Assembly: GCA_024400115.1 (NCBI GenBank)
Contig: JAKSNF010000005.1
Span: 1 to 64,000, forward strand
Direction of reading: 5' to 3'
DNA: 64,000 nucleotides
Source of the DNA: Paludibacteraceae bacterium
Lineage (GTDB): Bacteria; Bacteroidota; Bacteroidia; Bacteroidales; Paludibacteraceae
Position numbers and translations under genes: made by a program. The notes under the pieces are model-generated. The model was given only the letters and a program-made list of their open reading frames with translations, was not told the origin of the DNA and made no database searches. Shown here in pieces: positions 1-64,000 of this stretch; positions within the stretch are counted from its first letter, which is position 1, and the number at the start of each line of letters is the position of its first letter.

Positions 1-181
1 CGTTCATGGGGTTGGTAACCGGAGCTCCCATCGAGTGGATAAGAGCGTACTCTTTGTTAGATCCGTTTTCTGGTTCGTTCTTGGATTCCTTACATCCTGT
101 TAACGCGATGGCGGCGATAGCCATCAGTGCCAAAAATAGTTTTTTCTTAGCCACAAGGGCACGATTAACTTCGTTTTTCAT
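1..181 (-). CDS. Lipoprotein, N-terminal part (tandem paralogue, cut by window edge)
   Basis: This reading frame starts at the ATG whose A is base 181 and stays open to the window edge (about 60 codons seen). The first 30 residues are a lipoprotein signal (basic N-region, LALMAIAAIA core, lipobox LTGC with Cys30) and are nearly identical to those of the next gene upstream, at DNA level too. Its start overlaps that gene's stop by one base (TAATG), so translation is probably coupled. Beyond Cys30 the sequence (KESKNEPENG, then HSMGAPVTNPMN) is only loosely similar to the neighbour. It is probably a second secreted lipoprotein of the same operon, perhaps also a linear amide hydrolase, but the catalytic part is outside the window. 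Confidence 0.75.
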   Translation of the reverse strand, partial: MKNEVNRALVAKKKLFLALMAIAAIALTGCKESKNEPENGSNKEYALIHSMGAPVTNPMN

Positions 182-1533
182 TATAGTTCTTTCTTTAAAT
201 CAATGGTGAACGCATGGGTCATATCATTACGTACATTGAACAACATTGTACGCTGCACAGGATTATATACACACGAGTAGTTGGTTACTTCATCTGGAAA
301 TTCAATGCCATAACAGCCATATTGTAAGCACTTGAGGGCTTGGAACTCATCCATAACGGGTAAATAATTAGACATCATGGCGTGAGCACGGCGTTTGGTA
401 CTGAAGGAATATTGCCAAGCATCCTTCTCATACGTCGAGGCGGCCTCTATGTTGTAATAATAATTCTCCATACTGTTGTACTCATAAGGCACGACCGACT
501 TGGTGTAGAATCCGATTAGTCTCCGTTCTTCTGCGCGGAGCACATAGAGCGAGTCATTCCAATACTCAAATATAGCATTGTCACCGGAGGCATCAGCAAT
601 CATCCAGTGTACATTCAAGTTGAAGTTAAGCGCTGTATAGTCATACTCGTTTTTTAGTTTCTCCTCCACTTCTTTCACCGTAGCGCACTTAGCTAAAATG
701 GTATATACGAAAGCCATTGTGGAAGGCAACTGTTTCAAAGATTTATCTTTCTTCTTATCCTGATTAACAGGGAATGGATTATTCGTACCATCCGGAGCAT
801 CGGGATTCTGGAAAGCCGGCAATTGGAACGTAGTATAAACCAAACCTTTCTCGTTCATACCGTCTAATGTGCAGACCGTGTTAGTCAGCAAAAAATCCAG
901 ATTGCTTGTTCCGTCCAAGAACACGCCGTCTTCGCCATATTTCTTTCCAAACATCGTACCGTTATAGTGCGTGTTGGAAAAAGCCACAAACTTATACTCG
1001 CCCGGTTGGGGATTTTTATGGAACAGTACTACGATATTACCGACCTTACTATCCATATTACGACCTACTAACAATTCGCCCTTGGTGTTTTTGCATACAA
1101 AACCGGAGCAAGCAAGTGGAGAATCGAATAACACAATCGGGTAAGGTGTTTTGAATAACTGATTTTGGAATTCTTTAAGAACTTCGATTCCGGCTGTACC
1201 ATCCCCATATTCGTAGCGTTCGTCACCGGATTTGATTATTGATGCCACAGGGTTTTCAATCAGATAGTCCATGTAATACAAATGGTTTCCATACGCACAC
1301 CTTAAAGACTTCAATGTCTCTTCGGCTTTGGCAGACTTACAGTTTTCTACATTGAGCGGGTTAGGTGATGTCTGCGTATGGGAACGCAGGGCTGTAATCT
1401 CCGTTCCTTCAATGATTGTAGGTCCTACCGGAGTTTCGTCCTTACACCCCGTTAACGCGATGGCGGCTACAGCCATCAGTGCCAAAAATAGTTTTTTCTT
1501 AGCCACAAGGGCACGATTAACTTCGTTTTTCAT
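181..1533 (-). CDS. Lipoprotein of the linear amide C-N hydrolase / choloylglycine hydrolase-like family
   Basis: A 450-residue lipoprotein (lipobox LTGC, Cys30). From about residue 142 it shows the Ntn-hydrolase pattern CSGFVCKNTKGELLVGRNMD: a candidate nucleophile Cys142, with Arg158 and Asp161 in the conserved GRNMD. It then has SNTHYNG and a G-M-N-E-K-G-L segment, as in bile salt hydrolase and penicillin acylase relatives. Family members cleave linear amide bonds of N-acyl amino acids, bile conjugates or acyl-homoserine lactones; the substrate here cannot be read from sequence. The nucleophile is not at residue 2, so a proteolytic cleavage before Cys142 would be needed for a free N-terminal Cys. 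It lies 20 bases behind the beta-helix gene and overlaps the next paralogue. Confidence 0.7.
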   Translation of the reverse strand: MKNEVNRALVAKKKLFLALMAVAAIALTGCKDETPVGPTIIEGTEITALRSHTQTSPNPLNVENCKSAKAEETLKSLRCAYGNHLYYMDYLIENPVASIIKSGDERYEYGDGTAGIEVLKEFQNQLFKTPYPIVLFDSPLACSGFVCKNTKGELLVGRNMDSKVGNIVVLFHKNPQPGEYKFVAFSNTHYNGTMFGKKYGEDGVFLDGTSNLDFLLTNTVCTLDGMNEKGLVYTTFQLPAFQNPDAPDGTNNPFPVNQDKKKDKSLKQLPSTMAFVYTILAKCATVKEVEEKLKNEYDYTALNFNLNVHWMIADASGDNAIFEYWNDSLYVLRAEERRLIGFYTKSVVPYEYNSMENYYYNIEAASTYEKDAWQYSFSTKRRAHAMMSNYLPVMDEFQALKCLQYGCYGIEFPDEVTNYSCVYNPVQRTMLFNVRNDMTHAFTIDLKKEL

Positions 1534-1553
1534 TTGTTTATATTTTAGAATGA

Positions 1554-3188
1554 TTATAGTTTAATACCTAATACGTTATAACGGGTATTATCCTTAATAA
1601 CAAATAGTTGTCCGTTAACCATCACTTTCTTAGCCTTAGTAGCATCTTTATTTGCCTTGGCATTGATAAGTGCGGTACCGGACTGTTTTTTGGTAACGAT
1701 GGTTAATATAGCATCTTCGGTGAGGGTTACAGGAGCAGTAAAAGCTTCGCAATTTTCACCAATGGTATCGTTATTGAGTTTTGCTACTTCAATATAATAG
1801 CCTTTATCTGCCGTTACAGCGAAGATTATCTCTTTGCCTTTAGCTACATGGTAGTCACCGGATGCGATGGTGTCATCATTCATCGTAGCAACTGCATTCT
1901 CATAAGCAGCAACGGTCAGTTTAATAACCTCTTCTGCCTCATAGCAACCTAAATCAATAGCTTTACCTTGGATACGAACATTACCGGCGAGGTCTGTCGG
2001 AAGAGTGTTAGCAGCATCGGAACCAAAGTCAATCAGCTTGCTTCCGTCAACGAGGGTGAAATCACCATTCTCAGGATCAGCAAAACCAGGGTTCTCTTTG
2101 GTCAAAATCAAACTGGTCGTTCCCGTTGCATCATCATCACCTTTTTGACCAATGATAGCATTGTAACTACGTTGACCTTGGGCCTTGTCATATTTAGTGA
2201 GATAGTAAACACCTTGAGGAGCAATGGTATCACCAGTGATGTTTCCCCAAACGATATTGTTAACAAAGAAACTGCCGTTAGCAGACTTATTGTTATTTAC
2301 TTTCACACCGGAAAGAGAAGCTGTTGCACCGACTTTGTCTTGTTTATTACCGACAATCGTACAGTTGATGATATTAGCCAAGTTACCATCCATGCAAAGA
2401 CCGCCCACTTGACCTGTTGCCTCATTGCCGACAATTAAGCAGTTGATAACCGTCGATATATTACCACCAGACAAAAGAACACCACCGGTATCACCATTGG
2501 CTTTGTTGTTGCGAACAATGCAGTTAACCAAATGGCTACCATTGTGCAGTCGAATACCACCGCCGGCATTGTTGGTCGTTTGGTTGTTCTCGATCACGCA
2601 TTTGTAAACAACCACACCTTTACCGTTCACGCGTACACCACCACCGGTGGTAGCCGTGTTGTTCTTGATTATGCAGTTGTAAGCCAGCGTATCAGGATCA
2701 GCAGTACTGCTATTGCTGCTTACGCCACCACCCATAGCATTGCCGGAAGGTACATCAACCACGTTGTTTTGAATTAAACAGTCTTGGACACGACCTTTCA
2801 CGTTCAAGAACACACCGGCAGCACCTTGGTCTGCCAAAGCTGTCGTCAACTTACCATTTTGGATGGTGAAGTTAGACCAAACCGTCAGCGTTGTAAATGC
2901 AGCAGGTTGGTTCAGTACACGACCATCTGCATTTGCATCCAGAATAGTCGCATAGTCTTTTTTAGAAGTGAAGGTCTCATCCCATCCGCCGATGACTTGA
3001 ACGCCTTCTTTCATAGTGAAATTACCGGTGAACGTACCTTCTTGAACCAAGACGGTGTCACCTGCCATTGCCTCAGCGATGGTCGATTTGAGAACTTCTG
3101 CTCCATCAGAGGCGTTTACTTTGTGAACAGTAGCACTTAAGCTACACGCTACCAACATGGTAGCCACACACACGAAAATCTTTTTCAT
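1554..3188 (-). CDS. Secreted parallel beta-helix protein with choice-of-anchor Q-like region and sorting tail
   Basis: 544 residues with a clear signal peptide (MKKIFVCVATMLVACSLSAT). Residues of about 50-400 form repeated short strands such as YNCIIKNNTATTGGGVRVN and LVNCIVRNNKANGDTGGV. These are typical of right-handed beta-helix (pectate-lyase-like) surface proteins. The end of the helix region reads DLAGNVRIQGKAIDLGCYE, like the choice-of-anchor Q domain. The last residues (KVMVNGQLFVIKDNTRYNVL) match a C-terminal tail shared by seven proteins in this window and suggest export through a type IX-like route. No catalytic site is recognisable. It may bind or degrade carbohydrate, or act as an adhesin. 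Confidence 0.8.
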   Translation of the reverse strand: MKKIFVCVATMLVACSLSATVHKVNASDGAEVLKSTIAEAMAGDTVLVQEGTFTGNFTMKEGVQVIGGWDETFTSKKDYATILDANADGRVLNQPAAFTTLTVWSNFTIQNGKLTTALADQGAAGVFLNVKGRVQDCLIQNNVVDVPSGNAMGGGVSSNSSTADPDTLAYNCIIKNNTATTGGGVRVNGKGVVVYKCVIENNQTTNNAGGGIRLHNGSHLVNCIVRNNKANGDTGGVLLSGGNISTVINCLIVGNEATGQVGGLCMDGNLANIINCTIVGNKQDKVGATASLSGVKVNNNKSANGSFFVNNIVWGNITGDTIAPQGVYYLTKYDKAQGQRSYNAIIGQKGDDDATGTTSLILTKENPGFADPENGDFTLVDGSKLIDFGSDAANTLPTDLAGNVRIQGKAIDLGCYEAEEVIKLTVAAYENAVATMNDDTIASGDYHVAKGKEIIFAVTADKGYYIEVAKLNNDTIGENCEAFTAPVTLTEDAILTIVTKKQSGTALINAKANKDATKAKKVMVNGQLFVIKDNTRYNVLGIKL

Positions 3189-3200
3189 AATGTTTGTATT

Positions 3201-3719
3201 TTAGTTTTTTTTGTTGAAACAATATCTCACACCGATAGTCGGGATAAATCCGAATAGTCCCCTCAATGTAGGTGCAACTTTGGATTCATTGACACCCAAG
3301 TTCAACGTCGGTCGGAGGTCAACGGATAACTGAAGCGGGAAATTGAAGGTATAAGCCAAACCTATCTGACCGGTTATACCAAACATGAAGGGTGTTCTTG
3401 GAAAGTCGGCGACGGAAATACCATGACCTGAATAAAAAGGCCAGTCGGTACCTATAAATAGACCGGGACCGGCATAAAACTCCCAATTACCTTGCTCTGT
3501 CCACTTTGGTTGCTTAATGACAAACATATATCTGGCAGAGATATTGTGCCCCATCGCATAATTATAGCCAAGGTCTGTCTCAATGAAGTTTTTACCTACC
3601 GTATGCAGATAGGATAACTGTGCTCCAAAACCCAAGCGTCCACCAATGGCTTTAGGTTGAGCTGTTGCAGCAACAGAAAGCATTGCCGCAACCATAAAAA
3701 TAACTATCTTTTTCATCAT
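3201..3719 (-). CDS. Small outer-membrane beta-barrel protein
   Basis: 172 residues with a cleavable signal (MKKIVIFMVAAMLSVAATAQ) and alternating hydrophobic and aromatic strands ending in YCFNKKN. This is consistent with an eight-strand outer-membrane barrel of the porin/OmpW-like 'outer membrane beta-barrel' group. Its ATG overlaps the stop of the preceding ferredoxin gene (ATGA, four bases), so the two are likely translated together. Function unknown. Confidence 0.65.
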   Translation of the reverse strand: MMKKIVIFMVAAMLSVAATAQPKAIGGRLGFGAQLSYLHTVGKNFIETDLGYNYAMGHNISARYMFVIKQPKWTEQGNWEFYAGPGLFIGTDWPFYSGHGISVADFPRTPFMFGITGQIGLAYTFNFPLQLSVDLRPTLNLGVNESKVAPTLRGLFGFIPTIGVRYCFNKKN

Positions 3720-4495
3720 TTCGTATTATTCTTTGCAGTCTGTTTTGTGTAATGCCATTTGTAACTGATAGCACCCTTGTTGCAACCATTGATACAGTTC
3801 ATACAATCCACGCAACGACTATGGTCTATCTTGTGGTTAGCACTATCAATACAGAAAGCTTTGCATTGTTTTTCGCAAAGACCGCAATTGACACATTTGT
3901 CTTTATCAATAACCAGACAAAAGAGGGAGAAACGGCTGAATAGACTGAGGGCAGTTCCGATAGGGCAGATATTGTTGCACCATGTACGTCCTCCTCTCCA
4001 AGCGAGTACAATAATTACCACAAAAATCACTGCGGATGCGATAAGTATCCAGTTTATCCAAGCCTGAATAGGACCAAACAGGTTACCTAACACAATACTG
4101 AAAATACTGTACGGGGCTATCAGGCAAGCAATCTCGTAAAAACCTAATGCCATACCAACCGCAAAGACGACCAGCATGCCATAACGGAGCCAATAATTCT
4201 CCTTCTTGTAATGATAATTTTTAGTTGCCTTCTTGCTTTTTCCGCCTAACCACGAAACGATGTCTTGAAAAACACCGAGGGGGCAAAGGATGGAACAATA
4301 CACTCTACCGAAAAGAATAGTCAGTACCACCACAGCGACTACCGCAATAAAATTCTTAGCAAGAGCAGACTGCGGCAACTGAAGACCCGGCACCCAACCG
4401 AACCAAGAGTGCAATGCATCTACCGGAGTGAACAAGAGCAGCGTAATCATGATAAAAAAGATAGCTGCTAATACAATTCTAAATTTACGCAACAT
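3716..4495 (-). CDS. Polytopic membrane polyferredoxin (NapH/CcoG-like 4Fe-4S protein)
   Basis: 259 residues with about five membrane segments and two membrane-proximal CxxxCP motifs (CSILCPLGVF, CNNICPIGTA). A C-terminal pair of ferredoxin clusters follows (CVNCGLCEKQCKAFC, CVDCMNCINGCNKG). This is the architecture of NapH and related electron-transfer proteins that pass quinol electrons to a periplasmic or membrane partner. No nap genes are present, so a role in nitrate reduction is not supported; many Bacteroidales carry stand-alone copies. It starts 44 bases behind a small peptide gene and overlaps the beta-barrel gene. Confidence 0.8.
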   Translation of the reverse strand: MLRKFRIVLAAIFFIMITLLLFTPVDALHSWFGWVPGLQLPQSALAKNFIAVVAVVVLTILFGRVYCSILCPLGVFQDIVSWLGGKSKKATKNYHYKKENYWLRYGMLVVFAVGMALGFYEIACLIAPYSIFSIVLGNLFGPIQAWINWILIASAVIFVVIIVLAWRGGRTWCNNICPIGTALSLFSRFSLFCLVIDKDKCVNCGLCEKQCKAFCIDSANHKIDHSRCVDCMNCINGCNKGAISYKWHYTKQTAKNNTK

Positions 4496-4538
4496 AACTT
4501 AAAAATATTTAGTTATTTGTGATGATATGAATTACCAC

Positions 4539-4658
4539 TTATAAGGCATATATCTGTTTATCGCCACGATCGCCTGATTTCAGTCCGCCGGATGTAAGTA
4601 AGATATTAGCGGGATTTATGGCTTCCACATAGATGTGGGGAATGATGTACTTTTTCAT
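4539..4658 (-). CDS. 39-residue MKxY-type small peptide
   Basis: A short frame beginning MKKYIIPHIYVEAINPANIL and continuing for 39 residues. Its ATG overlaps the stop of the 465-residue secreted protein (ATGA), which argues for coupled translation and a real gene. It has no signal peptide or membrane segment. It resembles two other short frames here (25224-25358 and 51945-52085): all begin MK-x-Y or MKHQY, have a Pro near residue 7-8, a hydrophobic V/I patch, then a short Ser/Thr/Gly stretch. Function unknown. Similar short proteins occur widely in Bacteroidales as far as I know. Confidence 0.6.
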   Translation of the reverse strand: MKKYIIPHIYVEAINPANILLTSGGLKSGDRGDKQIYAL

Positions 4659-6052
4659 AATTCTTGTCCTCCTATTGAATATTTTTTACCGTCTAAAATA
4701 ATGACCACTTTGTCCGCATTGAATACCTTTTGGCAATTCGGGGTAGCGGAAGGTTGATTCAAGCGAGTGGCATCGTCGGTTATACTTATCTCTTGCAACT
4801 TGGCAGGCATACCGCGATAGCGCGGAGCCCTGGCAGACATACTCGGGGTTAACCAGAAATAGGCACGGAAGCCCTTCATCATAGCATCAGGGTCATTGCC
4901 ATCGGTTGGCCAGCAGAGTTCATTATTGTTGTATAAGAAGAAATTATAGTGTTCATTCTCACCGTTGGTAACATCCTCTATATGGGTCATACCGAAGAAG
5001 CCCTGATAAGTCAGCGCGTCATCACCCGTTGTGAATGCATCGGTGGCATTTTCGACCCAATTCCATTTTGGGATATCAGGGAATACCAACAAAGGAACGG
5101 AATCGGTATCATCTGTCCAACGAATGAGATAAGGGACACCTCTTTCCATTTTGGGACATTCACCCATTGAGGCTATATTCACATGTAAACAGCCGTCCAC
5201 TACCGTGCCCGATGTTACCGTAAACACTTCGGCGTCCTTAAGAGGAGATTGGATGAAGTCAAACTCAAACGGCAAACAAATCGTATTGAAATAGCCGTTG
5301 TGCAAGAGATAACGACGAACGAAGAGATGATAATGATCATCAAATGTCTTAAAGTCATTAAATTTACTTGCAAACAGTTCCTGACTATCATTCTCGTCAA
5401 ACACCATCACATCCCGCACCAAACGGACGCTGTAATAGTTTTGTTTGCTACCATGATTCTTGTCGTGTATGGCTTCATTGTCAAACCGCAAGCAGTAACC
5501 ATTGCCGCTATCATATTGATCGCGTGCCCAATAAACGCCATGATCATCTTCGTTTACCACATGATGCCCATTATCATCATACGCATATCCACGGCACGGC
5601 AGGAAGATGGCACCTGCGTCTTCCATCTTTTCCCATTGCTCGGCGGTATAGACGTTATTTTCATAGTGAGCACCTTTGGTAACAGGTTGAAACGCCGGAA
5701 CACCTTCCGGTTGTACCCAGTTATCGGGCAGGAGAATCAGTCCCTTTTCACCCATGACTGTACCTAAGGCATCTTTCTGCTCCTTATCTGCATCTCGGGT
5801 AACTATCAGATAGGTCCACTCGTCAGAAGAGAGAACATGATCTTCACCACCGGCATATTTTCCACCATCTTGCCATTGGAAGCGCTCCGTATCAACACCT
5901 GTATTTTTACAATTGGTTGTGGCAAACACAACTGCTTTACCCGGTTCAATGGAGAACACGCCTTTGTAAGAGAATTCTACATCATCCTTAGCGGACACCT
6001 GCTGCGCCACCAGCGTCAGCGAGGTAATAAAGAAAAATAGTTTTTTGAACAT
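4655..6052 (-). CDS. Secreted protein with FISUMP-like N-terminal part and sorting tail
   Basis: 465 residues with signal peptide (MFKKLFFFITSLTLVAQQVSA). The first half (FQWQDGGKYAGG, SSDEWTYLI, GLILLPDNW, GAIFLPCRGYAY, SVRLVRD) follows the plan of FISUMP-like surface domains. The second half (NTICLPFEF, GVPYLIRW, FFLYNNNELCWPTDG, GFRAYFWL) is a beta-rich module also seen in the 472-residue protein at 9411-10829. The end (KVVIILDGKKYSIGGQEL) is the shared tail. It is the first gene of the minus-strand run, behind a promoter at 6269-6298 and a leader of about 210 bases holding GC hairpins. Ligand or substrate unknown. Confidence 0.7.
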   Translation of the reverse strand: MFKKLFFFITSLTLVAQQVSAKDDVEFSYKGVFSIEPGKAVVFATTNCKNTGVDTERFQWQDGGKYAGGEDHVLSSDEWTYLIVTRDADKEQKDALGTVMGEKGLILLPDNWVQPEGVPAFQPVTKGAHYENNVYTAEQWEKMEDAGAIFLPCRGYAYDDNGHHVVNEDDHGVYWARDQYDSGNGYCLRFDNEAIHDKNHGSKQNYYSVRLVRDVMVFDENDSQELFASKFNDFKTFDDHYHLFVRRYLLHNGYFNTICLPFEFDFIQSPLKDAEVFTVTSGTVVDGCLHVNIASMGECPKMERGVPYLIRWTDDTDSVPLLVFPDIPKWNWVENATDAFTTGDDALTYQGFFGMTHIEDVTNGENEHYNFFLYNNNELCWPTDGNDPDAMMKGFRAYFWLTPSMSARAPRYRGMPAKLQEISITDDATRLNQPSATPNCQKVFNADKVVIILDGKKYSIGGQEL

Positions 6053-6063
6053 AATTGTTTAAT

Positions 6064-6104
6064 TGTTTGACACCCCCCGTCCCCCTCGGTAAGGGGGTGT
6101 CGGT
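6064..6104. repeat. GC hairpin in the leader of the 465-residue gene
   Basis: GACACCCCCC pairs with GGGGGTGTC about 20 bases later, with CCCCCTCGG in between. It sits just upstream of the start codon in the transcribed leader (minus strand). Confidence 0.6.
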
Positions 6105-6159
6105 TAATAAATTAGTTTATTGTTATACTTAGTTATATAAGTTGCTTATTATCAACGAA

Positions 6160-6194
6160 TTACCCCCCCCGATTTGTTCGGAGGAGGGGCAATC
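6160..6194. repeat. C8 / GGAGGGG hairpin in leader
   Basis: A run of eight C is followed about 12 bases later by GGAGGAGGGG. The same arrangement recurs at 53646-53680, also in the leader of a minus-strand secreted-protein gene. It could form a hairpin in the transcript. Confidence 0.5.
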
Positions 6195-6268
6195 GTGTGT
6201 CCTTATTTATTATGTCTGCGCCTATGCGTGCGCAAAGAGTGTGTCATATATTTTCCAAATTGCGGGTG

Positions 6269-6298
6269 CAAAGATACATCTATTTTTTCAATTATCAA
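6269..6298 (-). promoter_or_regulatory. Promoter for the 6052-to-1 operon
   Basis: On the minus strand TTG is followed after 19 bases by TATCTTTG, the Bacteroidetes -33/-7 pattern, then CACCC. It lies about 215 bases before the start codon at 6052. Confidence 0.65.
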
Positions 6299-6378
6299 AA
6301 TATTTTCACTATTTTTCATAAAAAAACTTAATTTTGCAAGTAAAACGAAAGAATTTACGCAAATTTTCATCCCAAAAC

Positions 6379-6409
6379 TTGCATATTTCAAAAAAATGTT
6401 GTACCTTTG
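6379..6409 (+). promoter_or_regulatory. Promoter facing the gene-poor interval
   Basis: TTG, 20 bases including ATTTCAAAAAAA, then TACCTTTG followed by CAC. A textbook Bacteroidetes promoter. Only short frames and inverted repeats lie downstream before 6922, so it may drive an RNA or a decayed gene. Confidence 0.65.
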
Positions 6410-6413
6410 CACT

Positions 6414-6537
6414 CGAAAGTTTTGACGTAAGTTTTTACATAGAGTTGCGTGGTAAATGAGATGCCGGATGAACAAATCGACCATCCCTTTGACCAAAGTA
6501 CAACCAACCCAAAAGTACGATTTCCGAGAAACTTTCG
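6414..6537 (+). repeat. Inverted repeat in the transcript start region
   Basis: CGAAAGTTT (6414-6422) and AAACTTTCG (6529-6537) are perfect complements about 106 bases apart. A second pair (CTTATGTAA / TTACGTAAG with a four-base loop) follows at about 6543-6564. It begins about five bases after a strong -7 element, so a folded RNA is possible. Confidence 0.35.
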
Positions 6538-6608
6538 TTAAGACTTATGTAAAGCGTTACGTAAGCCCTTAGTTGAAAAAGTGAGTTAAGGTTTTGATTT
6601 GCTGATAA

Positions 6609-6761
6609 ATGTCAAAAATAAAAATAGAGGTCATCTTTGACTATGTTTTTGACCCAAAAATTAGACCAAAATCTGCTCGATTTTCAACCAAAATTAGACC
6701 AATAAACAACCGTATTTATTCAAAAACTTGTTTTCGTGATGAGGCAAGGATGAAGGATTAA
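6609..6761 (+). pseudogene. Possible remnant of a tyrosine recombinase N-terminus
   Basis: A 50-codon frame starting MSKIKIEVIFDYVFDPKIRP and ending FRDEARMKD. The opening KIKIEVIFD is like the start of the arm-binding domain of many Bacteroidetes phage-type integrases, and the rest could be a worn version of the following strands. No catalytic domain follows. A tRNA 3' fragment lies 100 bases on, the usual neighbour of an integrase. This is inference from a weak match; the frame could also be spurious. Confidence 0.25.
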
Positions 6762-6860
6762 AATGGTTCGAATTTTGATATAAATATCTGAAATTTAGCG
6801 TCTTACAAACTGCAAACACCGCTTGTTAACTAACTGTATATCAGCGATTTGCATATATTC

Positions 6861-6885
6861 GAGGGTTCGAGTCCCTCGGGGGACA
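6861..6885 (+). other. tRNA 3' fragment (T-arm plus acceptor strand)
   Basis: GAGGG TTCGAGT CCCTC is a perfect five-base-pair T-arm with a seven-base loop. It is followed by a seven-base acceptor strand GGGGGAC and an A as discriminator. The matching 5' acceptor (GTCCCCC), D-arm and anticodon arm are absent upstream, so this is not a complete tRNA. Such fragments are what integrating elements leave at att sites in tRNA 3' ends. Confidence 0.6.
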
Positions 6886-6887
6886 CA

Positions 6888-6915
6888 AAAGAGAAGGTTA
6901 AACTTCTCTTTTTTG
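6888..6915 (+). terminator. Rho-independent terminator behind the tRNA fragment
   Basis: AGAGAAG, loop GTTAAA, CTTCTCT, then a run of T. It ends just before the start codon of the CDF transporter gene at 6922. Confidence 0.75.
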
Positions 6916-6921
6916 TATATC

Positions 6922-7821
6922 ATGGCACAAACACGCGAAAAACAAATGCAGACGGTCACCCTCTGGGGTGGAATAGTCAATCTCCTGCTCTCCGTTCTTA
7001 AACTCTTAGCCGGTATCTTCGGCATGAGTGCGGCAATGGTGGCCGACGCTATTCACTCGCTCTCCGATTTGGTGAGCGATGTCGTGGTTCTTATTATGGT
7101 TCGCATTGCCGGACAAGGACCCGACAAAAGTCACGATAGCGGACACGGTAAGTTCGAGACATTGGCCAGTCTTATCGTTGCAGGACTGCTCTTAGCGGTC
7201 GGTATCCGCCTTATGATTGAAGGCGTAGAGAAGATTCGCTTTATCGCTGCCGGCGGAGATGTGGCACAGCCGGAATGGATAGCCCTTCTGGCTGCAGTGG
7301 TATCCATCTTAGCCAAAGAAGGATTATACCAATGGACTCATCGTGTAGGCAAAAAACTAAAGAGTCAGGTCATGGAAGCCAATGCTTGGCACCATCGCAG
7401 TGATGCCCTCTCGTCCGTTGGTTCGCTCATCGGTATTGGCGGTGCGATGTGGCTCGGAGGTAAATGGGTGATGCTCGACCCTATCGTTTGCTGTATCATC
7501 AGTGTGCTCATTATCGTTATGGCCGTGAAGATGCTGATTCCTGCCGCCAAAGAACTGACCGAAGCCTCGCTTAGCGACGAGGAGGAAGATGTTATTTTAG
7601 GTATTGTCAAGTCCGTTTCGGAGGTGGAGGATGTACACGAACTCAAGACCCGTCGGTCGGGCCCCTATGTGATCATTAGTTTGCACTTAGTGGTGGATGA
7701 AAAGATGACGGTGCTGCAAGCCCATGATATAACGGTAGAAATAGAGAACCGCCTTCGTGAGGCATTAGGGCAAGATACACAAATAACCATTCATGTCGAA
7801 CCCGACAAAGAGGCAGAGTAG
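6922..7821 (+). CDS. Cation diffusion facilitator family transporter
   Basis: 299 residues. An open extension upstream to 6823 runs through the tRNA fragment and terminator, so the ATG at 6922 (MAQTREKQ) is preferred. Membrane helices carry the metal-site motifs HSLSDLVSD (His45, Asp49) in helix 2 and HHRSDALSS (His-x3-Asp) in helix 5. A cytoplasmic C-terminal domain of about 85 residues follows (VEDVHELKTRRSG, ISLHLVVD), as in YiiP/FieF exporters. It should export Zn, Fe, Mn or a similar divalent cation in exchange for protons. It converges on folC with a six-base gap. Confidence 0.9.
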   Translation: MAQTREKQMQTVTLWGGIVNLLLSVLKLLAGIFGMSAAMVADAIHSLSDLVSDVVVLIMVRIAGQGPDKSHDSGHGKFETLASLIVAGLLLAVGIRLMIEGVEKIRFIAAGGDVAQPEWIALLAAVVSILAKEGLYQWTHRVGKKLKSQVMEANAWHHRSDALSSVGSLIGIGGAMWLGGKWVMLDPIVCCIISVLIIVMAVKMLIPAAKELTEASLSDEEEDVILGIVKSVSEVEDVHELKTRRSGPYVIISLHLVVDEKMTVLQAHDITVEIENRLREALGQDTQITIHVEPDKEAE

Positions 7822-7827
7822 GGGAGT

Positions 7828-9213
7828 TTAGAGAATGGCAAGCGCCTCGCCTACGACATAATTACTGCCTCCGATGAAGATGATATCATCGGGGGTGGTG
7901 TTTTTTATGGCGGCAGCGATGGCTTCTGAGACTGAGGGGTAGGGGAGTAGAGGAGTAGAGGAGTAGGGGGGGAGGGGAGTAGGGCATATGGTAGCAAACA
8001 TTTTTGCGAGGTCTTCTGCCGGAATAGCGCGATGGGTCTTGGCTTGGGTGAAATAATAGGTGGCGTTGGTGGGTAACATGCGGAGCATGACGTCCACGTC
8101 TTTGTCGTTGACAAAGCCGAGGATTAAGTGGAGAGTGGAGAGTGTAGAGTGTAGAGTTGCCGTCTGGTTGCGACCTTCGGTCGATAGTGTAGAGTTTAGG
8201 GACTGTAGTTGTTCGCAGACGTAGCGGAAGCCGTGGCTGTTGTGACCGGTGTCGAGAATGAAGTGACGGTTATGAGCGTAGATCGTTTCCCATCGTCCAC
8301 GCAGACCCGTGCTCGTACACACGTGCGCGAATCCTTCTTTTATAGCGCGTGTAGGCACACCTAACTGACGTAGTGCCACATAAGCCGTCTGTTTGTTATG
8401 CTCTTGGTAGATGCCCTGTAGTTCACATTCGGTTATATCGCGTTCCCGACAATGACGAAGGTAACCGCATTGGTCGGCAAACCAGAGGCGGCAGTCGGTT
8501 GTTTCGAGACCGTGTCCCCAAATACCGCACTCTTTGGCTTTGTCTATGAAGACAGGTGCCGTCTCGGGATGTGTCTCGCCAATGACGCAAGGAACGTTCG
8601 GTTTGATGATACCGGCTTTCTCGAAGGCAATCTTAGCAAGAGTGTCGCCTAAGAACTCCTCGTGGTCAAGACCGATATTGGTAATCACGCTCAAACGGGG
8701 GGTGATGATATTAGTGGCATCCAGTCTGCCGCCTAACCCAACCTCAATGACCGCTATATCGACTTGCTGTTTAGCGAAATAATCGAAGGCAAGAGCCATG
8801 GTTGTTTCAAAGAAAGAGGGGTGTATCTCGTCCAAGAAAGCCTTATGTTCCGTCACAAATGCCGCAACTGATTCCTGCGGAATCATTGTGTCATTTGGGG
8901 AGTAGGGGGGTAGGGGAGTAGAGGAGTAGGGGCGAAGTATTCGGATGCGTTCGCGGAAATCGACGAGGTGGGGGGAAGTGTATAGTCCCACTTTATAACC
9001 GGCGGCTTGGAGCGAAGCGGCGATGAGGTGAGAGGTAGAACCCTTGCCGTTGGTACCGGCTATGTGTACGCAAGGAAAAGACTGATAGGGGTGTCCCAAT
9101 CGATCCATGAGGCGCAGGGTGTTCTCCAAATCCGGCTTATAAGCCTGACTGCCGACGAGGTGAAACGCCGGCATCGAGGCATAAAGATATGTGATAGCTT
9201 CGCTGTAAGTCAT
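7828..9213 (-). CDS. folC: Folylpolyglutamate synthase / dihydrofolate synthase
   Basis: 461 residues. Mur-ligase-type ATP site HIAGTNGKGSTSHLIA near residue 50, then TSPHLVDFRERI, ALAFDYFAKQQVDIAVIEVGLGGRLDATN and NIGLDHEEFLG; the C-terminal domain has LDTGHNSHG and LGFVNDKDVD. It adds glutamate to dihydropteroate/folate in the cytoplasm. It is longer than usual because of three in-frame low-complexity inserts coded by short tandem repeats: PYSSTPLPPYS after RERIRIL, LNSTLSTEGRNQTATLHSTLST after CEQLQS, and PTPLPPYSSTPLLPYP before SVSEAI. All three fall at positions where the family has short surface loops. A GGTGAGA tandem array sits just upstream of the start. Confidence 0.95.
   Translation of the reverse strand: MTYSEAITYLYASMPAFHLVGSQAYKPDLENTLRLMDRLGHPYQSFPCVHIAGTNGKGSTSHLIAASLQAAGYKVGLYTSPHLVDFRERIRILRPYSSTPLPPYSPNDTMIPQESVAAFVTEHKAFLDEIHPSFFETTMALAFDYFAKQQVDIAVIEVGLGGRLDATNIITPRLSVITNIGLDHEEFLGDTLAKIAFEKAGIIKPNVPCVIGETHPETAPVFIDKAKECGIWGHGLETTDCRLWFADQCGYLRHCRERDITECELQGIYQEHNKQTAYVALRQLGVPTRAIKEGFAHVCTSTGLRGRWETIYAHNRHFILDTGHNSHGFRYVCEQLQSLNSTLSTEGRNQTATLHSTLSTLHLILGFVNDKDVDVMLRMLPTNATYYFTQAKTHRAIPAEDLAKMFATICPTPLPPYSSTPLLPYPSVSEAIAAAIKNTTPDDIIFIGGSNYVVGEALAIL
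7934..7984. repeat. In-frame GTAGGGGA-type tandem repeat in folC
   Basis: Units of GTAGAGGA / GTAGGGGA with about eight-base period. Read on the minus strand it codes PTPLPPYSSTPLLPYP in the third folC insert. Confidence 0.85.
8128..8201. repeat. Composite repeat in folC: AGAGTGT units around a GC hairpin module
   Basis: Seven-base units (AGTGTAG, AGAGTGG) flank a 28-base module at 8159-8186 whose core GCGACCTTCGGTCG contains a perfect hairpin. The same module, with one base changed, is in hisS at 45619-45646 with the same kind of flanks. It codes LSTEGRNQTATLHSTLST. Confidence 0.9.
8897..8932. repeat. In-frame GTAGGGGA-type tandem repeat in folC
   Basis: Tandem GTAGGGG/GTAGAGGA units coding the PYSSTPLPPYSPN insert (minus strand). 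Confidence 0.85.
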
Positions 9214-9216
9214 ATT

Positions 9217-9282
9217 GGTGAGAGGTGAGAGGTGAGAGGTGAGAGGTGAGAGGACGGCGCAAGCGCCTACAGGGTAGAGGGG
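9217..9282. repeat. GGTGAGA array with hairpin upstream of folC
   Basis: Five tandem copies of GGTGAGA (9217-9253), then the palindrome GGCGCAAGCGCC and GGGTAGAGG. It starts four bases before the folC start codon (minus strand), so it lies in the folC leader. Confidence 0.85.
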
Positions 9283-9410
9283 TGTTTATGGTCTTTTACG
9301 TGGTGACATGGCACTATTTTGGTGAGCACCGCTATTCCCGATTGTGAAACAGAGGCTCGTTCCTATCAGTAAATCTACCTCTTTAGTTTTGGGTTGAAAA
9401 TATACGTTTC

Positions 9411-10829
9411 TCATTTTACTCGTTGTCCAAAAAGATTTAACATATAGCCATTGCACTCGATTATCAATTGACCATCCCTTATGATTTTGTGCGCCCGAAG
9501 GGCTATTGTGGATTGTGGATTATCGGTGGTTACAGAAGGAGACGTTATCACCATACGCGGAGCGAAAGTGAGCAAGGGAGCTTGCCCTCCTTGTGGAGGA
9601 TTGACCTTAAAGAACGCACGCAAACTATACATTTCACTATTATCTCCGTCTGCAGGCCAAACTAACTCATCGTTTGGATAAAGAAAGAGATAGTTCTTAT
9701 TACCCGATTCTAAGTGAGTGCGGTCAAGCAAACCACAGAACTGTACCAAATCGCTTTCAACACCTGCAACGCACTCTTCGTTGGTTGATACTTGGATGAC
9801 GCGGTCGTAGAAATGCATATTATTCACCGCTTGCGTAGGGGTAATAAGATAGGGTACGCCTGCTTTGATCGAGGTTTTCTCCACGAGATTAACAGCAAAT
9901 GTTTGCGCTTCAACATCGATTGAACCGGTTTCGTTTGTGTTGAGTTGCAGTAGTTGATAGCCCTTGCCAAAGATGGCTTCCATTTCTTCCGTTGCTATAT
10001 CAAACGGCAGGGTCAGCGTGTTACTCATGCCGGGTGTTAGGGTGCGCTCTACGTGTACATTGATGGGCAGCCCCGTGCCTTGTTGGGGCTTATATTTCGT
10101 TAACTCTGTGGAGTTGTTATTTCTATCGGAAACATTCACCCACGCTTGCGTATCATACACTAAGCGGACACTCATTTTTAGTTTACGATTAGCATTTCCC
10201 TCTAACTCAAATTCCGGATTTGTTGCAGTCATTTTATAGGCTTCGGCCGATTTGTCATAATCCCCGCTCGAAGTCGATGCCCAATAATAACCGGCAGTGT
10301 TTGCTTCGGATATATCTGTTGCTTCTATACTTATCTGTCCCGCTGCGGGCAAGAAGAGGAAATGTTCCTTGTCTTCTGCCATTACTTTTAGTCCCGGCTG
10401 TCCTTCAAGGGTTGTCCATTCATGACCATGGTGCTCCAATAGGTATGTCCACTCGTCTCTTGTCAGCGTTCGCCATAGACCGGGGGTATTGCCGCCGTTG
10501 CTAATGGCATTATACACGCCCCAATCGAAATTGGTATAAAGAGAGGTGCCGCCAATCGAGGCGAAGTGGATTCCTTTCCCTACGCTAATCGTATCGGGGT
10601 CACCATATCCGGAGGTGCCCCAACCGAAATACGATCCCTTGTCATATTGGTGTTCCGCGAACGACCATGTGTTGCCTTCGTGAAGGAGGTTGCCTTGTGA
10701 GAAATAGACTTGTTTGGTGGCTGAGATAGAGAATAGTCCTTCTATTGCTCCCGTTGGCGTATTAGCCAGAGCCACCACCGATAGGGGGAGAAGTAATAGG
10801 ATTAAACCCTTATTGAATTTCCGCTCCAT
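9411..10829 (-). CDS. Secreted FISUMP-like protein with sorting tail
   Basis: The ATG at 10829 (MERKFNKGLILLLLPLSVVA) gives a proper signal peptide. A longer frame upstream would lie inside the giant gene, which this start already overlaps by 20 bases. 472 residues: FSISATKQVYFSQGNL, YFGWGTSG, WRTLTRDEWTYLLEH, LFLPAAGQI and YYWASTSSG are the recurrent strands of FISUMP-type modules. A second beta module (MSNTLTLPFDI, AGVPYLITP, YLFLYPNDELVWPADG, RAFFKV) is shared with the 465-residue protein at 4655-6052. The tail is KIIRDGQLIIECNGYMLNLF. It probably acts at the cell surface together with the giant protein. Confidence 0.7.
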   Translation of the reverse strand: MERKFNKGLILLLLPLSVVALANTPTGAIEGLFSISATKQVYFSQGNLLHEGNTWSFAEHQYDKGSYFGWGTSGYGDPDTISVGKGIHFASIGGTSLYTNFDWGVYNAISNGGNTPGLWRTLTRDEWTYLLEHHGHEWTTLEGQPGLKVMAEDKEHFLFLPAAGQISIEATDISEANTAGYYWASTSSGDYDKSAEAYKMTATNPEFELEGNANRKLKMSVRLVYDTQAWVNVSDRNNNSTELTKYKPQQGTGLPINVHVERTLTPGMSNTLTLPFDIATEEMEAIFGKGYQLLQLNTNETGSIDVEAQTFAVNLVEKTSIKAGVPYLITPTQAVNNMHFYDRVIQVSTNEECVAGVESDLVQFCGLLDRTHLESGNKNYLFLYPNDELVWPADGDNSEMYSLRAFFKVNPPQGGQAPLLTFAPRMVITSPSVTTDNPQSTIALRAHKIIRDGQLIIECNGYMLNLFGQRVK

Positions 10830-13800
10830 ATGCATTAAATGTTTTGCCGTTGTGGTTGATATATAAGATACCATTTTTGATGAATTTAGTATTATGACTT
10901 TCGATTCCTGATTTTTGACCATCAACTGAATCTAAAGCGGAGTCGTCTCCCATCTGTATGATGTACGGTTCAGCTATCGTGCCAATCATAGCGTCCTCGA
11001 CGTAGGTGAGGGTGTTTGGTGATTGGTGGATGGTGGATGGTGAATTATCAGTTGCGACCTTAATGGTTAACAGTTCGGTCTTATCACCCGGGATAGTGAG
11101 GAACCATAAACCTTCTTCCGCAAAGGCAGAAGCACGACACTCGTCACCGGCAAAGATTCCCACTTCGGCATTCGTCACCACTTGGTCGCCGTCTAAAACG
11201 ACCGCTGTTACCGTCATGTTACCCGGATACTTACCCGGATCAACGGGAGTGAATTGAGAGTTGAATCGCTTCGCTGAATGATTGCCAGTTGGGCTAATGG
11301 ATGAATTGATGATTGGAGCAGCATTGCGAGCAATAGACGGGTAATAAAGGGTCATGTCCTCCGTTCCCGTGTTGCAATAGAGATAAGCATTACCCGGGCT
11401 GAGGAACTGTAGCGGTCCTACCCATTGGAAACCATCCCACGTAGCAAAGTCCGTTTGCGCTTTGATGACATCACCCTTGGTTGGATTGATACCAGCCAAA
11501 GCGGTATTGATATCCAAACTCATCTGCGGCAAATAACCAATCCAACTCCAACTGTTATTCCCCTTCAATGGGATACCATAGTAAACAGGATTGATGATAT
11601 TACCTGTAACCGTCTTGGTGTAAGGTTTGCTCACATTCAGTTTATATCCCTTGAAGCAGTCAATCACTTTGAGCGAACCCTGTAACGAATCGCGGATGGC
11701 GGAGAGTTGCGCAAACTCTGTAAAGGACTTGATGATAGTAATATCACCTATCATATCCTTTAATACCGAATTGATATTGACTTCGTCGGGTAGTACGTTG
11801 AAGCTAATCCAGTTCCAACCTTTTTGTAATTGGAGTGTCTGCTCCGATATATGACCGGCTTTGAGATGAATCGGATCCTCCATACTACCAATCAACTTGC
11901 CGCCCATGAAATTGAGGGTGTTTGGTGTTTGGTGATTGGTGGATGGTAGTGTTATTTGGATGTTCGAGTATATCAATCCCGTACTGGCATCCCAATACTT
12001 AAACGTGACGGGCTTGGAAAGACTGAGACCGTAATTGATACTATCTTTTTCCGCTTGAGTCAGGTTAGCATAGATATTCATCATAATATAATGTCGTCCG
12101 TATGAGCTATACAAGCGTGGCGAACCTAATCCAGCTAACTCGTTCCCGATAAACGCAGCCACAAGATCTTCGCTATCGTCCGCAACAGCGTTGTTAATCA
12201 TCGCTGTCGCAATGATATTCATTGAGTATTCGTAGTCGGCAGGGCGAATCGTCCAGTTAGGTTTCTCGCCGTTGACACGAATGGTTAGTTGCAGCGGATC
12301 CCTCACGGTCTCATTGCCTACCAAATAAATGGTTTGTTCATAATTACCTATCGCCAGCGAGGCTTGAATAGTGGCGGTCAGTTCTTTCTTTTGAAGCGGT
12401 TGTAAAATACCACTGGTCTCACTGAAGACGAGCCAAGCAGGCGCATTCAAGATATACCAGTTCTCAACCTTACCACTGTTGTTAGCAATGGAGATAGTGA
12501 CGGTGGTATCCTTTAGAGCGGTCTTTGTCACTTTCATCATTTCTTCACCCCACAGCAGTTGGTTGCGATTGACATACGTTGTCCAATGGATCGGGGTGGA
12601 ATAGTTCCCGTGTTCATCAACTAGATCCGTTACCTCAAACTCAAGCGTGCAGCCCTCGATACGTGCAGCGGGTTCGGTGATGTTTATCACGAGGCGTTGT
12701 GCAGACGGTGTGTAGGTGTGCTTAACTTCCTCAACGGGACGTTGCTTGGTTAGAGCGGGCGAAGTAGTGGAGGTGGGTAGAGGAGTAGAGGAGTAGAGGA
12801 GTAAAGAGTGTTGGCTTACACGGTCTTCAAGGGAGAGGAGTTTGATGGGTTGCAATGCTTCATCCACCGTATCTTTTTCCATCGGGTAGTAAGCCACTAA
12901 ACCTGCCTCGTCGCCCTTGAGTTCGTTGCGGCGATTGAGAGTGATGTTTTGGGGCATTATATACGCATTCCACAGGCGCACCTCGTCCAATCCTACTTCG
13001 GTCTCGGACTCTTCGGATGAGAAGATGATAGAGCTTGAAGCAAAGGCAGGCATCTCTTCTATACCAGTGACATCCAGTATCTGCCCGTCAATCATAAAGA
13101 TAGGTAGGGTGTTGTGTCGATAGTTGATTGCCAAATGGTGCCAAGCGCCATTGACTACACGTCCGGGAGCCGTGACGACTTTTGTCTCGTTATTAATCGT
13201 GAGGAGCATACAGTTAACGCTAAATCCGATACTGAGGGACGAGTCGCTTAGGGTCATGAGTGTTCCATCTTGTGTCATACGGAACCAGCACTCGAACACA
13301 AAGTCCTCTTTGGCAGGGATAGAACACTCGCTAAGATCCATCTTCACGGTCTGTGAGGCAGGAATAGCGAGAGCTATATTGTTGTTGTTATAGTACCACG
13401 AGTTTATGGGCAGTTTTAGGTTCCTGCCACGAACAATATCGCGTGCCTCAAACCCTTCGCCCTCGTCCATAGGCCAATAGGAGAGTAATCCATCGGTATA
13501 GGAGTCTTTGCGTTTCTTACGCTCGCTAAGCGATGTGCTCCAATCTCTATCAATCGTCCAGATAGCCAAGTCATGCATCTTACATTGGTTAAAACCACCA
13601 ACGAGCAGATTAGACCGTATATCATATTTGGGTACGCGGATGTGGTCAAAGAGGCAGACTTCATAACTATCGTATGCGCAATGGGCGGTCAGTGTACTCC
13701 AACCATCGTTGTCTAAGTCTGCTTCATATTGGATGGAGATAAAGCACCAAGTGTTTTGAGGGATGGTGTCTTGTGAGCGTTGCTGATAATTGCCGAGTTC

Positions 13801-16800
13801 AACCCCAAGTCGTCCTTTCGTGACAGCCAAAATAAATCCTAACCCTGTTTCGCTTGCGTGCGCTAAGATTATTCCGTCGTTCTGATAATTATACCAGAAC
13901 TCGAAGGTGAGGTTTGTGTTATTGAAGTTATACTCTGCTTCGCTTCTTGCGCAAGCTTCATCTATCTGAAGCGCTACAGCATGGCCGTCCACATCGTGTG
14001 CATTGAGGACACCTTTGACGGAGATGTTCTTATCGCGAATGCGTCCCATCTGAACGGGTTTATTGAAATCGACATAGATTTGGTTATCCGATGTGTAGAT
14101 GCCATTAATCGGGCTTGGCAGTCCGAGTGCCACAGGGCGCAACATGTCTTTAACAACCGACACAATGTCGCTTTCGTTTGGTATCTCCTCATTTCCGAAG
14201 GTACAAGCCGTTACGGCACGGAACTCGTACTCGCCATCAGGGAATTGGGTATCCGTCATCTCCAAGGTGTAGTAGATAGCCGGTCCGTCAATAAGGGTCT
14301 TTTGTCCACCTACGGTATCGGCTGGATTAGCGCAGAACTCACGAATCAGATGCCAATCGTTCTCTGATGTTTGTCGATACTGCAAGCGGATAGACTTGAA
14401 GTTACGGAAGTTACGGTCATAGTTATCTATGGTAACTGCGAGTTTATTCCCCGTTGTGGTATTGATGGTGGTGTTATCGATGCGAATATGCACATCCGAA
14501 CAGGTAGGAACGAAATGAGCCGATAACCAAACCGTATCGGCATTTTGGAAGGATGAGCAGTCCGAAGATAAGATAACCGCCAAACTGTCATAATCGAGTA
14601 CACCCAGATCGGTTTGCGTGACAACTAAGGTCTTGACGATGGGTTGAGAGGGATAGAACTTAATCAGTCGTCCTGCGTCGGTTAAGAGTGAGCCATCAAC
14701 GGAGATCTGTGCTCCTAATGGGTTATGGTCTCCGGCAGCATAGAGCTTGAGCCATGTGAAGTAGTTCTTATCCACATCAGCTGTATTGGCTAAGGTAAGC
14801 GTGTATATCGCTTTCCCGCCGATAGGCACATCAGTAATAGTTGTTTGCTCTGCTCGTATCTGCGGCTCTTCCATGCTCACGGTAGCGGTATGTAGTTCAT
14901 GTTCTCCGGGTTCGAAGTACTTGGTGCGTTCCTCGCCTTCATAGGGGCAATAGGTCTGTCCACCACGGGTAGAGAAGATAGGACCAAAACCATCGGCTGC
15001 GGCATAGACATCAACTGACATATATTCGTAGTCATTGATGTTTAATGTGTATTCAACGGTTGAGACTTTAGTCTTCGTGGTGTTTTCCTCGTAATTATGG
15101 TTATAACCGGCATAAATCTCATTCTCGAACGATACGCCAACGGTGTTGAAGTGAACTCCTGTGTTTTTCTTAATGGATATTCTACATCCATCTTGTTCAT
15201 GGAAGGAGTCTCCGCTTCCGGTAGTGCGCGAACGAGACGAGCTAACAACGGCGCCTCCACCCAAGGATAGGTTCTCAATCAGCCACCCTCCGGTGTAATA
15301 GTCCAATGCGTTATAGAGAGCAGTATCAATATTGTTTTTCTTGACTTCTTCTTCCAGTTCTTTTCGTTCGTCAGGGTCTAAGGACGGATTGGCGAGTTTA
15401 TCGTGATAATAGCGCACATGAGTGGCTTTTTTACAACTCTCTTCCCACGCTGTCCAATCAACCTTAGAACTGGAGTGATGGACAAACATTTTGCTTCGTT
15501 CATTATTGGCAAGGATGTTCTTCCAACGGTTGACTTGGTTATTGAAATGGCATACCTCATCGGAATATCCCTGCACGCTATCGGGGGTTGTGGAGGGCAA
15601 TATCATGATATAACTGGGTCCTCCCAACGAATCCATAGGAGTAGCTTTTGCTCCCCAGATAGTCTTATCGCTATTATCTGTTCCGTAACCATAATCGCCC
15701 TCTTTGAGGCAGGTGATATAGATAGGTTCTGTGGTGAAGTTAGGATAGTTCGTCGAATAGGAGGCAGGATCTACATATTGGAGTAGGGCATTGCGCTCCT
15801 TAATGTAATTAGGAATAACCCAATTCTCTATATCCATTGTGGTATAATTGAATGAGGTTGTAAAAACAGAACCGGTAGCGATGACATCCTTAACGACAAT
15901 CTTATACTTACGCGGGTTGTCCTGGATACGTTCCAAATCTACCTTGCGGGCATTTCCGAATGTCCTATTCGTTCCCGAACCAATAAACACATCGCCGGGT
16001 GTTCCTACGAAGGGATATTCGGACTTAGTAGAGATGGTTTGTGTGGTGGTGCTTTCAATATTACTGGTGTTGGTCCATAAGGAAGAACCGGTATAGATTT
16101 GACCGCTACCGATATTGTTTTCGTTTGTTATTGCCGAGAACTGCATAATGCCAACGCCTGCACCGATGTATTCGGCAAAGCCCAAGCAAAACAGTTCCGT
16201 GTTATCCGTACCTCGGTTCTGCTCATGCGAAGTGGTAATGGTGGTGGACACGCTCTCGCCCGATGACCATGAGGCATAAGACTTGCCTCCGGGTGGGTCA
16301 CGCAGAACAAAGAGTAGTTGGTCGGGGCCATCGGTAACGAAATTAGTACCCGAGGTGCGGGCACCGAAGATGAGTCCCTTAAACTTGCCGTTCTCACTCC
16401 ACGAATAGACACGCGAATGGTCGGGCGTTTCGTAGTTGATATTGACATTGTAAGTATAGGGTTCTACTATATTCGGTTCAGCAACCATAAAGGAGTATGC
16501 CGCTTGTCCTACAGAGTCAAGTAGGACTTGGTTCTGCGCCAAAGAGATAATCTGACCTGCCACCACTAACGAACTGTCTCCCTTTTCGTCCACTGAATAA
16601 CCATCTTCACCGGCTACCTCTTTGTCTCCTAACTCGTTCTCAATAGTGACAATGGCGTTCCTCAAGGGTTGATAATATGCGATGGGTTCGTTGCCATCGT
16701 AATTGACATAGGTCTCAAACGCGTTGATCGTCCATGCGTAGGTTTTGTTTTGTATAAAACACGGCACATCTAAGGTATAGACCGGCTCTTGTGCTTCAAT

Positions 16801-19800
16801 AGTGTATAATGGGATAGTATCCACTTGACCCGAAGGCAGCGTTATATAATAAGTCTGTTCGCCAAAGGCTCCGTGTCGGTTGTTGGTTTGGGTGAGGGTT
16901 AATTGCGGTTGCGCCAAATAGATGGCATCTAACTTTTGTAAGTAAGTGACCGTCTTATAGTTCACCGAATCGGAGTATAAGGTATCCGTCTTCGTTTCGC
17001 GTATGTTGCACGAACCCAAGTTAAGATTCTCCATCTGCCCTAAATCAAACTGAATAGCGGGGTTCTTGGTGATTTGAATATCCGATATTTCGAAATCGAT
17101 AGGCGGTAATGCCACGGCGAACTCGCCCGTGTTAGCGTCCGTCACAATAGTAACCGAGTGGGCGTCTCCACCGTTTTTCTTCTTGGTGGTGGCTTGACTA
17201 TGACACAGGAGTGAATCAGGACATTCAAAGAGGCGACTGTCCGTCTCACTGAGATTGAGGTTATAAATGTCTTCGGGCGGTGTGATGGTGATACGTGCCT
17301 GACCTATGTTAGCAACGCCTACGCCACAGCCGTGGGCTTTCTTCGCCTCATCTTCGCCACCGGCAACGCGTCCTACGACTAAGACCGTTGTGTTATCATA
17401 GAAAGCCAAGTTATTACGCGGAGCGTCAAAGAGTTGCTTAAGCCCAACACCATTGGGGTCTGCCGGATAAGAGCCGTTATTAACGAACGTATGACCCTCT
17501 TTCTTGATGGTTATTTGGTGCTGCCCGATAGGCACTTGGATAGCATAATTACCTTCCTCGTCGGACTCAATGATATTGCCATCGCGTGTGCATAGTTGCC
17601 CATCCACACTGAACTGGCAGCCCTTAACCGGATAGTCGGTGTTCACATACGTGACCTTACCGGTAACGGTGAAGGAAGACTGATCGGTGAAATCAATAGA
17701 GTTATGCGTAGCGGCATCCTGATTGAAGAAGAGAGGACGAGACGAGGGTGAGAACTCATGTACCCCTAAGATAGGAGTAACATTATATAACGAACCACCC
17801 ACGGTATAAGGTACATTATTGATAAGATAATTACCATTCTTATCGGTATAAGCCTTGAGTGCTAATTGCTCGGGCGAGGGTACATGGTCTTGGTCAGGTA
17901 CGATACCGTGCATCTGTAAATGGTGCTCATTAAAAGTAGTTCCTCTGCGCGATATGTCAAAGAGTTCACCCTCTACCTCATCGTCGCACCGATAATAGCC
18001 CGTCAGTCCTTGTTCCGAGCCATTGAGGTAGGTGTTCATGGTGCGCTGTATCTGCGCCTGCGAGCGGCAAATATTCCAAACGCGAATCTCGTCTATGAAC
18101 CCATCGAACCCGTCACCCCCAAAGGTAAAGCCGTCAGCAAAAGGTCTGGTTGTGATAGCTGATTGGGAAACGACTTGTCCATCTTCATACACGGTCAGGG
18201 AGTCCTTATCATAGGTATAAGCTATATGTTTGAAGGGACCCTGTTCGGCTTGGAAGAACTCAATCGTTCCACACTCATTAACCATCTGTTCCCACAAGGG
18301 TTTAGGAATAGTGAGAGAAGCGTTATTAAGAGTACTAAAACGCAAAGAGCGGCTTCTGCGGGCATTCTCGCCCACAACGCTCACGGCTACATTAGGCACG
18401 CCTTGGTTGCCGCTATAGGTTATTTGTCCACTGACGACACCATACGGTTGCGCAAAACCAACAGAGGACGTACGTGCTGCCTCTTTCACTTGGTCTTCAC
18501 AGGCAGAGTAACCTATAATGCGATACTCGTAATACGCGCCCGGAACACACGTGACATCCTCAAAAGCATAATCAAGCACTCCGTTCTTGAAATCAATAGT
18601 GCCTAAGATAACCGGTTCATCTTTCGTGTTGAGCTCCTTTCGGGAGACTTGGAAATACTTGAAGTTATATTGTTCGGCATCAATCTTCCAGCGCAACTGG
18701 ACACGGTCATTATAAAAGCCCTTGCTGACACTATAAGAAGCAATAACACCCCTCATATCATTAGGAATAACCAAGGTCACTTTCTTTTCCTCTCCCAGCA
18801 CTTTCGTTCCCTCTACGATCTTGACCGTAAAGGTGATGGGTTCACAAGTGGCTAAGGCATCATCGATAACGAGGCTATCGCTGATGATGGCATCAGTCAT
18901 CTCTAAGGTGCGGGTCATCGAAGCAAAATGTATTTGCAGTTGCATCTTCGATGTACAAACACCGCTTTTGAATTTCCATTTTAAGACAGGTTGATAATGG
19001 TCGTTGATGCTATAATCTAAAGCCGATAAACAGACATAGTTGGTATTCACGGTAGCCTGTCGCACGGCATCAAAAATAGCATCATTAGGAGAAGCGTTGT
19101 CACGATAGGCGCGGAAATGATACGTAATCGAATCATTGTCACGCTCGTCGAAAGGAATATAGATCTTATACGGGTCAGATTTGGTAGCCACATAATCCAC
19201 CAGCTCTTTTTTCAAGTTCTGCGTGAAATCGGCATCGGTAGCGTACTCGACCCTAATAGGGCTGTTATCGTACATCGAACCGGTACAAGGCGTCGTCTTC
19301 CAACTCACAGCGATGGTGCCGTCATTATTATCTTTGGCATCGAAATGCTCCACTTGTGCAAAAGGAGGAGCGGTAAAAGTCACTTTCTGTGACGCGAGTG
19401 TGCGCGTCCTCGTCGGGCAATTCCTATAATAAGTTTGAGGCATCTCATACATCTTGTCACTATAGCACTCATACGTCAGTGGGGTAGCGTACATCTCCGA
19501 TGCCTTGGGTTTATTCGTTTGTTGCAAAGGATAAGTGTAGTCCGTAGCCGATGTGGCAGTATTAGAACTCGTTGCACAGAAAACCTCTTTTCCGTTATAC
19601 AAAGAACGCAAGCGGAAGGTGCACCCGTTGGGAATAGAGCGCGTATATGCGACTGCCGTCTTATTGTCGTGTGTCGTCCATTCGACATTATTGACGGAGG
19701 GTTGATTGGGCAGCGGCAAGAACTGACGGTCACTATAGTCCACCGTAGAAGCCTTGGTATAAGTGTTCCAATGATTATCGTCCCAATTGGTTCTAATTCT

Positions 19801-20313
19801 CACTTGCAGATTGCTTCCTGCCCGCTCAATGAACTGACGCGTCTGTTCCGAATACTCAGTCACCATATAGCAGAACCATGAACCATCGGCGTGGTCGTAC
19901 CAACGCCCTTGGGTATAATAAGTCTTGTTTTGTCCAAAATTTTCGATACCCGTTGGCCAATAGTCATTATCTCCGCCCGAGATCTTGATACGAGTAATCT
20001 TAATCATATCGTTGTCGTTATCACCATTACGCAAGTATAACTCAAACCAGTCCATGTTGTGGTCATCGCTATTGCTTGTTCGCTCGTCCCACGACATGAA
20101 ACTCCAGGCGATAGTGCCGGGGAAGTCAACGAGGCTTGTTCCGGAGTGCGTAGAACCCCCTGCGCCTTCGTTATGGCTGCCGTTCTCAAACTGCCATGCT
20201 TTATCTACCTTGAAATGGGATACCCATTTGGCATATTTCTCACTGGGTGTCCAACTGGCAAACATCGTTGATGTAGCTAACAAAAATACGATTGAAGAGA
20301 CAATTTTTTTCAT
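10810..20313 (-). CDS. Giant multidomain surface protein (LamG, carboxypeptidase-regulatory-like, BACON-like) with sorting tail
   Basis: 3167 residues with signal peptide (MKKIVSSIVFLLATSTMFAS). By eye the order is: fibronectin-like strands near 310-410; a carboxypeptidase-regulatory-like domain near 640 (GQITYSGNQGVPNVAVSVVG); a LamG/concanavalin-like fold near 690-790 (GDGFDGFIDEIRVWN); and a second regulatory-like domain near 890. Two further LamG-like folds lie near 2140 and 2340 (FEFWYNYQNDG, FECWFRMTQDG), a BACON-like segment near 2620 (NAPAWLVFSETSGIL), and a GWNWISFN module near 2835. The shared tail is NGILYINHNGKTFNAYG. It is most likely an exported adhesin or glycan-binding protein. 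It lies 23 bases behind dnaE, an unusual partner. Three short-repeat tracts are translated within it (11011-11046, 11917-11950, 12763-12805). Confidence 0.8.
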   Translation of the reverse strand: MKKIVSSIVFLLATSTMFASWTPSEKYAKWVSHFKVDKAWQFENGSHNEGAGGSTHSGTSLVDFPGTIAWSFMSWDERTSNSDDHNMDWFELYLRNGDNDNDMIKITRIKISGGDNDYWPTGIENFGQNKTYYTQGRWYDHADGSWFCYMVTEYSEQTRQFIERAGSNLQVRIRTNWDDNHWNTYTKASTVDYSDRQFLPLPNQPSVNNVEWTTHDNKTAVAYTRSIPNGCTFRLRSLYNGKEVFCATSSNTATSATDYTYPLQQTNKPKASEMYATPLTYECYSDKMYEMPQTYYRNCPTRTRTLASQKVTFTAPPFAQVEHFDAKDNNDGTIAVSWKTTPCTGSMYDNSPIRVEYATDADFTQNLKKELVDYVATKSDPYKIYIPFDERDNDSITYHFRAYRDNASPNDAIFDAVRQATVNTNYVCLSALDYSINDHYQPVLKWKFKSGVCTSKMQLQIHFASMTRTLEMTDAIISDSLVIDDALATCEPITFTVKIVEGTKVLGEEKKVTLVIPNDMRGVIASYSVSKGFYNDRVQLRWKIDAEQYNFKYFQVSRKELNTKDEPVILGTIDFKNGVLDYAFEDVTCVPGAYYEYRIIGYSACEDQVKEAARTSSVGFAQPYGVVSGQITYSGNQGVPNVAVSVVGENARRSRSLRFSTLNNASLTIPKPLWEQMVNECGTIEFFQAEQGPFKHIAYTYDKDSLTVYEDGQVVSQSAITTRPFADGFTFGGDGFDGFIDEIRVWNICRSQAQIQRTMNTYLNGSEQGLTGYYRCDDEVEGELFDISRRGTTFNEHHLQMHGIVPDQDHVPSPEQLALKAYTDKNGNYLINNVPYTVGGSLYNVTPILGVHEFSPSSRPLFFNQDAATHNSIDFTDQSSFTVTGKVTYVNTDYPVKGCQFSVDGQLCTRDGNIIESDEEGNYAIQVPIGQHQITIKKEGHTFVNNGSYPADPNGVGLKQLFDAPRNNLAFYDNTTVLVVGRVAGGEDEAKKAHGCGVGVANIGQARITITPPEDIYNLNLSETDSRLFECPDSLLCHSQATTKKKNGGDAHSVTIVTDANTGEFAVALPPIDFEISDIQITKNPAIQFDLGQMENLNLGSCNIRETKTDTLYSDSVNYKTVTYLQKLDAIYLAQPQLTLTQTNNRHGAFGEQTYYITLPSGQVDTIPLYTIEAQEPVYTLDVPCFIQNKTYAWTINAFETYVNYDGNEPIAYYQPLRNAIVTIENELGDKEVAGEDGYSVDEKGDSSLVVAGQIISLAQNQVLLDSVGQAAYSFMVAEPNIVEPYTYNVNINYETPDHSRVYSWSENGKFKGLIFGARTSGTNFVTDGPDQLLFVLRDPPGGKSYASWSSGESVSTTITTSHEQNRGTDNTELFCLGFAEYIGAGVGIMQFSAITNENNIGSGQIYTGSSLWTNTSNIESTTTQTISTKSEYPFVGTPGDVFIGSGTNRTFGNARKVDLERIQDNPRKYKIVVKDVIATGSVFTTSFNYTTMDIENWVIPNYIKERNALLQYVDPASYSTNYPNFTTEPIYITCLKEGDYGYGTDNSDKTIWGAKATPMDSLGGPSYIMILPSTTPDSVQGYSDEVCHFNNQVNRWKNILANNERSKMFVHHSSSKVDWTAWEESCKKATHVRYYHDKLANPSLDPDERKELEEEVKKNNIDTALYNALDYYTGGWLIENLSLGGGAVVSSSRSRTTGSGDSFHEQDGCRISIKKNTGVHFNTVGVSFENEIYAGYNHNYEENTTKTKVSTVEYTLNINDYEYMSVDVYAAADGFGPIFSTRGGQTYCPYEGEERTKYFEPGEHELHTATVSMEEPQIRAEQTTITDVPIGGKAIYTLTLANTADVDKNYFTWLKLYAAGDHNPLGAQISVDGSLLTDAGRLIKFYPSQPIVKTLVVTQTDLGVLDYDSLAVILSSDCSSFQNADTVWLSAHFVPTCSDVHIRIDNTTINTTTGNKLAVTIDNYDRNFRNFKSIRLQYRQTSENDWHLIREFCANPADTVGGQKTLIDGPAIYYTLEMTDTQFPDGEYEFRAVTACTFGNEEIPNESDIVSVVKDMLRPVALGLPSPINGIYTSDNQIYVDFNKPVQMGRIRDKNISVKGVLNAHDVDGHAVALQIDEACARSEAEYNFNNTNLTFEFWYNYQNDGIILAHASETGLGFILAVTKGRLGVELGNYQQRSQDTIPQNTWCFISIQYEADLDNDGWSTLTAHCAYDSYEVCLFDHIRVPKYDIRSNLLVGGFNQCKMHDLAIWTIDRDWSTSLSERKKRKDSYTDGLLSYWPMDEGEGFEARDIVRGRNLKLPINSWYYNNNNIALAIPASQTVKMDLSECSIPAKEDFVFECWFRMTQDGTLMTLSDSSLSIGFSVNCMLLTINNETKVVTAPGRVVNGAWHHLAINYRHNTLPIFMIDGQILDVTGIEEMPAFASSSIIFSSEESETEVGLDEVRLWNAYIMPQNITLNRRNELKGDEAGLVAYYPMEKDTVDEALQPIKLLSLEDRVSQHSLLLYSSTPLPTSTTSPALTKQRPVEEVKHTYTPSAQRLVINITEPAARIEGCTLEFEVTDLVDEHGNYSTPIHWTTYVNRNQLLWGEEMMKVTKTALKDTTVTISIANNSGKVENWYILNAPAWLVFSETSGILQPLQKKELTATIQASLAIGNYEQTIYLVGNETVRDPLQLTIRVNGEKPNWTIRPADYEYSMNIIATAMINNAVADDSEDLVAAFIGNELAGLGSPRLYSSYGRHYIMMNIYANLTQAEKDSINYGLSLSKPVTFKYWDASTGLIYSNIQITLPSTNHQTPNTLNFMGGKLIGSMEDPIHLKAGHISEQTLQLQKGWNWISFNVLPDEVNINSVLKDMIGDITIIKSFTEFAQLSAIRDSLQGSLKVIDCFKGYKLNVSKPYTKTVTGNIINPVYYGIPLKGNNSWSWIGYLPQMSLDINTALAGINPTKGDVIKAQTDFATWDGFQWVGPLQFLSPGNAYLYCNTGTEDMTLYYPSIARNAAPIINSSISPTGNHSAKRFNSQFTPVDPGKYPGNMTVTAVVLDGDQVVTNAEVGIFAGDECRASAFAEEGLWFLTIPGDKTELLTIKVATDNSPSTIHQSPNTLTYVEDAMIGTIAEPYIIQMGDDSALDSVDGQKSGIESHNTKFIKNGILYINHNGKTFNAYGAEIQ
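11011..11046. repeat. TTTGGTG / GGTGGAT heptamer tract in the giant gene
   Basis: Seven-base units (TTTGGTG, then GGTGGAT repeated) coding SPSTIHQSPNTLT on the minus strand. The same array and peptide pattern recur at 11917-11950. Confidence 0.8.
11917..11950. repeat. TTTGGTG heptamer tract in the giant gene
   Basis: TTTGGTG units followed by GGTGGAT, coding LPSTNHQTPNTLN on the minus strand. It lies at the equivalent place of a repeated domain. Confidence 0.8.
12763..12805. repeat. GTAGAGGA tract in the giant gene
   Basis: Tandem GTAGAGGA units coding LLLYSSTPLPTSTTSP on the minus strand, the same peptide type as in folC. Confidence 0.85.
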
Positions 20314-20336
20314 AATTTATTATTGTGGATGGTGAG

Positions 20337-23300
20337 TTAATCGGCCTTAACGGTTAGCACGCCCTCTTGCTCTTGCAGTTTGAGCCAATGGAAGAATGCC
20401 TTATCCACACTGACGGCATAGGACTGCGAGGTGAAGGTGATGACGTTCTTATGCAGTTCGTCGTAAATCACCATCTTGAGGCGTATATGTCCTTTATGCG
20501 CTTTGATTTGCTCGGTCAGTTCCTCCACAAACTCGGGTTGCACTTGTTCGACAGGGATATTGATGGTCAGTTCGGAGACAAGGTTCTGTTGCACATCCTT
20601 GAGTAGGTCAATCTTCTGCACGCTGAACTCAAACTCCGCCTCGTTGAGTGGTTTGGGTTTGAACCATTGTCGGTTGGCTCCTCGTTGCTGTATATTGCCC
20701 GTCACCATCACGTAGAGGTTGGGTTTGAGCATAGGAGCGCAGGACTTATACGTATCTCCAAAGAGGGTCAGTTTATAACTGCCGGAGTAGTCCTCAATGA
20801 TATAGCGTCCGTAGAGATTGCCCTTCTGCGAGACCGCCTCTTCGGCATTGGTCACGATACCGCCAAAGCGCAGCCCTTGGATACCATCTGTTTGAGAGTT
20901 GAGAGTTGAGAGTTTAGAGTTTAGAGAAGTGTCCTCTGATGTAGCGGCAGCCTTACGTCCTTCGGGCGTGTAGAGCGACTCGTATTGGGCGAGGTCGGCG
21001 GTGGTGACGTTGCATAGTTTGGTCACTTCAAACTCATAGTCGTCCAGCGGGTGGGCGGAGAGGAAGATACCAATGAGTGATTTCTCCATGTTCAGACGCT
21101 CGATGGCGTTCATGCGAGGCACTTGGGGCAGTTCGGGTTTGGATATATCGACGCCGAATCCGCCGTCTAAGTCGCCAAAGAGCGAATTGGCTTGCTGTTG
21201 CTTATCCTGCTGGTACATATTGCCATAGCGCATGAGGGTCTCCATGACCAATTCGCCCTTAGGGGTAGTGCCCACTAACTGTTCGCGATAGAGGTCGAAA
21301 CTGTCGAAGGCTCCTGCTAATGCCATAGACTCCATCGTCTTGCGGTTGCAGGACTGGAGGTTGATACGCTCTACGAAATCGTATATGTCTTTGAACTTAC
21401 CGTTCTTATTGCGCTCGTCTAAGATAGCTTGAACGGCAGCCTCGCCTACACCCTTGATACCACCTAAGCCAAAGCGGATAGCGCCCTCTTTATTGACGGT
21501 GAAATTGAGTTCGGACTCGTTCACGTCGGGTTCGAGAACGGGAATATGCATGGCTTTGCACTCGTCCATGAGTTTGGTAACCTCGGTGATGTCGTCCTTG
21601 GCATCGGTCAGGTTAGCCGCCATGAACTCAGCAGGGTAGTGGGCTTTGAGGTAAGCCGTTTGGTAAGCCACCCACGCGTAGCAGGCGGCGTGCGACTTAT
21701 TGAAGGCATAGGAGGCAAAGGCTTCCCAGTCTTTCCAAATCTTCTCTAACACTTTCTCGTCATGCCCGTTGGCTTTACCGCCCTCAAGGAACTTAGACTT
21801 CATCTTCTGGAGCACGTCCATCTTTTTCTTACCCATAGCTTTACGGAGCATATCACTCTCGCCTCGGGTGAAGTTTGCCAGTTTGCGCGAGAGGAGCATG
21901 ACCTGCTCTTGATAAACGGTGACGCCGTAGGTGTCCTTGAGGATACTCTCCATCTGAGGTATATCGTAGGTGATGGGTTCTTCGCCATGTTTACGGCGAA
22001 TGAAGGACGGGATATACTCCATCGGTCCCGGACGATAGAGGGCGTTCATGGCGATGAGGTCGCCGATGACCGTGGGTTTGAGTTCCTTGAGGTATTTCTG
22101 CATGCCGCCGGACTCAAACTGGAAGACCGCTACCGTGCGTCCTTCTTGGAAGAGTTTGTAGGTCAGTTCGTCCTCCTTGGATATATGGTCAATGTCAACG
22201 TCTATACCGTGGGTGTGCTTGATGTTCTTGAGGCACTCGCGAATGATTGTCAGCGTCTTGAGTCCGAGGAAGTCCATCTTAATCAGTCCGACCGACTCAA
22301 TCACGTGTCCGTCATATTCGGTCACGAGGATACGGCGTTTCTCTTTGGGGTCTTCTACGGACGAAAGGGGTGCGAACTTCGTTAGGTCGTCCGCTCCGAT
22401 GATGATACCGCAGGCGTGGATACCCACTTGACGAACGGTGCCCTCTAATTGCTGGGCATACTCGAGCATGGAACGTATCTCAGGGTCACCGCCGTTGAGC
22501 AGTTGCTTGAGGTCGTCCACGTACTTATAGCAGTTCTTGAGGTTGATCTTGGGTGTCTTGCCTTTCTCGTCCTTGAGGGTATCGGGGAACTTATCGGGTA
22601 TGTAGGCTTTTATCTCGTTGACGCGAGGGAGCGGAACACGTTGTACACGCCCTACGTCTTGGATGGCGGACTTAGCAGCCATCTGACCATAGGTGATGAT
22701 GTGCGCCACGTGAGTTTGACCGTACTTATTGGAAACCCAGTCTATCACTTTGCCTCGTCCGGCATCGTCAAAGTCGGTGTCTATATCGGGTAACGATATA
22801 CGGTCGGGATTGAGGAAACGCTCAAACAGAAGGTCATACTCGAGGGGGTCGAGGTCGGTTATGTGTAAGCAGTAAGCCACTACCGAACCAGCAGCCGAGC
22901 CACGCCCGGGACCTACGCTCACGTCCAGTTCCTCTCGAGCCGCACGAATAAAGTCCATCACGATAAGGAAGTAACCCGGGAAACCCATCGTCTTCATCGT
23001 GTGCAACTCAAAGGCGATACGCTCCTTCAGTACCTCGTCGTTATTGACGCGGTCTTCGCCATAGCGCTTGATAGCTCCCTCATGCACGAGGTGCTGGAGG
23101 TAATCGGCTTCTAACTTAATACGGTAGAGGCGATCTACACCGCCGAGGTGTTCTACTTTCTTGCGGGCGGCGGCTTCGTCCATGATCACTTCGCCTTTCT
23201 CGTTATGGGTGAACTCGTCAAAGAGTTCTTGCTCGGTGAACCGCTTGCGGTAGTCGTCTTCGGTGGCAAACGACTCGGGAATAGGGAACTTAGGCATGAT

Positions 23301-24251
23301 TGGGTCGGAGTCTATGTCATAGACCTCGACCTTATCGACTATCTCTTGTGTGTTCTCTAACGCCTCGGGTATATCGCTGAAGATTGCCGCCATCTCCTCG
23401 GGTGTCTTGAGCCACTCTTGCTTGGTGTAGTGCATTCGATCTACATCGTCCACATAGTGGTTCGTGCTCAGACAGATAAGGCGGTCGTGCGCCTCGGCGT
23501 GCTCCTCTTCTACGAAGTGCACATCGTTGGAGCATATAACCTTAACGCCGTACTTATGGGCGAGTTCGATGAGCACAGGGTTCACCTCTTTTTGGTGCTG
23601 AAAGACGGACTGGTCACCTCCGGGTTTATCCGTTTGGTGTCGCTGTATCTCGATGTAGTAGTCTTCGCCAAACAGGTTCTTAAACCACTGTATCGTCTCC
23701 TCCGCCTCCTTAAACTGTCCTGTCGCCTGTAGCCTGTCGCCTGTAGCCTCTCCGCCTCTCAGTCCCCTCATCACTTTCTGTGCCAGTTCGCCTCCGAGGC
23801 AAGCGGAGCAGCAGATGAGTCCCTCGTGGTATTGTTCGAGCAGTTCTTTGTCTATACGGCAGGTATATTTGAAGGCATCGTCCATGAACGAAAGGGAGAC
23901 GATGCGGCAGAGGTTCTGGTAGCCTTTCTTGTTCTTGGCGAGCAGGATGAGGTGCCAACCCGAGCGGTCAATGATATAGGTCTTACCTTCGGGGGAGATG
24001 GCTTCTTCGTTGGACATAGAGTGCCGTCCGCGGCGGGCGCAGTAGGTCTCGCAACCCACAATCGGTTTGAAGGGTTCTTTGAGCGTCTTGCAATAATCGA
24101 GCAGTTCTTTGATACCGTACATATTACCATGGTCAGTGAGGGCAATAGCGTTCATGCCGGTGCGCAGGCACTTATCCACAAGGTCGGTGACTTTACTCAT
24201 TCCGTCCAAAACGGAATACTGAGAGTGAACATGAAGGTGTGTGAATTTCAT
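20337..24251 (-). CDS. dnaE: DNA polymerase III subunit alpha
   Basis: The ATG at 24251 (MKFTHLHVHSQYSVLDGMSK) gives 1304 residues. The N-terminal PHP domain shows HLHVHSQYS; the palm carries GPGRGSAAGS and PDIDTDFDD with catalytic Asp residues. MNALYRPGPMEYIP, YGVTVYQEQVM and FNKSHAACYAWVAYQTAYLK follow, with an OB fold near the end (RFGGIVTNAEEAV). It is the replicative polymerase. Two repeat-coded inserts are visible: GGEATGDRLQATGQF after KVMRGLR, and [12 protein letters not shown] before TDGIQGLRF, both between domains or in loops. The promoter is 18 bases upstream of the start. Confidence 0.97.
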   Translation of the reverse strand: MKFTHLHVHSQYSVLDGMSKVTDLVDKCLRTGMNAIALTDHGNMYGIKELLDYCKTLKEPFKPIVGCETYCARRGRHSMSNEEAISPEGKTYIIDRSGWHLILLAKNKKGYQNLCRIVSLSFMDDAFKYTCRIDKELLEQYHEGLICCSACLGGELAQKVMRGLRGGEATGDRLQATGQFKEAEETIQWFKNLFGEDYYIEIQRHQTDKPGGDQSVFQHQKEVNPVLIELAHKYGVKVICSNDVHFVEEEHAEAHDRLICLSTNHYVDDVDRMHYTKQEWLKTPEEMAAIFSDIPEALENTQEIVDKVEVYDIDSDPIMPKFPIPESFATEDDYRKRFTEQELFDEFTHNEKGEVIMDEAAARKKVEHLGGVDRLYRIKLEADYLQHLVHEGAIKRYGEDRVNNDEVLKERIAFELHTMKTMGFPGYFLIVMDFIRAAREELDVSVGPGRGSAAGSVVAYCLHITDLDPLEYDLLFERFLNPDRISLPDIDTDFDDAGRGKVIDWVSNKYGQTHVAHIITYGQMAAKSAIQDVGRVQRVPLPRVNEIKAYIPDKFPDTLKDEKGKTPKINLKNCYKYVDDLKQLLNGGDPEIRSMLEYAQQLEGTVRQVGIHACGIIIGADDLTKFAPLSSVEDPKEKRRILVTEYDGHVIESVGLIKMDFLGLKTLTIIRECLKNIKHTHGIDVDIDHISKEDELTYKLFQEGRTVAVFQFESGGMQKYLKELKPTVIGDLIAMNALYRPGPMEYIPSFIRRKHGEEPITYDIPQMESILKDTYGVTVYQEQVMLLSRKLANFTRGESDMLRKAMGKKKMDVLQKMKSKFLEGGKANGHDEKVLEKIWKDWEAFASYAFNKSHAACYAWVAYQTAYLKAHYPAEFMAANLTDAKDDITEVTKLMDECKAMHIPVLEPDVNESELNFTVNKEGAIRFGLGGIKGVGEAAVQAILDERNKNGKFKDIYDFVERINLQSCNRKTMESMALAGAFDSFDLYREQLVGTTPKGELVMETLMRYGNMYQQDKQQQANSLFGDLDGGFGVDISKPELPQVPRMNAIERLNMEKSLIGIFLSAHPLDDYEFEVTKLCNVTTADLAQYESLYTPEGRKAAATSEDTSLNSKLSTLNSQTDGIQGLRFGGIVTNAEEAVSQKGNLYGRYIIEDYSGSYKLTLFGDTYKSCAPMLKPNLYVMVTGNIQQRGANRQWFKPKPLNEAEFEFSVQKIDLLKDVQQNLVSELTINIPVEQVQPEFVEELTEQIKAHKGHIRLKMVIYDELHKNVITFTSQSYAVSVDKAFFHWLKLQEQEGVLTVKAD
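20892..20927. repeat. AGAGTTT heptamer tract in dnaE
   Basis: Units AGAGTTG, AGAGTTT in tandem, coding [12 protein letters not shown] on the minus strand just before the OB-fold domain. Confidence 0.9.
23719..23748. repeat. CCTGTAG heptamer tract in dnaE
   Basis: CCTGTCG CCTGTAG CCTGTCG CCTGTAG CC: four perfect seven-base units, coding ATGDRLQATG on the minus strand. Confidence 0.9.
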
Positions 24252-24268
24252 AATCTGCAAATTTGCTG

Positions 24269-24299
24269 CAAAATTAGTACTTTTTTTTGAATTATGCAA
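24269..24299 (-). promoter_or_regulatory. dnaE promoter
   Basis: Minus strand: TTG, 20 bases with an A8 run, TAATTTTG, then CAGC. It is 18 bases from the dnaE ATG, so the leader is only about a dozen bases. Confidence 0.75.
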
Positions 24300-24411
24300 A
24301 TCTATTTGTTCTTTTGCACAAAAAATGTTTCTTGTTGCTCATATTTCTCTCTCCCCCGCTCGTCGGGACGTCTTGTCGTCCCTTGCCGCGGGGCGCTCCC
24401 TCTCGCTTCTA

Positions 24412-24567
24412 GGTACGGTCTCTTTTTCGTCCGCTCCGATAGCAGTCCCTCGAAAACCGACGCCCCCTGCGTCGCCCCTAACCCCACCGTCCCATCGGTG
24501 GGGGCACTACTGTTTTTACGGGACTCTATCTGTGCTCCGATAGCGCCCTTCAGTCGCTGACCGTACC
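24412..24567 (-). mobile_element. 156-base MITE-like element, copy 1
   Basis: Bounded by the perfect inverted repeat GGTACGGTC / GACCGTACC. Copy 2, in the opposite orientation, is at 29652-29807 with exactly the same length and about 90 percent identity by eye. It contains the internal hairpins CCCCACCG/CGGTGGGG and GACGC/GCGTC. No transposase is coded. About ten flanking bases (CTCTCGCTTNTA) beyond one end are also shared. Confidence 0.7.
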
Positions 24568-24646
24568 GCCCTCTAGCTTTCCTTGTTAAGCGCAGCGCCC
24601 TAGATTGACTATATAGTTTATATTAGGTGTATGCCGAAGCTTATTT

Positions 24647-24832
24647 TATCCGCGTAATTGAGGAGGGCTGGCTTGCAAATTACATGAGGAACCTACCGGA
24701 TTGCTCATCATTTTGCTAGCCTGACCGACGGGCACAGGGCGTGCGCTGCCGCCCGGAATAAGAAGAGTCGGGGTACTTGGGCGATGGAGCGAAATTTGCG
24801 TAATAAGCCGCAAAGCGGCTGAGCGGGAGATA
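24647..24832 (+). repeat. Dispersed intergenic repeat family, copy 1
   Basis: It begins TATCCGCGTAATTGAGGAG, continues through GAGGAACCTACCGGATT, ACCGACGGGCACAGGGCGTG and GCCGCCCGGAATAA, and ends TTTGCGTAAT then GAGCGGGAGATA. The same landmarks in the same order are found in 47851-48023 (inverted) and more loosely in 48027-48232. Confidence 0.55.
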
Positions 24833-24900
24833 TAAGAAAACGAGTGAGCGGGAGGAGACCAAAAAGAACTCCGCTCACACTGCCTTTCAGCCTTCTTCTC

Positions 24901-25020
24901 CGACGGTCACCCGACGGTCACCCGACAGTCACCCGACAGTCACGAGACGGTGAACCGACTGTCATTAGACGGTCACAAGTAGGTCGCAGCACCTTTGCAG
25001 CACCTTTGCAGCACCTATCG
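24901..25020. repeat. Tandem 11-base repeats
   Basis: Several units of CCGACGGTCAC / CCGACAGTCAC with 10-11 base spacing, passing into three units of GCAGCACCTTT. No coding sense. Repeat-number changes would be expected. Confidence 0.75.
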
Positions 25021-25159
25021 CTGTACTGTACCCCTTTCCTTCGGATACAATAAATAAACGTACGATTATTTTTTCATATATGCAAATAAAAAATGCATTT
25101 TTTCTTACTTTTTAAGTAAAAGTGGCTTTTTTGCGCTAAAAATATGTGTTATTTAAACG

Positions 25160-25167
25160 TACCTTTG
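25160..25167 (+). promoter_or_regulatory. -7 box upstream of the 44-residue peptide gene
   Basis: TACCTTTG followed by CAC, 57 bases before the ATG at 25224. A TTG at the usual 19-20 base spacing is not present, so the promoter is weaker or differently spaced. Confidence 0.45.
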
Positions 25168-25223
25168 CACGAAATTTTGTAAATTAAACAAATAGTATAT
25201 ATTAAACACTAATTTTTTAAGTT

Positions 25224-25358
25224 ATGAAACAGTACAATCAACCGGAGACGAAGTTTCTCCAAGTGGTAAACAGCAGTATCATCTGCACAAGTACAGGACC
25301 GGTACAGGCCCCTAAGGGTCAACTCGGTTCAATGCAAAATGCCGAAGGTACATGGTAA
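25224..25358 (+). CDS. 44-residue MKxY-type small peptide
   Basis: Starts MKQYNQPETKFLQVVNSSII and continues CTSTGPVQAPKG to a Trp end. No signal peptide. It sits 29 bases before the FISUMP lipoprotein gene behind a -7 box, so both are likely on one transcript. It shares its start, an early Pro, a V-V/I patch and a following S/T/G-P-V stretch with the peptide at 51945-52085 (SSGPVG), and more loosely with 4539-4658. Function unknown. Confidence 0.6.
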   Translation: MKQYNQPETKFLQVVNSSIICTSTGPVQAPKGQLGSMQNAEGTW

Positions 25359-25387
25359 GTCGTTAATTTAATTAAGGAACACGCAAA

Positions 25388-26734
25388 ATGAAAAAGATGA
25401 TGTATTTCGCAGCTGCGTTGTTAGTGCTCGTAGGCTGCCAAAAGAAAGACAACTCTATCGAGAATACTCCCGATAATTATGGCACAATAACAGGAAAGAT
25501 CGAACTTCCCAAGACACCGAATAAGATTGCTGCCCCCGAAGGCTGGGAAAGTGCAACAGACCCCTTCACTATGGTTTGGGAAGAGGGTGATAAAATCTAT
25601 CTTGGTGGCAATGAATTAGAGATGACTGCTTTAGATGAGGCTTCCGGAATTGCAACTTTCGGTGGTGTTCTATTAGACGAAATGAGCAATTACGGAGTAA
25701 GTTATGGTTATGATAATACCAGTGCTCTTTATTTCCCACTTGTAGCAAAATATGTTGAGGGCAACTATCGTCCTTTTGCAAGAGGTGGTGGTCATAATAG
25801 CGAATTTACCATTAACGAGTTTGGTCCCGTTATCGGTTTGCAACTCAAAGGAACAGATGTGTTAACAAGAATTGAGGTTACAGTTGGCGAAGGAAACGTT
25901 GTTACAATGCCTGATTATGGTGAGAGCCTTGACTTGCAACTAACTTCTGAGGTACAAAAGGTTTATGTTCCCTATTTCTTTATAGGTGAAGATGACATTC
26001 AACCCGCAGACATGACAATCACATTCTACGTGGCAGATGATATGGAAGGCGAAGTTGCCATCATGTCAAAAACCATCGCTCAGGCTAATCTGCCCGAAAA
26101 CGGCAAAGTTACTACCTATCCCACGCTGGAGGTGAAAGCTGCACCGACTTACGAAGCCGTTGACCTTGGCTTGAGTGTTAAATGGGCAACCATGAATGTA
26201 GGTGCTACCACTCCCGAAGACTATGGCGACTATTTCGCTTGGGGAGAGACAAGTCCCAAAGAGGTATATGAATGGATTCCGTATTTTGATTTGGATGAAG
26301 ATTCTGAAGAAACAGACTTTTTCACAAAGTACTATAACGACGGAGGTAAGACGACTCTTGACCTTGAAGACGATGCCGCTCATGTGAATTGGGGCGGCAG
26401 TTGGCGCATGCCGACCAAAGCCGAATTCGAGGAATTGAAAACTAGCTGCGAGTGGGTTTGGCAGGAAGACTACAATAATACAGGAGTGAATGGTTATCTT
26501 GTTAAGAGCAAGGCAGAAGGTAACACAAACTCTATCTTTTTGCCCGCTGCCGGATACTACGACGATTGGTCGCACTGTGTCGGTGACAACGGCTACTACT
26601 GGTCCTCTTCGCTCGACGAGGAATGGTCGGACGAAGCGTACTGCCGCTTCTTAAGTTCGGGCGTCGTGAGTTGGGTCACCACAGGCAGTCGCTACCTCGG
26701 GCACTCCGTGCGCCCGGTCTGCCCTATCAACTAA
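25388..26734 (+). CDS. FISUMP-domain lipoprotein
   Basis: 448 residues with lipobox (LLVLVGCQ, Cys17). The N-terminal 240 residues are a beta-rich surface region without known motifs. The C-terminal 200 residues match the Fibrobacter succinogenes major paralogous domain: VDLGLSVKWATMNVGATTPE, YFAWGETSPK, NWGGSWRMPTKAEFEEL, FLPAAGYYDD, YYWSSS, HSVRPVCP. Such proteins are surface-exposed and of unknown function. It lacks the C-terminal sorting tail, as expected for a lipid-anchored protein. A strong terminator follows at 26776-26806. Confidence 0.85.
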   Translation: MKKMMYFAAALLVLVGCQKKDNSIENTPDNYGTITGKIELPKTPNKIAAPEGWESATDPFTMVWEEGDKIYLGGNELEMTALDEASGIATFGGVLLDEMSNYGVSYGYDNTSALYFPLVAKYVEGNYRPFARGGGHNSEFTINEFGPVIGLQLKGTDVLTRIEVTVGEGNVVTMPDYGESLDLQLTSEVQKVYVPYFFIGEDDIQPADMTITFYVADDMEGEVAIMSKTIAQANLPENGKVTTYPTLEVKAAPTYEAVDLGLSVKWATMNVGATTPEDYGDYFAWGETSPKEVYEWIPYFDLDEDSEETDFFTKYYNDGGKTTLDLEDDAAHVNWGGSWRMPTKAEFEELKTSCEWVWQEDYNNTGVNGYLVKSKAEGNTNSIFLPAAGYYDDWSHCVGDNGYYWSSSLDEEWSDEAYCRFLSSGVVSWVTTGSRYLGHSVRPVCPIN

Positions 26735-26775
26735 TTGGTTAGGAATAATCGTAATCGCTTAGATACTCACAAAGT

Positions 26776-26806
26776 CCCGTTCACGATGGTGAGCGGGATT
26801 TTTTTT
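26776..26806 (+). terminator. Rho-independent terminator after the FISUMP lipoprotein gene
   Basis: CCCGTTCAC, loop GATG, GTGAGCGGG (one G-T pair), then A and a run of eight T. Confidence 0.9.
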
Positions 26807-26852
26807 GTGCCGGATATTCCGAATAGTCCGGAACGCTGCACTATATCGGAGA

Positions 26853-26926
26853 AAAGACGCCCTTTTCTGTTAAAAACTCGCTATTTTATTTGCACATATC
26901 AAAAAAAAGTAGTATCTTTGCAGCCG
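26853..26926 (+). repeat. Promoter cassette, direct repeat copy 1
   Basis: About 74 bases nearly identical to 27181-27253: AAAGACRCC, a T-rich stretch, AAAACTCGC, then a complete promoter ending in TTTGCAGCCG. Copy 1 precedes a 48-codon frame, copy 2 the DUF4143 ATPase gene. Confidence 0.8.
26890..26920 (+). promoter_or_regulatory. Promoter (cassette copy 1)
   Basis: TTG, 20 bases with CATATCAAAAAAAAG, TATCTTTG, then CAGCC. It lies 45 bases before the ATG at 26965. Confidence 0.75.
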
Positions 26927-26964
26927 TTAAAAGTGTGTATCTACACGGAATCAACGAATATAAT

Positions 26965-27111
26965 ATGTTTTTGCTACGCAAATTAAATGATAGTTTCCGT
27001 AAACTTATTATAGTTTATGGACTGCAACCAACTTATATGAATGACGAAGGTTTGTATATCGTTAATTTAGTAGATTTTCTTGTAAATCCTGCAAAATTTA
27101 TTAGTGAATAG
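26965..27111 (+). CDS. Small hypothetical protein, 48 residues
   Basis: MFLLRKLNDSFRKLIIVYGL followed by QPTYMNDEGLYIVNLVDFLV and NPAKFISE. The frame lies just behind a strong promoter and is AT-rich like the following ATPase gene. No motif recognised. It could be a genuine small protein or the remnant of a gene once driven by the duplicated promoter. Confidence 0.4.
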   Translation: MFLLRKLNDSFRKLIIVYGLQPTYMNDEGLYIVNLVDFLVNPAKFISE

Positions 27112-27180
27112 TTTTAATGGAATGCTATTACTTTCCATCTCTTGCATCTGCGAGGGGCGGTTGTTGTGTCTTTCAGCCCG

Positions 27181-27253
27181 AAAGACACCTTTTTTGCCGA
27201 AAACTCGCTTTTTTATTTGCACATATCAAAAAAAAGTAGTACCTTTGCAGCCG
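27181..27253 (+). repeat. Promoter cassette, direct repeat copy 2
   Basis: Second copy of the cassette at 26853-26926, immediately upstream of the DUF4143 ATPase transcript. Confidence 0.8.
27217..27247 (+). promoter_or_regulatory. Promoter of the first DUF4143 ATPase gene (cassette copy 2)
   Basis: TTG, 20 bases with CATATCAAAAAAAAG, TACCTTTG, then CAGCC. Leader about 90 bases. Confidence 0.8.
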
Positions 27254-27340
27254 AAATTGGTAACTGCCAAACAAATAGTTACAAGTACTTATTTCGCATT
27301 TTTGATATTTTTTTGATTTTGAGAAATAAATTTTTATATT

Positions 27341-28534
27341 ATGAAACTCATTGAACGTACATCGTATTTAGATCGTCTTAAACGAGTACAAGGGACACCG
27401 GATATTAAAGTTATAACCGGCATTCGTAGGTGTGGTAAGTCCAAATTAATGGAGGCTTTTGTTACTTATTTGCAAAGTCTGGAGTCTAACGTTAATATCA
27501 TTCACATTAATTTCAATTTGTCGGAATATAAGTCCTTACGAACAGCGGATAAGTTAGAGCAATATGTATTGGGACAATACAAGCAGGGACAAGAAAATGT
27601 ATTATGCATAGACGAGGTACAATTATGCTCCGATTTTGAGAGTGCTATCAATAGTTTGCATGCTCGGGAGTGCTTTGACATCTATTTAACAGGGTCAAAT
27701 GCCTTCTTATTGAGTAGTGATTTGGCAACATTGTTTACAGGACGTACCATGGAAATTAAGGTGTATCCATTTTCGTTTGCTGAGTTTATTCAGTATTTTG
27801 ATAGTTCCGATATTCAGCAGTCTTTTGACGACTATGTAATGCAAGGAGGCATGGCCGGTTCTTACTTATATTCGGATATAGAAGATAAGTATAAGTATAT
27901 TGCAGATGTTTATGATACACTCATTTTGCGTGATATCCGACAGAAATATAATTTACGGAATTATTACTTAATGGATTGTTTAAGTGATTATATGTTGGAT
28001 AATGTATCTAACTTAACTTCTGTGAGAAACGTGGCAAATGCACTTTGTTCCGCACAATTAGCAACAAATGGGAAGACGGTTGGTTCTTATATACAATACT
28101 TATGTTTAGCTTTTGCTTTTTACAAGATGCGTCGATTTGATATACGTGGAAAGAAGTATATTGCATCACAAGATAAATACTATTTGGCTGATCATGCGTT
28201 TCGCTTCGCAAAATTAGGCACTAAGAATTTGGATTATGGGAGAATTTATGAGAACATTGTTGCCATAGAACTACAACGTAGAGGATATGAAGTCTATGTT
28301 GGAACACTATACCAAAAAGAAATAGATTTTGTGGCAATGCGAGGAAATGAGAAAATTTTCATTCAAGTTAGTGATGATTTATCTAATCCGGAGACTTTTA
28401 AACGAGAATACACTCCTCTTTTACAGATTAAAGAAGCCTATCCAAAGATGATTATTGCCAGAACTCGTCATGCGGACTATGACTATCAAGGAATTGTGAT
28501 AAAGGATATTGCACATTGGCTGCGAGAGGGATGA
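27341..28534 (+). CDS. AAA-type ATPase with DUF4143 C-terminal region
   Basis: 397 residues. Walker A GIRRCGKSKL near residue 30, Walker B VLCIDEVQL, then YLTGSNAFLLSSDLATLFTGR and the PFSFAEF motif that marks the DUF4143 family. The C-terminal region (EVYVGTLYQKEIDFVAMRGN) resembles a nuclease-like core. Family members are common accessory genes in Bacteroidetes and their function is not established. Base composition is more AT-rich than its neighbours and codon use differs, so horizontal acquisition is likely. A relative with the same kind of promoter lies at 50104-51225. Confidence 0.85.
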   Translation: MKLIERTSYLDRLKRVQGTPDIKVITGIRRCGKSKLMEAFVTYLQSLESNVNIIHINFNLSEYKSLRTADKLEQYVLGQYKQGQENVLCIDEVQLCSDFESAINSLHARECFDIYLTGSNAFLLSSDLATLFTGRTMEIKVYPFSFAEFIQYFDSSDIQQSFDDYVMQGGMAGSYLYSDIEDKYKYIADVYDTLILRDIRQKYNLRNYYLMDCLSDYMLDNVSNLTSVRNVANALCSAQLATNGKTVGSYIQYLCLAFAFYKMRRFDIRGKKYIASQDKYYLADHAFRFAKLGTKNLDYGRIYENIVAIELQRRGYEVYVGTLYQKEIDFVAMRGNEKIFIQVSDDLSNPETFKREYTPLLQIKEAYPKMIIARTRHADYDYQGIVIKDIAHWLREG

Positions 28535-28576
28535 TAGGCGGAGAGGCAAAGAAAAGAGAGAAAAATGTGGAAAAAT

Positions 28577-28607
28577 TTGCATAATTCAGAAAAAATTACT
28601 ACCTTTG
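28577..28607 (+). promoter_or_regulatory. Promoter of the glycosyltransferase gene
   Basis: TTG, 20 bases with an A6 run, TACCTTTG, then CAC. Leader of about a dozen bases before the ATG at 28627. Confidence 0.8.
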
Positions 28608-28626
28608 CACGCTAATTTGGATAATT

Positions 28627-29574
28627 ATGGATATTTCAGTTATTGTACCTCTATATAATGAGGCGGAATCATTACCCGTTTTGTACGAGTGGATCGTACG
28701 CGTGATGAACGAGAATAAGTTCTCGTACGAAGTCATCTTCGTTAATGACGGCAGTACCGACGAGTCGTGGGATGTCATTCAAAAGTTGAAAGAAGATAAC
28801 TCCGTTCACGGCATTTGTTTCCGTCGTAACTACGGTAAGTCGGCAGCCCTCTATTGTGGTTTTAAGGCGGCTAAAGGCGACGTGGTTATCACTATGGATG
28901 CCGACCTGCAAGACTCGCCCGACGAGATACCTGAGTTATACCGCATGATAAAAGAGGACGGTTACGACCTTGTGAGCGGTTGGAAGCAGAAACGCTACGA
29001 CAATAAGCTGACCAAGAACCTGCCCTCCAAACTCTTTAACGCTACCGCTCGTAAGGTGACGGGTATTCAACTCCACGATATGAACTGCGGTCTGAAAGCC
29101 TATCGCAACGAGGTGGTGAAGAACATCGAAGTCTTCTCCGAGATGCACCGTTATATCCCATATCTGGCTAAGAACGCCGGTTTTACGAAGATAGGCGAGA
29201 AGGTGGTGCAACACCGCAAACGCGAGTTTGGTGTAAGTAAGTTCGGGCTCAACCGCTTTGTGAACGGTTATCTGGATCTGATGACCTTGTGGTTCCTCAA
29301 TAAGTTTGGCAAACAACCGATGCACTTCTTTGGGCTTATAGGTAGCCTTATGTTCGTGCTTGGGTTTATAGCGATTGTAGTAGTGGGAGCGTTGAAACTG
29401 CACGCCTTAACAACGGGTGTTCACGCTATGTTAGTGGCTAATTCGCCCTATTTCCATCTGGCTATCCTGATGATGATATTAGGCTGTATGCTCTTCCTTG
29501 CAGGATTCTTAGGCGAACTCATTATCCGCAATTCGCAGAGCCGTAACGATTACCTTATTCGTGAAATAATATAA
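28627..29574 (+). CDS. Family 2 glycosyltransferase, polyprenyl-phosphate type (GtrB/DPM-like)
   Basis: 315 residues. SVIVPLYNEAESLPVLY at the start, VNDGSTDESW, then the metal-binding MDADLQDSPDEIP and the acceptor-side DMNCGLKAYR. These are characteristic of enzymes transferring a sugar from a nucleotide donor to undecaprenyl phosphate. Two C-terminal membrane segments (about 230-260 and 270-300) anchor it. It probably supplies lipid-linked glucose or a similar sugar for envelope glycan or lipid A modification. It stands alone behind its own promoter. Confidence 0.9.
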   Translation: MDISVIVPLYNEAESLPVLYEWIVRVMNENKFSYEVIFVNDGSTDESWDVIQKLKEDNSVHGICFRRNYGKSAALYCGFKAAKGDVVITMDADLQDSPDEIPELYRMIKEDGYDLVSGWKQKRYDNKLTKNLPSKLFNATARKVTGIQLHDMNCGLKAYRNEVVKNIEVFSEMHRYIPYLAKNAGFTKIGEKVVQHRKREFGVSKFGLNRFVNGYLDLMTLWFLNKFGKQPMHFFGLIGSLMFVLGFIAIVVVGALKLHALTTGVHAMLVANSPYFHLAILMMILGCMLFLAGFLGELIIRNSQSRNDYLIREII

Positions 29575-29610
29575 AGTAAGGAAAGACGAATTCCGCAGAT
29601 GCGGCAGTGG

Positions 29611-29653
29611 GAAGCAAGAAACGAGAAACGAGAAACAAGAAGCAAGAAACGAG
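29611..29653. repeat. GAAACGA/GAAGCAA heptamer-type tract
   Basis: Tandem AAGAAAC/GAGAAAC units just before the second 156-base element. The same unit encodes the N-terminus of the DoxX-like protein (40747-40772) and a segment of waaA (47489-47521). Confidence 0.75.
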
Positions 29654-29807
29654 TACGGTCAGCGACCGAAGGGCGCTATAGGAGCACAGACTGACTTCCG
29701 TAAAAACAGTAGTGTCCCCGCCGATGGGACGGTGGGGTTAGGGGCGACGCAGGGGGCGTCGGTTTTCGAGGAAGTGCAGTCGGCGCGGACGAAAAAAAGA
29801 CCGTACC
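29652..29807 (+). mobile_element. 156-base MITE-like element, copy 2
   Basis: Bounded by GTACGGTC / GACCGTAC. Inverted relative to the copy at 24412-24567, same length, about 90 percent identical by eye. Internal hairpin CCCCGCCG/CGGTGGGG keeps pairing through a G-T pair. Confidence 0.7.
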
Positions 29808-29855
29808 TATAAGCGAGAGGCAAAGAGTAAACAAAAAGTAAAATAAAAAGAATAT

Positions 29856-31070
29856 ATGACATTAGACGATCAGAGGGATACTATCGAACGAGCCTTGGGT
29901 GAGCGCATGCTCAACCACTGTCTCACTATTCTCCGCACGTGGATAAACGAGGTGGGCGAACAGACCTATAGCAATCGTTATCACTCGCTGAGCGATAACT
30001 ACCAAGCCCTTTTCTCCTATTACCTCTCCACGAACGACCCCGAACGGGATAGACTCTTGGACGAGATGACGGGACAGGCTTATCACCTTACCGATGATAT
30101 ATTCGCAGATATATGCCTCAAACGCGGTCGAGTGGAGAGCATGACGGGGTTTGATAGAGAGTCCTCTACCTCAATCATGATGTACTTCATGAAGTGCATG
30201 CGTATTCAAGAGGAGGATTTAGACTGGTTATGCGATGCCGCATGTGACGAGAACCAATACACGAAAGCTCTCATAGCCATTGCGTCCTTGGTGTCTAACC
30301 TAAAGTCTTTCTTCCAAGAGGATGCTATATTAGCTCTTATTCAGTGTTTGGACTCGGATTCGGAAGTGATTAAACAGCAGGTGTCTGCTTCACTCCTTAT
30401 GCTGCTTATTCATTACGATGTGCGCATTGATTTCTTCCCCAAAGTGCAAGACGCTTTTATGGATAAGATAGGGGACGGAGAGGATATGTTCGCGCTTCTT
30501 TGCGGTTTCTTACAATCGACGACGGTCAAACTCAAAGACCTCATGAATTCGGAGCATTTCGATTCGGAGCAGATTCCGACGGAACTCAAGGACTTGATAC
30601 AGCACGTGTCAGACCAAACAGGCGGTTCGGACGGAAACGGTATAATGAATTGGACCCCCTCTAACGATAACGAGTATATCGCCGGACTGATTGCCATCTT
30701 ACCTCAGACGTGGTTATACGATGCCTTGGTAGGGGAGGACGAGGAACGTGCCGAGAAACTGGCTCGGGCTTATTTGGAGGGTGGAATGATGGACCTTATG
30801 TGGAATCATCTGGACGAAGCAGAAGCCCAATTGATAGAACAACTGCGTTCGGAGCATGCTACAGCGCAAGACTTCATAAACTACGGACATATTTGTTTCA
30901 TTCGCGGAGACCGTACTATGGCATACGAGAACTACCGTCAGGCAAGGCAGATGATAGGTGCCGCTAAACCTTTCTTTGCTCTCTTTAGACCTGACCGCGG
31001 TCACCTCGTAGATCTCGGCGTACCCGTGGAGCAAGTGTATCTGATGGAAGATAACCTTATAAAAGTGTAG
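29856..31070 (+). CDS. Hypothetical helical-repeat protein
   Basis: 404 residues, no signal peptide or membrane segment, mostly helical. The C-terminal 80 residues (HATAQDFINYGHICFIRGDR, MAYENYRQA) look like a TPR pair, and the middle (ALIQCLDSDSEVIKQQVSAS) like a HEAT repeat. Not a family I can name. It is the first gene of the plus-strand run leading to ffh, and its last codons and stop (AAAGTGTAG) are part of an AGTGTAG tandem repeat. It is likely cytoplasmic. Confidence 0.7.
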   Translation: MTLDDQRDTIERALGERMLNHCLTILRTWINEVGEQTYSNRYHSLSDNYQALFSYYLSTNDPERDRLLDEMTGQAYHLTDDIFADICLKRGRVESMTGFDRESSTSIMMYFMKCMRIQEEDLDWLCDAACDENQYTKALIAIASLVSNLKSFFQEDAILALIQCLDSDSEVIKQQVSASLLMLLIHYDVRIDFFPKVQDAFMDKIGDGEDMFALLCGFLQSTTVKLKDLMNSEHFDSEQIPTELKDLIQHVSDQTGGSDGNGIMNWTPSNDNEYIAGLIAILPQTWLYDALVGEDEERAEKLARAYLEGGMMDLMWNHLDEAEAQLIEQLRSEHATAQDFINYGHICFIRGDRTMAYENYRQARQMIGAAKPFFALFRPDRGHLVDLGVPVEQVYLMEDNLIKV

Positions 31071-31243
31071 AGTGTAGAGTGTAGCGTTGAGAGTAGTTTA
31101 GAAGTTAGATAGTTTAGAGAAGCGCCTACGGCTATAGTTACCGGCTCTTTGAGCCGCCGCTTTGCAAAAGCGGACAGACTCTAAACTAATTAAACTCTAA
31201 ACTAACAAACAACTCTAAACTCTAAACACTAAACTCTAAACTA
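31064..31243. repeat. Large composite repeat between the hypothetical gene and ffh
   Basis: AGTGTAG / AGTTTAG units on the left. A hairpin core follows (GGCTCTTTGAGCC and CCGCTTTGCAAAAGCGG). On the right are the complementary units CTCTAAACT in several copies. The flanks are therefore inverted around the hairpins. It supplies the stop codon of the upstream gene and fills the whole intergenic gap. Confidence 0.85.
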
Positions 31244-31252
31244 AATAATGAT

Positions 31253-32551
31253 ATGTTTGATAATTTAAGTGAACGATTAGAGCGATCGTTTAAGATCCTC
31301 AAAGGCGAAGGCCGTATTACCGAGATTAACATTGCGGAAACGGTTAAGGACATCCGTAAAGCCCTCTTGGAGGCGGATGTGAACTACAAAACAGCTAAAC
31401 AATTTACGGACGAGGTCAAAGCCAAAGCCCTCGGTCAGAACGTGATGACGTCTGTTCGTCCCGGTCAGTTACTCGTTAAGATAACCCATGACGAACTGAC
31501 CACCTTGATGGGAGGCGAAGCGCAAGAGATAAACCTCAAGGGTAATCCTGCTGTCATCCTCCTTTCCGGTCTGCAAGGTTCCGGTAAGACGACGTTTGCC
31601 GCTAAGTTAGCTAATTTCCTCCAAACCAAACAGCATAAGAAAGTGATGCTTGTAGCGTGTGACGTCTATCGTCCTGCCGCTATTGAGCAACTCTCTGTTT
31701 TAGGAGAACAAATAGGAGTTAAAGTCTATGCCGCTCCCGAACAGTCTAATCCCGTACTCAAAGCGAAAGCCGCTATTGCCGAAGCTCGTACCTACGGCTA
31801 TGATGTGGTTATTGTCGATACGGCAGGTCGTTTGGCAGTGGATGAGGCGATGATGACGGAGATAGCAGCCATCAAGGAGGCTATCCATCCTCAAGAAACG
31901 TTGTTCGTAGTGGATGCTATGACCGGTCAAGACGCGGTCAATACAGCCAAAGAGTTTAACGACCGCCTCGATTTTGATGGTGTTATCCTCACTAAACTCG
32001 ATGGTGATGCCCGCGGTGGTGCTGCACTCTCTATTCGCTCGGTAGTCAATAAACCGATTAAGTTCATCGGCACGGGTGAGAAAATGGAGGCACTCGATGT
32101 CTTCCACCCCGCACGCATGGCAGACCGTATCCTCGGCATGGGTGACGTAGTCAGCCTTGTAGAGCGCGCTAAGGAACAGTACGACGAAGCAGAGGCGCGT
32201 CGTATAAGCAAACGTATTGCGCATAACCAGTTTGACTTTAACGACTTTGTCGGTCAACTCCAACAAATAAAGAAAATGGGTTCGATGAAAGACCTCGTTA
32301 GTATGATTCCCGGAGCGGATAAAGCCCTCAAGAACGTGGACGTTAACGACGATGCCTTCAAACCGATTGAGGCCATCATCGGTTCAATGACACCCTATGA
32401 ACGCGCTAACCCGTCTTGCCTTAATGGTTCGCGCAAAGACCGTATCGCCCGCGGTTCGGGAACGAGTATAGTGGAGGTTAACCGCTTCCTCAAGCAGTTT
32501 GAGCAAACGGCTAAGATGATGCGCAAGATGCAAACTCTCAAAAGACGTTAA
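31253..32551 (+). CDS. ffh: Signal recognition particle protein
   Basis: 432 residues. N domain, then the G domain with LLSGLQGSGKTTFAAKLA (P-loop), VDTAGRL, TKLDGDARGGAAL and FIGTGEKMEALD. The M domain from about 300 has SMIPGADKAL, GSMTPYERANPSCLNGSRKD and RIARGSGTSIVEVN. With SRP RNA and FtsY it targets inner-membrane and exported proteins co-translationally. The length is normal and no repeat insert is seen. It starts ten bases after a large repeat tract. Confidence 0.97.
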   Translation: MFDNLSERLERSFKILKGEGRITEINIAETVKDIRKALLEADVNYKTAKQFTDEVKAKALGQNVMTSVRPGQLLVKITHDELTTLMGGEAQEINLKGNPAVILLSGLQGSGKTTFAAKLANFLQTKQHKKVMLVACDVYRPAAIEQLSVLGEQIGVKVYAAPEQSNPVLKAKAAIAEARTYGYDVVIVDTAGRLAVDEAMMTEIAAIKEAIHPQETLFVVDAMTGQDAVNTAKEFNDRLDFDGVILTKLDGDARGGAALSIRSVVNKPIKFIGTGEKMEALDVFHPARMADRILGMGDVVSLVERAKEQYDEAEARRISKRIAHNQFDFNDFVGQLQQIKKMGSMKDLVSMIPGADKALKNVDVNDDAFKPIEAIIGSMTPYERANPSCLNGSRKDRIARGSGTSIVEVNRFLKQFEQTAKMMRKMQTLKRR

Positions 32552-32576
32552 TGAACCTTTATAAGACATTTAGCGA

Positions 32577-33473
32577 ATGACTATTCTTGATGGTAAACGA
32601 ATAGCTGCCGATATAAGGCGCGAACTGAAAGAGCAGATAAGTAGGCGGAGAGCCTCCGCAGGCGATAAACAGACGATAGGTAACCGGTGCCCTAAATTAG
32701 GTATCGTGATTGTAGGTCATAACCCTGCCTCGGAGACTTATGTGACGAATAAGATGAAAGCCTGTGCCGAAGTGGGCATTGAAGCGGAACGTATCGCTTT
32801 TGAGGACACAATCACGCAAGAGCAACTGCTGGCAGAGGTTCAACGTCTCAATAACGACCCCTCTTTCGACGGCTTTATTGTGCAACTGCCTCTTCCTGCA
32901 CATATATCGGAACAAACTATTACAGCGGCTATTGACTACCGCAAGGACGTGGATGGTTTGACACCCGAGAACGTGGGACGTGCAGCCAAAGGACTGCCTT
33001 GTATCATCTCGGCTACGCCGCGCGGCATTCGCGAACTGCTCTCTCGTTACCATATCTCCACGGACGGCAAACATGTGGTGGTAGTCGGGCGCAGTAATAT
33101 AGTAGGCAAACCGATGGCATCGCTGCTCATGCAGAAGCATGAGACGGGTAATGCTACCGTCACTTTATGTCACAGTCATACCACTAACCTCAAGCAAGTG
33201 TGCCTCACGGCGGATATACTAATCGTAGCCGTAGGTCATCCGGGATTGATAACGGCAGACATGGTGGCAGAAGGAGCCACGGTTATTGATGTGGGTATAA
33301 CGCGAATAGAGGATCCGAATAGTCCGAAGGGCTATCGTTTGGCAGGAGATGTCGATTTTGATAATGTGGCTCCTAAGTGCGCTTATATCACTCCCGTCCC
33401 CGGTGGCGTAGGACCAATGACTATCGTTAGTCTATTACAAAACACCTTGCAAGCTTATGGACATACTCTCTAA
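32577..33473 (+). CDS. folD: Methylenetetrahydrofolate dehydrogenase / cyclohydrolase
   Basis: 298 residues with IVGHNPASETYVTNKMKAC, FDGFIVQLPLP, KDVDGLTPENVGR, VVVGRSNIVGKPMASLL and CHSHTTNL. The end is YITPVPGGVGPMTIV. Bifunctional NADP-linked oxidation of 5,10-methylene-THF to 10-formyl-THF, serving purine and formyl-Met synthesis. A short segment near residue 22-35 (SRRRASAGDKQTIGNRCPK) is longer than usual and may be repeat-derived. It overlaps prfA by 17 bases. Confidence 0.96.
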   Translation: MTILDGKRIAADIRRELKEQISRRRASAGDKQTIGNRCPKLGIVIVGHNPASETYVTNKMKACAEVGIEAERIAFEDTITQEQLLAEVQRLNNDPSFDGFIVQLPLPAHISEQTITAAIDYRKDVDGLTPENVGRAAKGLPCIISATPRGIRELLSRYHISTDGKHVVVVGRSNIVGKPMASLLMQKHETGNATVTLCHSHTTNLKQVCLTADILIVAVGHPGLITADMVAEGATVIDVGITRIEDPNSPKGYRLAGDVDFDNVAPKCAYITPVPGGVGPMTIVSLLQNTLQAYGHTL

Positions 33474-34560
33474 ACTCGAAGGCTTAGAAGCTAAGTTTCA
33501 CGAAGTATCGCTTCAAATAACCGACCCTGCTGTCATAGCAGACCAACCTCGTTATGTCAAACTCAATCGTGAGTACCACGAACTGGAACGTGTTCTGGCA
33601 GCGGCAGACCATTATCGTAAGGTCGTGCACCAATTAGAGGACGCCAAGAACCTATTCTACAACGAGTCTGACCCCGAACTCAAGGAGATGGCACGTGCCG
33701 AGATAGACGAACTCGAACCGCAGATACCTTCGCTCGAAGAGGAAGTCAAACTGCTGCTCGTTCCCCGTGACCCCGAGGACGCGAAGAACGTCGTTATGGA
33801 GATACGTGGTGGAACGGGAGGCGATGAGGCGGCCCTCTTTGCCGGTGACCTCTTCCGTATGTACACCAAGTACTTCGACCTTCATGGTTTCAAGTATTCC
33901 GTTTCCTCCTTCTCGGAAGGAGCTGTGGGCGGATATAAGGAGATTATCTTTAACGTCACGGGTGAGAACGTTTATGGCACGCTCAAGTACGAGTCCGGCG
34001 TTCATCGTGTGCAACGTGTACCCGCTACCGAGACGCAGGGTAGGTTACACACCTCGGCAGCCACGGTCGCTGTTTTACCCGAAGCCGATGAGTTTGAAGT
34101 ACATATCAATGAAGGCGAGATACGTTGGGATTACTTCCGTTCGGGCGGCGCCGGTGGACAAAACGTGAACAAGGTCAACTCCGGTGTGCGCTTGCGCTAT
34201 AACTGGAAGAACCCCGTGACGGGCGAGGAGCAAGAGATACTCATTGAGTGTACCGAGACGCGCGACCAGCCTAAGAACAAAGAGCGTGCCCTTTCGCGCC
34301 TGCGCACGCAAATATATGATAAGGAACATAGCAAGTACGTTAACGATATTGCCGAACGCCGTAAGACGATGGTCTCTACCGGTGACCGTAGCGCTAAGAT
34401 TAGAACGTATAACTATCCCCAAGGACGGGTTACCGACCACCGTATCGGGTTTACCTTATACGACCTGACGGGTTTTATGAACGGCGATATACAAGGTATG
34501 ATTGATGCCCTCCAAGTGGCAGAGAATGCCGAGCGACTCAAAGAGATTAGCAATGAATAG
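33457..34560 (+). CDS. prfA: Peptide chain release factor 1
   Basis: 367 residues. The GGQ loop reads RSGGAGGQNVNKVNSGVR (about 230), and the codon-recognition element is RVPATETQGRLHTSAATV with the PxT motif (PAT) of RF1 rather than the SPF of RF2. It releases peptides at UAA and UAG. Its start lies inside folD. Its TAG stop overlaps the mnmE start and directly abuts a CTACTCCC-type repeat. Confidence 0.97.
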   Translation: MDILSKLEGLEAKFHEVSLQITDPAVIADQPRYVKLNREYHELERVLAAADHYRKVVHQLEDAKNLFYNESDPELKEMARAEIDELEPQIPSLEEEVKLLLVPRDPEDAKNVVMEIRGGTGGDEAALFAGDLFRMYTKYFDLHGFKYSVSSFSEGAVGGYKEIIFNVTGENVYGTLKYESGVHRVQRVPATETQGRLHTSAATVAVLPEADEFEVHINEGEIRWDYFRSGGAGGQNVNKVNSGVRLRYNWKNPVTGEEQEILIECTETRDQPKNKERALSRLRTQIYDKEHSKYVNDIAERRKTMVSTGDRSAKIRTYNYPQGRVTDHRIGFTLYDLTGFMNGDIQGMIDALQVAENAERLKEISNE

Positions 34561-35941
34561 CCCTACTCCCCTACACCTCTACTCCTCTACCCCTACCATA
34601 TGTGCTGTCTCGACGCCCTATGGCGTAGGAGGTATAGCGGTGGTACGCGTCAGCGGACCTGAGGCGTTGTCTATTGTGGATACCCTCTTTGTGGGCAAAC
34701 ATTCGCTTCAAGACGCCAAAGCGAACACTATTCATTATGGTCGCTTCGAAGATTTAGACGAAGTGCTTGTTTCCGTCTTTCGTGCTCCGCACTCGTTCAC
34801 TGGTGAGGATGTGGTGGAGATAGCTTGTCATGGTAGTCTCTATATCCAACAAACGGTTATTCAGCGTCTTATCGAAAGCGGTTGCGCTATGGCGGCTGCG
34901 GGTGAGTTCACCCGTCGTGCCCTTACTAATGGTAAGATAGATTTGACCCAAGCCGAGGCGGTAGCCGATTTGATTGCTTCGCAATCCAAAGCCGAACACG
35001 ACCTTGCCCTCAAACAATTGCGGGGCAGCGTGAGTAGCGAGATAGCTACGCTACGCGACAAGTTACTGCACTTGACTTCCCTTATCGAACTGGAACTGGA
35101 CTTTGCTGACCATGAGGAATTAGAGTTTGCTTCCCGACCCGAACTGCAAGCGGTAGCAGACGAGATAGAGCAACACCTCGTTCACCTGACGGACTCGTTT
35201 AAGACGGGTAATGCTATTAAGAACGGTCTGCCCGTCGCTATTGTAGGACCTACGAACGCCGGCAAATCGACACTCCTTAATGCCCTCTTGGGTGAACAAC
35301 GCGCTATTGTGAGTGATATACAAGGAACGACGCGCGACACGATTGAGGATACCCTTATCCTCGACGGCATCCTTTTCCGTCTCATTGATACGGCAGGACT
35401 ACGTGAGACGCAGGACGAGATAGAGCAGTTGGGTATCGAACGCACCAAAGCCGCCATCGAGAAAGCGGCGATTATCATTAGTCTTTCAGCGCAGCGGTGT
35501 ATCGGAGTCGCCGGAGCGACCAGTGAAACGATCTTTCAGCGCAGCGGTCTTATAGCGCAGCGGTCTATTATTCACGTAATCAACAAAGCCGACTTGATGA
35601 CCGCTCAAGAGCGGGCTTCGGCAGCGCAGCAAGGGGTCGTTATCTCGGCTAAGAACGGAGACCTTGGTATCCTTCGTGAAGAATTAGTAAGAACGGCTAA
35701 GAACCTGTTAGAGGCTGCTTCGGAGGGTGTTTGTATCACGGGTGAGCGTCACTATGAGGCATTGCTGCGTGCCTTGCGCTCAATAAGAGCCGTACAAGAA
35801 GGACTGAAGCAAAATATAAGCGGCGAGTTTTTGTCAATGGATTTGCAAGATGTTCTCACGGCTTTAGGTGAAGTCACGGGTCAAGTGACCAATGACGAAG
35901 TGCTGTCAAATATATTCTCCAAATTCTGTATTGGGAAGTAA
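34553..35941 (+). CDS. mnmE: tRNA modification GTPase MnmE
   Basis: The chosen ATG at 34553 overlaps the prfA stop (ATGAATAG) and gives 462 residues. Motifs: TICAVSTPYGVGGIAVVRVSG, SFTGEDVVEI, GPTNAGKSTLLNALLG, DIQGTTRDTIED, DTAGLRE, NKAD, and the C-terminal FCIGK with its Cys. With MnmG it modifies wobble uridine of tRNAs. Two repeat-coded departures from the family occur. The N-terminal extension NSPTPLHLYSSTP comes from a CTACTCC array. An insert between G4 and G3 regions (SAQRCIGVAGATSETIFQRS) comes from AGCGCAGCGGT units. Confidence 0.95.
   Translation: MNSPTPLHLYSSTPTICAVSTPYGVGGIAVVRVSGPEALSIVDTLFVGKHSLQDAKANTIHYGRFEDLDEVLVSVFRAPHSFTGEDVVEIACHGSLYIQQTVIQRLIESGCAMAAAGEFTRRALTNGKIDLTQAEAVADLIASQSKAEHDLALKQLRGSVSSEIATLRDKLLHLTSLIELELDFADHEELEFASRPELQAVADEIEQHLVHLTDSFKTGNAIKNGLPVAIVGPTNAGKSTLLNALLGEQRAIVSDIQGTTRDTIEDTLILDGILFRLIDTAGLRETQDEIEQLGIERTKAAIEKAAIIISLSAQRCIGVAGATSETIFQRSGLIAQRSIIHVINKADLMTAQERASAAQQGVVISAKNGDLGILREELVRTAKNLLEAASEGVCITGERHYEALLRALRSIRAVQEGLKQNISGEFLSMDLQDVLTALGEVTGQVTNDEVLSNIFSKFCIGK
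34561..34596. repeat. CTACTCCC-type tract forming the mnmE N-terminus
   Basis: Units CCTACTCC / CCTCTACT in tandem, directly after the prfA stop. Translated as PTPLHLYSSTPT in mnmE. Complementary to the GTAGGGGA family of folC. Confidence 0.85.
35483..35567. repeat. AGCGCAGCGGTCT units around a hairpin in mnmE
   Basis: Three copies of CAGCGCAGCGGT or TAGCGCAGCGGT, with the hairpin GTCGCCGGAGCGAC between the first two. A related AGCGAAGCGGTC pair is in the exosortase gene (49303-49370). Confidence 0.8.
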
Positions 35942-35944
35942 GAA

Positions 35945-36994
35945 TTAGCGATATTTCTTTTCCTCCGAATCGCCAAGAAGGCTAACGTAACTCTCGTAAC
36001 GAGAGTAGGCAATCTTGGTGGCTTGTAGCTTGTGGCTTGTGGATGGTGTCAGGTCAGTTACTGCTTCCACAACGGCACAGCCGGGGGTGCCCGGAAGGTG
36101 GAGACAATCGGAGAAACGACAGTTCTGTCCCATCTTAAAAATCTCACGGAAATAGTGACTGACCTCCGTCTTCTGCATATCAAAAGTTCCAAAACCTTTT
36201 ATTCCCGGTGTGTCTATCACGAGCGTTCGCTCGTGCGAGTTTAGAGTGGACGCCCGTTGGGCTAGTTTAGAGTTTAGAGGTATAGAGTACATACAACTGA
36301 AGGTGGTGGTGTGCATGCCTGTGTCATGGACTTGGGAGATGTCTGCCACGCGAGTCACATCTTCGCCCATTAACGCATTAATCAACGTCGATTTACCTAC
36401 ACCGCTATTACCCGAGAAAAGGGTTACCTTGCCCTCTAAGAGCGAAAGCAATGATGAATTGAGCCGCTCTGACGAGCTAAATGATGAGTTGAACCGCCCT
36501 GACGGGCTAAATGATGAATTGGATAGTTCTTTGGCGCAAAGAGCAAGGGTGGGGTAGCCTAACGACTCGTATAAGTCGCGTAACTGTTGGAGATAGACTT
36601 GTTCTTCGTCCGTTAAAAGGTCTATCTTATTGAAAACCAAAATAACGGGCACACGATAGGCTTCGCACGTGGCGAGGAAGCGGTCAATAAAAGTAGTTGA
36701 GGTTTGAGGGTGATTGATGGTAACGAGTAGCATCACTTGATCCACATTAGCCGCTAAGATATGACTCTCCTTGCTGAGGTTCGTCGATTTGCGGATGATG
36801 TAGTTTTTGCGGTCATAGATGTCCGTAATCCACTGCGTGCCATCGGCTTGGCATTCCACCTCTACATAATCGCCAACGGCAACGGGGTTGGTGGAACGGA
36901 TACCTTTGGTGCGAAAATTACCCTTAAGGATAGCTTTAGAGCCATCCTCAAGGATATAAGCAGTACTGGTAGATTTAATGACAAGTGCCTTCAT
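35945..36994 (-). CDS. rsgA: Small ribosomal subunit biogenesis GTPase RsgA
   Basis: 349 residues: OB fold (KGNFRTKGIRSTNPVAVGDYV), circularly permuted GTPase (VFNKIDLL, then GNSGVGKSTLINAL, then DTPGIKGFG), and a zinc knuckle (CRFSDCLHLPGTPGCAV). It promotes 30S maturation. Three in-frame repeat-coded inserts are seen: SSFSPSGRFNSSFSSSERLN before the P-loop, NSKLAQRASTLNSHERT just before the DTPG motif, and PSTSHKLQATK before the final helix SRYESY. Its ATG overlaps the frr stop (TAATG). It converges with mnmE with three bases between. Confidence 0.95.
   Translation of the reverse strand: MKALVIKSTSTAYILEDGSKAILKGNFRTKGIRSTNPVAVGDYVEVECQADGTQWITDIYDRKNYIIRKSTNLSKESHILAANVDQVMLLVTINHPQTSTTFIDRFLATCEAYRVPVILVFNKIDLLTDEEQVYLQQLRDLYESLGYPTLALCAKELSNSSFSPSGRFNSSFSSSERLNSSLLSLLEGKVTLFSGNSGVGKSTLINALMGEDVTRVADISQVHDTGMHTTTFSCMYSIPLNSKLAQRASTLNSHERTLVIDTPGIKGFGTFDMQKTEVSHYFREIFKMGQNCRFSDCLHLPGTPGCAVVEAVTDLTPSTSHKLQATKIAYSRYESYVSLLGDSEEKKYR
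36021..36050. repeat. CTTGTGG heptamer tract in rsgA
   Basis: CTTGTAG CTTGTGG CTTGTGG then ATGGTG, coding STSHKLQATK on the minus strand. Confidence 0.8.
36237..36287. repeat. AGTTTAG composite tract in rsgA
   Basis: GAGTTTAGAGT units on both sides of the palindrome GCCCGTTGGGC, with CGAGCGTTCGCTCG just before. Codes PLNSKLAQRASTLNSHE next to the catalytic DTPG loop. Confidence 0.85.
36451..36522. repeat. 30-base tandem units with GC hairpins in rsgA
   Basis: Two 30-base units plus a partial third. Each starts ATGATGARTTGA and contains CCGCTCTGACGAGC or CCGCCCTGACGGGC. The hairpin stem GCCC/GGGC in unit two is imperfect in unit one. Codes the Ser/Asn-rich insert before the P-loop. Confidence 0.9.
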
Positions 36995-37554
36995 TAGACG
37001 GTCATTATCTCCTTCTCTTTCTTGGCGTAAACATCGTCTATTTGCTTAATGAACTTATCATGCAGTTTCTGCATTTCGTTCTCGGCATCTTTCTCTGCAT
37101 CCTCGGGCAGACCTTCTTTAATCTGTTTCTTAAGGGTGTCGATAGCGTCACGACGAGCATTACGAATAGATACTTTGGCGTTCTCGGCTTCGCCTTTACA
37201 TTGCTTAGCCAGTTCGCGACGGCGCTCCTCGGTGAGTGGCGGGATAATGAGCCTAATGCATTCACCATTGTTATTAGGCGCCAAACCAACATTCGAGTTA
37301 ATCAAAGCACGCTCCATAACGGAAAGCATACTCTTCTCCCAAGGCGTGATCTGAATCGTGCGAGCATCGGGAGTGGTGATGGTAGCGGCATTAGCCAGCG
37401 GCGTCATCGTACCATAATAATCAATCTTAACCGCGTCAAGGATGCGCGGAGAAGCCTTGCCTGCACGGATGTGGGCTAAGGCATCGTCTAAGAACATAAC
37501 GGCGGCTTGCATCAGTTCTTCTGCATCCGATTGGATTTTACTTACTTCAATCAT
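36994..37554 (-). CDS. frr: Ribosome recycling factor
   Basis: 186 residues, the usual length. Conserved AGKASPRILDAVKIDYYG, PLANAATITTPDARTI, PWEKSML, ERALINSNVGLAPNNNG and IPPLTEERRRELAKQ. With EF-G it splits post-termination ribosomes. It lies 14 bases after pyrH and is coupled to rsgA through TAATG. The pyrH-frr order is a conserved bacterial arrangement. Confidence 0.97.
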   Translation of the reverse strand: MIEVSKIQSDAEELMQAAVMFLDDALAHIRAGKASPRILDAVKIDYYGTMTPLANAATITTPDARTIQITPWEKSMLSVMERALINSNVGLAPNNNGECIRLIIPPLTEERRRELAKQCKGEAENAKVSIRNARRDAIDTLKKQIKEGLPEDAEKDAENEMQKLHDKFIKQIDDVYAKKEKEIMTV

Positions 37555-37568
37555 GGTGTTTAATAGTT

Positions 37569-38276
37569 TTAGGGTTTAACTAAGGTACCTATTTTATTAC
37601 CTTCAATTACTTTCATGAGGTTGCCTTCTTGGTCCATATTAAAGACATAGATGGGCATTTTGTTCTCTTTGCAGAGCGTGATAGCCGTGAGATCCATAAT
37701 ACGGAGGTTACGATTCAGAATCTCGTCATAGGTTATCTCGTCGAACTTAGTAGCAGACGGATCTTGCTCGGGGTCAGCGGTGTAGATACCATCCACACGC
37801 GTTCCCTTGAACATAATATCCGCTTCTATCTCTACGGCACGCAGGGCTGACGCCGTATCCGTAGTGAAATAGGGGTTACCCGTTCCTCCGGCAATGATAA
37901 CCACTTCACCCTTGTCGAATAGGCGCAGGGCTTTGGGTTTATCGTAGAGATTACCGATAGGCTCCATGCGAATAGAGGTGAGCACGCGCACTTTCTGTCC
38001 CTCTGCCTCCAAAGCAGAACGCAGAGCAAGCGAGTTAATGACAGTGGCGAGCATGCCCATCTGGTCTCCGGCAACGCGGTCGAAACCTTGTTGAGCACCG
38101 CTCAGTCCGCGGAAGATATTCCCGCCACCGATAACAATACCGATTTGGACTCCTTTTTGGGCAATAGCGTGAATCTGTTTAGCATAGGAAGTGAGGCGTT
38201 CGGCATCAATGCCATAGCCTTGCTTACCCATTAGACTCTCGCCCGATAGTTTTAGTAAGATTCTCTTATATTTCAT
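37569..38276 (-). CDS. pyrH: UMP kinase
   Basis: 235 residues of the amino-acid-kinase fold: LKLSGESLMGKQGYGID at the start, IVIGGGNIFRGLSG, DQMGMLATVINSLAL, GTGNPYFTTDTASALRAVEI, then MDLTAITLCKENKMPI. It phosphorylates UMP to UDP in pyrimidine nucleotide synthesis. It has no repeat insert. The 45-base gap before it holds a TTTAAAC-type tract. Confidence 0.97.
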   Translation of the reverse strand: MKYKRILLKLSGESLMGKQGYGIDAERLTSYAKQIHAIAQKGVQIGIVIGGGNIFRGLSGAQQGFDRVAGDQMGMLATVINSLALRSALEAEGQKVRVLTSIRMEPIGNLYDKPKALRLFDKGEVVIIAGGTGNPYFTTDTASALRAVEIEADIMFKGTRVDGIYTADPEQDPSATKFDEITYDEILNRNLRIMDLTAITLCKENKMPIYVFNMDQEGNLMKVIEGNKIGTLVKP

Positions 38277-38283
38277 AATAATT

Positions 38284-38325
38284 ACTTTAAACTTTAAACT
38301 CTACACTCTAAACTTTAAACTTTAA
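38284..38325. repeat. TTTAAACT heptamer-type tract between pyrH and the hexapeptide gene
   Basis: ACTTTAA, ACTCTAC, ACTCTAA units in tandem. The stop codon of the upstream gene (38322-38324) falls within it. Confidence 0.8.
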
Positions 38326-38846
38326 GAATACCATGTGGAGTACATGGCGTAGTTATGAGCGATGCGTTTATTAATCTCCTCCGTCTGTTGCGGGTCGGCT
38401 TTTTTGATGAACTTAGCCGGAACACCACCCCACACTTCATAAGGACCTATCTTCGTTCCCTTGAGCACCAAGGCGTTTGCGGCAACGATAGCGCCTTCAC
38501 CTACTTCGGCATCGTCAAGGATGGTTGAACCCATACCGAGGAGGGCATAGTCGTTAATCTTAGCCCCATGAATGGTGACGTTATGTCCTACCGACACATA
38601 ATCGCCGATGACGATAGTCGATTTCTGATAGAGGGTGTGCAGTACCGCTCCGTCTTGTATATTGCAGTGCTTACCAATGGTGATGGTGTTCACATCTCCT
38701 CGCAACACGGCGTTGAACCACAACGAGCAGCCTTCACCAACGGTTACATCTCCCACTACCGTGGCGTTGGGAGCCATAAAAACGTCTTCCGCAATTCGGG
38801 GAGTCAGAACCTCCCCGTTGCGGTTGATTGTCATTACCAGTGCCAT
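38322..38846 (-). CDS. Gamma-carbonic anhydrase-like hexapeptide-repeat protein
   Basis: The ATG at 38846, two bases after the tpiA stop codon begins downstream, gives 174 residues (MALVMTINRNGEVLTPRIAE). Left-handed beta-helix hexapeptides are plain: PNATVVGDVTVGEGCSLWFN, VLRGDVNTITIGKHCNIQDG, VSVGHNVTIHGAKINDYALL. It retains HNVTIHG and the DGAVLH metal-site His residues of the YrdA/gamma-CA group. Enzyme activity is uncertain for many members. Confidence 0.9.
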   Translation of the reverse strand: MALVMTINRNGEVLTPRIAEDVFMAPNATVVGDVTVGEGCSLWFNAVLRGDVNTITIGKHCNIQDGAVLHTLYQKSTIVIGDYVSVGHNVTIHGAKINDYALLGMGSTILDDAEVGEGAIVAANALVLKGTKIGPYEVWGGVPAKFIKKADPQQTEEINKRIAHNYAMYSTWYS

Positions 38847-38847
38847 C

Positions 38848-39597
38848 TTAGCGTGCGTTAATGATAGCAACGAACTTCTCGGCTATGAGCGAAGCACCAC
38901 CAATCAGTCCACCATCTACGTCGGGTTTGGAGAAGAGTTCTTCGGCGTTCTTTTCGTTGCACGAACCACCATAAAGGATAGTGGTATCCTCTGCCACTTG
39001 TTTGCCGTATTTCTCGGCAACGAGTGAACGGATATAAGCGTGCATCTCCTCGGCTTGGTCAGGAGTAGCGGTCAAACCGGTTCCGATAGCCCAAATGGGT
39101 TCGTAAGCGAGAGTGATCTTACCAAAGTCTTCAGCACTGAGGTCAAAGACAGAACCATCGAGTTGAGCCTTAACTACGGCGTTTTGATAATTGCCTTCGC
39201 GTTCCTCTTTCACTTCACCGATACAGAAGATGGGTTTGAGGTTATTAGCCAGAGCCAGTTGCACTTTCTCCTTCAGAATCTCGGGTGTCTCGTTGTAGTA
39301 CTGACGACGCTCGCTATGACCTAAGATACAGTAAGTAGCACCTGTGGAAGCTACCATAGCGGCACTCACTTCACCTGTGAAAGCGCCTTTCTCTTTGTCT
39401 GCGCAGTTCTCAGCGGCAACAGCGATAGGACTACCTTGCAGCAACTCTGCTGCCTTGGTTAGGTGAATAAACGGAGTGGCGATAACCACAGCGCATTTGG
39501 GTTCTTTAACTTGTGCTTTGAGCTCCTCAATGAGTTCAATTCCTTCTTGCAGGTTCTTGTTCATTTTCCAGTTACCTGCTACCATTTTTGTTCTCAT
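38848..39597 (-). CDS. tpiA: Triosephosphate isomerase
   Basis: The ATG at 39597 gives 249 residues. A TTG at 39606 would overlap the preceding stop and is less likely. [10 protein letters not shown] with the active-site Asn and Lys, ILGHSERR with catalytic His, [11 protein letters not shown] with catalytic Glu, and [11 protein letters not shown] are all present. It interconverts DHAP and GAP in glycolysis. No repeat insert. It starts six bases after the DoxX-like gene. Confidence 0.97.
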
Positions 39598-39602
39598 AAT
39601 TG

Positions 39603-40775
39603 TCAATATTTTTTGTTCCTTATATTATATTTGTCTATTACGTTGCCGTTCTGAACGACGAATACTCCCGGATTAGCACGGACGATAGTCTTAAGCATAA
39701 CGGGGTCGGCAGTGCAGAAGACGCTCTCCCAATGGTTAAACGGAGTCAATCTATTAGAAGGTCGTCCGTCCTTGGTATTGAACTTCTGTTCCACTTGATA
39801 GCAGAACTCCTCTATTCGCGCATCGGACGCACCCGTTAGGATATAGAACGGTTCTTGGTTGTTTAAGCATTGATAATACAGTTGTGTCACTTTCTCCATC
39901 TGCTTGGTGTCCGCTTTATCAAGGTCGTACATAACGACGAGTGTTACGGGTGTTTCGGACTCTAATATATCCCATGTTATGTCCTCGTAGTTCATGTTCA
40001 TGAGTTCAAAGTCGTGAATAGGGGGAACATAACCTTTCTTAATCAGCTTGGAGTTCTGACGAACGAAATGCCACGTGCTATCCTTGGGATAGTTGTCAAG
40101 CGTGAACTCTTGCTCCACTCCTTCCTCATTAGCATAAACGAGACGAATATCGTACTGATCCACTTCGGCGTCTTCGGGAATCTCCATGAGTTCGGGGATA
40201 TTATTGCCTACCTTATAGGGGCGGAAATCCATAATAGGGAGGTGTAGCAAAGTATAAATCATAAAGCCAATCACCACCATAACGGTTCCGAACACAATCC
40301 ACCACTGGTGCATGACCTTCAAGCGAGGTTCGCGTTTATTCCACAAGAGAACAATGATCGCTAAAACCAATAGTACGATGTTCTTCCAGAACGTTTGCCA
40401 GTTGGTGAGCACGAGTGCGTCTCCAAAACAACCGCAGTCGCTGACGGGATTAGAGAGGGCTATCCACAGCGTGAGAGGTGTGACGCAGCACATGAACAGC
40501 AGTGCAGTCCAAGCACTCAGGCGCGGACGTAAGTTGGCAACAAGCATCACACCGAGGGTGAACTCAAACGCGATGAGAGCAAATGCTGCCACTTGTGCTA
40601 AGATAAGGAAGTTCTCAAAGAACGGACCGAAAGCCGTTAAGTAATCCTCAATCTTATAGGTTGTTCCCAGTGGATCAACCGCCTTCACAAATCCGGAGAA
40701 GATAAAGGTTAACCCCAATAGTGTACGAGCGATAGAGATACTTATTTTGTTTCTCGTTTCTTGTTTCTTATTCAT
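39603..40775 (-). CDS. BT_3928-like DoxX family membrane protein
   Basis: 390 residues. Four to five N-terminal membrane segments with a DoxX-like start ([20 protein letters not shown]) and [10 protein letters not shown], then another membrane segment. A soluble domain of about 200 residues follows, with a thioredoxin-like feel ([13 protein letters not shown]) but no CxxC. It resembles the BT_3928 family of Bacteroidetes, function unproven, possibly redox or quinone linked. The first residues (NKKQETRNK) are coded by a GAAACGA-type repeat. Its start overlaps the DUF1599 gene (ATGA). Confidence 0.8.
40747..40772. repeat. GTTTCTT tract forming the N-terminus of the DoxX-like protein
   Basis: Tandem TTTGTTTCTCGTTTCTTG; on the minus strand it codes KKQETRNK. 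Same unit as in 29611-29653 and 47489-47521. Confidence 0.7.
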
Positions 40776-41323
40776 TGTTGATTCTCCTTTTCCATTTTTT
40801 GAATGAGGTAGAACACCGCATAATTGAGCATATCGAAGAGGTTGCCATCAGCCCCTTCGGAGATGAGCGTCTTATTGTCGTGGGAGGCAATCGACTTATT
40901 GCGGTTGATCTTGGTGAGGATGATATCCGTTAGCGATGAACCGAACATCTCGCGCCAAGCCTCTCCGTAGTCGTGATTCTTGCGCAGCATCAGTTCTTTA
41001 GCTTCGTGCATGTACTCGTCGTACAGTTCGGTAGCACGCTCGGCAGACATATCTACGCCGTCGGCATAGCCGTGACGCAGTTGGATAAGTCCGATGATGG
41101 AGTAATTAACGATAGCCATCAGTTCGCCCTCAATGCTTTCGCCCACAAGGTTAACGCCTGTTGTCTCAATCTCGCGGATACGTTTGGCTTTGATAAAGAG
41201 TTGGTCATTCACCGTCTGCGGACGCATAATACGCCATGACGGACCGTAATCCTTCATTTTCAATACATAGATGTGGCGACATTTAGCCACCACTTGATCG
41301 TATTCGTTACTTGTGTTGTTCAT
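40772..41323 (-). CDS. DUF1599 domain protein
   Basis: 183 residues with two similar halves: CRHIYVLKMKDYGPSWRIMR and AKELMLRKNHDYGEAWREMF. Each is followed by an R/K-I-x-E/N-x-x-S/G stretch and a hydrophobic helix (MAIVNYSIIGLIQL, FDMLNYAVFYLIQK). This duplicated pattern is DUF1599, distantly similar to nucleotide pyrophosphohydrolase helices. Function unproven. It overlaps its neighbours on both sides within the long operon. Confidence 0.85.
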   Translation of the reverse strand: MNNTSNEYDQVVAKCRHIYVLKMKDYGPSWRIMRPQTVNDQLFIKAKRIREIETTGVNLVGESIEGELMAIVNYSIIGLIQLRHGYADGVDMSAERATELYDEYMHEAKELMLRKNHDYGEAWREMFGSSLTDIILTKINRNKSIASHDNKTLISEGADGNLFDMLNYAVFYLIQKMEKENQQ

Positions 41324-43469
41324 TACCTAAGATATTGTATTGGTGGTTATTCTTTTGTAAAATAATCTGTTGTCCGTTGATAACCTTAATAACCTGTTTC
41401 GGGGTAGAGTATAGTTCTCCTAAACCATCAGGTTGGAGATAAGGCAAGGTGATCTCTATTGTTTGGGTCTCGCCTATAGGATGTATTTCTGCTTCTTCGT
41501 ATGGTGTAACGGAGAAAGTATAAGTTCCTTCAGCAATAGTCAGGGGTGAACTGGTGGCGGAGATGAAAGCGCTGGCAATTGATTTCTTTCCGCTCTTCAC
41601 CTCGATTTTGAACTTAGGAGCTTCGCTGACCCAAGTAATGAGCACGGAATACTCGTCTTCGGTACCTGTCACTTGTAAATCCGTAACGGGGTACTCTTTA
41701 GTCAAGAAGAACTCTCCGCTTTTGCCTTGCCAAATGCTTTGGGTCTTGTCCTTGGTTAAAGGCAGGATATGATAACAATAAACGCCTACCGAGTCGTTCT
41801 TAAAGAGGAATGCGGTACTGCTGCTAATCGAATCAACTAAGGTGCGTTTATCGGACAGTATCTGAATGTGGAAGAAGGGCGCTTTGCTGTTCCATGTCAT
41901 ATAGGCAAGGTATTCATCTACTTGTACATCCACATCAGACATCGTGAGGTCGATACCACCATTGATGATGATTTGGTCATCGGTGACCTCTAAATGAACA
42001 CAATAGCGGTTAGCAAAATAAGAGCGTTCTATTTTTTCTTGACCATCAGATTGGTAACTGAAACAGAGGTCATATTCTCCGCTCGGAAGGTCTTTGGGGA
42101 AAACAGCAGACATATCGAATTTGTCCATGCTATAGGACTCTATTTCTTGGTGAGAATGTTTGAACCAACGAATAAACTGGTCATTTTGATAAATACCTAA
42201 TCCTACTTGTCCTTTAAAACCCCATAGTCCCCAAACGTCAAGATGCCTCATCTCAATTAACAATTTGTCTCCTTGGTTAACAACGAGCGATTTGCCGGTA
42301 TAATACACCGAATCAGTAACTATTTGGCTGGGAGTTTGTACTCCTCCTTCATTGGGTTTGATATTGACTATCGCTGCAACGAATTGCGTAAACGCTAAGT
42401 CCGATGCCGAACCGCCTGTTCCTTGGTTATTGGGGTCTAAAAGGGTGATTAGGAAATTGCCGTTGGCTACACCGTCCCAACCCCAGTTGATGTGCAGTTT
42501 ACCATTCTCGTCAATGCCATCGCAAACAAAAGCGTGTCCTTCCCAATTGGTGGTGTATCCGGTTATAAGGACGGGTTGCTTGAGGAGTAGTTGTTGGTAG
42601 AGCATGTTAACGAACGTATCCGCGGGGGAGTAGTCTAAATAATACTCTTGGATAGATGGATCGTAATCGAAATGCTTAATCATGCGATAAGCCATCTCTA
42701 CTTCGCTGGCACCGCTGCCGGCAGCAGAGTACTGCATGTCACAAGCCACACCCACATGCCACATCAGTTTGGCAACGGCTGTGTCCTGCTCGGGGGTTGT
42801 TCTGTAGTAACGGTAGTTGATAGGTAAGATATTGTCCCAATCGTACTCACCATCCTTGTCATAATCAATCTCCTTACTGCGGTCGTAAGGTAGGGAGTGT
42901 TTTCCTTTGGCATGTTTAGGCCATTGGTGAAAACCCATAATCTGTGCCGTAGCGGTGGCGGTACAACCTACCACACTGCGCGATTTCTCGTTGGGCATGA
43001 TGGGGCATAAGTAATTATACGGAGCGTCCTGACCCCACTCCATTTCTTTCAATAGGGGTTTAATGGGCGTATAAGTCTGCTTTGTTTCGTAAGCCTTAAC
43101 CGTGGGGTGCTGCGCGAGCCACTCTACTTGGGCGGCATAGTAATCGAACCACGACTGAACATGTGCCGGCAAATCTTGGGCTACAAAGGCGTTGCTGTTA
43201 CTATACCCAAGGATAGCGGGACTGTTCGTCTCAGCGGAGACCAACACGAACCCTTGTTGAGGAGTGTTAAAAACGTAGAACGCTTCACGCTCAAGATTGG
43301 GCATGGATTGGGTATAAGCGCATTGTAAAGATACTTGTCCCGGTGCACGATGACCCGACTGTGTTTTCATAAACTGCTGCGCAATAACGGCAGCGTCTTC
43401 TAATGTTCGTTCCTCGGCAATAGCCAAAACAGGAACCGAGGCTAAGATAAAGATTAGTTTTTTATTCAT
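41307..43469 (-). CDS. Secreted C10 (streptopain-like) cysteine peptidase with sorting tail
   Basis: 720 residues with signal peptide. The pro-region has the SpeB/Spi-type strand pattern (EAFYVFNTPQQGFVLVSAE). The catalytic domain has SVVGCTATATAQIMGFHQWP with Cys169 and EGHAFVCDGIDENGKLHINW with His312, typical of family C10, to which streptopain and interpain A belong. The C-terminal 330 residues are beta domains ending in the shared tail (VINGQQIILQKNNHQYNILG). It is probably a surface or secreted protease used for protein degradation or host interaction. It overlaps the M6 peptidase gene by eight bases. Confidence 0.93.
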   Translation of the reverse strand: MNKKLIFILASVPVLAIAEERTLEDAAVIAQQFMKTQSGHRAPGQVSLQCAYTQSMPNLEREAFYVFNTPQQGFVLVSAETNSPAILGYSNSNAFVAQDLPAHVQSWFDYYAAQVEWLAQHPTVKAYETKQTYTPIKPLLKEMEWGQDAPYNYLCPIMPNEKSRSVVGCTATATAQIMGFHQWPKHAKGKHSLPYDRSKEIDYDKDGEYDWDNILPINYRYYRTTPEQDTAVAKLMWHVGVACDMQYSAAGSGASEVEMAYRMIKHFDYDPSIQEYYLDYSPADTFVNMLYQQLLLKQPVLITGYTTNWEGHAFVCDGIDENGKLHINWGWDGVANGNFLITLLDPNNQGTGGSASDLAFTQFVAAIVNIKPNEGGVQTPSQIVTDSVYYTGKSLVVNQGDKLLIEMRHLDVWGLWGFKGQVGLGIYQNDQFIRWFKHSHQEIESYSMDKFDMSAVFPKDLPSGEYDLCFSYQSDGQEKIERSYFANRYCVHLEVTDDQIIINGGIDLTMSDVDVQVDEYLAYMTWNSKAPFFHIQILSDKRTLVDSISSSTAFLFKNDSVGVYCYHILPLTKDKTQSIWQGKSGEFFLTKEYPVTDLQVTGTEDEYSVLITWVSEAPKFKIEVKSGKKSIASAFISATSSPLTIAEGTYTFSVTPYEEAEIHPIGETQTIEITLPYLQPDGLGELYSTPKQVIKVINGQQIILQKNNHQYNILGNEQHK

Positions 43470-45042
43470 TTCCTAAGATATTATAAAGTCGATGATTATA
43501 TTCAATCCATATTTGTCCGTCTTTCAGGATTTTGGGAGTAGAGGAGTAGGGGACTTGGGGAGTAGGGAGCAGGGCATCACCGGTTGGGTCACCCGGTTCG
43601 GGATTGAGTGTGATGATTCCCTCTTTCTCCTCGATGGTAATAGGAGCACGATTAGTGAAAGGAGTAAACGAAGTTACACCTTTATTGCCCGGATAAGTGT
43701 CGTTGTTATTGCTTCCCACTGCCGTCTTACCACTACTGGGAATAATGGTATAACGCAAGGCATTCGTGTTGTCATTGGGGTTGTTGCTCTTCCAAACATT
43801 TTTATTGAATTTAACCTTCCATACGAGCAATCCGTGTCCATCCAATTGAGCCGATGGGGCATCCCAGCCTGTTTGTTGGCGGTTCTCAAAGTAATAAACG
43901 GTGCTATCGTTATATTGCGTTGCGGAAGTCCAAGCGGAGTTGTGTTCCGTCATATAAGCATAGGTCTTGCCATCTGCGGGCAGAACGACGGTTTGGCTAT
44001 CTTGTAACAACGTGGGTGTTGCCCAACCAAAGAAGAACTTATCAAACGGACTGTAACTCGGGGGTAGATTGCCGTTATCGTTATAACAGCCTTCACACAT
44101 TACGTGCCAATATTTGGGTATGTTTGAATAGTAGTAGCTGCTGTTGGTGTTGTATAAATCCGCTAACCCTAACACATGTCCAAACTCATGCACCAGCGTT
44201 CCTATTCCGCAACGGGCATCGTCATTGTAATATTGCAACTCGTTCGTGCAAGCAAACATATTGATTTTGACTCCATCAATAGTAGTACTGTCCTTGGTGA
44301 ATCGTTTGGAAACATATTTGTAATAGAAAACATCATCCATTGTCCACTGCATCGGCCAAATGCAGTCGTGGTCATTGTCGTACGTCTCGTTTTCACCGTA
44401 TCCGGCATAAATGATAAACACAAAATCTACTTCCTTTGGATTGGCTAACGCATAATTGGAGAAATTGATATTAAATTGCGATTTGGCTTTTCGACAAGAC
44501 TCAATAATGACATCTCCCATATACTGGTCAAAACCGGAAGCATCGTTTTTGCCGTAGTAAGCGTAGCAACTATCCAACTCCACCGGACCCACTACATCAA
44601 AGTGAGGACAATACTGTCCGTTCGATTGGTCGTTGAAGTACTGCGCTGCGGACTTATAAGCTCCATTGTAGGTGTAGTTAAGACCGTTGCATAAACTATC
44701 CAACTGCGCTTGCGTGTTCTCCGGCTTGAATTTCTTATCCTTGAAGTTGGTTAAGATAACTAATCCACGTTGGGGTAGGTAAGGTTCGCCTATGTTAGCT
44801 GGCATACGATGAGGTGCTCGTTGCAATGCTGCGGCACGACGAACTTGTTGCTCCTCCGTAAGGGTGGCTTCGGGAGTGGAAGTTGTCCAATGGAAAAACT
44901 CGTCACCATGAACATAATAGGTCTCTTGTGTGCCGTCTGCGAGGGTGCGTGTACGCGCTCCCGACCAAGCCGGAACGGCATAAACGTCTATACACAAGAC
45001 ACTAAACACCAAACACAAAACATTAAAAACTAATCTTTTCAT
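43462..45042 (-). CDS. Secreted M6-family metallopeptidase with sorting tail
   Basis: 526 residues. HEFGHVLGLAD (285-295) is the zinc site of the M6 (immune inhibitor A) type. The N-terminal RGLVILTNFKDKKF and FNDQSNGQY are also family-like. The tail is KILKDGQIWIEYNHRLYNIL. The hydrophobic core of its signal peptide (FNVLCLVFSVLCIDVYA) is coded by a TTTGGTGTTTAGTG-type repeat tract, and a linker before the tail (VPYSSTPK) by a GTAGAGGA tract. It overlaps the C10 gene, so the two peptidases are probably made together. Confidence 0.92.
   Translation of the reverse strand: MKRLVFNVLCLVFSVLCIDVYAVPAWSGARTRTLADGTQETYYVHGDEFFHWTTSTPEATLTEEQQVRRAAALQRAPHRMPANIGEPYLPQRGLVILTNFKDKKFKPENTQAQLDSLCNGLNYTYNGAYKSAAQYFNDQSNGQYCPHFDVVGPVELDSCYAYYGKNDASGFDQYMGDVIIESCRKAKSQFNINFSNYALANPKEVDFVFIIYAGYGENETYDNDHDCIWPMQWTMDDVFYYKYVSKRFTKDSTTIDGVKINMFACTNELQYYNDDARCGIGTLVHEFGHVLGLADLYNTNSSYYYSNIPKYWHVMCEGCYNDNGNLPPSYSPFDKFFFGWATPTLLQDSQTVVLPADGKTYAYMTEHNSAWTSATQYNDSTVYYFENRQQTGWDAPSAQLDGHGLLVWKVKFNKNVWKSNNPNDNTNALRYTIIPSSGKTAVGSNNNDTYPGNKGVTSFTPFTNRAPITIEEKEGIITLNPEPGDPTGDALLPTPQVPYSSTPKILKDGQIWIEYNHRLYNILGNE
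43534..43574. repeat. GTAGAGGA tract in the M6 peptidase gene
   Basis: Tandem GAGTAGAG/GAGTAGGG units coding LLPTPQVPYSSTPK (minus strand), placed between the last domain and the sorting tail. Confidence 0.8.
44993..45032. repeat. ACACTAAACACCAA tract forming the M6 signal peptide
   Basis: Units AACACCA, AACACAA and AACATTA in a seven-base rhythm. On the minus strand they code the hydrophobic core LVFNVLCLVFSVLC. Confidence 0.75.
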
Positions 45043-45077
45043 ATCTCAATTTTTAGCCTAAGGGCACGATTATTATA

Positions 45078-46439
45078 TCATTTCATCAATTCATCATTTA
45101 TCAATGCCTCTAAGGTCACTTGTTTCTGTTCGCCCGTGAGCATGTTCTTGAGCATCACGGTGTTATTGGTCATCTCGTCCCCTCCAACAATAGCTACAAA
45201 CGGAATCTGTTTGCCGTCGGCGTAGCCCATCTGTTTCTTCATCTTAGCCGGTTCGGGATAAACCTCGGTGGCGATACCTGCTTTTCTTAGTTCAGCAGCC
45301 CAACCTAAAGCGTAGTTCAGTTCCTCTTCTCCAAACGTGGCGAACATAACGCGTGTGCGCTCCAACTCGTTGGGATAGAGGTTCAGTTCGGTCAGTACAT
45401 CGTAGATACGGTCAGCACCAAAACTGATTCCCACACCACTCACGCCCGGCAAACCGAAGATACCTGTTAGGTTATCGTAACGACCACCACCGGTGATACT
45501 ACCCATCTGTACGTCCAATGCCTTGACCTCAAAGATAGCGCCGGTATAGTAATTTAACCCTCGTGCCAAGCATAAATCTAATTCTAAGTTGAAAGTTGAG
45601 AGTTTAGAGTTTAGAGAAGCCGTCTGGTTGCGACCTTTGGTCGATAGTTGAGAGTTTACTAGTTGAAATATCGTGCGTAATTCTTCTACGCCTTTGAGTC
45701 CGATTTCGGAGTTGGCGAGGATAACGCTTAGTTGGTTGAGTTTGTCTTCGTTGCTACCGCTGAGATTGAGAATAGGTTGCAGTTTGTCGATAGCCTCGGG
45801 CGTTAGTCCGCGTTCAAGCAGTTCTTTATTGACGTTCTCAATGCCGATCTTATCTAGTTTGTCGATAGCCACCGTGATGTCCATCATCTTATCGGGCTGC
45901 CCGATAACGTCGGCTATGCCGGCAAGAATCTTACGGTTATTGATATGAAGTGAGACGCGGATGCCGAAACGGCGATAGACCTCTTGGACTATCTGTATCA
46001 GTTCCATTTCGCAAACGAGCGATTCGGTGCCAATCACGTCCACGTCGCATTGGTAGAACTCGCGATAGCGACCTTTCTGCGGACGGTCAGCGCGCCAAAC
46101 GGGCTGAATCTGGTAGCGGCGGAAGGGGAATTGCAGTTCCTCTTTGTGTTGTACCACGTAGCGAGCAAAAGGAACGGTGAGGTCATAGCGCAAACCCTTC
46201 TCGGCGGGTTCGCCTGCTTTCTCGCCTGAGTTCTGAATACGGAATAGCAGTTTATCTCCTTCTTCTCCGTACTTACCCATCAGGGTGGACATGTTCTCCA
46301 TCGAAGGGGTCTCAATCTGTTGGAATCCGTAGAGTGCAAACACGCTGCGGATAGTGGAGAAGATATAATTGCGTCGCGCCATTTCTATCGATCCGAAGTC
46401 GCGCGTTCCCTTCGGAATACTGGGTTTCTGTATATTCAT
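45078..46439 (-). CDS. hisS: Histidine-tRNA ligase
   Basis: 453 residues, class [91 protein letters not shown] and [11 protein letters not shown]. The C-terminal anticodon-binding domain follows. It charges tRNA-His. Before [10 protein letters not shown] it carries an insert ([20 protein letters not shown]) coded by the same composite repeat found in folC. The insert falls in the variable region ahead of motif 3. Confidence 0.96.
45586..45665. repeat. Composite repeat in hisS: AGAGTTT units around the GC hairpin module
   Basis: Seven-base units AAAGTTG, AGAGTTT on the left; a 28-base module at 45619-45646 with core GCGACCTTTGGTCG; and GTTGAGAGTTT on the right. The module differs from that in folC (8159-8186) at one base. 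Confidence 0.92.
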
Positions 46440-46450
46440 TATTTTCTTAT

Positions 46451-46499
46451 TTAACTTTCAACTATCTAACTTCTTTTAACTTTCAACTTTAAACTTTTC
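46451..46499. repeat. AACTTTC/AACTTTA heptamer tract forming the waaA C-terminus
   Basis: AACTTTC AACTTTA AACTTTT and related units. On the minus strand they code KSLKLKVKRS and the stop. Confidence 0.85.
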
Positions 46500-47707
46500 A
46501 GCACGCTCTCCGTCGCCCCACATTCGGACTCTACGTAAGCTTTGGCTTTGCTACCCATTGTGGTTTGGTTATCGAATGCCTTGTCGAGGCGGTTGCGTAA
46601 CTCTTCGTAGTTGCGGATGCCATAAGCCGCTCCGGCAGCAATCAGTCCTTTGGCTTCACGGAAATGTTCGTGCTTAGGACCGAACAACACGGGAATACCA
46701 TAAACGGCAGCCTCTATCGTGTTGTGAATACCTGCTCCGAATCCGCCACCTATATACGCCACATCGGCATAGCGGTAGATAGAGGATAGCAGTCCCATCG
46801 TGTTCACTACCAATACTCGTGTGTGGCTTATGTTCATGGGGGTCGCCTCTGTATAACGAACGAACTTACCCTTGAAGATCTCAAAGATACGGTGCATATG
46901 TTCGTCGTCTATCTCGTGCGGAACGAGCACCAGTTTGACGTCCGGTCGCTCCTCTATGTAACGTGCCAGCAACTGTTCATCCTCGGGCCACGTACTGCCG
47001 GCTATTAACACCTTAAACTTTTGAACATCTCTAAACTCTAAACTCTCCACTCTAAACTGTTCCAATAGCGGCAACGCTTTTGGAACTTGCGCAATGGCGC
47101 TCACGCGGTCAAAGCGGGTATCGCCTGTCACTTCCACGTTTTCAATGCCAAATTGGGCAAGCAGTTGTTTGGAGTTCTCGTCTTGCACAAAGAGTTTGGT
47201 AAAGCAGTGGAGTAGGTTACGATAGGGCTTTCCCCATGGTTGGAAGAAGAGTTGACTCTTACGGAAAATAGCGGAGATGATATAAGTGGGGATAGCGCGC
47301 TTATGCAGTTCCTTGAGGTAAGCGGGCCAAAACTCGTACTTGACGAAGATTGCCATCTTCGGTTGCACTAAGTCTAAAAACTCTTTGGCATTGCGACGCG
47401 TGGCAAAGGGAAGGTAGAAGACGCCATCGGCTTTGTCGTAGTTCTTACGCATCTCATATCCCGATGGCGAGAAGAATGTCAAAATGATTCTTGTTTCTAG
47501 TTTCTCTCTTCTTATTTCTTCAATAATAGGTCTTGCCTGCTCAAACTCCCCTACAGAAGCGGCGTGGAACCAGATGCAGTCCTTCCACATCTCGGGAGGT
47601 GCCTTGCGCAACAAACGCAGGGTATTGGCTTGTCCCTCTAATAGCAGTTGGGCTTTCTTATTACCCATGAGTGCAGCCAATCGTATCAATAAAAAATATA
47701 TGTGCAT
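46466..47707 (-). CDS. waaA: 3-deoxy-D-manno-octulosonic-acid transferase
   Basis: 413 residues. An N-terminal membrane anchor (IYFLLIRLAALMG), WFHAASVGEFEQARPIIEEI, ILTFFSPSGYE, PFATRRNAKEFLDLVQPKMA, KYEFWPAYL, GDTRFDRV, LIAGSTWPEDE, VPHEID, and AYIGGGFGAGIHNTIEAAVY mark a GT30 enzyme. It adds Kdo to lipid A precursor on the inner membrane. Three parts are repeat-coded: REKLETRI after IEEIR, FRVESLEFRDVQ before KFKVLIAG, and the C-terminus LKLKVKRS. It is the first gene of the long minus-strand run; its promoter is 26 bases upstream. Confidence 0.94.
   Translation of the reverse strand: MHIYFLLIRLAALMGNKKAQLLLEGQANTLRLLRKAPPEMWKDCIWFHAASVGEFEQARPIIEEIRREKLETRIILTFFSPSGYEMRKNYDKADGVFYLPFATRRNAKEFLDLVQPKMAIFVKYEFWPAYLKELHKRAIPTYIISAIFRKSQLFFQPWGKPYRNLLHCFTKLFVQDENSKQLLAQFGIENVEVTGDTRFDRVSAIAQVPKALPLLEQFRVESLEFRDVQKFKVLIAGSTWPEDEQLLARYIEERPDVKLVLVPHEIDDEHMHRIFEIFKGKFVRYTEATPMNISHTRVLVVNTMGLLSSIYRYADVAYIGGGFGAGIHNTIEAAVYGIPVLFGPKHEHFREAKGLIAAGAAYGIRNYEELRNRLDKAFDNQTTMGSKAKAYVESECGATESVLKSLKLKVKRS
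47028..47059. repeat. CTCTAAA heptamer tract in waaA
   Basis: TCTCTAAACTCTAAACTCTC units coding FRVESLEFRD on the minus strand. It is the same repeat family as in dnaE but read in a different frame. Confidence 0.85.
47489..47521. repeat. TTCTTGTTTCTAG tract in waaA
   Basis: GAAACTA/GAAACAA units on the minus strand coding RREKLETRI. Confidence 0.65.
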
Positions 47708-47732
47708 ATGCGTGTGTAATCAAATTAGCGCG

Positions 47733-47763
47733 CAAAATTACAAAAAAATTTTGTTATATGCAA
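47733..47763 (-). promoter_or_regulatory. waaA operon promoter
   Basis: Minus strand: TTG, 20 bases, TAATTTTG, then CGCG; 26 bases before the waaA ATG. Its -33 region overlaps that of the plus promoter. Confidence 0.75.
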
Positions 47764-47780
47764 AAAAAAGTGTAATTTTG
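47751..47780 (+). promoter_or_regulatory. Plus-facing promoter upstream of tsaD block
   Basis: TTG, 19 bases with an A8 run, TAATTTTG, then CAGCC. It would transcribe the repeat block and possibly tsaD. Confidence 0.65.
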
Positions 47781-47850
47781 CAGCCGATTTCAGTGGAAAT
47801 TAACATTTTGTGCTCATTTTGCCTCGTCATAGCGTTGTCTGAGGTCTTTG

Positions 47851-48023
47851 TAATCTCCCGCAGATTACGCAGATTTGCTGCCATGGCAACAAGCCTCGCC
47901 TTTTGCTTTTATTCGGGCGGCTAAAGCACGCCCTCGGCCCGTCGCCTACTGCTCGACACGACGGAAAATCCGGTGGGTTCTCCGGGTAGTGTCTCGCAGC
48001 ATTGCTCCTCAATTACGCAGATA
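47851..48023 (-). repeat. Dispersed intergenic repeat family, copy 2
   Basis: Read on the minus strand: TATCTGCGTAATTGAGGAG, GAGAACCCACCGGATT, GGCGACGGGCCGAGGGCGTG, GCCGCCCGAATAA, then AAATCTGCGTAAT and CGGGAGATT. Same landmarks and order as 24647-24832. Confidence 0.55.
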
Positions 48024-48026
48024 TAA

Positions 48027-48232
48027 TTATATAGCGTAATATAAGGAGGTGGCAGGAAAGTGCTACAGGAACCTCATAAGAGGCGAACTCGCACTGACGG
48101 CCAACCGACGTAGCCCTACCGAAGGATAGGGCGGAAAAATAGAAAAATCTGTTTAAATCAGTATAAATCTGCGGGCGCAATAATACCGCGAAATATGCGT
48201 AATAGCGAAGCGAGCGGGAGATAAAAAATCGT
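48027..48232 (+). repeat. Dispersed intergenic repeat family, diverged copy 3
   Basis: Begins TAGCGTAATATAAGGAGGTG, then GGAACCTCATAA, ACGGCCAACCGACG and the hairpin CCCTACCGAAGGATAGGG. Ends ATGCGTAAT then GAGCGGGAGATAAA. It is head to head with copy 2. The homology is weaker in the middle. Confidence 0.4.
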
Positions 48233-48254
48233 AAATAGTCAAATCGTAAATATA

Positions 48255-49301
48255 ATGGTTATTTTAGCAATCGAATCGAGTTGTGACGACACGTCTGCAG
48301 CCGTCATTAAAGACGGACTTCTGTACAGTAACGTGACAGCCTCCCAAAAGGTTCATGAGGAGTTCGGAGGCGTTGTTCCTGAGTTGGCTTCCCGTGCTCA
48401 CCAACTCAATATACTCCCCGTTGTTGATACCGCACTGAGTCGTGCAGGAGTGAAGAAAGAGGACCTCTCCGCTATCGCTTTCACGCGTGGACCGGGTCTG
48501 CTCGGTTCGTTGTTGGTTGGTACTTCGTTCGCTAAGGGACTGAGCCTGAGTTTGAATATCCCTCTCATTGAGGTTAACCACTTGCAAGGGCATATCATGG
48601 CGCATTTCGTAGAACCGGCACCCGAATATAAAGCGTCGATACCTTCTTTAAAAGATGCGATTATCAAGCATCCTCAATTTCCTTTCCTTTGTTTGCTCGT
48701 CAGTGGCGGCAATAGTCAGATAGTGAAAGTGGAGGCATATAACAAGATGACCATCATCGGTCAGACGATAGACGACGCTGCCGGTGAGGCGTTTGATAAG
48801 TGCGCTAAGGTGATGGGCTTACCTTACCCGGGAGGGCCGTGGATAGATAAGTTAGCCAAGGAGGGCGACCCTACGCGTTTCCCGTTTGCTAAACCCAATA
48901 TTCCGGGTTATGACTACTCTTTCTCGGGACTAAAAACCAGTTTCCTCTATTTCTTGCGTGATAACCTCAAAACCAATCCCAATTTTATTGAGGAGAACAA
49001 AGCCGACCTCTGCGCCAGCTTGCAAGCAACGGTTATTGATATCCTAATGAAGAAACTCAAGAAAGCCGCGCAGGATTTGAAGATTACGCAAGTGGCAGTT
49101 GCCGGAGGCGTGAGTGCTAATAGCGGATTAAGACAGGCTTTTATTGATTACGGCAAGCGTTATCATTGGGAAGTGTTTATTCCGCCCTTCTCGTTCACGA
49201 CGGATAATGCGGCGATGATTTGTCAAGCCGGCTATTTCAAGTATTTAGACAAGGATTTTTGTCCCATCGACCTCGTACCCTATGCCAAAACCTGCATCTA
49301 A
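48255..49301 (+). CDS. tsaD: tRNA N6-adenosine threonylcarbamoyltransferase
   Basis: 348 residues. AIESSCDDTSAAVIKDG at the start, GGVVPELASRAHQLN, FTRGPGLLGSLLVG, NHLQGHIMAHF, LVSGGNSQIV, IDDAAGEAFDKCAKVMGLPY, PGGPWIDKLA and FTTDNAAMI are all standard. It transfers threonylcarbamoyl to A37 of ANN-decoding tRNAs with TsaB/TsaE. Normal length, no repeat insert. It overlaps the exosortase-like gene by 20 bases. Confidence 0.97.
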   Translation: MVILAIESSCDDTSAAVIKDGLLYSNVTASQKVHEEFGGVVPELASRAHQLNILPVVDTALSRAGVKKEDLSAIAFTRGPGLLGSLLVGTSFAKGLSLSLNIPLIEVNHLQGHIMAHFVEPAPEYKASIPSLKDAIIKHPQFPFLCLLVSGGNSQIVKVEAYNKMTIIGQTIDDAAGEAFDKCAKVMGLPYPGGPWIDKLAKEGDPTRFPFAKPNIPGYDYSFSGLKTSFLYFLRDNLKTNPNFIEENKADLCASLQATVIDILMKKLKKAAQDLKITQVAVAGGVSANSGLRQAFIDYGKRYHWEVFIPPFSFTTDNAAMICQAGYFKYLDKDFCPIDLVPYAKTCI

Positions 49302-49959
49302 TCCTTCAGCGAAGCGGTCTAACAGCAAGGACGGCTCCGGTCCCACCGGCGGTCCTACAGCGAAGCGGTCGGCGCGTTTAGCGCCCTACATCGACGTGGC
49401 TATCTTCATGGTCACGCTCTTCCTCGCCAATTGGTTTTGGAAGTGGATGATTCATGGTGATGAGGCGGGCGTCGGAGCGGTGACGTGCTTTGGCTTGGAT
49501 GTGACGGCTGTTTTTGATGCTTATGCGCGTCATATAGCGTCGGTTGTTTATGCGGTGGTGCATTATTTTCGGGACAGTCTGTATATGGTGAACGAAACCA
49601 CAATGCGTTTCGTTGAAGGGGGCGGCACGCATATTGTTTGGTCGTGCACACCCCTCAAGCAGATGTTCATTTGGGTTTGCCTCATGCTCACCACCCCTAA
49701 CTATAAACTTTTAACTTTCAACTCTAAGACTTCTCTACACTCTACACTCTCAACTCTCAACTGGAATAAACTATGGTTTATTCCCCTCGGCTTGGTCTTT
49801 ATTCACGTTGTCAATCTGGCACGAATCTGTGCTATTACGGCGTTTATGGAGTTTCATCCCGAGTGGTTTGAGTTGTTACACACCTATATCTTCAAGTACC
49901 TCTTCTATGGTCTAATGTTCCTTTTCTGGGTACTATATGTAGAGAAAGTTAGGAAGTAA
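49282..49959 (+). CDS. Exosortase/archaeosortase-like membrane protein
   Basis: 225 residues with about five membrane segments. Candidate catalytic triad of the Xrt superfamily: Cys122 in VWSCTPLKQM, Arg181 in NLARICAITA, His200 in ELLHTYIFKYLFYG. Such enzymes cleave and transfer C-terminally tagged proteins at the membrane; the cognate tag is not identified here. Two segments are repeat-coded: residues 7-32 (AGCGAAGCGGTC units) and the loop YKLLTFNSKTSLHSTLSTLN between helices. Its last 20 codons recur, with silent changes, at 51255-51314 beyond the next gene. Confidence 0.8.
   Translation: MPKPASNPSAKRSNSKDGSGPTGGPTAKRSARLAPYIDVAIFMVTLFLANWFWKWMIHGDEAGVGAVTCFGLDVTAVFDAYARHIASVVYAVVHYFRDSLYMVNETTMRFVEGGGTHIVWSCTPLKQMFIWVCLMLTTPNYKLLTFNSKTSLHSTLSTLNWNKLWFIPLGLVFIHVVNLARICAITAFMEFHPEWFELLHTYIFKYLFYGLMFLFWVLYVEKVRK
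49303..49370. repeat. AGCGAAGCGGTC units around a GC core, exosortase N-terminus
   Basis: CAGCGAAGCGGTC at both ends with GGACGGCTCCGGTCC and CACCGGCGGTCC between. Codes SAKRSNSKDGSGPTGGPTAK. Related to the mnmE tract at 35483-35567. Confidence 0.8.
49697..49763. repeat. AACTTTC / CTCTACA tract in the exosortase gene
   Basis: TAAACTT, TAACTTT, CAACTCT, CTACACT and CAACTCT units in a seven-base rhythm. Codes YKLLTFNSKTSLHSTLSTLN in the plus frame, a loop between membrane helices. Confidence 0.88.
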
Positions 49960-49972
49960 AAAATCTAAAAAT

Positions 49973-50036
49973 ATAATATTTGGCGGTTATAATCGCTGAA
50001 AATTATAATATTTGGCGGTTATAATCGCTGAAAATT
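49973..50036 (+). repeat. Two 32-base direct repeats with an operator-like dyad
   Basis: TATAATATTTGGCGG followed by TTATAATCGCTGAAAAT, twice in tandem. Each unit holds the imperfect palindrome GCGGTTATAATCGC. They lie immediately upstream of the promoter of the second DUF4143 gene. Confidence 0.85.
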
Positions 50037-50056
50037 GTGTTTTTGTCAGAAAATAT

Positions 50057-50087
50057 TTGCATGTATCAAAAAAAAGTTGTACCTTTG
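50057..50087 (+). promoter_or_regulatory. Promoter of the second DUF4143 ATPase gene
   Basis: TTG, 20 bases with ATCAAAAAAAAG, TACCTTTG, then CAG. Leader of about ten bases before the ATG at 50104. Confidence 0.82.
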
Positions 50088-50103
50088 CAGAAAATTTTCG
50101 ATT

Positions 50104-51225
50104 ATGATTCAACGTCAGTTACAATCTTTATTGCAAGAGAAGCTTCACCGAGGGAAGGCGATTATCCTCATTGGTGCTCGCCAAACGGGCAAGACAACCC
50201 TATTAAAGGAATTGGTACAAAATTCAGAATCCACGTTGTGGATAAACGCCGATGATCTGGAGATGCGTAATTTAGTTCAAGGGCTTACAATAGCAAAGTT
50301 GCAAAGTCTGTTTGGGGCTTATAAGAATGTCGTTATTGATGAGGCGCAACGTATTGAGAATGTGGGATTGCAATTGAAACTGATAACGGACAACATGCCT
50401 CATCTGCAATTACTCGTAACGGGAAGTTCCGCATTGGAGATTGCCAATACCATCAACGAGCCGCTTACCGGTCGCAAATATGAGTATAAACTCTATCCTC
50501 TTTCATTCAACGAATTGCAACAACACTTTGGCTTGATTAAGGAGCAAATGAATTTGCCTCTTCGTCTTGTTTATGGTTCTTATCCGGATGTAGTGTGCAA
50601 TCCGGGGGAAGAGAAGGATATATTGTCTCAATTAGCAGATAGTTATTTGTATAAAGATGTGCTTCAATGGGAGCGTGTTAAGAAACCGGACAAATTGCTG
50701 AAATTGTTACAAGCTCTTGCCTATCAAATGGGAAGTGAGGTTAATTATACGGAATTAGCTCAATTGGTAGGATTAGATAAGGAGACGATTGGCAATTATA
50801 TAGCTCTTTTAGAGCAGGCGCAAGTTGTGTTTAGGTTGGGATCGTTTAGTCGTAACCTCCGCAACGAATTGAAATTCGCGCGTAAGATATATTTTTACGA
50901 TAATGGCATTCGGAATGCCCTTATTAGTAATTACTCAGATATTTCTATTCGTCAAGATATAGGGGCTTTGTGGGAAAACTACCTTGTGAGCGAACGAGTT
51001 AAATATAATCAATATAACTCGCGTTACGTAAATAAATATTTTTGGCGTACTGCGCAGATGCAAGAAATCGATTATTTAGAGGAGTCGGATGGTGTCTTAT
51101 CTGCCTATGAATTCAAGTGGAATCCGAAGAAGTCGGCAAAGACGAATCTCACTTTCCGTCGCGCTTATCCTAATGTTCCCATCATAACCATCACGCGGGA
51201 TAACTACATCGATTTTCTGCGATAG
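50104..51225 (+). CDS. AAA-type ATPase with DUF4143 C-terminal region
   Basis: The ATG at 50104 (MIQRQLQSLLQEKLHRGKAI) fits the promoter spacing; longer open frame upstream would include the promoter. 373 residues: Walker A LIGARQTGKTTLLK, Walker B NVVIDEAQRI, then TGSSALEIANTINEPLTGRK, YPLSFNEL, and the C-terminal QEIDYLEESDGVLSAYEFKW. Function unproven in this family. It lies between the exosortase gene and a displaced copy of that gene's 3' end, and is more AT-rich than its neighbours, consistent with insertion as an accessory gene. Confidence 0.87.
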   Translation: MIQRQLQSLLQEKLHRGKAIILIGARQTGKTTLLKELVQNSESTLWINADDLEMRNLVQGLTIAKLQSLFGAYKNVVIDEAQRIENVGLQLKLITDNMPHLQLLVTGSSALEIANTINEPLTGRKYEYKLYPLSFNELQQHFGLIKEQMNLPLRLVYGSYPDVVCNPGEEKDILSQLADSYLYKDVLQWERVKKPDKLLKLLQALAYQMGSEVNYTELAQLVGLDKETIGNYIALLEQAQVVFRLGSFSRNLRNELKFARKIYFYDNGIRNALISNYSDISIRQDIGALWENYLVSERVKYNQYNSRYVNKYFWRTAQMQEIDYLEESDGVLSAYEFKWNPKKSAKTNLTFRRAYPNVPIITITRDNYIDFLR

Positions 51226-51254
51226 TCTTTCCCCTCTCTACAATAGAGTTTCAT

Positions 51255-51314
51255 CTCTTCTACGGTCTCATGTTCCTCTTCTGGGTTCTTTACGTAGAAA
51301 AAGTGAGAAAATAG
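51255..51314 (+). pseudogene. Displaced 3' end of the exosortase-like gene
   Basis: Twenty codons LFYGLMFLFWVLYVEKVRK plus stop, identical in protein to the end of the gene at 49282-49959. About a dozen third-position changes separate the two (TAT/TAC, CTA/CTC, GAG/GAA, AGG/AGA, TAA/TAG and others). It is headless. The pattern of silent differences shows it came from a homologous gene under protein selection, not from a recent local copy. Confidence 0.85.
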
Positions 51315-51440
51315 AAGATAAGTTGGTCATATAGTTTCTGCCGGTCCAAAATCGGGTTTTTATCGGGTTTTTGTTAAGCCCTGCGTGGAGGCTGCAAAAC
51401 CCCTGCGAGAAGGGGTTAGGATTAGAGTGCGAATTTGTAA

Positions 51441-51467
51441 GAATTTGTGCGAATTTCGCACAAATTC
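51441..51467. repeat. Perfect 27-base palindrome
   Basis: GAATTTGTGCGAA, a central T, and TTCGCACAAATTC. A partial copy GCGAATTTGT precedes it. No T-run follows, so it is not a standard terminator. Confidence 0.85.
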
Positions 51468-51715
51468 GCAAAGTCGCAGTCTATACGCAATGCTCTTATT
51501 AGCTGTAAACCAGCAAGTTACATTTTTTCTCCGAATTTTCGCGAACAGATTTCGTTTGTCCGTGAAACCTTCCGAGAACCCTCCCTGACCAACGCGGTAA
51601 TCACGCCCAAATCACGCAGTAATCACGCGGAGAGGTAAGGGAACTAATAGTGCACAAGCGGCTCCCGATTGCTCGGAAGCCCGCAGTTGCGGGACGACGT
51701 GAAGAGAGGAAAAAG

Positions 51716-51780
51716 AAATCTCCATATCTTTGCAATTTTATTGGTGTGTTCTAAACACCGGTGCAAAGATACGGAGATTT
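51716..51780. repeat. 19-base inverted repeat with opposed -7 boxes
   Basis: AAATCTCCATATCTTTGCA and TGCAAAGATACGGAGATTT are complementary with one mismatch, 27 bases apart, with an inner GGTGT/ACACC hairpin. Each arm contains a TATCTTTG box and the two face each other. No TTG at the expected -33 spacing is obvious on either side. Confidence 0.7.
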
Positions 51781-51891
51781 TTGGGGTCGGGAAAAGACAC
51801 GCAAATCGAGTCCAAGTTTACTTGAGCAACTCGATGCCGCTGTCTTTGGCTTTGTTGCGTAGCAATGAAGAAAAGACACGCTTTTGGGTAC

Positions 51892-51922
51892 AAAAAAAAA
51901 CGCTCCGATTGCTCGAAGCGGT
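51892..51922 (-). terminator. Terminator after the 46-residue peptide gene
   Basis: Minus strand: CCGCTTCGAGCAATCGGAGCG forms a seven-base-pair stem (one G-T pair), followed by a run of nine or more T. Confidence 0.85.
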
Positions 51923-51944
51923 TTGATTATTATGTAGCCTATAG

Positions 51945-52085
51945 TTAGTCGGCGGTGACGTTGTCACCAGTATTGGCTACCTGCAGATATAAGCCAACGG
52001 GACCGGAACTTGCAGCCTGCAACTGCGTCATCTTACTTACTACTTTGATTTCCTCACATAGAGGAGCGAAATATTGATGTTTCAT
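51945..52085 (-). CDS. 46-residue MKxY-type small peptide
   Basis: MKHQYFAPLCEEIKVVSKMT, then QLQAASSGPVGLYLQ and VANTGDNVTAD. No signal peptide. It lies 68 bases behind a tail-bearing secreted protein and in front of a strong terminator, so it is very likely transcribed. Shares its start, early Pro, V-V patch and SSGPVG/STGPVQ stretch with the peptide at 25224-25358. Function unknown. Confidence 0.65.
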   Translation of the reverse strand: MKHQYFAPLCEEIKVVSKMTQLQAASSGPVGLYLQVANTGDNVTAD

Positions 52086-52099
52086 AATTGCTAATTTAT

Positions 52100-52140
52100 T
52101 AGCCCCCTCCCAGCCTCCCCCCGAAGGGGAGGAGAAGGGG
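52100..52140. repeat. CCTCCCC/GGGGAGG hairpin
   Basis: CCTCCCCCCGAAGGGGAGG forms a strong hairpin in the gap between the 466-residue gene and the small peptide gene. Similar CCCC-rich palindromes at 6064-6104, 6160-6194 and 53645-53680. Confidence 0.75.
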
Positions 52141-52153
52141 AATAGTTTGTTAA

Positions 52154-53554
52154 TTATTGAATTTCTACACCTTGGGCGTTATACATTTTGTTATCGCGAA
52201 CAATACGGAACTGACCATTCTTAACCACTTTCATTGCTGATTTGTGATTTGTGATTGCTGATTGTCCAAGGTCTGTTGGGTTCTTGCTTGGAATGCTAAT
52301 GCAACGGAGAGGAGCAGAGTGAGGTTGTTCCGTGGTGGGCACTTCGGTCATGTCAAAATATGCACGGCAAGCAGGAACGGTAACGGTGTGACCTGCTCCA
52401 ATTACATTAACTGTGTTATTGGCAAGAGCAGCGTATGCATGTTCAGCATCGTAAACAATCGTCTTTCTTGCAAATGAACCATACAGACCATTTTCGTAGC
52501 CGGCTGAGATTTCTTCAGGAGTAGTGGCATTGTGTTCGATAGTAACCGTCTCATCCGTTGCGTGGAAGATATAGGGTTTACCTGCCTCGAGGTTAACCAC
52601 CGGTTCGATATAGAGTTTTAAGTCAGTAGGATCTGAAGCATCGTAGTAGTTCACCTTGTAGAAGTCTGCACCCTCAAAAGAGGTGGCTGCGTAAGGCAGA
52701 CAAACGGTAGCCCATTGATCTACGCTCGTCGTGCGAGTATAAGGAGTAGCCAAGCCCTCAATCTTTGCATACCGTTTTCCATTAAGGGAGCTACCCAAAT
52801 TTGTTGCAGAAGAATGATTGATAACTTCCGTTGGATTTGCTGCTGCGCCAGCCTCCAGCACATACGCGTCGGAGATATAGATGTCGAAGCCGGAACCACC
52901 TATTCCGCCACCGATACCGGCAGCCATGTCTCCACCATTTGCCGTAACCACACCACCATTGATGGTAATGTTAGAGCCGTCTTTCGTCATTCCGCCACCA
53001 ATACCAGCAGCACTATCTCCACCATTTGCCGTAACTTCACCGCCATTGATGGTGATGTTAGAGCCAGAACCAACTTGTCCGCCACCGATACCGGCAGCAT
53101 AGGTTCCACCTTTTGCCGTAACCTTACCACCATTGATGGTGATATTATTGCCAGGTTGATTATCTCCACCACCGATACCGGCAGCAATTGAAGCACCATT
53201 AGCAATCAGTTGACCCATCGTCTCAGGATTGGTAGATTGTGCATAGATAGTGAGGGAGTTTGTGCCCGTTACATTGATACCGGCTTGCCCCCAATTACTT
53301 CCCGTTGCGGTGAGTTTAGCCCCATCGCAGAGGATAAGATGAACATCACCTTGACAAATGAGCGTACCCGTTTGCACATCTGCGCCATAAACCACATACC
53401 AACCACCACTCAGAGTAGTAGAAGCATTGGTGATTTCAGTCACACCATTAGCGGTTTTGAGTTGACCATTGGCATCAATGTATGGTACATTGTCGATTGC
53501 CCACAGTCCTGCGCTCAGCGTCAGGGCTGCAAATAAAGAAAAAATCTTTCTCAT
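52154..53554 (-). CDS. Secreted GIGGG-repeat protein with sorting tail
   Basis: 466 residues with signal peptide (MRKIFSLFAALTLSAGLWAI). Residues of about 125-225 contain four 25-27-residue repeats of the form AAGIGGG-x-GSNITINGG-VTANGG, which should fold as a beta-solenoid. The second half (WATVCLPYAA, AGKPYIFHA, CRAYFDM) is the beta module seen in the other tail-bearing proteins, and the tail is VKNGQFRIVRDNKMYNAQG. The DNA of the solenoid repeats is nearly identical between units, so unit number may vary. A stretch before the tail (QSAITNHKSAM) is coded by GATTTGT units. Confidence 0.8.
   Translation of the reverse strand: MRKIFSLFAALTLSAGLWAIDNVPYIDANGQLKTANGVTEITNASTTLSGGWYVVYGADVQTGTLICQGDVHLILCDGAKLTATGSNWGQAGINVTGTNSLTIYAQSTNPETMGQLIANGASIAAGIGGGDNQPGNNITINGGKVTAKGGTYAAGIGGGQVGSGSNITINGGEVTANGGDSAAGIGGGMTKDGSNITINGGVVTANGGDMAAGIGGGIGGSGFDIYISDAYVLEAGAAANPTEVINHSSATNLGSSLNGKRYAKIEGLATPYTRTTSVDQWATVCLPYAATSFEGADFYKVNYYDASDPTDLKLYIEPVVNLEAGKPYIFHATDETVTIEHNATTPEEISAGYENGLYGSFARKTIVYDAEHAYAALANNTVNVIGAGHTVTVPACRAYFDMTEVPTTEQPHSAPLRCISIPSKNPTDLGQSAITNHKSAMKVVKNGQFRIVRDNKMYNAQGVEIQ
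52235..52264. repeat. GATTTGT heptamer tract
   Basis: TGATTTGTGATTTGTGATTG: three seven-base units. On the minus strand they code QSAITNHKSA between the last domain and the tail. Confidence 0.75.
52881..53195 (-). repeat. Intragenic tandem repeats coding GIGGG-NITINGG units
   Basis: Four units of about 78 bases with long identical stretches (for example TTTGCCGTAAC, CCACCATTGATGGT). Each codes one solenoid turn. Confidence 0.85.
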
Positions 53555-53644
53555 AAGTTTAAAATTTAATTGTTAATAATTATTGTTAGTTGTTTTTGTA
53601 TGTTAAATATACAGTTTATTTGTAACTTACTATATATCAATAAT

Positions 53645-53680
53645 TTACCCCCCCCCAGTTAGCCTGAGGGAGGGCAAATT
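53645..53680. repeat. C9 / GAGGGAGGG hairpin in leader
   Basis: A run of nine C with, about 12 bases on, GAGGGAGGG and flanking ATTTA/AAATTAT. It lies in the transcribed leader of the 466-residue gene, as does the element at 6160-6194 for the 465-residue gene. Confidence 0.5.
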
Positions 53681-53729
53681 ATGCCTATTTTTTATATTCT
53701 CGCAACCACATCTGTCACGAATTCGAGTG

Positions 53730-53760
53730 CAAAATTACAACTTTTTTTTGATATAACCAA
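53730..53760 (-). promoter_or_regulatory. Promoter of the 466-residue gene
   Basis: Minus strand: TTG, 20 bases with ATATCAAAAAAAAG, TAATTTTG, then CAC. Leader about 170 bases. Confidence 0.78.
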
Positions 53761-53816
53761 ATTTATTTGTATTTATTTTGCAAATTCAATGTCGGACGCC
53801 TGCATTATGATAGGTC

Positions 53817-54629
53817 TTAAGAATGTTTAGCAAAATATTCTATTGTGGAAATAATAGGCTTGAGTTGCTTTTGCAGTTCTTTATCACTCGTTGCATTCGC
53901 ATACAAGTGCAAGGCCTCTACACGAAAAGGATATATCGGATGATGCTCTCCAATGCAAAGACCTTCCTTAATATATAATTCCGTTAAATCGTGATTTGTT
54001 TGCAAGAATGAGGGTAAATCAAACTGCTCCACTACTCCTCCGGACATTGATTTTGCCATTGCCGACATCGCCATCTCTTCACTCCCACAAGCCAGAAGAC
54101 CATACCGATCCGCCTCTAACTCGCATAGTAAATCATACAAGTGCATTGTATGCGTCGTATTAACAGAAAGGATCTCCTTCAGTTTGTCACAGTAGATATC
54201 GTATAAACAACGTAATTCTGCATCATGATTGATAATGTGTCCTATTTCATGACCAATAAGCCATTTTAGTTCATCATCAATAAGGTGTGTACAACCGGCA
54301 TAGATTTCCACTATAGAGGGTTGTGATTTTTGAGGTGAATAAAAAGAAGCCCCCCCAATATAAGAAGCATTGTATAATAGAAAATCAATAGGTAGATTAT
54401 AGTTCAAAGTGCGTTGCACTTCTTGGCACAAAGCATATAATTTAGGATGTAGTTGGGGAGTTATAGTTAAACATTCCCCCTTATCCTTTAGATATTGTAG
54501 ATGGCATTTGGTACAAGCAGTTTGAAATAATGGCTCGTCCAATTGCAAGCCGAAGGATTGAGGAACAAAAGAGAATACCTCTTGGAGATGTTTTGCAGCG
54601 GTTAAACGCTGACGAATAGCTATCTTCAT
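53817..54629 (-). CDS. M48-like zinc peptidase
   Basis: 270 residues, no signal peptide. HEIGH at 127-131 within LKWLIGHEIGHIINHDAELR and a downstream ELEADRYG match the zinc site of M48 (Ste24/HtpX-type) peptidases. Unlike HtpX it has no membrane helices, so it is probably a soluble stand-alone relative. It contains CTKCHLQ, a lone CxxC. It follows the agmatine deiminase family gene by ten bases. Confidence 0.8.
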   Translation of the reverse strand: MKIAIRQRLTAAKHLQEVFSFVPQSFGLQLDEPLFQTACTKCHLQYLKDKGECLTITPQLHPKLYALCQEVQRTLNYNLPIDFLLYNASYIGGASFYSPQKSQPSIVEIYAGCTHLIDDELKWLIGHEIGHIINHDAELRCLYDIYCDKLKEILSVNTTHTMHLYDLLCELEADRYGLLACGSEEMAMSAMAKSMSGGVVEQFDLPSFLQTNHDLTELYIKEGLCIGEHHPIYPFRVEALHLYANATSDKELQKQLKPIISTIEYFAKHS

Positions 54630-54639
54630 AATCGTAAAT

Positions 54640-55482
54640 TTAGTTGTTATAATATTCCCATGTTACACAATGCAATGCGCCGCCCTGGCGTACTAATGGT
54701 TCTGCGTAAATAGGGATAATCGGTTCTGTAAAAATAGTTTGAAATGTCTCGATAGCAGCACGATCGCTGTCGCTATCAAAATGTTCTGACAAGCAAGGAA
54801 GCAGAACGGCCCCCAGTACTTGCAAATAATTGAGGTAGCACCACGAATCTTTGTGTGGTTTGCCGCCATAATCCAACTCAATCACCTCAAAATGCGGTTC
54901 AAGGAGGTGGAGCAAACGTTTGCGGAAAGCTTGGTCTCCCGTTTCGTGGAGTTGTCCGTAATTATTAAGGAGTAGTTTATTGTCTCCTAAATAGGCGACC
55001 ATTCCGTCGGCATGACCATAAGGTTCAGACATATCCCATGGCAATAGGATGAGGTGCTTATTCCAAAATCCTTGTTCAAGAGACCTAAGAATAGTCGTTT
55101 GGTAATATCCGGCATTCTCAGTGAGGACTTTATCGGTCATAATTACATGATTATCGCAAAGAACATAATTTCCCCCATCCATAATAAGGTTCGGCCAATG
55201 GGTTACCACATTATGCCAACCGAGACAGAGCGTTTCTGTATCTACAATCGTTGAAAGATAGGTTTTGCTATCGCGCAAATAATCGGGATAATAGCGGTAG
55301 CGCGTGTATCGAGGCTGATGTCGGTCGAGTAACAACGGCATATAGTCTCGACACCAAATGTTGTTTGTTGGAATTTCTTTGTGCGGTATGCCCAGCGAAT
55401 CCAATGCCGAAAAGATTTGTTCTGCCACCACTCGGGTGGTTGTTTGCTCTCGTAAAGAGGTTGATGTAAAAATAGTTACCAT
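54640..55482 (-). CDS. Agmatine deiminase / peptidylarginine deiminase-like enzyme
   Basis: 280 residues. IWCRDYMPLL, NLIMDGGNYVLCDNHVIMTD, EPYGHADGMVAYLGDNKLLL and GGALHCVTWEYYNN (catalytic Cys272) follow the AgD/PPAD pattern: the Asp/His/Asp residues and a C-terminal Cys. Full-length agmatine deiminases are about 340-370 residues, so this is a short form and the substrate is open (agmatine, free or peptidyl arginine). No signal peptide, so it is cytoplasmic. A weak TGACCTTTG box lies near 55512-55520. Confidence 0.88.
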   Translation of the reverse strand: MVTIFTSTSLREQTTTRVVAEQIFSALDSLGIPHKEIPTNNIWCRDYMPLLLDRHQPRYTRYRYYPDYLRDSKTYLSTIVDTETLCLGWHNVVTHWPNLIMDGGNYVLCDNHVIMTDKVLTENAGYYQTTILRSLEQGFWNKHLILLPWDMSEPYGHADGMVAYLGDNKLLLNNYGQLHETGDQAFRKRLLHLLEPHFEVIELDYGGKPHKDSWCYLNYLQVLGAVLLPCLSEHFDSDSDRAAIETFQTIFTEPIIPIYAEPLVRQGGALHCVTWEYYNN

Positions 55483-55578
55483 AAAAATAAGATTTTAACT
55501 TTGACGATGCAAAGGTCAATCTTTTTTGGCAAACAAACAAATCAAAAACGTTAAATAGTGTTAAAAGTGAAGAAAAAG

Positions 55579-56163
55579 TTATTCCACCGTAGGCTTATAA
55601 TATACACGTTTTAAGTCCATGACGGGTATGCCATTTTTTTTATAAGTTATTTGTAAATCTTGATAATTATTATCATTATCTTTGACTCTATCGGTTCGGA
55701 ATCGAAGTTTTTCATCATTGGCATTCTCGTTTATGCCTACTCTATGTGTTTCTATGACTCCAATATTCCGACATTGTTCTATGTGCGTTAGCATGGGCAT
55801 TTCCTGCTGATTAAACACCTCCATTAAGCAACGCATAGGACCGTAAATCATTTCGGTATTGTTTTTCTTGAGGCTACGAACCAACACGCCGCCAAATTGG
55901 ATAAGGTCTTTCCCCTCATTTTTTGTTTGGAATGCGATATCAAATCCTGAATAATGTACAAAAAACTGCTCCGCAGCGCAATCGCGAGGATACACATTAG
56001 CGTCTTGATGCCCTTTGCAATATAGGTAAACTTCTATTTCTTCTAATGTATATTGGTTGTTATTTACTTTGATTGCGTGATTATTTATCAGATACTCAGC
56101 AAACTCTTTAATTTTATCAGGATTTGGCATTGTGAAGAAATCCTTAAAACCTTTTTTTTCCAT
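55579..56163 (-). CDS. Hypothetical protein, 194 residues
   Basis: Soluble, mixed alpha/beta, no signal peptide. Segments such as EQFFVHYSGFDIAFQ and LIQFGGVLVRSL suggest a compact enzymatic or binding domain, but I do not recognise the family. AT-rich like other accessory genes here. It stands alone between the deiminase gene and a small membrane protein gene. Confidence 0.65.
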   Translation of the reverse strand: MEKKGFKDFFTMPNPDKIKEFAEYLINNHAIKVNNNQYTLEEIEVYLYCKGHQDANVYPRDCAAEQFFVHYSGFDIAFQTKNEGKDLIQFGGVLVRSLKKNNTEMIYGPMRCLMEVFNQQEMPMLTHIEQCRNIGVIETHRVGINENANDEKLRFRTDRVKDNDNNYQDLQITYKKNGIPVMDLKRVYYKPTVE

Positions 56164-56255
56164 AGTATTTTTAATTATAATGCAACATCATCCGAATGGC
56201 GGCATCAAGCATTAACTGCTGATCAAAAGCCAATGTGGGTGTTTTCGCTTGGAAT

Positions 56256-56531
56256 TTATACCGTCACAGTCCCTAGGACTACGCATACTATTCCGATAGT
56301 GGCAATTAGGGTGAGTATTCCGAGTATTACACCGAGACACCCCCATTTGCGTTCACCATCTGGAAGTCGGTCACTGAGCAGCGCGAAGAGCAAACCGATG
56401 AATGGCGTAAATACTAGGCTAAGGAAGAACGTCCATCCAAAGCCGATTTTCCTACGGACGCCTATCAGCCCAACGAGTGCCGCTATCAGCGATCCTGTGC
56501 AACAAGCAAATATGATTAATAAGAGTGACAT
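56256..56531 (-). CDS. Small membrane protein, 91 residues
   Basis: The ATG at 56531 (MSLLLIIFACCTGSLIAALV) fits the promoter at 56559-56589. Three hydrophobic segments separated by short basic or acidic loops (GVRRKIGFG, SDRLPDGERKWG). Family unknown; perhaps a superinfection- or stress-type small membrane protein, without direct evidence. Confidence 0.6.
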   Translation of the reverse strand: MSLLLIIFACCTGSLIAALVGLIGVRRKIGFGWTFFLSLVFTPFIGLLFALLSDRLPDGERKWGCLGVILGILTLIATIGIVCVVLGTVTV

Positions 56532-56558
56532 GGTTATTTTCTTTTGCAGTTTTGACTG

Positions 56559-56589
56559 CAAAGATAATATATTTTTTTGACATATGCAA
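56559..56589 (-). promoter_or_regulatory. Promoter of the small membrane protein gene
   Basis: Minus strand: TTG, 20 bases with ATGTCAAAAAAA, TATCTTTG, then CAG. It is followed upstream by an imperfect hairpin AATGCACTTTTCT/AGAAAAGCGCATT, the same arrangement as at 57130-57205. Confidence 0.8.
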
Positions 56590-56746
56590 ATAATAATGCA
56601 CTTTTCTGCCGAATTGACAAGAAAAGCGCATTTAGAAGTGTTGTCCCCTTCTTTTACGTCAGTGGGTGACGGCGGATAGCCTCCGCAGGCAAATATCTTT
56701 TACAACCGCTGCCGGTCAATCATAGGCGGGTTAATTATTGTGTAAT

Positions 56747-56989
56747 TTATGCTACTATCGCATTCTCATAAAGGTATTCGGGAGCAATGTCTATCTTGCC
56801 ATTCTCCCATGAAACAGTCCATCCGTCTAATTCAAATTGCTGAAAAGTCGTCAAAGACTGAAGTTTTCGATATAGTGGCTTTAACACAATGTCTTTGCCA
56901 TCAAATATCTTTGTAACTCCATTATTAAATGTAAGTTGGAGTTTATATTCTCCAAGGTACTTTGCAGATGTAATCCAAATAAGGTTCAT
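56747..56989 (-). CDS. DUF2442 domain protein
   Basis: 80 residues from the ATG at 56989. WITSAKYLGEYKLQLTFNNG, VTKIFDGKDIV and FDGWTVSW-like WTVSWENGKIDIAPEYLYE match DUF2442, a small domain usually paired with DUF4160 in what look like toxin-antitoxin or regulatory pairs. The start lies two bases after the stop of the DUF4160 fragment. Confidence 0.85.
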   Translation of the reverse strand: MNLIWITSAKYLGEYKLQLTFNNGVTKIFDGKDIVLKPLYRKLQSLTTFQQFELDGWTVSWENGKIDIAPEYLYENAIVA

Positions 56990-56991
56990 AA

Positions 56992-57102
56992 TCAACTCAA
57001 AACGGCACGATAATCATTGTAACGGACATGAAAATGAGGAGGATTATGATCTCCATTGTACATTCCAATAATAATTCCGTAAAAGCGACTAATTTCAGGC
57101 AT
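56992..57102 (-). CDS. Short DUF4160 protein (probably truncated)
   Basis: 36 residues: MPEISRFYGIIIGMYNGDHN followed by PPHFHVRYNDYRAVLS and stop. This is the well-conserved N-terminal half of DUF4160, which normally runs to about 80 residues. The second half is missing and DUF2442 begins directly. Either a deletion fused the end or the gene decayed. The promoter at 57130-57160 is intact. Confidence 0.7.
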   Translation of the reverse strand: MPEISRFYGIIIGMYNGDHNPPHFHVRYNDYRAVLS

Positions 57103-57129
57103 ATTTTTTCGTTTTGCAGTTTTGCGCTG

Positions 57130-57160
57130 CAAAATTACAATATTTTCTTGACATATGCAA
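57130..57160 (-). promoter_or_regulatory. Promoter of the DUF4160/DUF2442 pair
   Basis: Minus strand: TTG, 20 bases with ATGTCAAGAAAA, TAATTTTG, then CAGC. Leader about 22 bases. Confidence 0.8.
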
Positions 57161-57164
57161 ATAA

Positions 57165-57205
57165 AAATGCGCTTTTCTGCAAAAAAAGCAACGAAAAGCG
57201 CATTT
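57165..57205 (-). terminator. Terminator of the xylan operon, adjoining the next promoter
   Basis: AAATGCGCTTTTC and GAAAAGCGCATTT are a perfect 13-base inverted repeat with a 15-base loop. On the minus strand a TTTATTTG stretch follows, part of which is the -33 region of the next promoter. Located 20 bases after the GH43 stop. Confidence 0.75.
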
Positions 57206-57224
57206 AGAAATGTGTCAACGATTA

Positions 57225-58145
57225 TCAAATACTCTTCACCTTGAGGGAGCGGAGCCACGTCACGCCACCGGAGGGAACGCTGTCGTGGAAGAACAGATAA
57301 CGCTTGCCGTCCACCATCGTTACACAAGCGTGCGTCGTCCAGCCTACTACCGGTTGTAACCACTCGCCCTTGAACGTATAAGGACCATAGACATTATCAC
57401 TCTCGGCATAGCAAAGTAAATGCGTATCACCGGTGGAGTAGGTGAGGATATACTTATTTCCCTCCTTATGAATCCACGAAGCCTCGAAGAAATGGTGCAC
57501 ATCTTCCGCTAACATCGGTTCGCCTTGCTCATTGAGGATAGCTACTTCTTTGGGCTCTTCCGCGAATTGCAGTACGTCGTCCGTCATCTTAGCTATACGG
57601 GGGCAGAGACAAGGCTCTGTGCCCTTCGGAAGCACGTTATTCTCAATCATCTCGTTATTGCGATAGCACTGTAATTGACCACCCCATATACCACCGAAGA
57701 TGCAGTAGATAGCGCCATCATCGTCCTTGAACATACAGGGGTCGATACTGTACGAACCACGAATAGGGTCGGGTTCGGGAATGAACGGACCTTCCGGATT
57801 ATCGGCAATAGCTACACCTAAACGGAAAACGCCACTTTTGTCCTTTCCGCTGTAGATGAGGTAGTACTTACCGTTCTTCTCCACTACATCGTTATCCCAT
57901 AACTGTTTCTTTGCCCAAGGGATATCCTTGAGGTCAAGAATCTTACCGCAGTCAACGGCTTGCTTGTCCTCTATTGAGTCCATACGCAATACGTGATAAT
58001 CCTTCATGCAGAAGTGGTCTCCGTTGTCGTTCTCACTGTGTCCACCATCGACGTCGTGCGACGGATAGATGTAAATCTTACCATTAAATACATGGGCTGA
58101 CGGGTCAGCCATATAGTCCTTGTCAAATAAATACTTTGCGTCCAT
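57225..58145 (-). CDS. Glycoside hydrolase family 43 enzyme, cytoplasmic
   Basis: 306 residues, five-bladed propeller pattern. Candidate catalytic residues: Asp14 in DYMADPSAHVF, Asp135 in YSIDPCMFKDDDG, and Glu221 in HHFFEASWIHKEGNKYILTY. It lacks a signal peptide, so it should act on imported oligosaccharides. Likely a beta-xylosidase or alpha-L-arabinofuranosidase that completes xylan breakdown after the GH10 xylanase and symporter upstream in the same operon. Confidence 0.92.
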   Translation of the reverse strand: MDAKYLFDKDYMADPSAHVFNGKIYIYPSHDVDGGHSENDNGDHFCMKDYHVLRMDSIEDKQAVDCGKILDLKDIPWAKKQLWDNDVVEKNGKYYLIYSGKDKSGVFRLGVAIADNPEGPFIPEPDPIRGSYSIDPCMFKDDDGAIYCIFGGIWGGQLQCYRNNEMIENNVLPKGTEPCLCPRIAKMTDDVLQFAEEPKEVAILNEQGEPMLAEDVHHFFEASWIHKEGNKYILTYSTGDTHLLCYAESDNVYGPYTFKGEWLQPVVGWTTHACVTMVDGKRYLFFHDSVPSGGVTWLRSLKVKSI

Positions 58146-58149
58146 AATA

Positions 58150-58184
58150 TTTAGTGTTTAGTGTTTGGTGTTTAGTGTTTGGTT
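58150..58184. repeat. TTTAGTG / TTTGGTG heptamer tract between MFS and GH43 genes
   Basis: TTTAGTG TTTAGTG TTTGGTG TTTAGTG TTTGG: five seven-base units directly abutting the stop codon of the symporter gene. Confidence 0.9.
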
Positions 58185-59580
58185 AGGCTTTAGCTGTTAG
58201 TTCTTTATTGATCTCGTCCATCTTCTCGTCCGTCAGTTCGTACTTAGAGATGATGAACATAGCCAGAATGAGCAGCAATGCCGGTATCACGCAAACGAGC
58301 CAACGAATACCCTCTTGGGCAAGCGGCGTTTGGGTCTCCATATTATTCATAAAGTACGCTCCGGCAGCATTACCCACGCTCATCATAGCGAAAGCGGTAA
58401 TGAAGAAGAATGCCACAATACGCAAGGGACGGTTGCGAACGAACTCCATCCATAGGTCAGAAACCTTCACGTTCTTCGTGGCTTCGTCGCTCATCACGAC
58501 GCGCTCTTTACATTGACTGAAGCAGAATACCAACAGTGCAAAACCAACTAACGCATAAATGAGCATGGCGATGAACCAAGCGTGCGAGTCCTTGGGCAGC
58601 GTACTGGCAGCTTCAGCAGCGGGTTGATATTGGGTAAAGGCAAGAACGGCACCCGGGATAACACCTCCTAACGCCATACCGGCCTTGAAGAAGATACCTG
58701 TTAAGGCATTGACAATACCCGAGATACGTTTGCCCGATGTGTATTCAGCGTAAGTCACTACCTCAGGAATGAGTGCCCACATATAACCGGTAGCCACAAT
58801 AACACCCGTCGATTTGATGAATTGAGCGATATAAATGAGTACTATATTGTCTTCTACGCGACCTAAATGACTAATCACGTACAGCATCGCCATACCGATG
58901 ATAGCAATCGTGAGGAAGATATAGAACATATTCTTTTTACCTACTTTGCGCTTGATAGCAGGAACGAAAGGCATAAAGATGAAACTGGGCAGCGAACCCA
59001 AACCCATGAAGGCTGCCATCTTCCACGGCATATCGCCTTGCGGAGCAGCCAAAGCAGCAACTAAGATAGGAATACCGGCACTTACTGCCAAACCACCGCA
59101 GTTAGCCATGAACATACGAACCGACGTCAAGACCGTTATCTCGTTCGTGTCGCGTGTCAAGGATGAGTGCAAAGCACCATAAGGCACATTAACCAAGGTG
59201 TAGAGCATCGAAAGACCAACATAAGTTACATAAGCGTAAACGAGTTTGATGGTCTCTGTGCAACCCTCCATACCGTTCCAGAAGCAGAGAATAGCCAATA
59301 CCGTCAGTGGCAAACCGGCTAAGATAAGGTAGGAGCGGTACTTACCCCAACGCGGGTTATGTTTGTCAATGAACGTTCCTACCAGCGGATCCCACAATAC
59401 ATCAATGATACGAACCACTAAGAACATGATTGCCGCCATACCCGGATCGAGTCCGTAAATTTCCGTGTAGAAAAAGAGTAAATACATGCAAATGGTTTGA
59501 TAAATAAGGTTCTGTGCCAAGTCACCCGAACCAAAACCAAGTCGCATTAACCAATTGGATTTTTTCTTTGTGTTTTCCAT
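58183..59580 (-). CDS. GPH-family sugar:cation symporter (MelB/XynP type)
   Basis: 465 residues, about twelve membrane helices. RLGFGSGDLAQNLIYQTICM at the start, VVRIIDVLWDPLVGTFIDKH and NPRWGKYRSYLI match the glycoside-pentoside-hexuronide:cation symporters. EIYGLDP and SGKRISGIVNAL are further family-like stretches. It probably imports xylo-oligosaccharides or xylosides released by the GH10 enzyme. Confidence 0.93.
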   Translation of the reverse strand: MENTKKKSNWLMRLGFGSGDLAQNLIYQTICMYLLFFYTEIYGLDPGMAAIMFLVVRIIDVLWDPLVGTFIDKHNPRWGKYRSYLILAGLPLTVLAILCFWNGMEGCTETIKLVYAYVTYVGLSMLYTLVNVPYGALHSSLTRDTNEITVLTSVRMFMANCGGLAVSAGIPILVAALAAPQGDMPWKMAAFMGLGSLPSFIFMPFVPAIKRKVGKKNMFYIFLTIAIIGMAMLYVISHLGRVEDNIVLIYIAQFIKSTGVIVATGYMWALIPEVVTYAEYTSGKRISGIVNALTGIFFKAGMALGGVIPGAVLAFTQYQPAAEAASTLPKDSHAWFIAMLIYALVGFALLVFCFSQCKERVVMSDEATKNVKVSDLWMEFVRNRPLRIVAFFFITAFAMMSVGNAAGAYFMNNMETQTPLAQEGIRWLVCVIPALLLILAMFIISKYELTDEKMDEINKELTAKA

Positions 59581-59599
59581 AATATATAAATTTGAATTA

Positions 59600-59666
59600 C
59601 TTTACCACTTTAAACTATTAAACTAGACGGCTACTCTACACTCTAAACTCTCCACTCTCAACTAAA
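59600..59666. repeat. TTTAAAC / CTCTAAA tract between GH10 and MFS genes
   Basis: TAAACTA, TAAACTC, CACTCTA and similar units. The GH10 stop codon (59662-59664) lies at its end. Confidence 0.8.
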
Positions 59667-60768
59667 ACATCTCTACGATGTCTCGTACTACCGGCTTAGG
59701 TTCTTTTTGGCGGTCAAAGAGTAGCGGATACGCCTTACGTCCCTTGATGGGCCAATCGTTGAGCCAAGACATACCGTCGTGTACACCCCAAAGGGTTACG
59801 CGGTCAATCTGATGCTCGTGCGCTTTGAGCAGGGTGAAGATATCTATCCAACGCTGATTAATTTGCGCCTCTGCCTCTGCGGTCAGCCCCTTGCGATAGG
59901 GGTCTAAGGCCTTGCGGTACTTAAAATTACTACTTACTTCTGCACCGGAGAACGACTCGATACGAGGTAGTACGTTCATGTCTAATTCGGTCATATTGAC
60001 TTTTACTCCTGTAGAAGCCAAAGAGTCAATCGCATCCGACCACTCTTGCAGGGTGGGGTAGTCCAAACCATTATGGCACTGCATGCCCACCGCATCGATA
60101 CGAAGTCCTTTGGCTTGTAAGTCGCGAACCAAAGCACAAACGGTTTGCACTTTATTGGGATTGGTCATCGAATAGTCGTTGTAGTAAAGTTCTGCATCCG
60201 GATCGGCTTCGTGAGCAAATTGGAATGCCAGTTCGATATAATCATCACCGATAATCTGTTGCCAAAGGCTATTGCGCATTGAGCCGTCGTCCATCACACA
60301 TTCGTTGCACACGTCCCAACCATAGACGCGCCCTTTATAGCGACCTACGACCGAATAGATATGATTGCGCATACGCTCAATAAGTACCTCGCGAGTAACT
60401 AAATTGCCTTTCTTATCATAGAACATCCACTTAGCTGCTTGTGAATGCCAAACCAAGCAGTGACCGATAATGCGCATACCGTTCTGTTCTCCGAACTTAA
60501 CAAAACGGTCGGCTTGACCCCAACGATAAACGCCCTCTCGTGGAGTCAATTCTTCTGCTTTCATGCAATTTTCGGCTACAATAGAGTTAAACTGTTGCTC
60601 CACTAAAAGATGAGCTTTACTATTCGAATGGGCTACAATAGAAGTGTTCACCGCACAACCGATAGCGAAATGCTGACCTACGGTGTTCTTTAATGTTTCT
60701 TTGCTCTCTAAGGGCGCGTGAAAAGAAGATAACAATATGATAAGGGCTAAGAAGTGTGTGTTTTTCAT
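59662..60768 (-). CDS. Endo-1,4-beta-xylanase, GH10
   Basis: 368 residues with signal peptide (MKNTHFLALIILLSSFHAPL). GH10 motifs: FNSIVAENCMKAEELTPREG, GHCLVWHSQ, YGWDVCNEC with acid/base Glu156, MQCHNGLDYP and VNMTELDMNV with nucleophile Glu261, then LWGVHDGMSW. It cuts internal bonds of xylan outside the cytoplasm. It starts 11 bases behind era and leads the xylan genes. It lacks the type IX-like tail, so it is likely periplasmic or exported otherwise. Confidence 0.95.
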   Translation of the reverse strand: MKNTHFLALIILLSSFHAPLESKETLKNTVGQHFAIGCAVNTSIVAHSNSKAHLLVEQQFNSIVAENCMKAEELTPREGVYRWGQADRFVKFGEQNGMRIIGHCLVWHSQAAKWMFYDKKGNLVTREVLIERMRNHIYSVVGRYKGRVYGWDVCNECVMDDGSMRNSLWQQIIGDDYIELAFQFAHEADPDAELYYNDYSMTNPNKVQTVCALVRDLQAKGLRIDAVGMQCHNGLDYPTLQEWSDAIDSLASTGVKVNMTELDMNVLPRIESFSGAEVSSNFKYRKALDPYRKGLTAEAEAQINQRWIDIFTLLKAHEHQIDRVTLWGVHDGMSWLNDWPIKGRKAYPLLFDRQKEPKPVVRDIVEMF

Positions 60769-60778
60769 AGAATGAAGA

Positions 60779-61699
60779 TTAATTTAAATCGTAACCATAA
60801 TGTTTAAGTCGAGACTGGTTGCTCCGCCAATCGCGATCGACTTTAACAAATAACTGCAAATAAACCGGTTTATCAAAGAATGCTTCTATATCTTTGCGCG
60901 CCTCTGTTCCTACTTTCTTCAGTGCGGAACCGGCTTTGCCGATGATAATACCTTTCTGCGAATCGCGCTCCACATAGATGACGGCACCAATGCGAATAAT
61001 GCCTTTCGGATGTTGTTCGGTCGGCTCCTCTTCCTTAAAACTCTCTACCTCCACTTCTACAGAGTAGGGTATCTCTTTGTCATAGCAGAGCAGTATCTTC
61101 TCGCGAATAATCTCGTTCACAAAGAAGCGAGCAGGCTTGTCTGTCAGTTGGTCTTTTGGGAAGAAAGGTTCGCTTTCCGGTAGTGAGTTTTTGATTATCT
61201 CAAAGAGTTGGTTCACTCCAAACTGCTCCTTGGCAGAAATAGGCACTACGGAGGCTTGAGGTAAGGTCTTTTGCCAAAAATCCACTAACCGCTCCAGTGT
61301 CTCTTGCGTGGTGAGGTCTATCTTGTTCAGTACTAAAATGACCTTCGTTCCGGCAGCCGCCATCTTCTTGACCTTCTCCAAGAACTCGGCACAATCACTA
61401 TTGCGGTCGGTCGTATCCTGCACATCCGTTACATAAAGTAGCACATCCGCGTCCACCAAAGCAGAACGGCTAAACTCTAACATCTGCTCCTGTAATTTAT
61501 AGTTCGGCTTGAGGACTCCCGGCGTGTCTGAATAAACCATCTGGAAGTCCTCCCCATTGACTATACCTAAGATACGATGACGAGTTGTCTGCGCCTTCGA
61601 CGTGATAATGGATATACGCTCACCTACGAGCGCATTCATAAGCGTCGATTTACCGACGTTCGGATTGCCTACTATATTAACAAATCCTGCGCGATGCAT
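60779..61699 (-). CDS. era: GTPase Era
   Basis: The ATG at 61699 (MHRAGFVNIVGNPNVGKSTL) gives 306 residues. G1 GNPNVGKST, G3 DTPGVLKP, G4 NKID and SAKEQFGV follow, with a C-terminal KH domain (RIGAVIYVERDSQKGIIIGK) after EVEVESFKEE. It assists 16S rRNA maturation and 30S assembly. The promoter at 61745-61775 overlaps the one for holA. Confidence 0.96.
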   Translation of the reverse strand: MHRAGFVNIVGNPNVGKSTLMNALVGERISIITSKAQTTRHRILGIVNGEDFQMVYSDTPGVLKPNYKLQEQMLEFSRSALVDADVLLYVTDVQDTTDRNSDCAEFLEKVKKMAAAGTKVILVLNKIDLTTQETLERLVDFWQKTLPQASVVPISAKEQFGVNQLFEIIKNSLPESEPFFPKDQLTDKPARFFVNEIIREKILLCYDKEIPYSVEVEVESFKEEEPTEQHPKGIIRIGAVIYVERDSQKGIIIGKAGSALKKVGTEARKDIEAFFDKPVYLQLFVKVDRDWRSNQSRLKHYGYDLN

Positions 61700-61744
61700 G
61701 AGATAATAATTCTTAATTTGATACTTTATTGCAAAAATACGCTG

Positions 61745-61775
61745 CAAAGTTACGAATTTTTTTGGACATGTGCAA
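61745..61775 (-). promoter_or_regulatory. era promoter
   Basis: Minus strand: TTG, 20 bases with ATGTCCAAAAAAA, TAACTTTG, then CAGC. Confidence 0.8.
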
Positions 61776-61792
61776 ATTTTTTTGTACTTTTG
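61762..61792 (+). promoter_or_regulatory. holA promoter
   Basis: TTG, 20 bases, TACTTTTG, then CAGCC. Its -33 TTG is inside the era promoter. The -7 box ends eight bases before the holA ATG, so the message should have almost no leader. Confidence 0.8.
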
Positions 61793-61800
61793 CAGCCGAA

Positions 61801-62823
61801 ATGACGTATGACCAACTCATAACACAGCTCAAACAGGGTTCTTATGCCCCCGCGTACCTGCTTGCAGGAGACGAACCTTACTATATCGACCAAGCTGCCG
61901 ATTACTTCGAGAATAATATCCTCGATGAGTCGGCTCGTGCGTTTGATCTTACTGTTGTGTATGGCAAAGACCTTGCTTCTGCAGATATAACACCTGCTGT
62001 AGCTGCGGCTCGCGGATTTGCTATGTTCGGAGGACAAAAGGTGATTATTGTCAAAGAGGCGCAGTTTGTCAAGAAATGGGACGCTCTTGCCCTTTATATG
62101 TCTAATCCCCAGCCCGATTCCATCCTCGTTATTTGCCATAAGTACGGCACTCCCGATAAACGCCTTAACCTCTGGAAGAACTTCGAGAAACAAGGGGGCG
62201 TTATCATGACATCTGCTAAGATACCCGACTATCAACTGGAACGCTGGGTGCGTGACTACCTCAAAGATAGAGTAGGGAGTTTGGGACTGAAAGTGGACGA
62301 TAGAGTGCCTAAATTATTGGCGGATTATATAGGTTCTGACCTTAGCGGTATTGTGGGTGCTGTGGATAAACTCATTAACGGCCGTCCCGAGAATTGTACT
62401 ACGATTGACGCTTCCCTTGTGGAGCGTAATGTGGGTATCTCTAAGGACTATAACGTCTTTGAACTCCAAGACGCTCTCATCAAGGGCGATGTGGTCAAAG
62501 CTAATCGTATTACCCAATACTTTGCTTCCAGCAAGGATCATCCGATGGTCAAGGAATTAGGTATATTGTATAATTTCTTTGCTAACTTAATGATTTATCA
62601 TTATCTGGCAGATAAGTCGGAAAGGGCTGCGGCACCTGCCTTAGGTTGCTCGCCTTTCTTTGTGAAGGACTATGCGGCAGCAGCTCGTCGCTACTCAGCC
62701 GGCAAGACCTTTAAGATAATCGGTTACTTCCGTGAGATAGATGCTCGCTCCAAGGGTATCAATAACCCCTCCGCTAAGGACGAGGACTTATGGAAGGAAC
62801 TCATATATAAAATTCTACATTAA
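61801..62823 (+). CDS. holA: DNA polymerase III subunit delta
   Basis: The ATG at 61801 (MTYDQLITQLKQGSYAPAYL) follows the -7 box closely; longer open frame upstream would contain the promoter. 340 residues: LLAGDEPYYIDQAADYF, FAMFGGQKVIIVKEAQFVKK, LLADYIGSDLSGIVGAVDKL and NVFELQDALIKGD are typical of the clamp-loader delta subunit. It opens the beta clamp. It is followed by metK 49 bases on. Confidence 0.94.
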   Translation: MTYDQLITQLKQGSYAPAYLLAGDEPYYIDQAADYFENNILDESARAFDLTVVYGKDLASADITPAVAAARGFAMFGGQKVIIVKEAQFVKKWDALALYMSNPQPDSILVICHKYGTPDKRLNLWKNFEKQGGVIMTSAKIPDYQLERWVRDYLKDRVGSLGLKVDDRVPKLLADYIGSDLSGIVGAVDKLINGRPENCTTIDASLVERNVGISKDYNVFELQDALIKGDVVKANRITQYFASSKDHPMVKELGILYNFFANLMIYHYLADKSERAAAPALGCSPFFVKDYAAAARRYSAGKTFKIIGYFREIDARSKGINNPSAKDEDLWKELIYKILH

Positions 62824-62872
62824 CCGAGGGACAGATTTGACTGCTTGCAACCCTCCCTAAACAAATGCTAAA

Positions 62873-64000
62873 ATGAACAAACATTATTTTTTCACATCGG
62901 AATCCGTGTCGGAAGGACACCCCGATAAAGTCGCTGACCAAATCAGCGACGCAGTACTCGACAATTTCTTAGCACAAGACCCCCAATCGCACGTGGCTTG
63001 TGAAACGCTCGTCACCACGGGTCAGGTCATCGTTGCCGGTGAGGTTAAGTCCCACCGCTATGTGGATGTGCAATCGGTGGTTCGTGATACTATTCGTAAG
63101 ATTGGTTATACCAAATCAGAGTATCAGTTTGATGCCGATAGTTGCGGTATCTTTACGGCTCTGCATGAGCAATCAGCCGATATCGACATGGGCGTTAGCC
63201 GTAAGGGCAAACTCAATCAAGGAGCCGGTGACCAAGGTATCATGTTCGGTTATGCAACTGACGAAACGGATAGTTTTATGCCCCTCACCCTCGACCTTGC
63301 CCACACCTTAGTATATACACTCGCGCGCATACGTAAGGAAGGTAAACAAATGCTCTACCTCCGCCCCGATGCCAAATCGCAAGTAACTATCGAATATGAT
63401 GAGCATAATCGCCCTGTTCGTATAGATACCATCGTTCTCTCTACCCAACATGATCCCGATGTGACGCAAGAGCAGATACGCAAGGATATAATCAACATTC
63501 TCCTTCCGCGTGTAGCTACGCGTGATGCACGCTACGAGGCTTTGCTCAAAGATTTTCTATCTTCGCCTAAGTCACACCTCTTTGTTAATCCTACCGGCAA
63601 TTTCGTTATCGGCGGTCCTCACGGAGATACAGGTCTAACCGGACGTAAAATCATCGTCGATACTTATGGTGGTCGCGGTGCTCATGGTGGAGGTGCTTTC
63701 TCCGGAAAAGATCCCTCAAAGGTTGATCGCTCTGCGGCTTATGCTGCCCGCTGGATTGCCAAGAACATGGTGGCTGCCGGTGTGGCAAAGGAGATGCTTG
63801 TTCAAGTAGGTTACGCTATCGGTATTGCCAAACCTGTCAGCATCTGCGTTAATACCTATGGCACCGCCCGCAAGGGAATCACGGATACAGACATTGCAAA
63901 GCAAATAAATAAACTCTTTGATCTTCGTCCCGGAGCATTGGAGCGCGACCTCAAACTGCGCCAACCTATTTACGAAGAGACCGCACGTTATGGACATATG
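62873..64000 (+). CDS. metK: S-adenosylmethionine synthase (C-terminus outside window)
   Basis: Starts [20 protein letters not shown] and stays open to the window end (376 codons seen). [65 protein letters not shown] and [15 protein letters not shown] cover the ATP, Mg/K and methionine sites. It makes AdoMet from methionine and ATP. A segment after the KSQVTIEYD strand is longer than in E. coli, as in other Bacteroidetes. Only the last part of the gene is missing. Confidence 0.96.

Follow-up and report, generated by a model that had tools for sequence, protein, structure and literature searches.

A tRNA-Lys 3′ fragment as the probable right attachment site of an integrated element in a Paludibacteraceae genome

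The DNA analysed here, a stretch of 64,000 nucleotides (the window), is contig C45, starting at its base 1, of the genome of a gut bacterium of the Paludibacteraceae (G000; 2.14 Mb in 60 contigs). It most probably contains attR, the right junction of an element integrated into the 3′ end of a tRNA-Lys(CTT) gene by a tyrosine integrase encoded beside the left junction, attL, on another contig, C22 (probability about 0.85). The tRNA 3′ fragment noticed in a first-pass annotation is real, and the main interpretation, that it is an attR with its attL and integrase elsewhere in the same genome, is right. An otherwise unexplained tRNA scrap thereby becomes a mobile element with a known target, an integrase, arm sites and a testable switch. 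The element is ordinary in kind; of interest are its pairing with a sister element at tRNA-Asp and its conserved promoter-leader end. Among the matches listed from open-licence PMC papers, none deals with such elements in Paludibacteraceae. Comparisons within the genus were made over 178 genomes, including G000, G017, G053, G107 and G119. The features around the junction, in window positions, are as follows.

6379–6410, + strand: promoter-like site directed outward, to the core (TTGCATA..TACCTTTGC); same consensus in the same place at five element ends
6411–6564, + strand: conserved leader; helix 6414–6423 with 6528–6537, hairpin 6545–6552 with 6557–6564
6609–6761, + strand: 50-aa frame beginning MSKIKIEVIFD, overlapping the arm-type sites
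6661–6671, + strand: putative arm-type site TTAGACCAAAA, identical to the middle C22 repeat
6683–6693, + strand: possible degenerate third arm site TTCAACCAAAA, in register; weak, with a rank figure of 55 (at least 54 11-mers score higher or equal)
6694–6704, + strand: putative arm-type site TTAGACCAATA
6859–6892, + strand: attR core; its 34 bp match exactly the tRNA-Lys(CTT) 3′ end on C22 plus the bases that follow it there
6887–6912, + strand: terminator-like hairpin, taken from a comparison of relatives as the native tRNA-Lys terminator displaced to attR

The T-arm (GAGGG-TTCGAGT-CCCTC, 6861–6877), the 3′ strand of the acceptor stem (GGGGGAC, 6878–6884) and the discriminator A (6885) are all present. 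The rest of the tRNA is missing, as had been noticed: ARAGORN finds no complete tRNA in the window, and at gathering scores the sole Rfam match in the whole window is a SAM-II riboswitch elsewhere (62821–62881, 48.9 bits). A permissive Rfam scan of 6300–6950 returned a sub-threshold match to the T-arm of tmRNA at 6860–6877 (13.8 bits, E 0.0019, gathering score 47). A 70-base stretch around the fragment occurs at two places in G000, itself and C22:1864–1897 on the minus strand (34 bases, 100%, E 2.1e-11), the latter being the 3′ end of a complete tRNA-Lys(CTT). Such an exact 34-base match puts the fragment far beyond chance. The first-pass annotation had expected a tRNA with this 3′ end and the acceptor sequence GTCCCCC; the tRNA exists on C22, but its 5′ strand reads GTCTCCC, with a G-U pair. 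With a genomic tRNA of the same 3′ end in existence and no complete tRNA recognised in the window, both points on which that annotation had staked its reading fell in its favour.

On C22 the complete tRNA-Lys(CTT) is followed by an intact integrase frame, with its ATG 204 bp on from the first base of the core.

G000:C22 119–1693, same strand as the tRNA-Lys: tyrosine integrase, 524 aa; Phage_integrase 5.7e-16 (Pfam), phrog_1 1.8e-34

A restored tRNA and an intact integrase frame bear out the earlier reading of the fragment as a scar left by integration of an element at the 3′ end of a tRNA gene. That reading had left open whether the element was later lost or continues elsewhere, and the tRNA and integrase on C22 fit the latter better than the former. 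The R, H and Y motif residues of the integrase are present, with Lys in place of the box II Arg: box II reads YSLKDTG, as against YSLRDTG in most of the related integrases compared, and Lys is also found in the tRNA-Gln integrases and in the G017 copy. At E 1e-65 this integrase occurs only in G000 (two copies) and G017 among the 178 genomes. A tRNA gene (Lys, Asp, Gln, Ser, Thr, His or Leu) was present at 22 of 30 fetched integrase loci (15/16 and 7/14 in two subsets), versus 2 of 23 control loci chosen for a cation efflux (CDF) gene. Searching IMG/VR with the integrase query gave zero matches, and a search of GTDB contigs gave one locus, in a Paludibacteraceae MAG from horse faeces. The best matches in a phage collection are integrases of Porphyromonas phages (33–36% identity over the catalytic part). 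At most 55% of the query is covered in the listed matches, and as far as one gene of the related G017 element shows, the phage core is not shared: its packaging-type ATPase has no match in the same collection. NBU1, a mobilisable Bacteroides element in the 3′ end of a tRNA-Leu gene (listed among the references of PMC8138268), is likewise from Bacteroidota and likewise combines a tyrosine integrase with a tRNA 3′ end as target, although the target here is tRNA-Lys.

Between the tRNA and the integrase gene on C22 lie three tandem 11-bp repeats, CTAGACCAAAT-TTAGACCAAAA-TTAGACCAGTT. When a matrix built from these three repeats alone was used to rank all 127,980 11-mers on both strands of the window, the sites at 6661 and 6694 came first and second. 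Both are on the + strand, less than 200 bp from the core and 33 bp (three repeat lengths) apart. The plain 8-mer TTAGACCA is mildly enriched, with four copies in the window versus 1.57 expected and at least four in 10 of 100 shuffles; as this count tells little, weight is placed on matrix rank and position. The tRNA, integrase and arm repeats of C22, together with the matching sites in the window, identify by sequence the C22 junction as attL and the window junction as attR. The frame at 6609–6761 does exist, at 50 aa, and had been suggested to be a possible recombinase remnant. Pfam gives nothing for it at E 0.01, and the two best arm-repeat matches of the window lie in it, so the remnant was rejected and the segment is better regarded as putative arm-site DNA of the integrase. 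Binding of the integrase to the window and C22 repeats is predicted from this pattern. Like the tyrosine recombinases with arm-binding domains described in PMC8138268, the C22 integrase has a catalytic domain and an N-terminal part, with arm-like repeats near both junctions, from which its N-terminal part would be expected to read the arms; it differs from them in its box II sequence.

G000 carries a second integrase of this type on contig C4, 68% identical to that of C22 over 512 residues, which follows a tRNA-Asp and is accompanied by the repeat motif TAGAACA. Identity between the two is 48 and 55% in the first two 60-column blocks and 87 and 88% in columns 300–420; the arm motif differs along with the integrase N-terminus. 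These sister elements at tRNA-Lys and tRNA-Asp in one genome, whose right ends agree at 98.5% over 459 bp, offer a natural comparison for a change of arm specificity. A third integrase, in G017, also follows a tRNA-Asp, and both ends of its element lie on one contig, 49 kb apart: the end at 83470 has the whole tRNA and that at 34385 only the tRNA 3′ end. Two junctions bounding one continuous stretch are thus seen for the G017 sister element, where G000 has a contig gap. On contig C24 of G000 (L126), three successive tRNA-Asp 3′ pieces, the last degenerate, are found at about 790–1030, followed by a remnant of attL-type arm repeats; nearly the same array is present in G053, and that on C24 has the appearance of scars of repeated integration.

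The native terminator of the tRNA is taken to be displaced. The fragment is closed by a terminator-like hairpin, as the first-pass annotation had it, with 10 pairs followed by a T run (one found versus 0.6 expected in the 700 bases scanned). The tRNA-Lys(CTT) is linked to its 5′-side gene in 17 of 29 fetched loci of other genomes, and that gene is present in 54 of 61 genomes. Among 18 fetched loci with the tRNA near this gene, 16 were testable after exclusion of L047, which is without 3′ flank, and of that of G000 itself. A terminator-like hairpin occurs within 70 nt past the tRNA-Lys in all 16 testable relatives and past the window fragment, and none occurs past the C22 tRNA, by an ad hoc rule of our own that also fires on 96 of 960 random 70-mers from tRNA-Lys loci. 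By sequence, then, the integrase gene is co-directional with a tRNA-Lys whose native terminator has been displaced. In the tRNA-Asp set, the two tRNAs with an integrase have no terminator-like hairpin, and one is present at the intact tRNAs of G051 and G119 and at the fragments of G017, G119 and C24 (a further G051 locus at a contig end, L114, duplicates the flank of L118 and was left out). The hairpin after the G017 attR is nearly that after the intact tRNA-Asp of G119.

The empty tRNA-Lys site was sought through homologues of the CDF gene next to attR on the chromosome side, the nearest of which is 65% identical to that of the window, and also by way of the gene 5′ of the tRNA. It was seen in no relative; tRNA-Lys was at none of the CDF loci checked (23 of 30, then four more). 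G051 and G017 each have the 5′-side gene and a CDF gene on a single contig, separated by about 27.5 and 93.5 kb, but the gene order there is not what a simple junction would give. This inverted arrangement was set aside because the CDF gene is not a conserved neighbour of the tRNA.

The element side of attR ends in a promoter-like site and a leader. The promoter at 6379–6410, which had been noted upstream of the 50-aa frame, fits what we take to be the Bacteroidetes-type consensus. Matches to this consensus number 14 in the window against a mean of 0.8 and a maximum of 3 in 30 first-order Markov controls, and the motif, being common here, is not diagnostic by itself. An outward promoter, TTGCATA..TACCTTTGCAC, is common to five ends, those of the window, C24, G017, G119 and G053. 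Window positions 6103–6561 are 98.5% identical to C24:95–553 (459 bp) and 5977–6068 are 95.7% identical to C24:1–92; past the shared stretch, C24 runs into its tRNA-Asp 3′ fragments. Both can be aligned with the right ends of G017, G119 and G053, of which that of G119 is 97% identical to that of G017 over 513 bp. Downstream of the leader the Lys and Asp ends diverge, each bearing the arm motif of its own integrase type. A pattern made from the 3′ part of the leader occurs at five places in four of the 178 genomes (a reversed control pattern gave no match), and all five adjoin tRNA 3′ fragments. The leader folds at −35.2 kcal/mol (z −2.77) in the window and has no match to known RNA families in Rfam, including the permissive scan of 6300–6950.

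Is this segment a structured leader RNA or a small protein gene? The latter is possible but less likely. In G017 and G119, a GTG shortly after the promoter opens a frame of about 78 codons, and the window and C24 have a common frame of 34–41 codons with some silent differences, but the homologous long frame is interrupted by stops in both G000 copies. In the two helices, 98.6% of cells over four distinct sequences can pair, against at most 51.4% when the strands are slid. With two pairs changed on both sides and 26 of 500 shuffles doing equally well, this covariation is only suggestive of a conserved structure.

The arrangement suggests the following model. The intact tRNA on C22 would owe its 3′ end to the element, while the original chromosomal 3′ end, with the terminator, would have been pushed to the window site. 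At each junction the integrase would bind the 11-bp arm sites lying toward the element, and so bridge the two. In the integrated state the integrase gene would lie behind the tRNA promoter with the native terminator gone, and would be read from that promoter. In the excised circle, the promoter at 6379–6410 would read across attP into the integrase gene, the ATG of which would by arithmetic be about 650 nt away. The integrase gene would thus switch promoters between the integrated and the circular state.

Such a switch has a precedent. In ICEKp1, int is read from the tRNA promoter when the element is integrated and from a far-end promoter when it is excised, and ICEKp1, ICEclc and ICEEc1 are reported as proteobacterial conjugative elements in which the switch was tested by RT-PCR, 5′ RACE and reporters (PMC13023037). 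By sequence, the present element resembles ICEKp1 in targeting a tRNA 3′ end, in an int gene that adjoins the tRNA and is co-directional with it, and in having the displaced native terminator and a putative outward promoter at the far end. It differs in belonging to a Bacteroidota genome and another integrase lineage, in being known from sequence alone, and in showing no conjugation genes over the part covered. Of the G017 element, 20 proteins (part of its frames) were scanned, and none matched relaxase or type IV secretion families in Pfam at the cut-off, the weak TraG_N match in that element scoring 18.2 bits against a cut-off of 36.1. Bacteroidota, this likeness suggests, may also use the kind of integrase promoter switch known from proteobacterial ICEs.

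How do the two junctions of G000 belong together? No contig joins C22 to C45, both of which end in or near repeats. C22 and C4 both end about 120 bp past the integrase gene in sequence that is 95% identical, and the start of C24 falls inside sequence common to C45. These four contig ends would be accounted for if the assembler had merged two elements that share a body. Since the contigs end at shared sequence with an assembly gap between them, it is only by inference that C22 is joined to C45, and we take the element to be probably contiguous across this gap. A different account is that a deletion or inversion has removed or broken up the element; the window fragment would then be an old attR, cut off on its left from the element on C22. 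Besides the missing bridge, this account can point to the absence from the G000 assembly of the virus-like genes sought there (see below) and to degraded forms of such elements: in G119 (C1 40001–60000, L125, at 8279–10987) a tRNA-Asp and an attR are 2.6 kb apart, with no integrase frame of at least 80 aa between them. The frames that do lie there, of 398 and 192 aa, look to us RloA/RloB-like, and the locus may be a minimal or deleted element. Against an old, split scar, the integrase frame, the restored tRNA and the arm sites at both ends of the G000 element are all intact and the four contigs break off at the points expected from such a merger, so that we consider it unlikely. An origin of the fragment as a tRNA pseudogene, or by segmental copying of a tRNA 3′ end without a recombinase, is highly improbable, for although the successive tRNA-Asp pieces at the end of C24 indicate that tRNA scraps accumulate near such sites, identity ends where the core is expected, arm sites flank the fragment and right ends are conserved at five tRNA fragments.

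The interior of the integrated element can be viewed only through its sisters, which contribute a virus-like module with related contigs in IMG/VR. The module is located at G017:C1 36754–71302 and G053:C223 3–15616, with relatives in other genomes of the genus and in IMG/VR. In G053 it lies on the contig that extends 39 kb to the left of a tRNA-Asp attR, with its genes arranged as in G017 (62–100% identity in the 21 protein pairs listed, of which two are probably chance frames). Nearest attR, as in the window, come large proteins in a block, secreted or surface-bound by their appearance. The module encodes a 235-aa P-loop ATPase conserved in relatives (phrog terminase-like, 2.3e-8), a collagen-containing fibre-like protein, a 223-aa protein and a number of small proteins that seem to have membrane segments. 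The G017 element further encodes the R subunit of a type I restriction system and a polymerase of the Y family. The ATPase is present in 8 of 178 genomes, including G017, G053 and G107. It has no match in the G000 assembly, where the element interior is missing, and a primase-like protein was likewise absent when that genome was searched, with no positive control. As single queries against IMG/VR neither the ATPase nor the 223-aa protein gave a confirmed match; an alignment of the ATPase found five loci there, on contigs that hold related modules. Against PDB, the ATPase profile matches only the P-loop regions of many ATPases.

For the 223-aa family, the best profile match in PDB is an unrelated enzyme at E 0.88, with no capsid match by sequence. 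The predicted model of an IMG/VR homologue (pLDDT 70.5) appears jelly-roll-like. Foldseek found no PDB structure at E 0.001 or better for it and 10 matches in BFVD with low TM-scores, and by VIA-align it scored best with STIV (Z 6.6), followed by the FLiP capsid and PRD1 P3 (both 5.5), tied with unrelated, non-viral folds. The sister elements thus resemble, as modelled, the tailless jelly-roll-capsid viruses described in PMC5894146 in having a short packaging-type ATPase, small proteins with membrane segments and a jelly-roll-like homologue of the 223-aa protein; they differ in the weakness of the fold match, in the lack of a capsid match by sequence and in that the module was not found in G000. 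The element of the window may be a provirus with its core unassembled, a derivative without the core, or something else. A more speculative proposal, which we put forward tentatively, as one that may well prove wrong, is that the right end seen in the window belongs to a provirus, one of a so far undescribed family of viruses, tailless and with jelly-roll capsids, that infect gut Paludibacteraceae. Such a provirus would carry surface-protein cargo by attR, would swap tRNA targets by exchanging the integrase N-terminus and arm sites on a shared body, and would have a promoter-leader end through which int is strongly read only in the circle.

The genes around attR in the window are as follows.

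1–6858, strand not assigned: element side of attR; 5977–6561 repeated at a second attR (C24), further left by position only
181–1533, − strand: CBAH-family (linear amide C-N hydrolase) lipoprotein-like; PF02275 2.6e-13
1554–3188, − strand: right-handed beta-helix protein; PF13229 1.2e-10
3201–3719, − strand: 172-aa protein with no Pfam match
3716–4495, − strand: 4Fe-4S ferredoxin-type, NapH-like; Fer4_5 1.3e-19, TIGR02163 below cut-off
4655–6052, − strand: 465-aa protein of a genus-wide family, weakly FISUMP-like below curated cut-offs; first gene inside the element end
6922–7821, + strand: gene for cation efflux (CDF), the first beyond attR toward the chromosome; PF01545 2.3e-45

Probably all of 1–6858 is element DNA, membership of the four genes between 181 and 4495 being given by position only. 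The surface-protein gene at 4655–6052 was considered as a marker of the element and discarded, its family being present in 158 of the 178 genomes. Near the left end of the contig, a 96-bp direct repeat (87–182 and 1439–1534, 95.8% identical) coincides with the ends of two hydrolase-like genes that encode the signal peptides. Three giant proteins are encoded close to attR sites, in each case toward the chromosome; they measure 3167, 3051 and at least 2257 aa (window 10810–20313, C24 (L126) 1576–10731 and G053:C223 41238–48011, respectively) and are mutually 25–45% identical.
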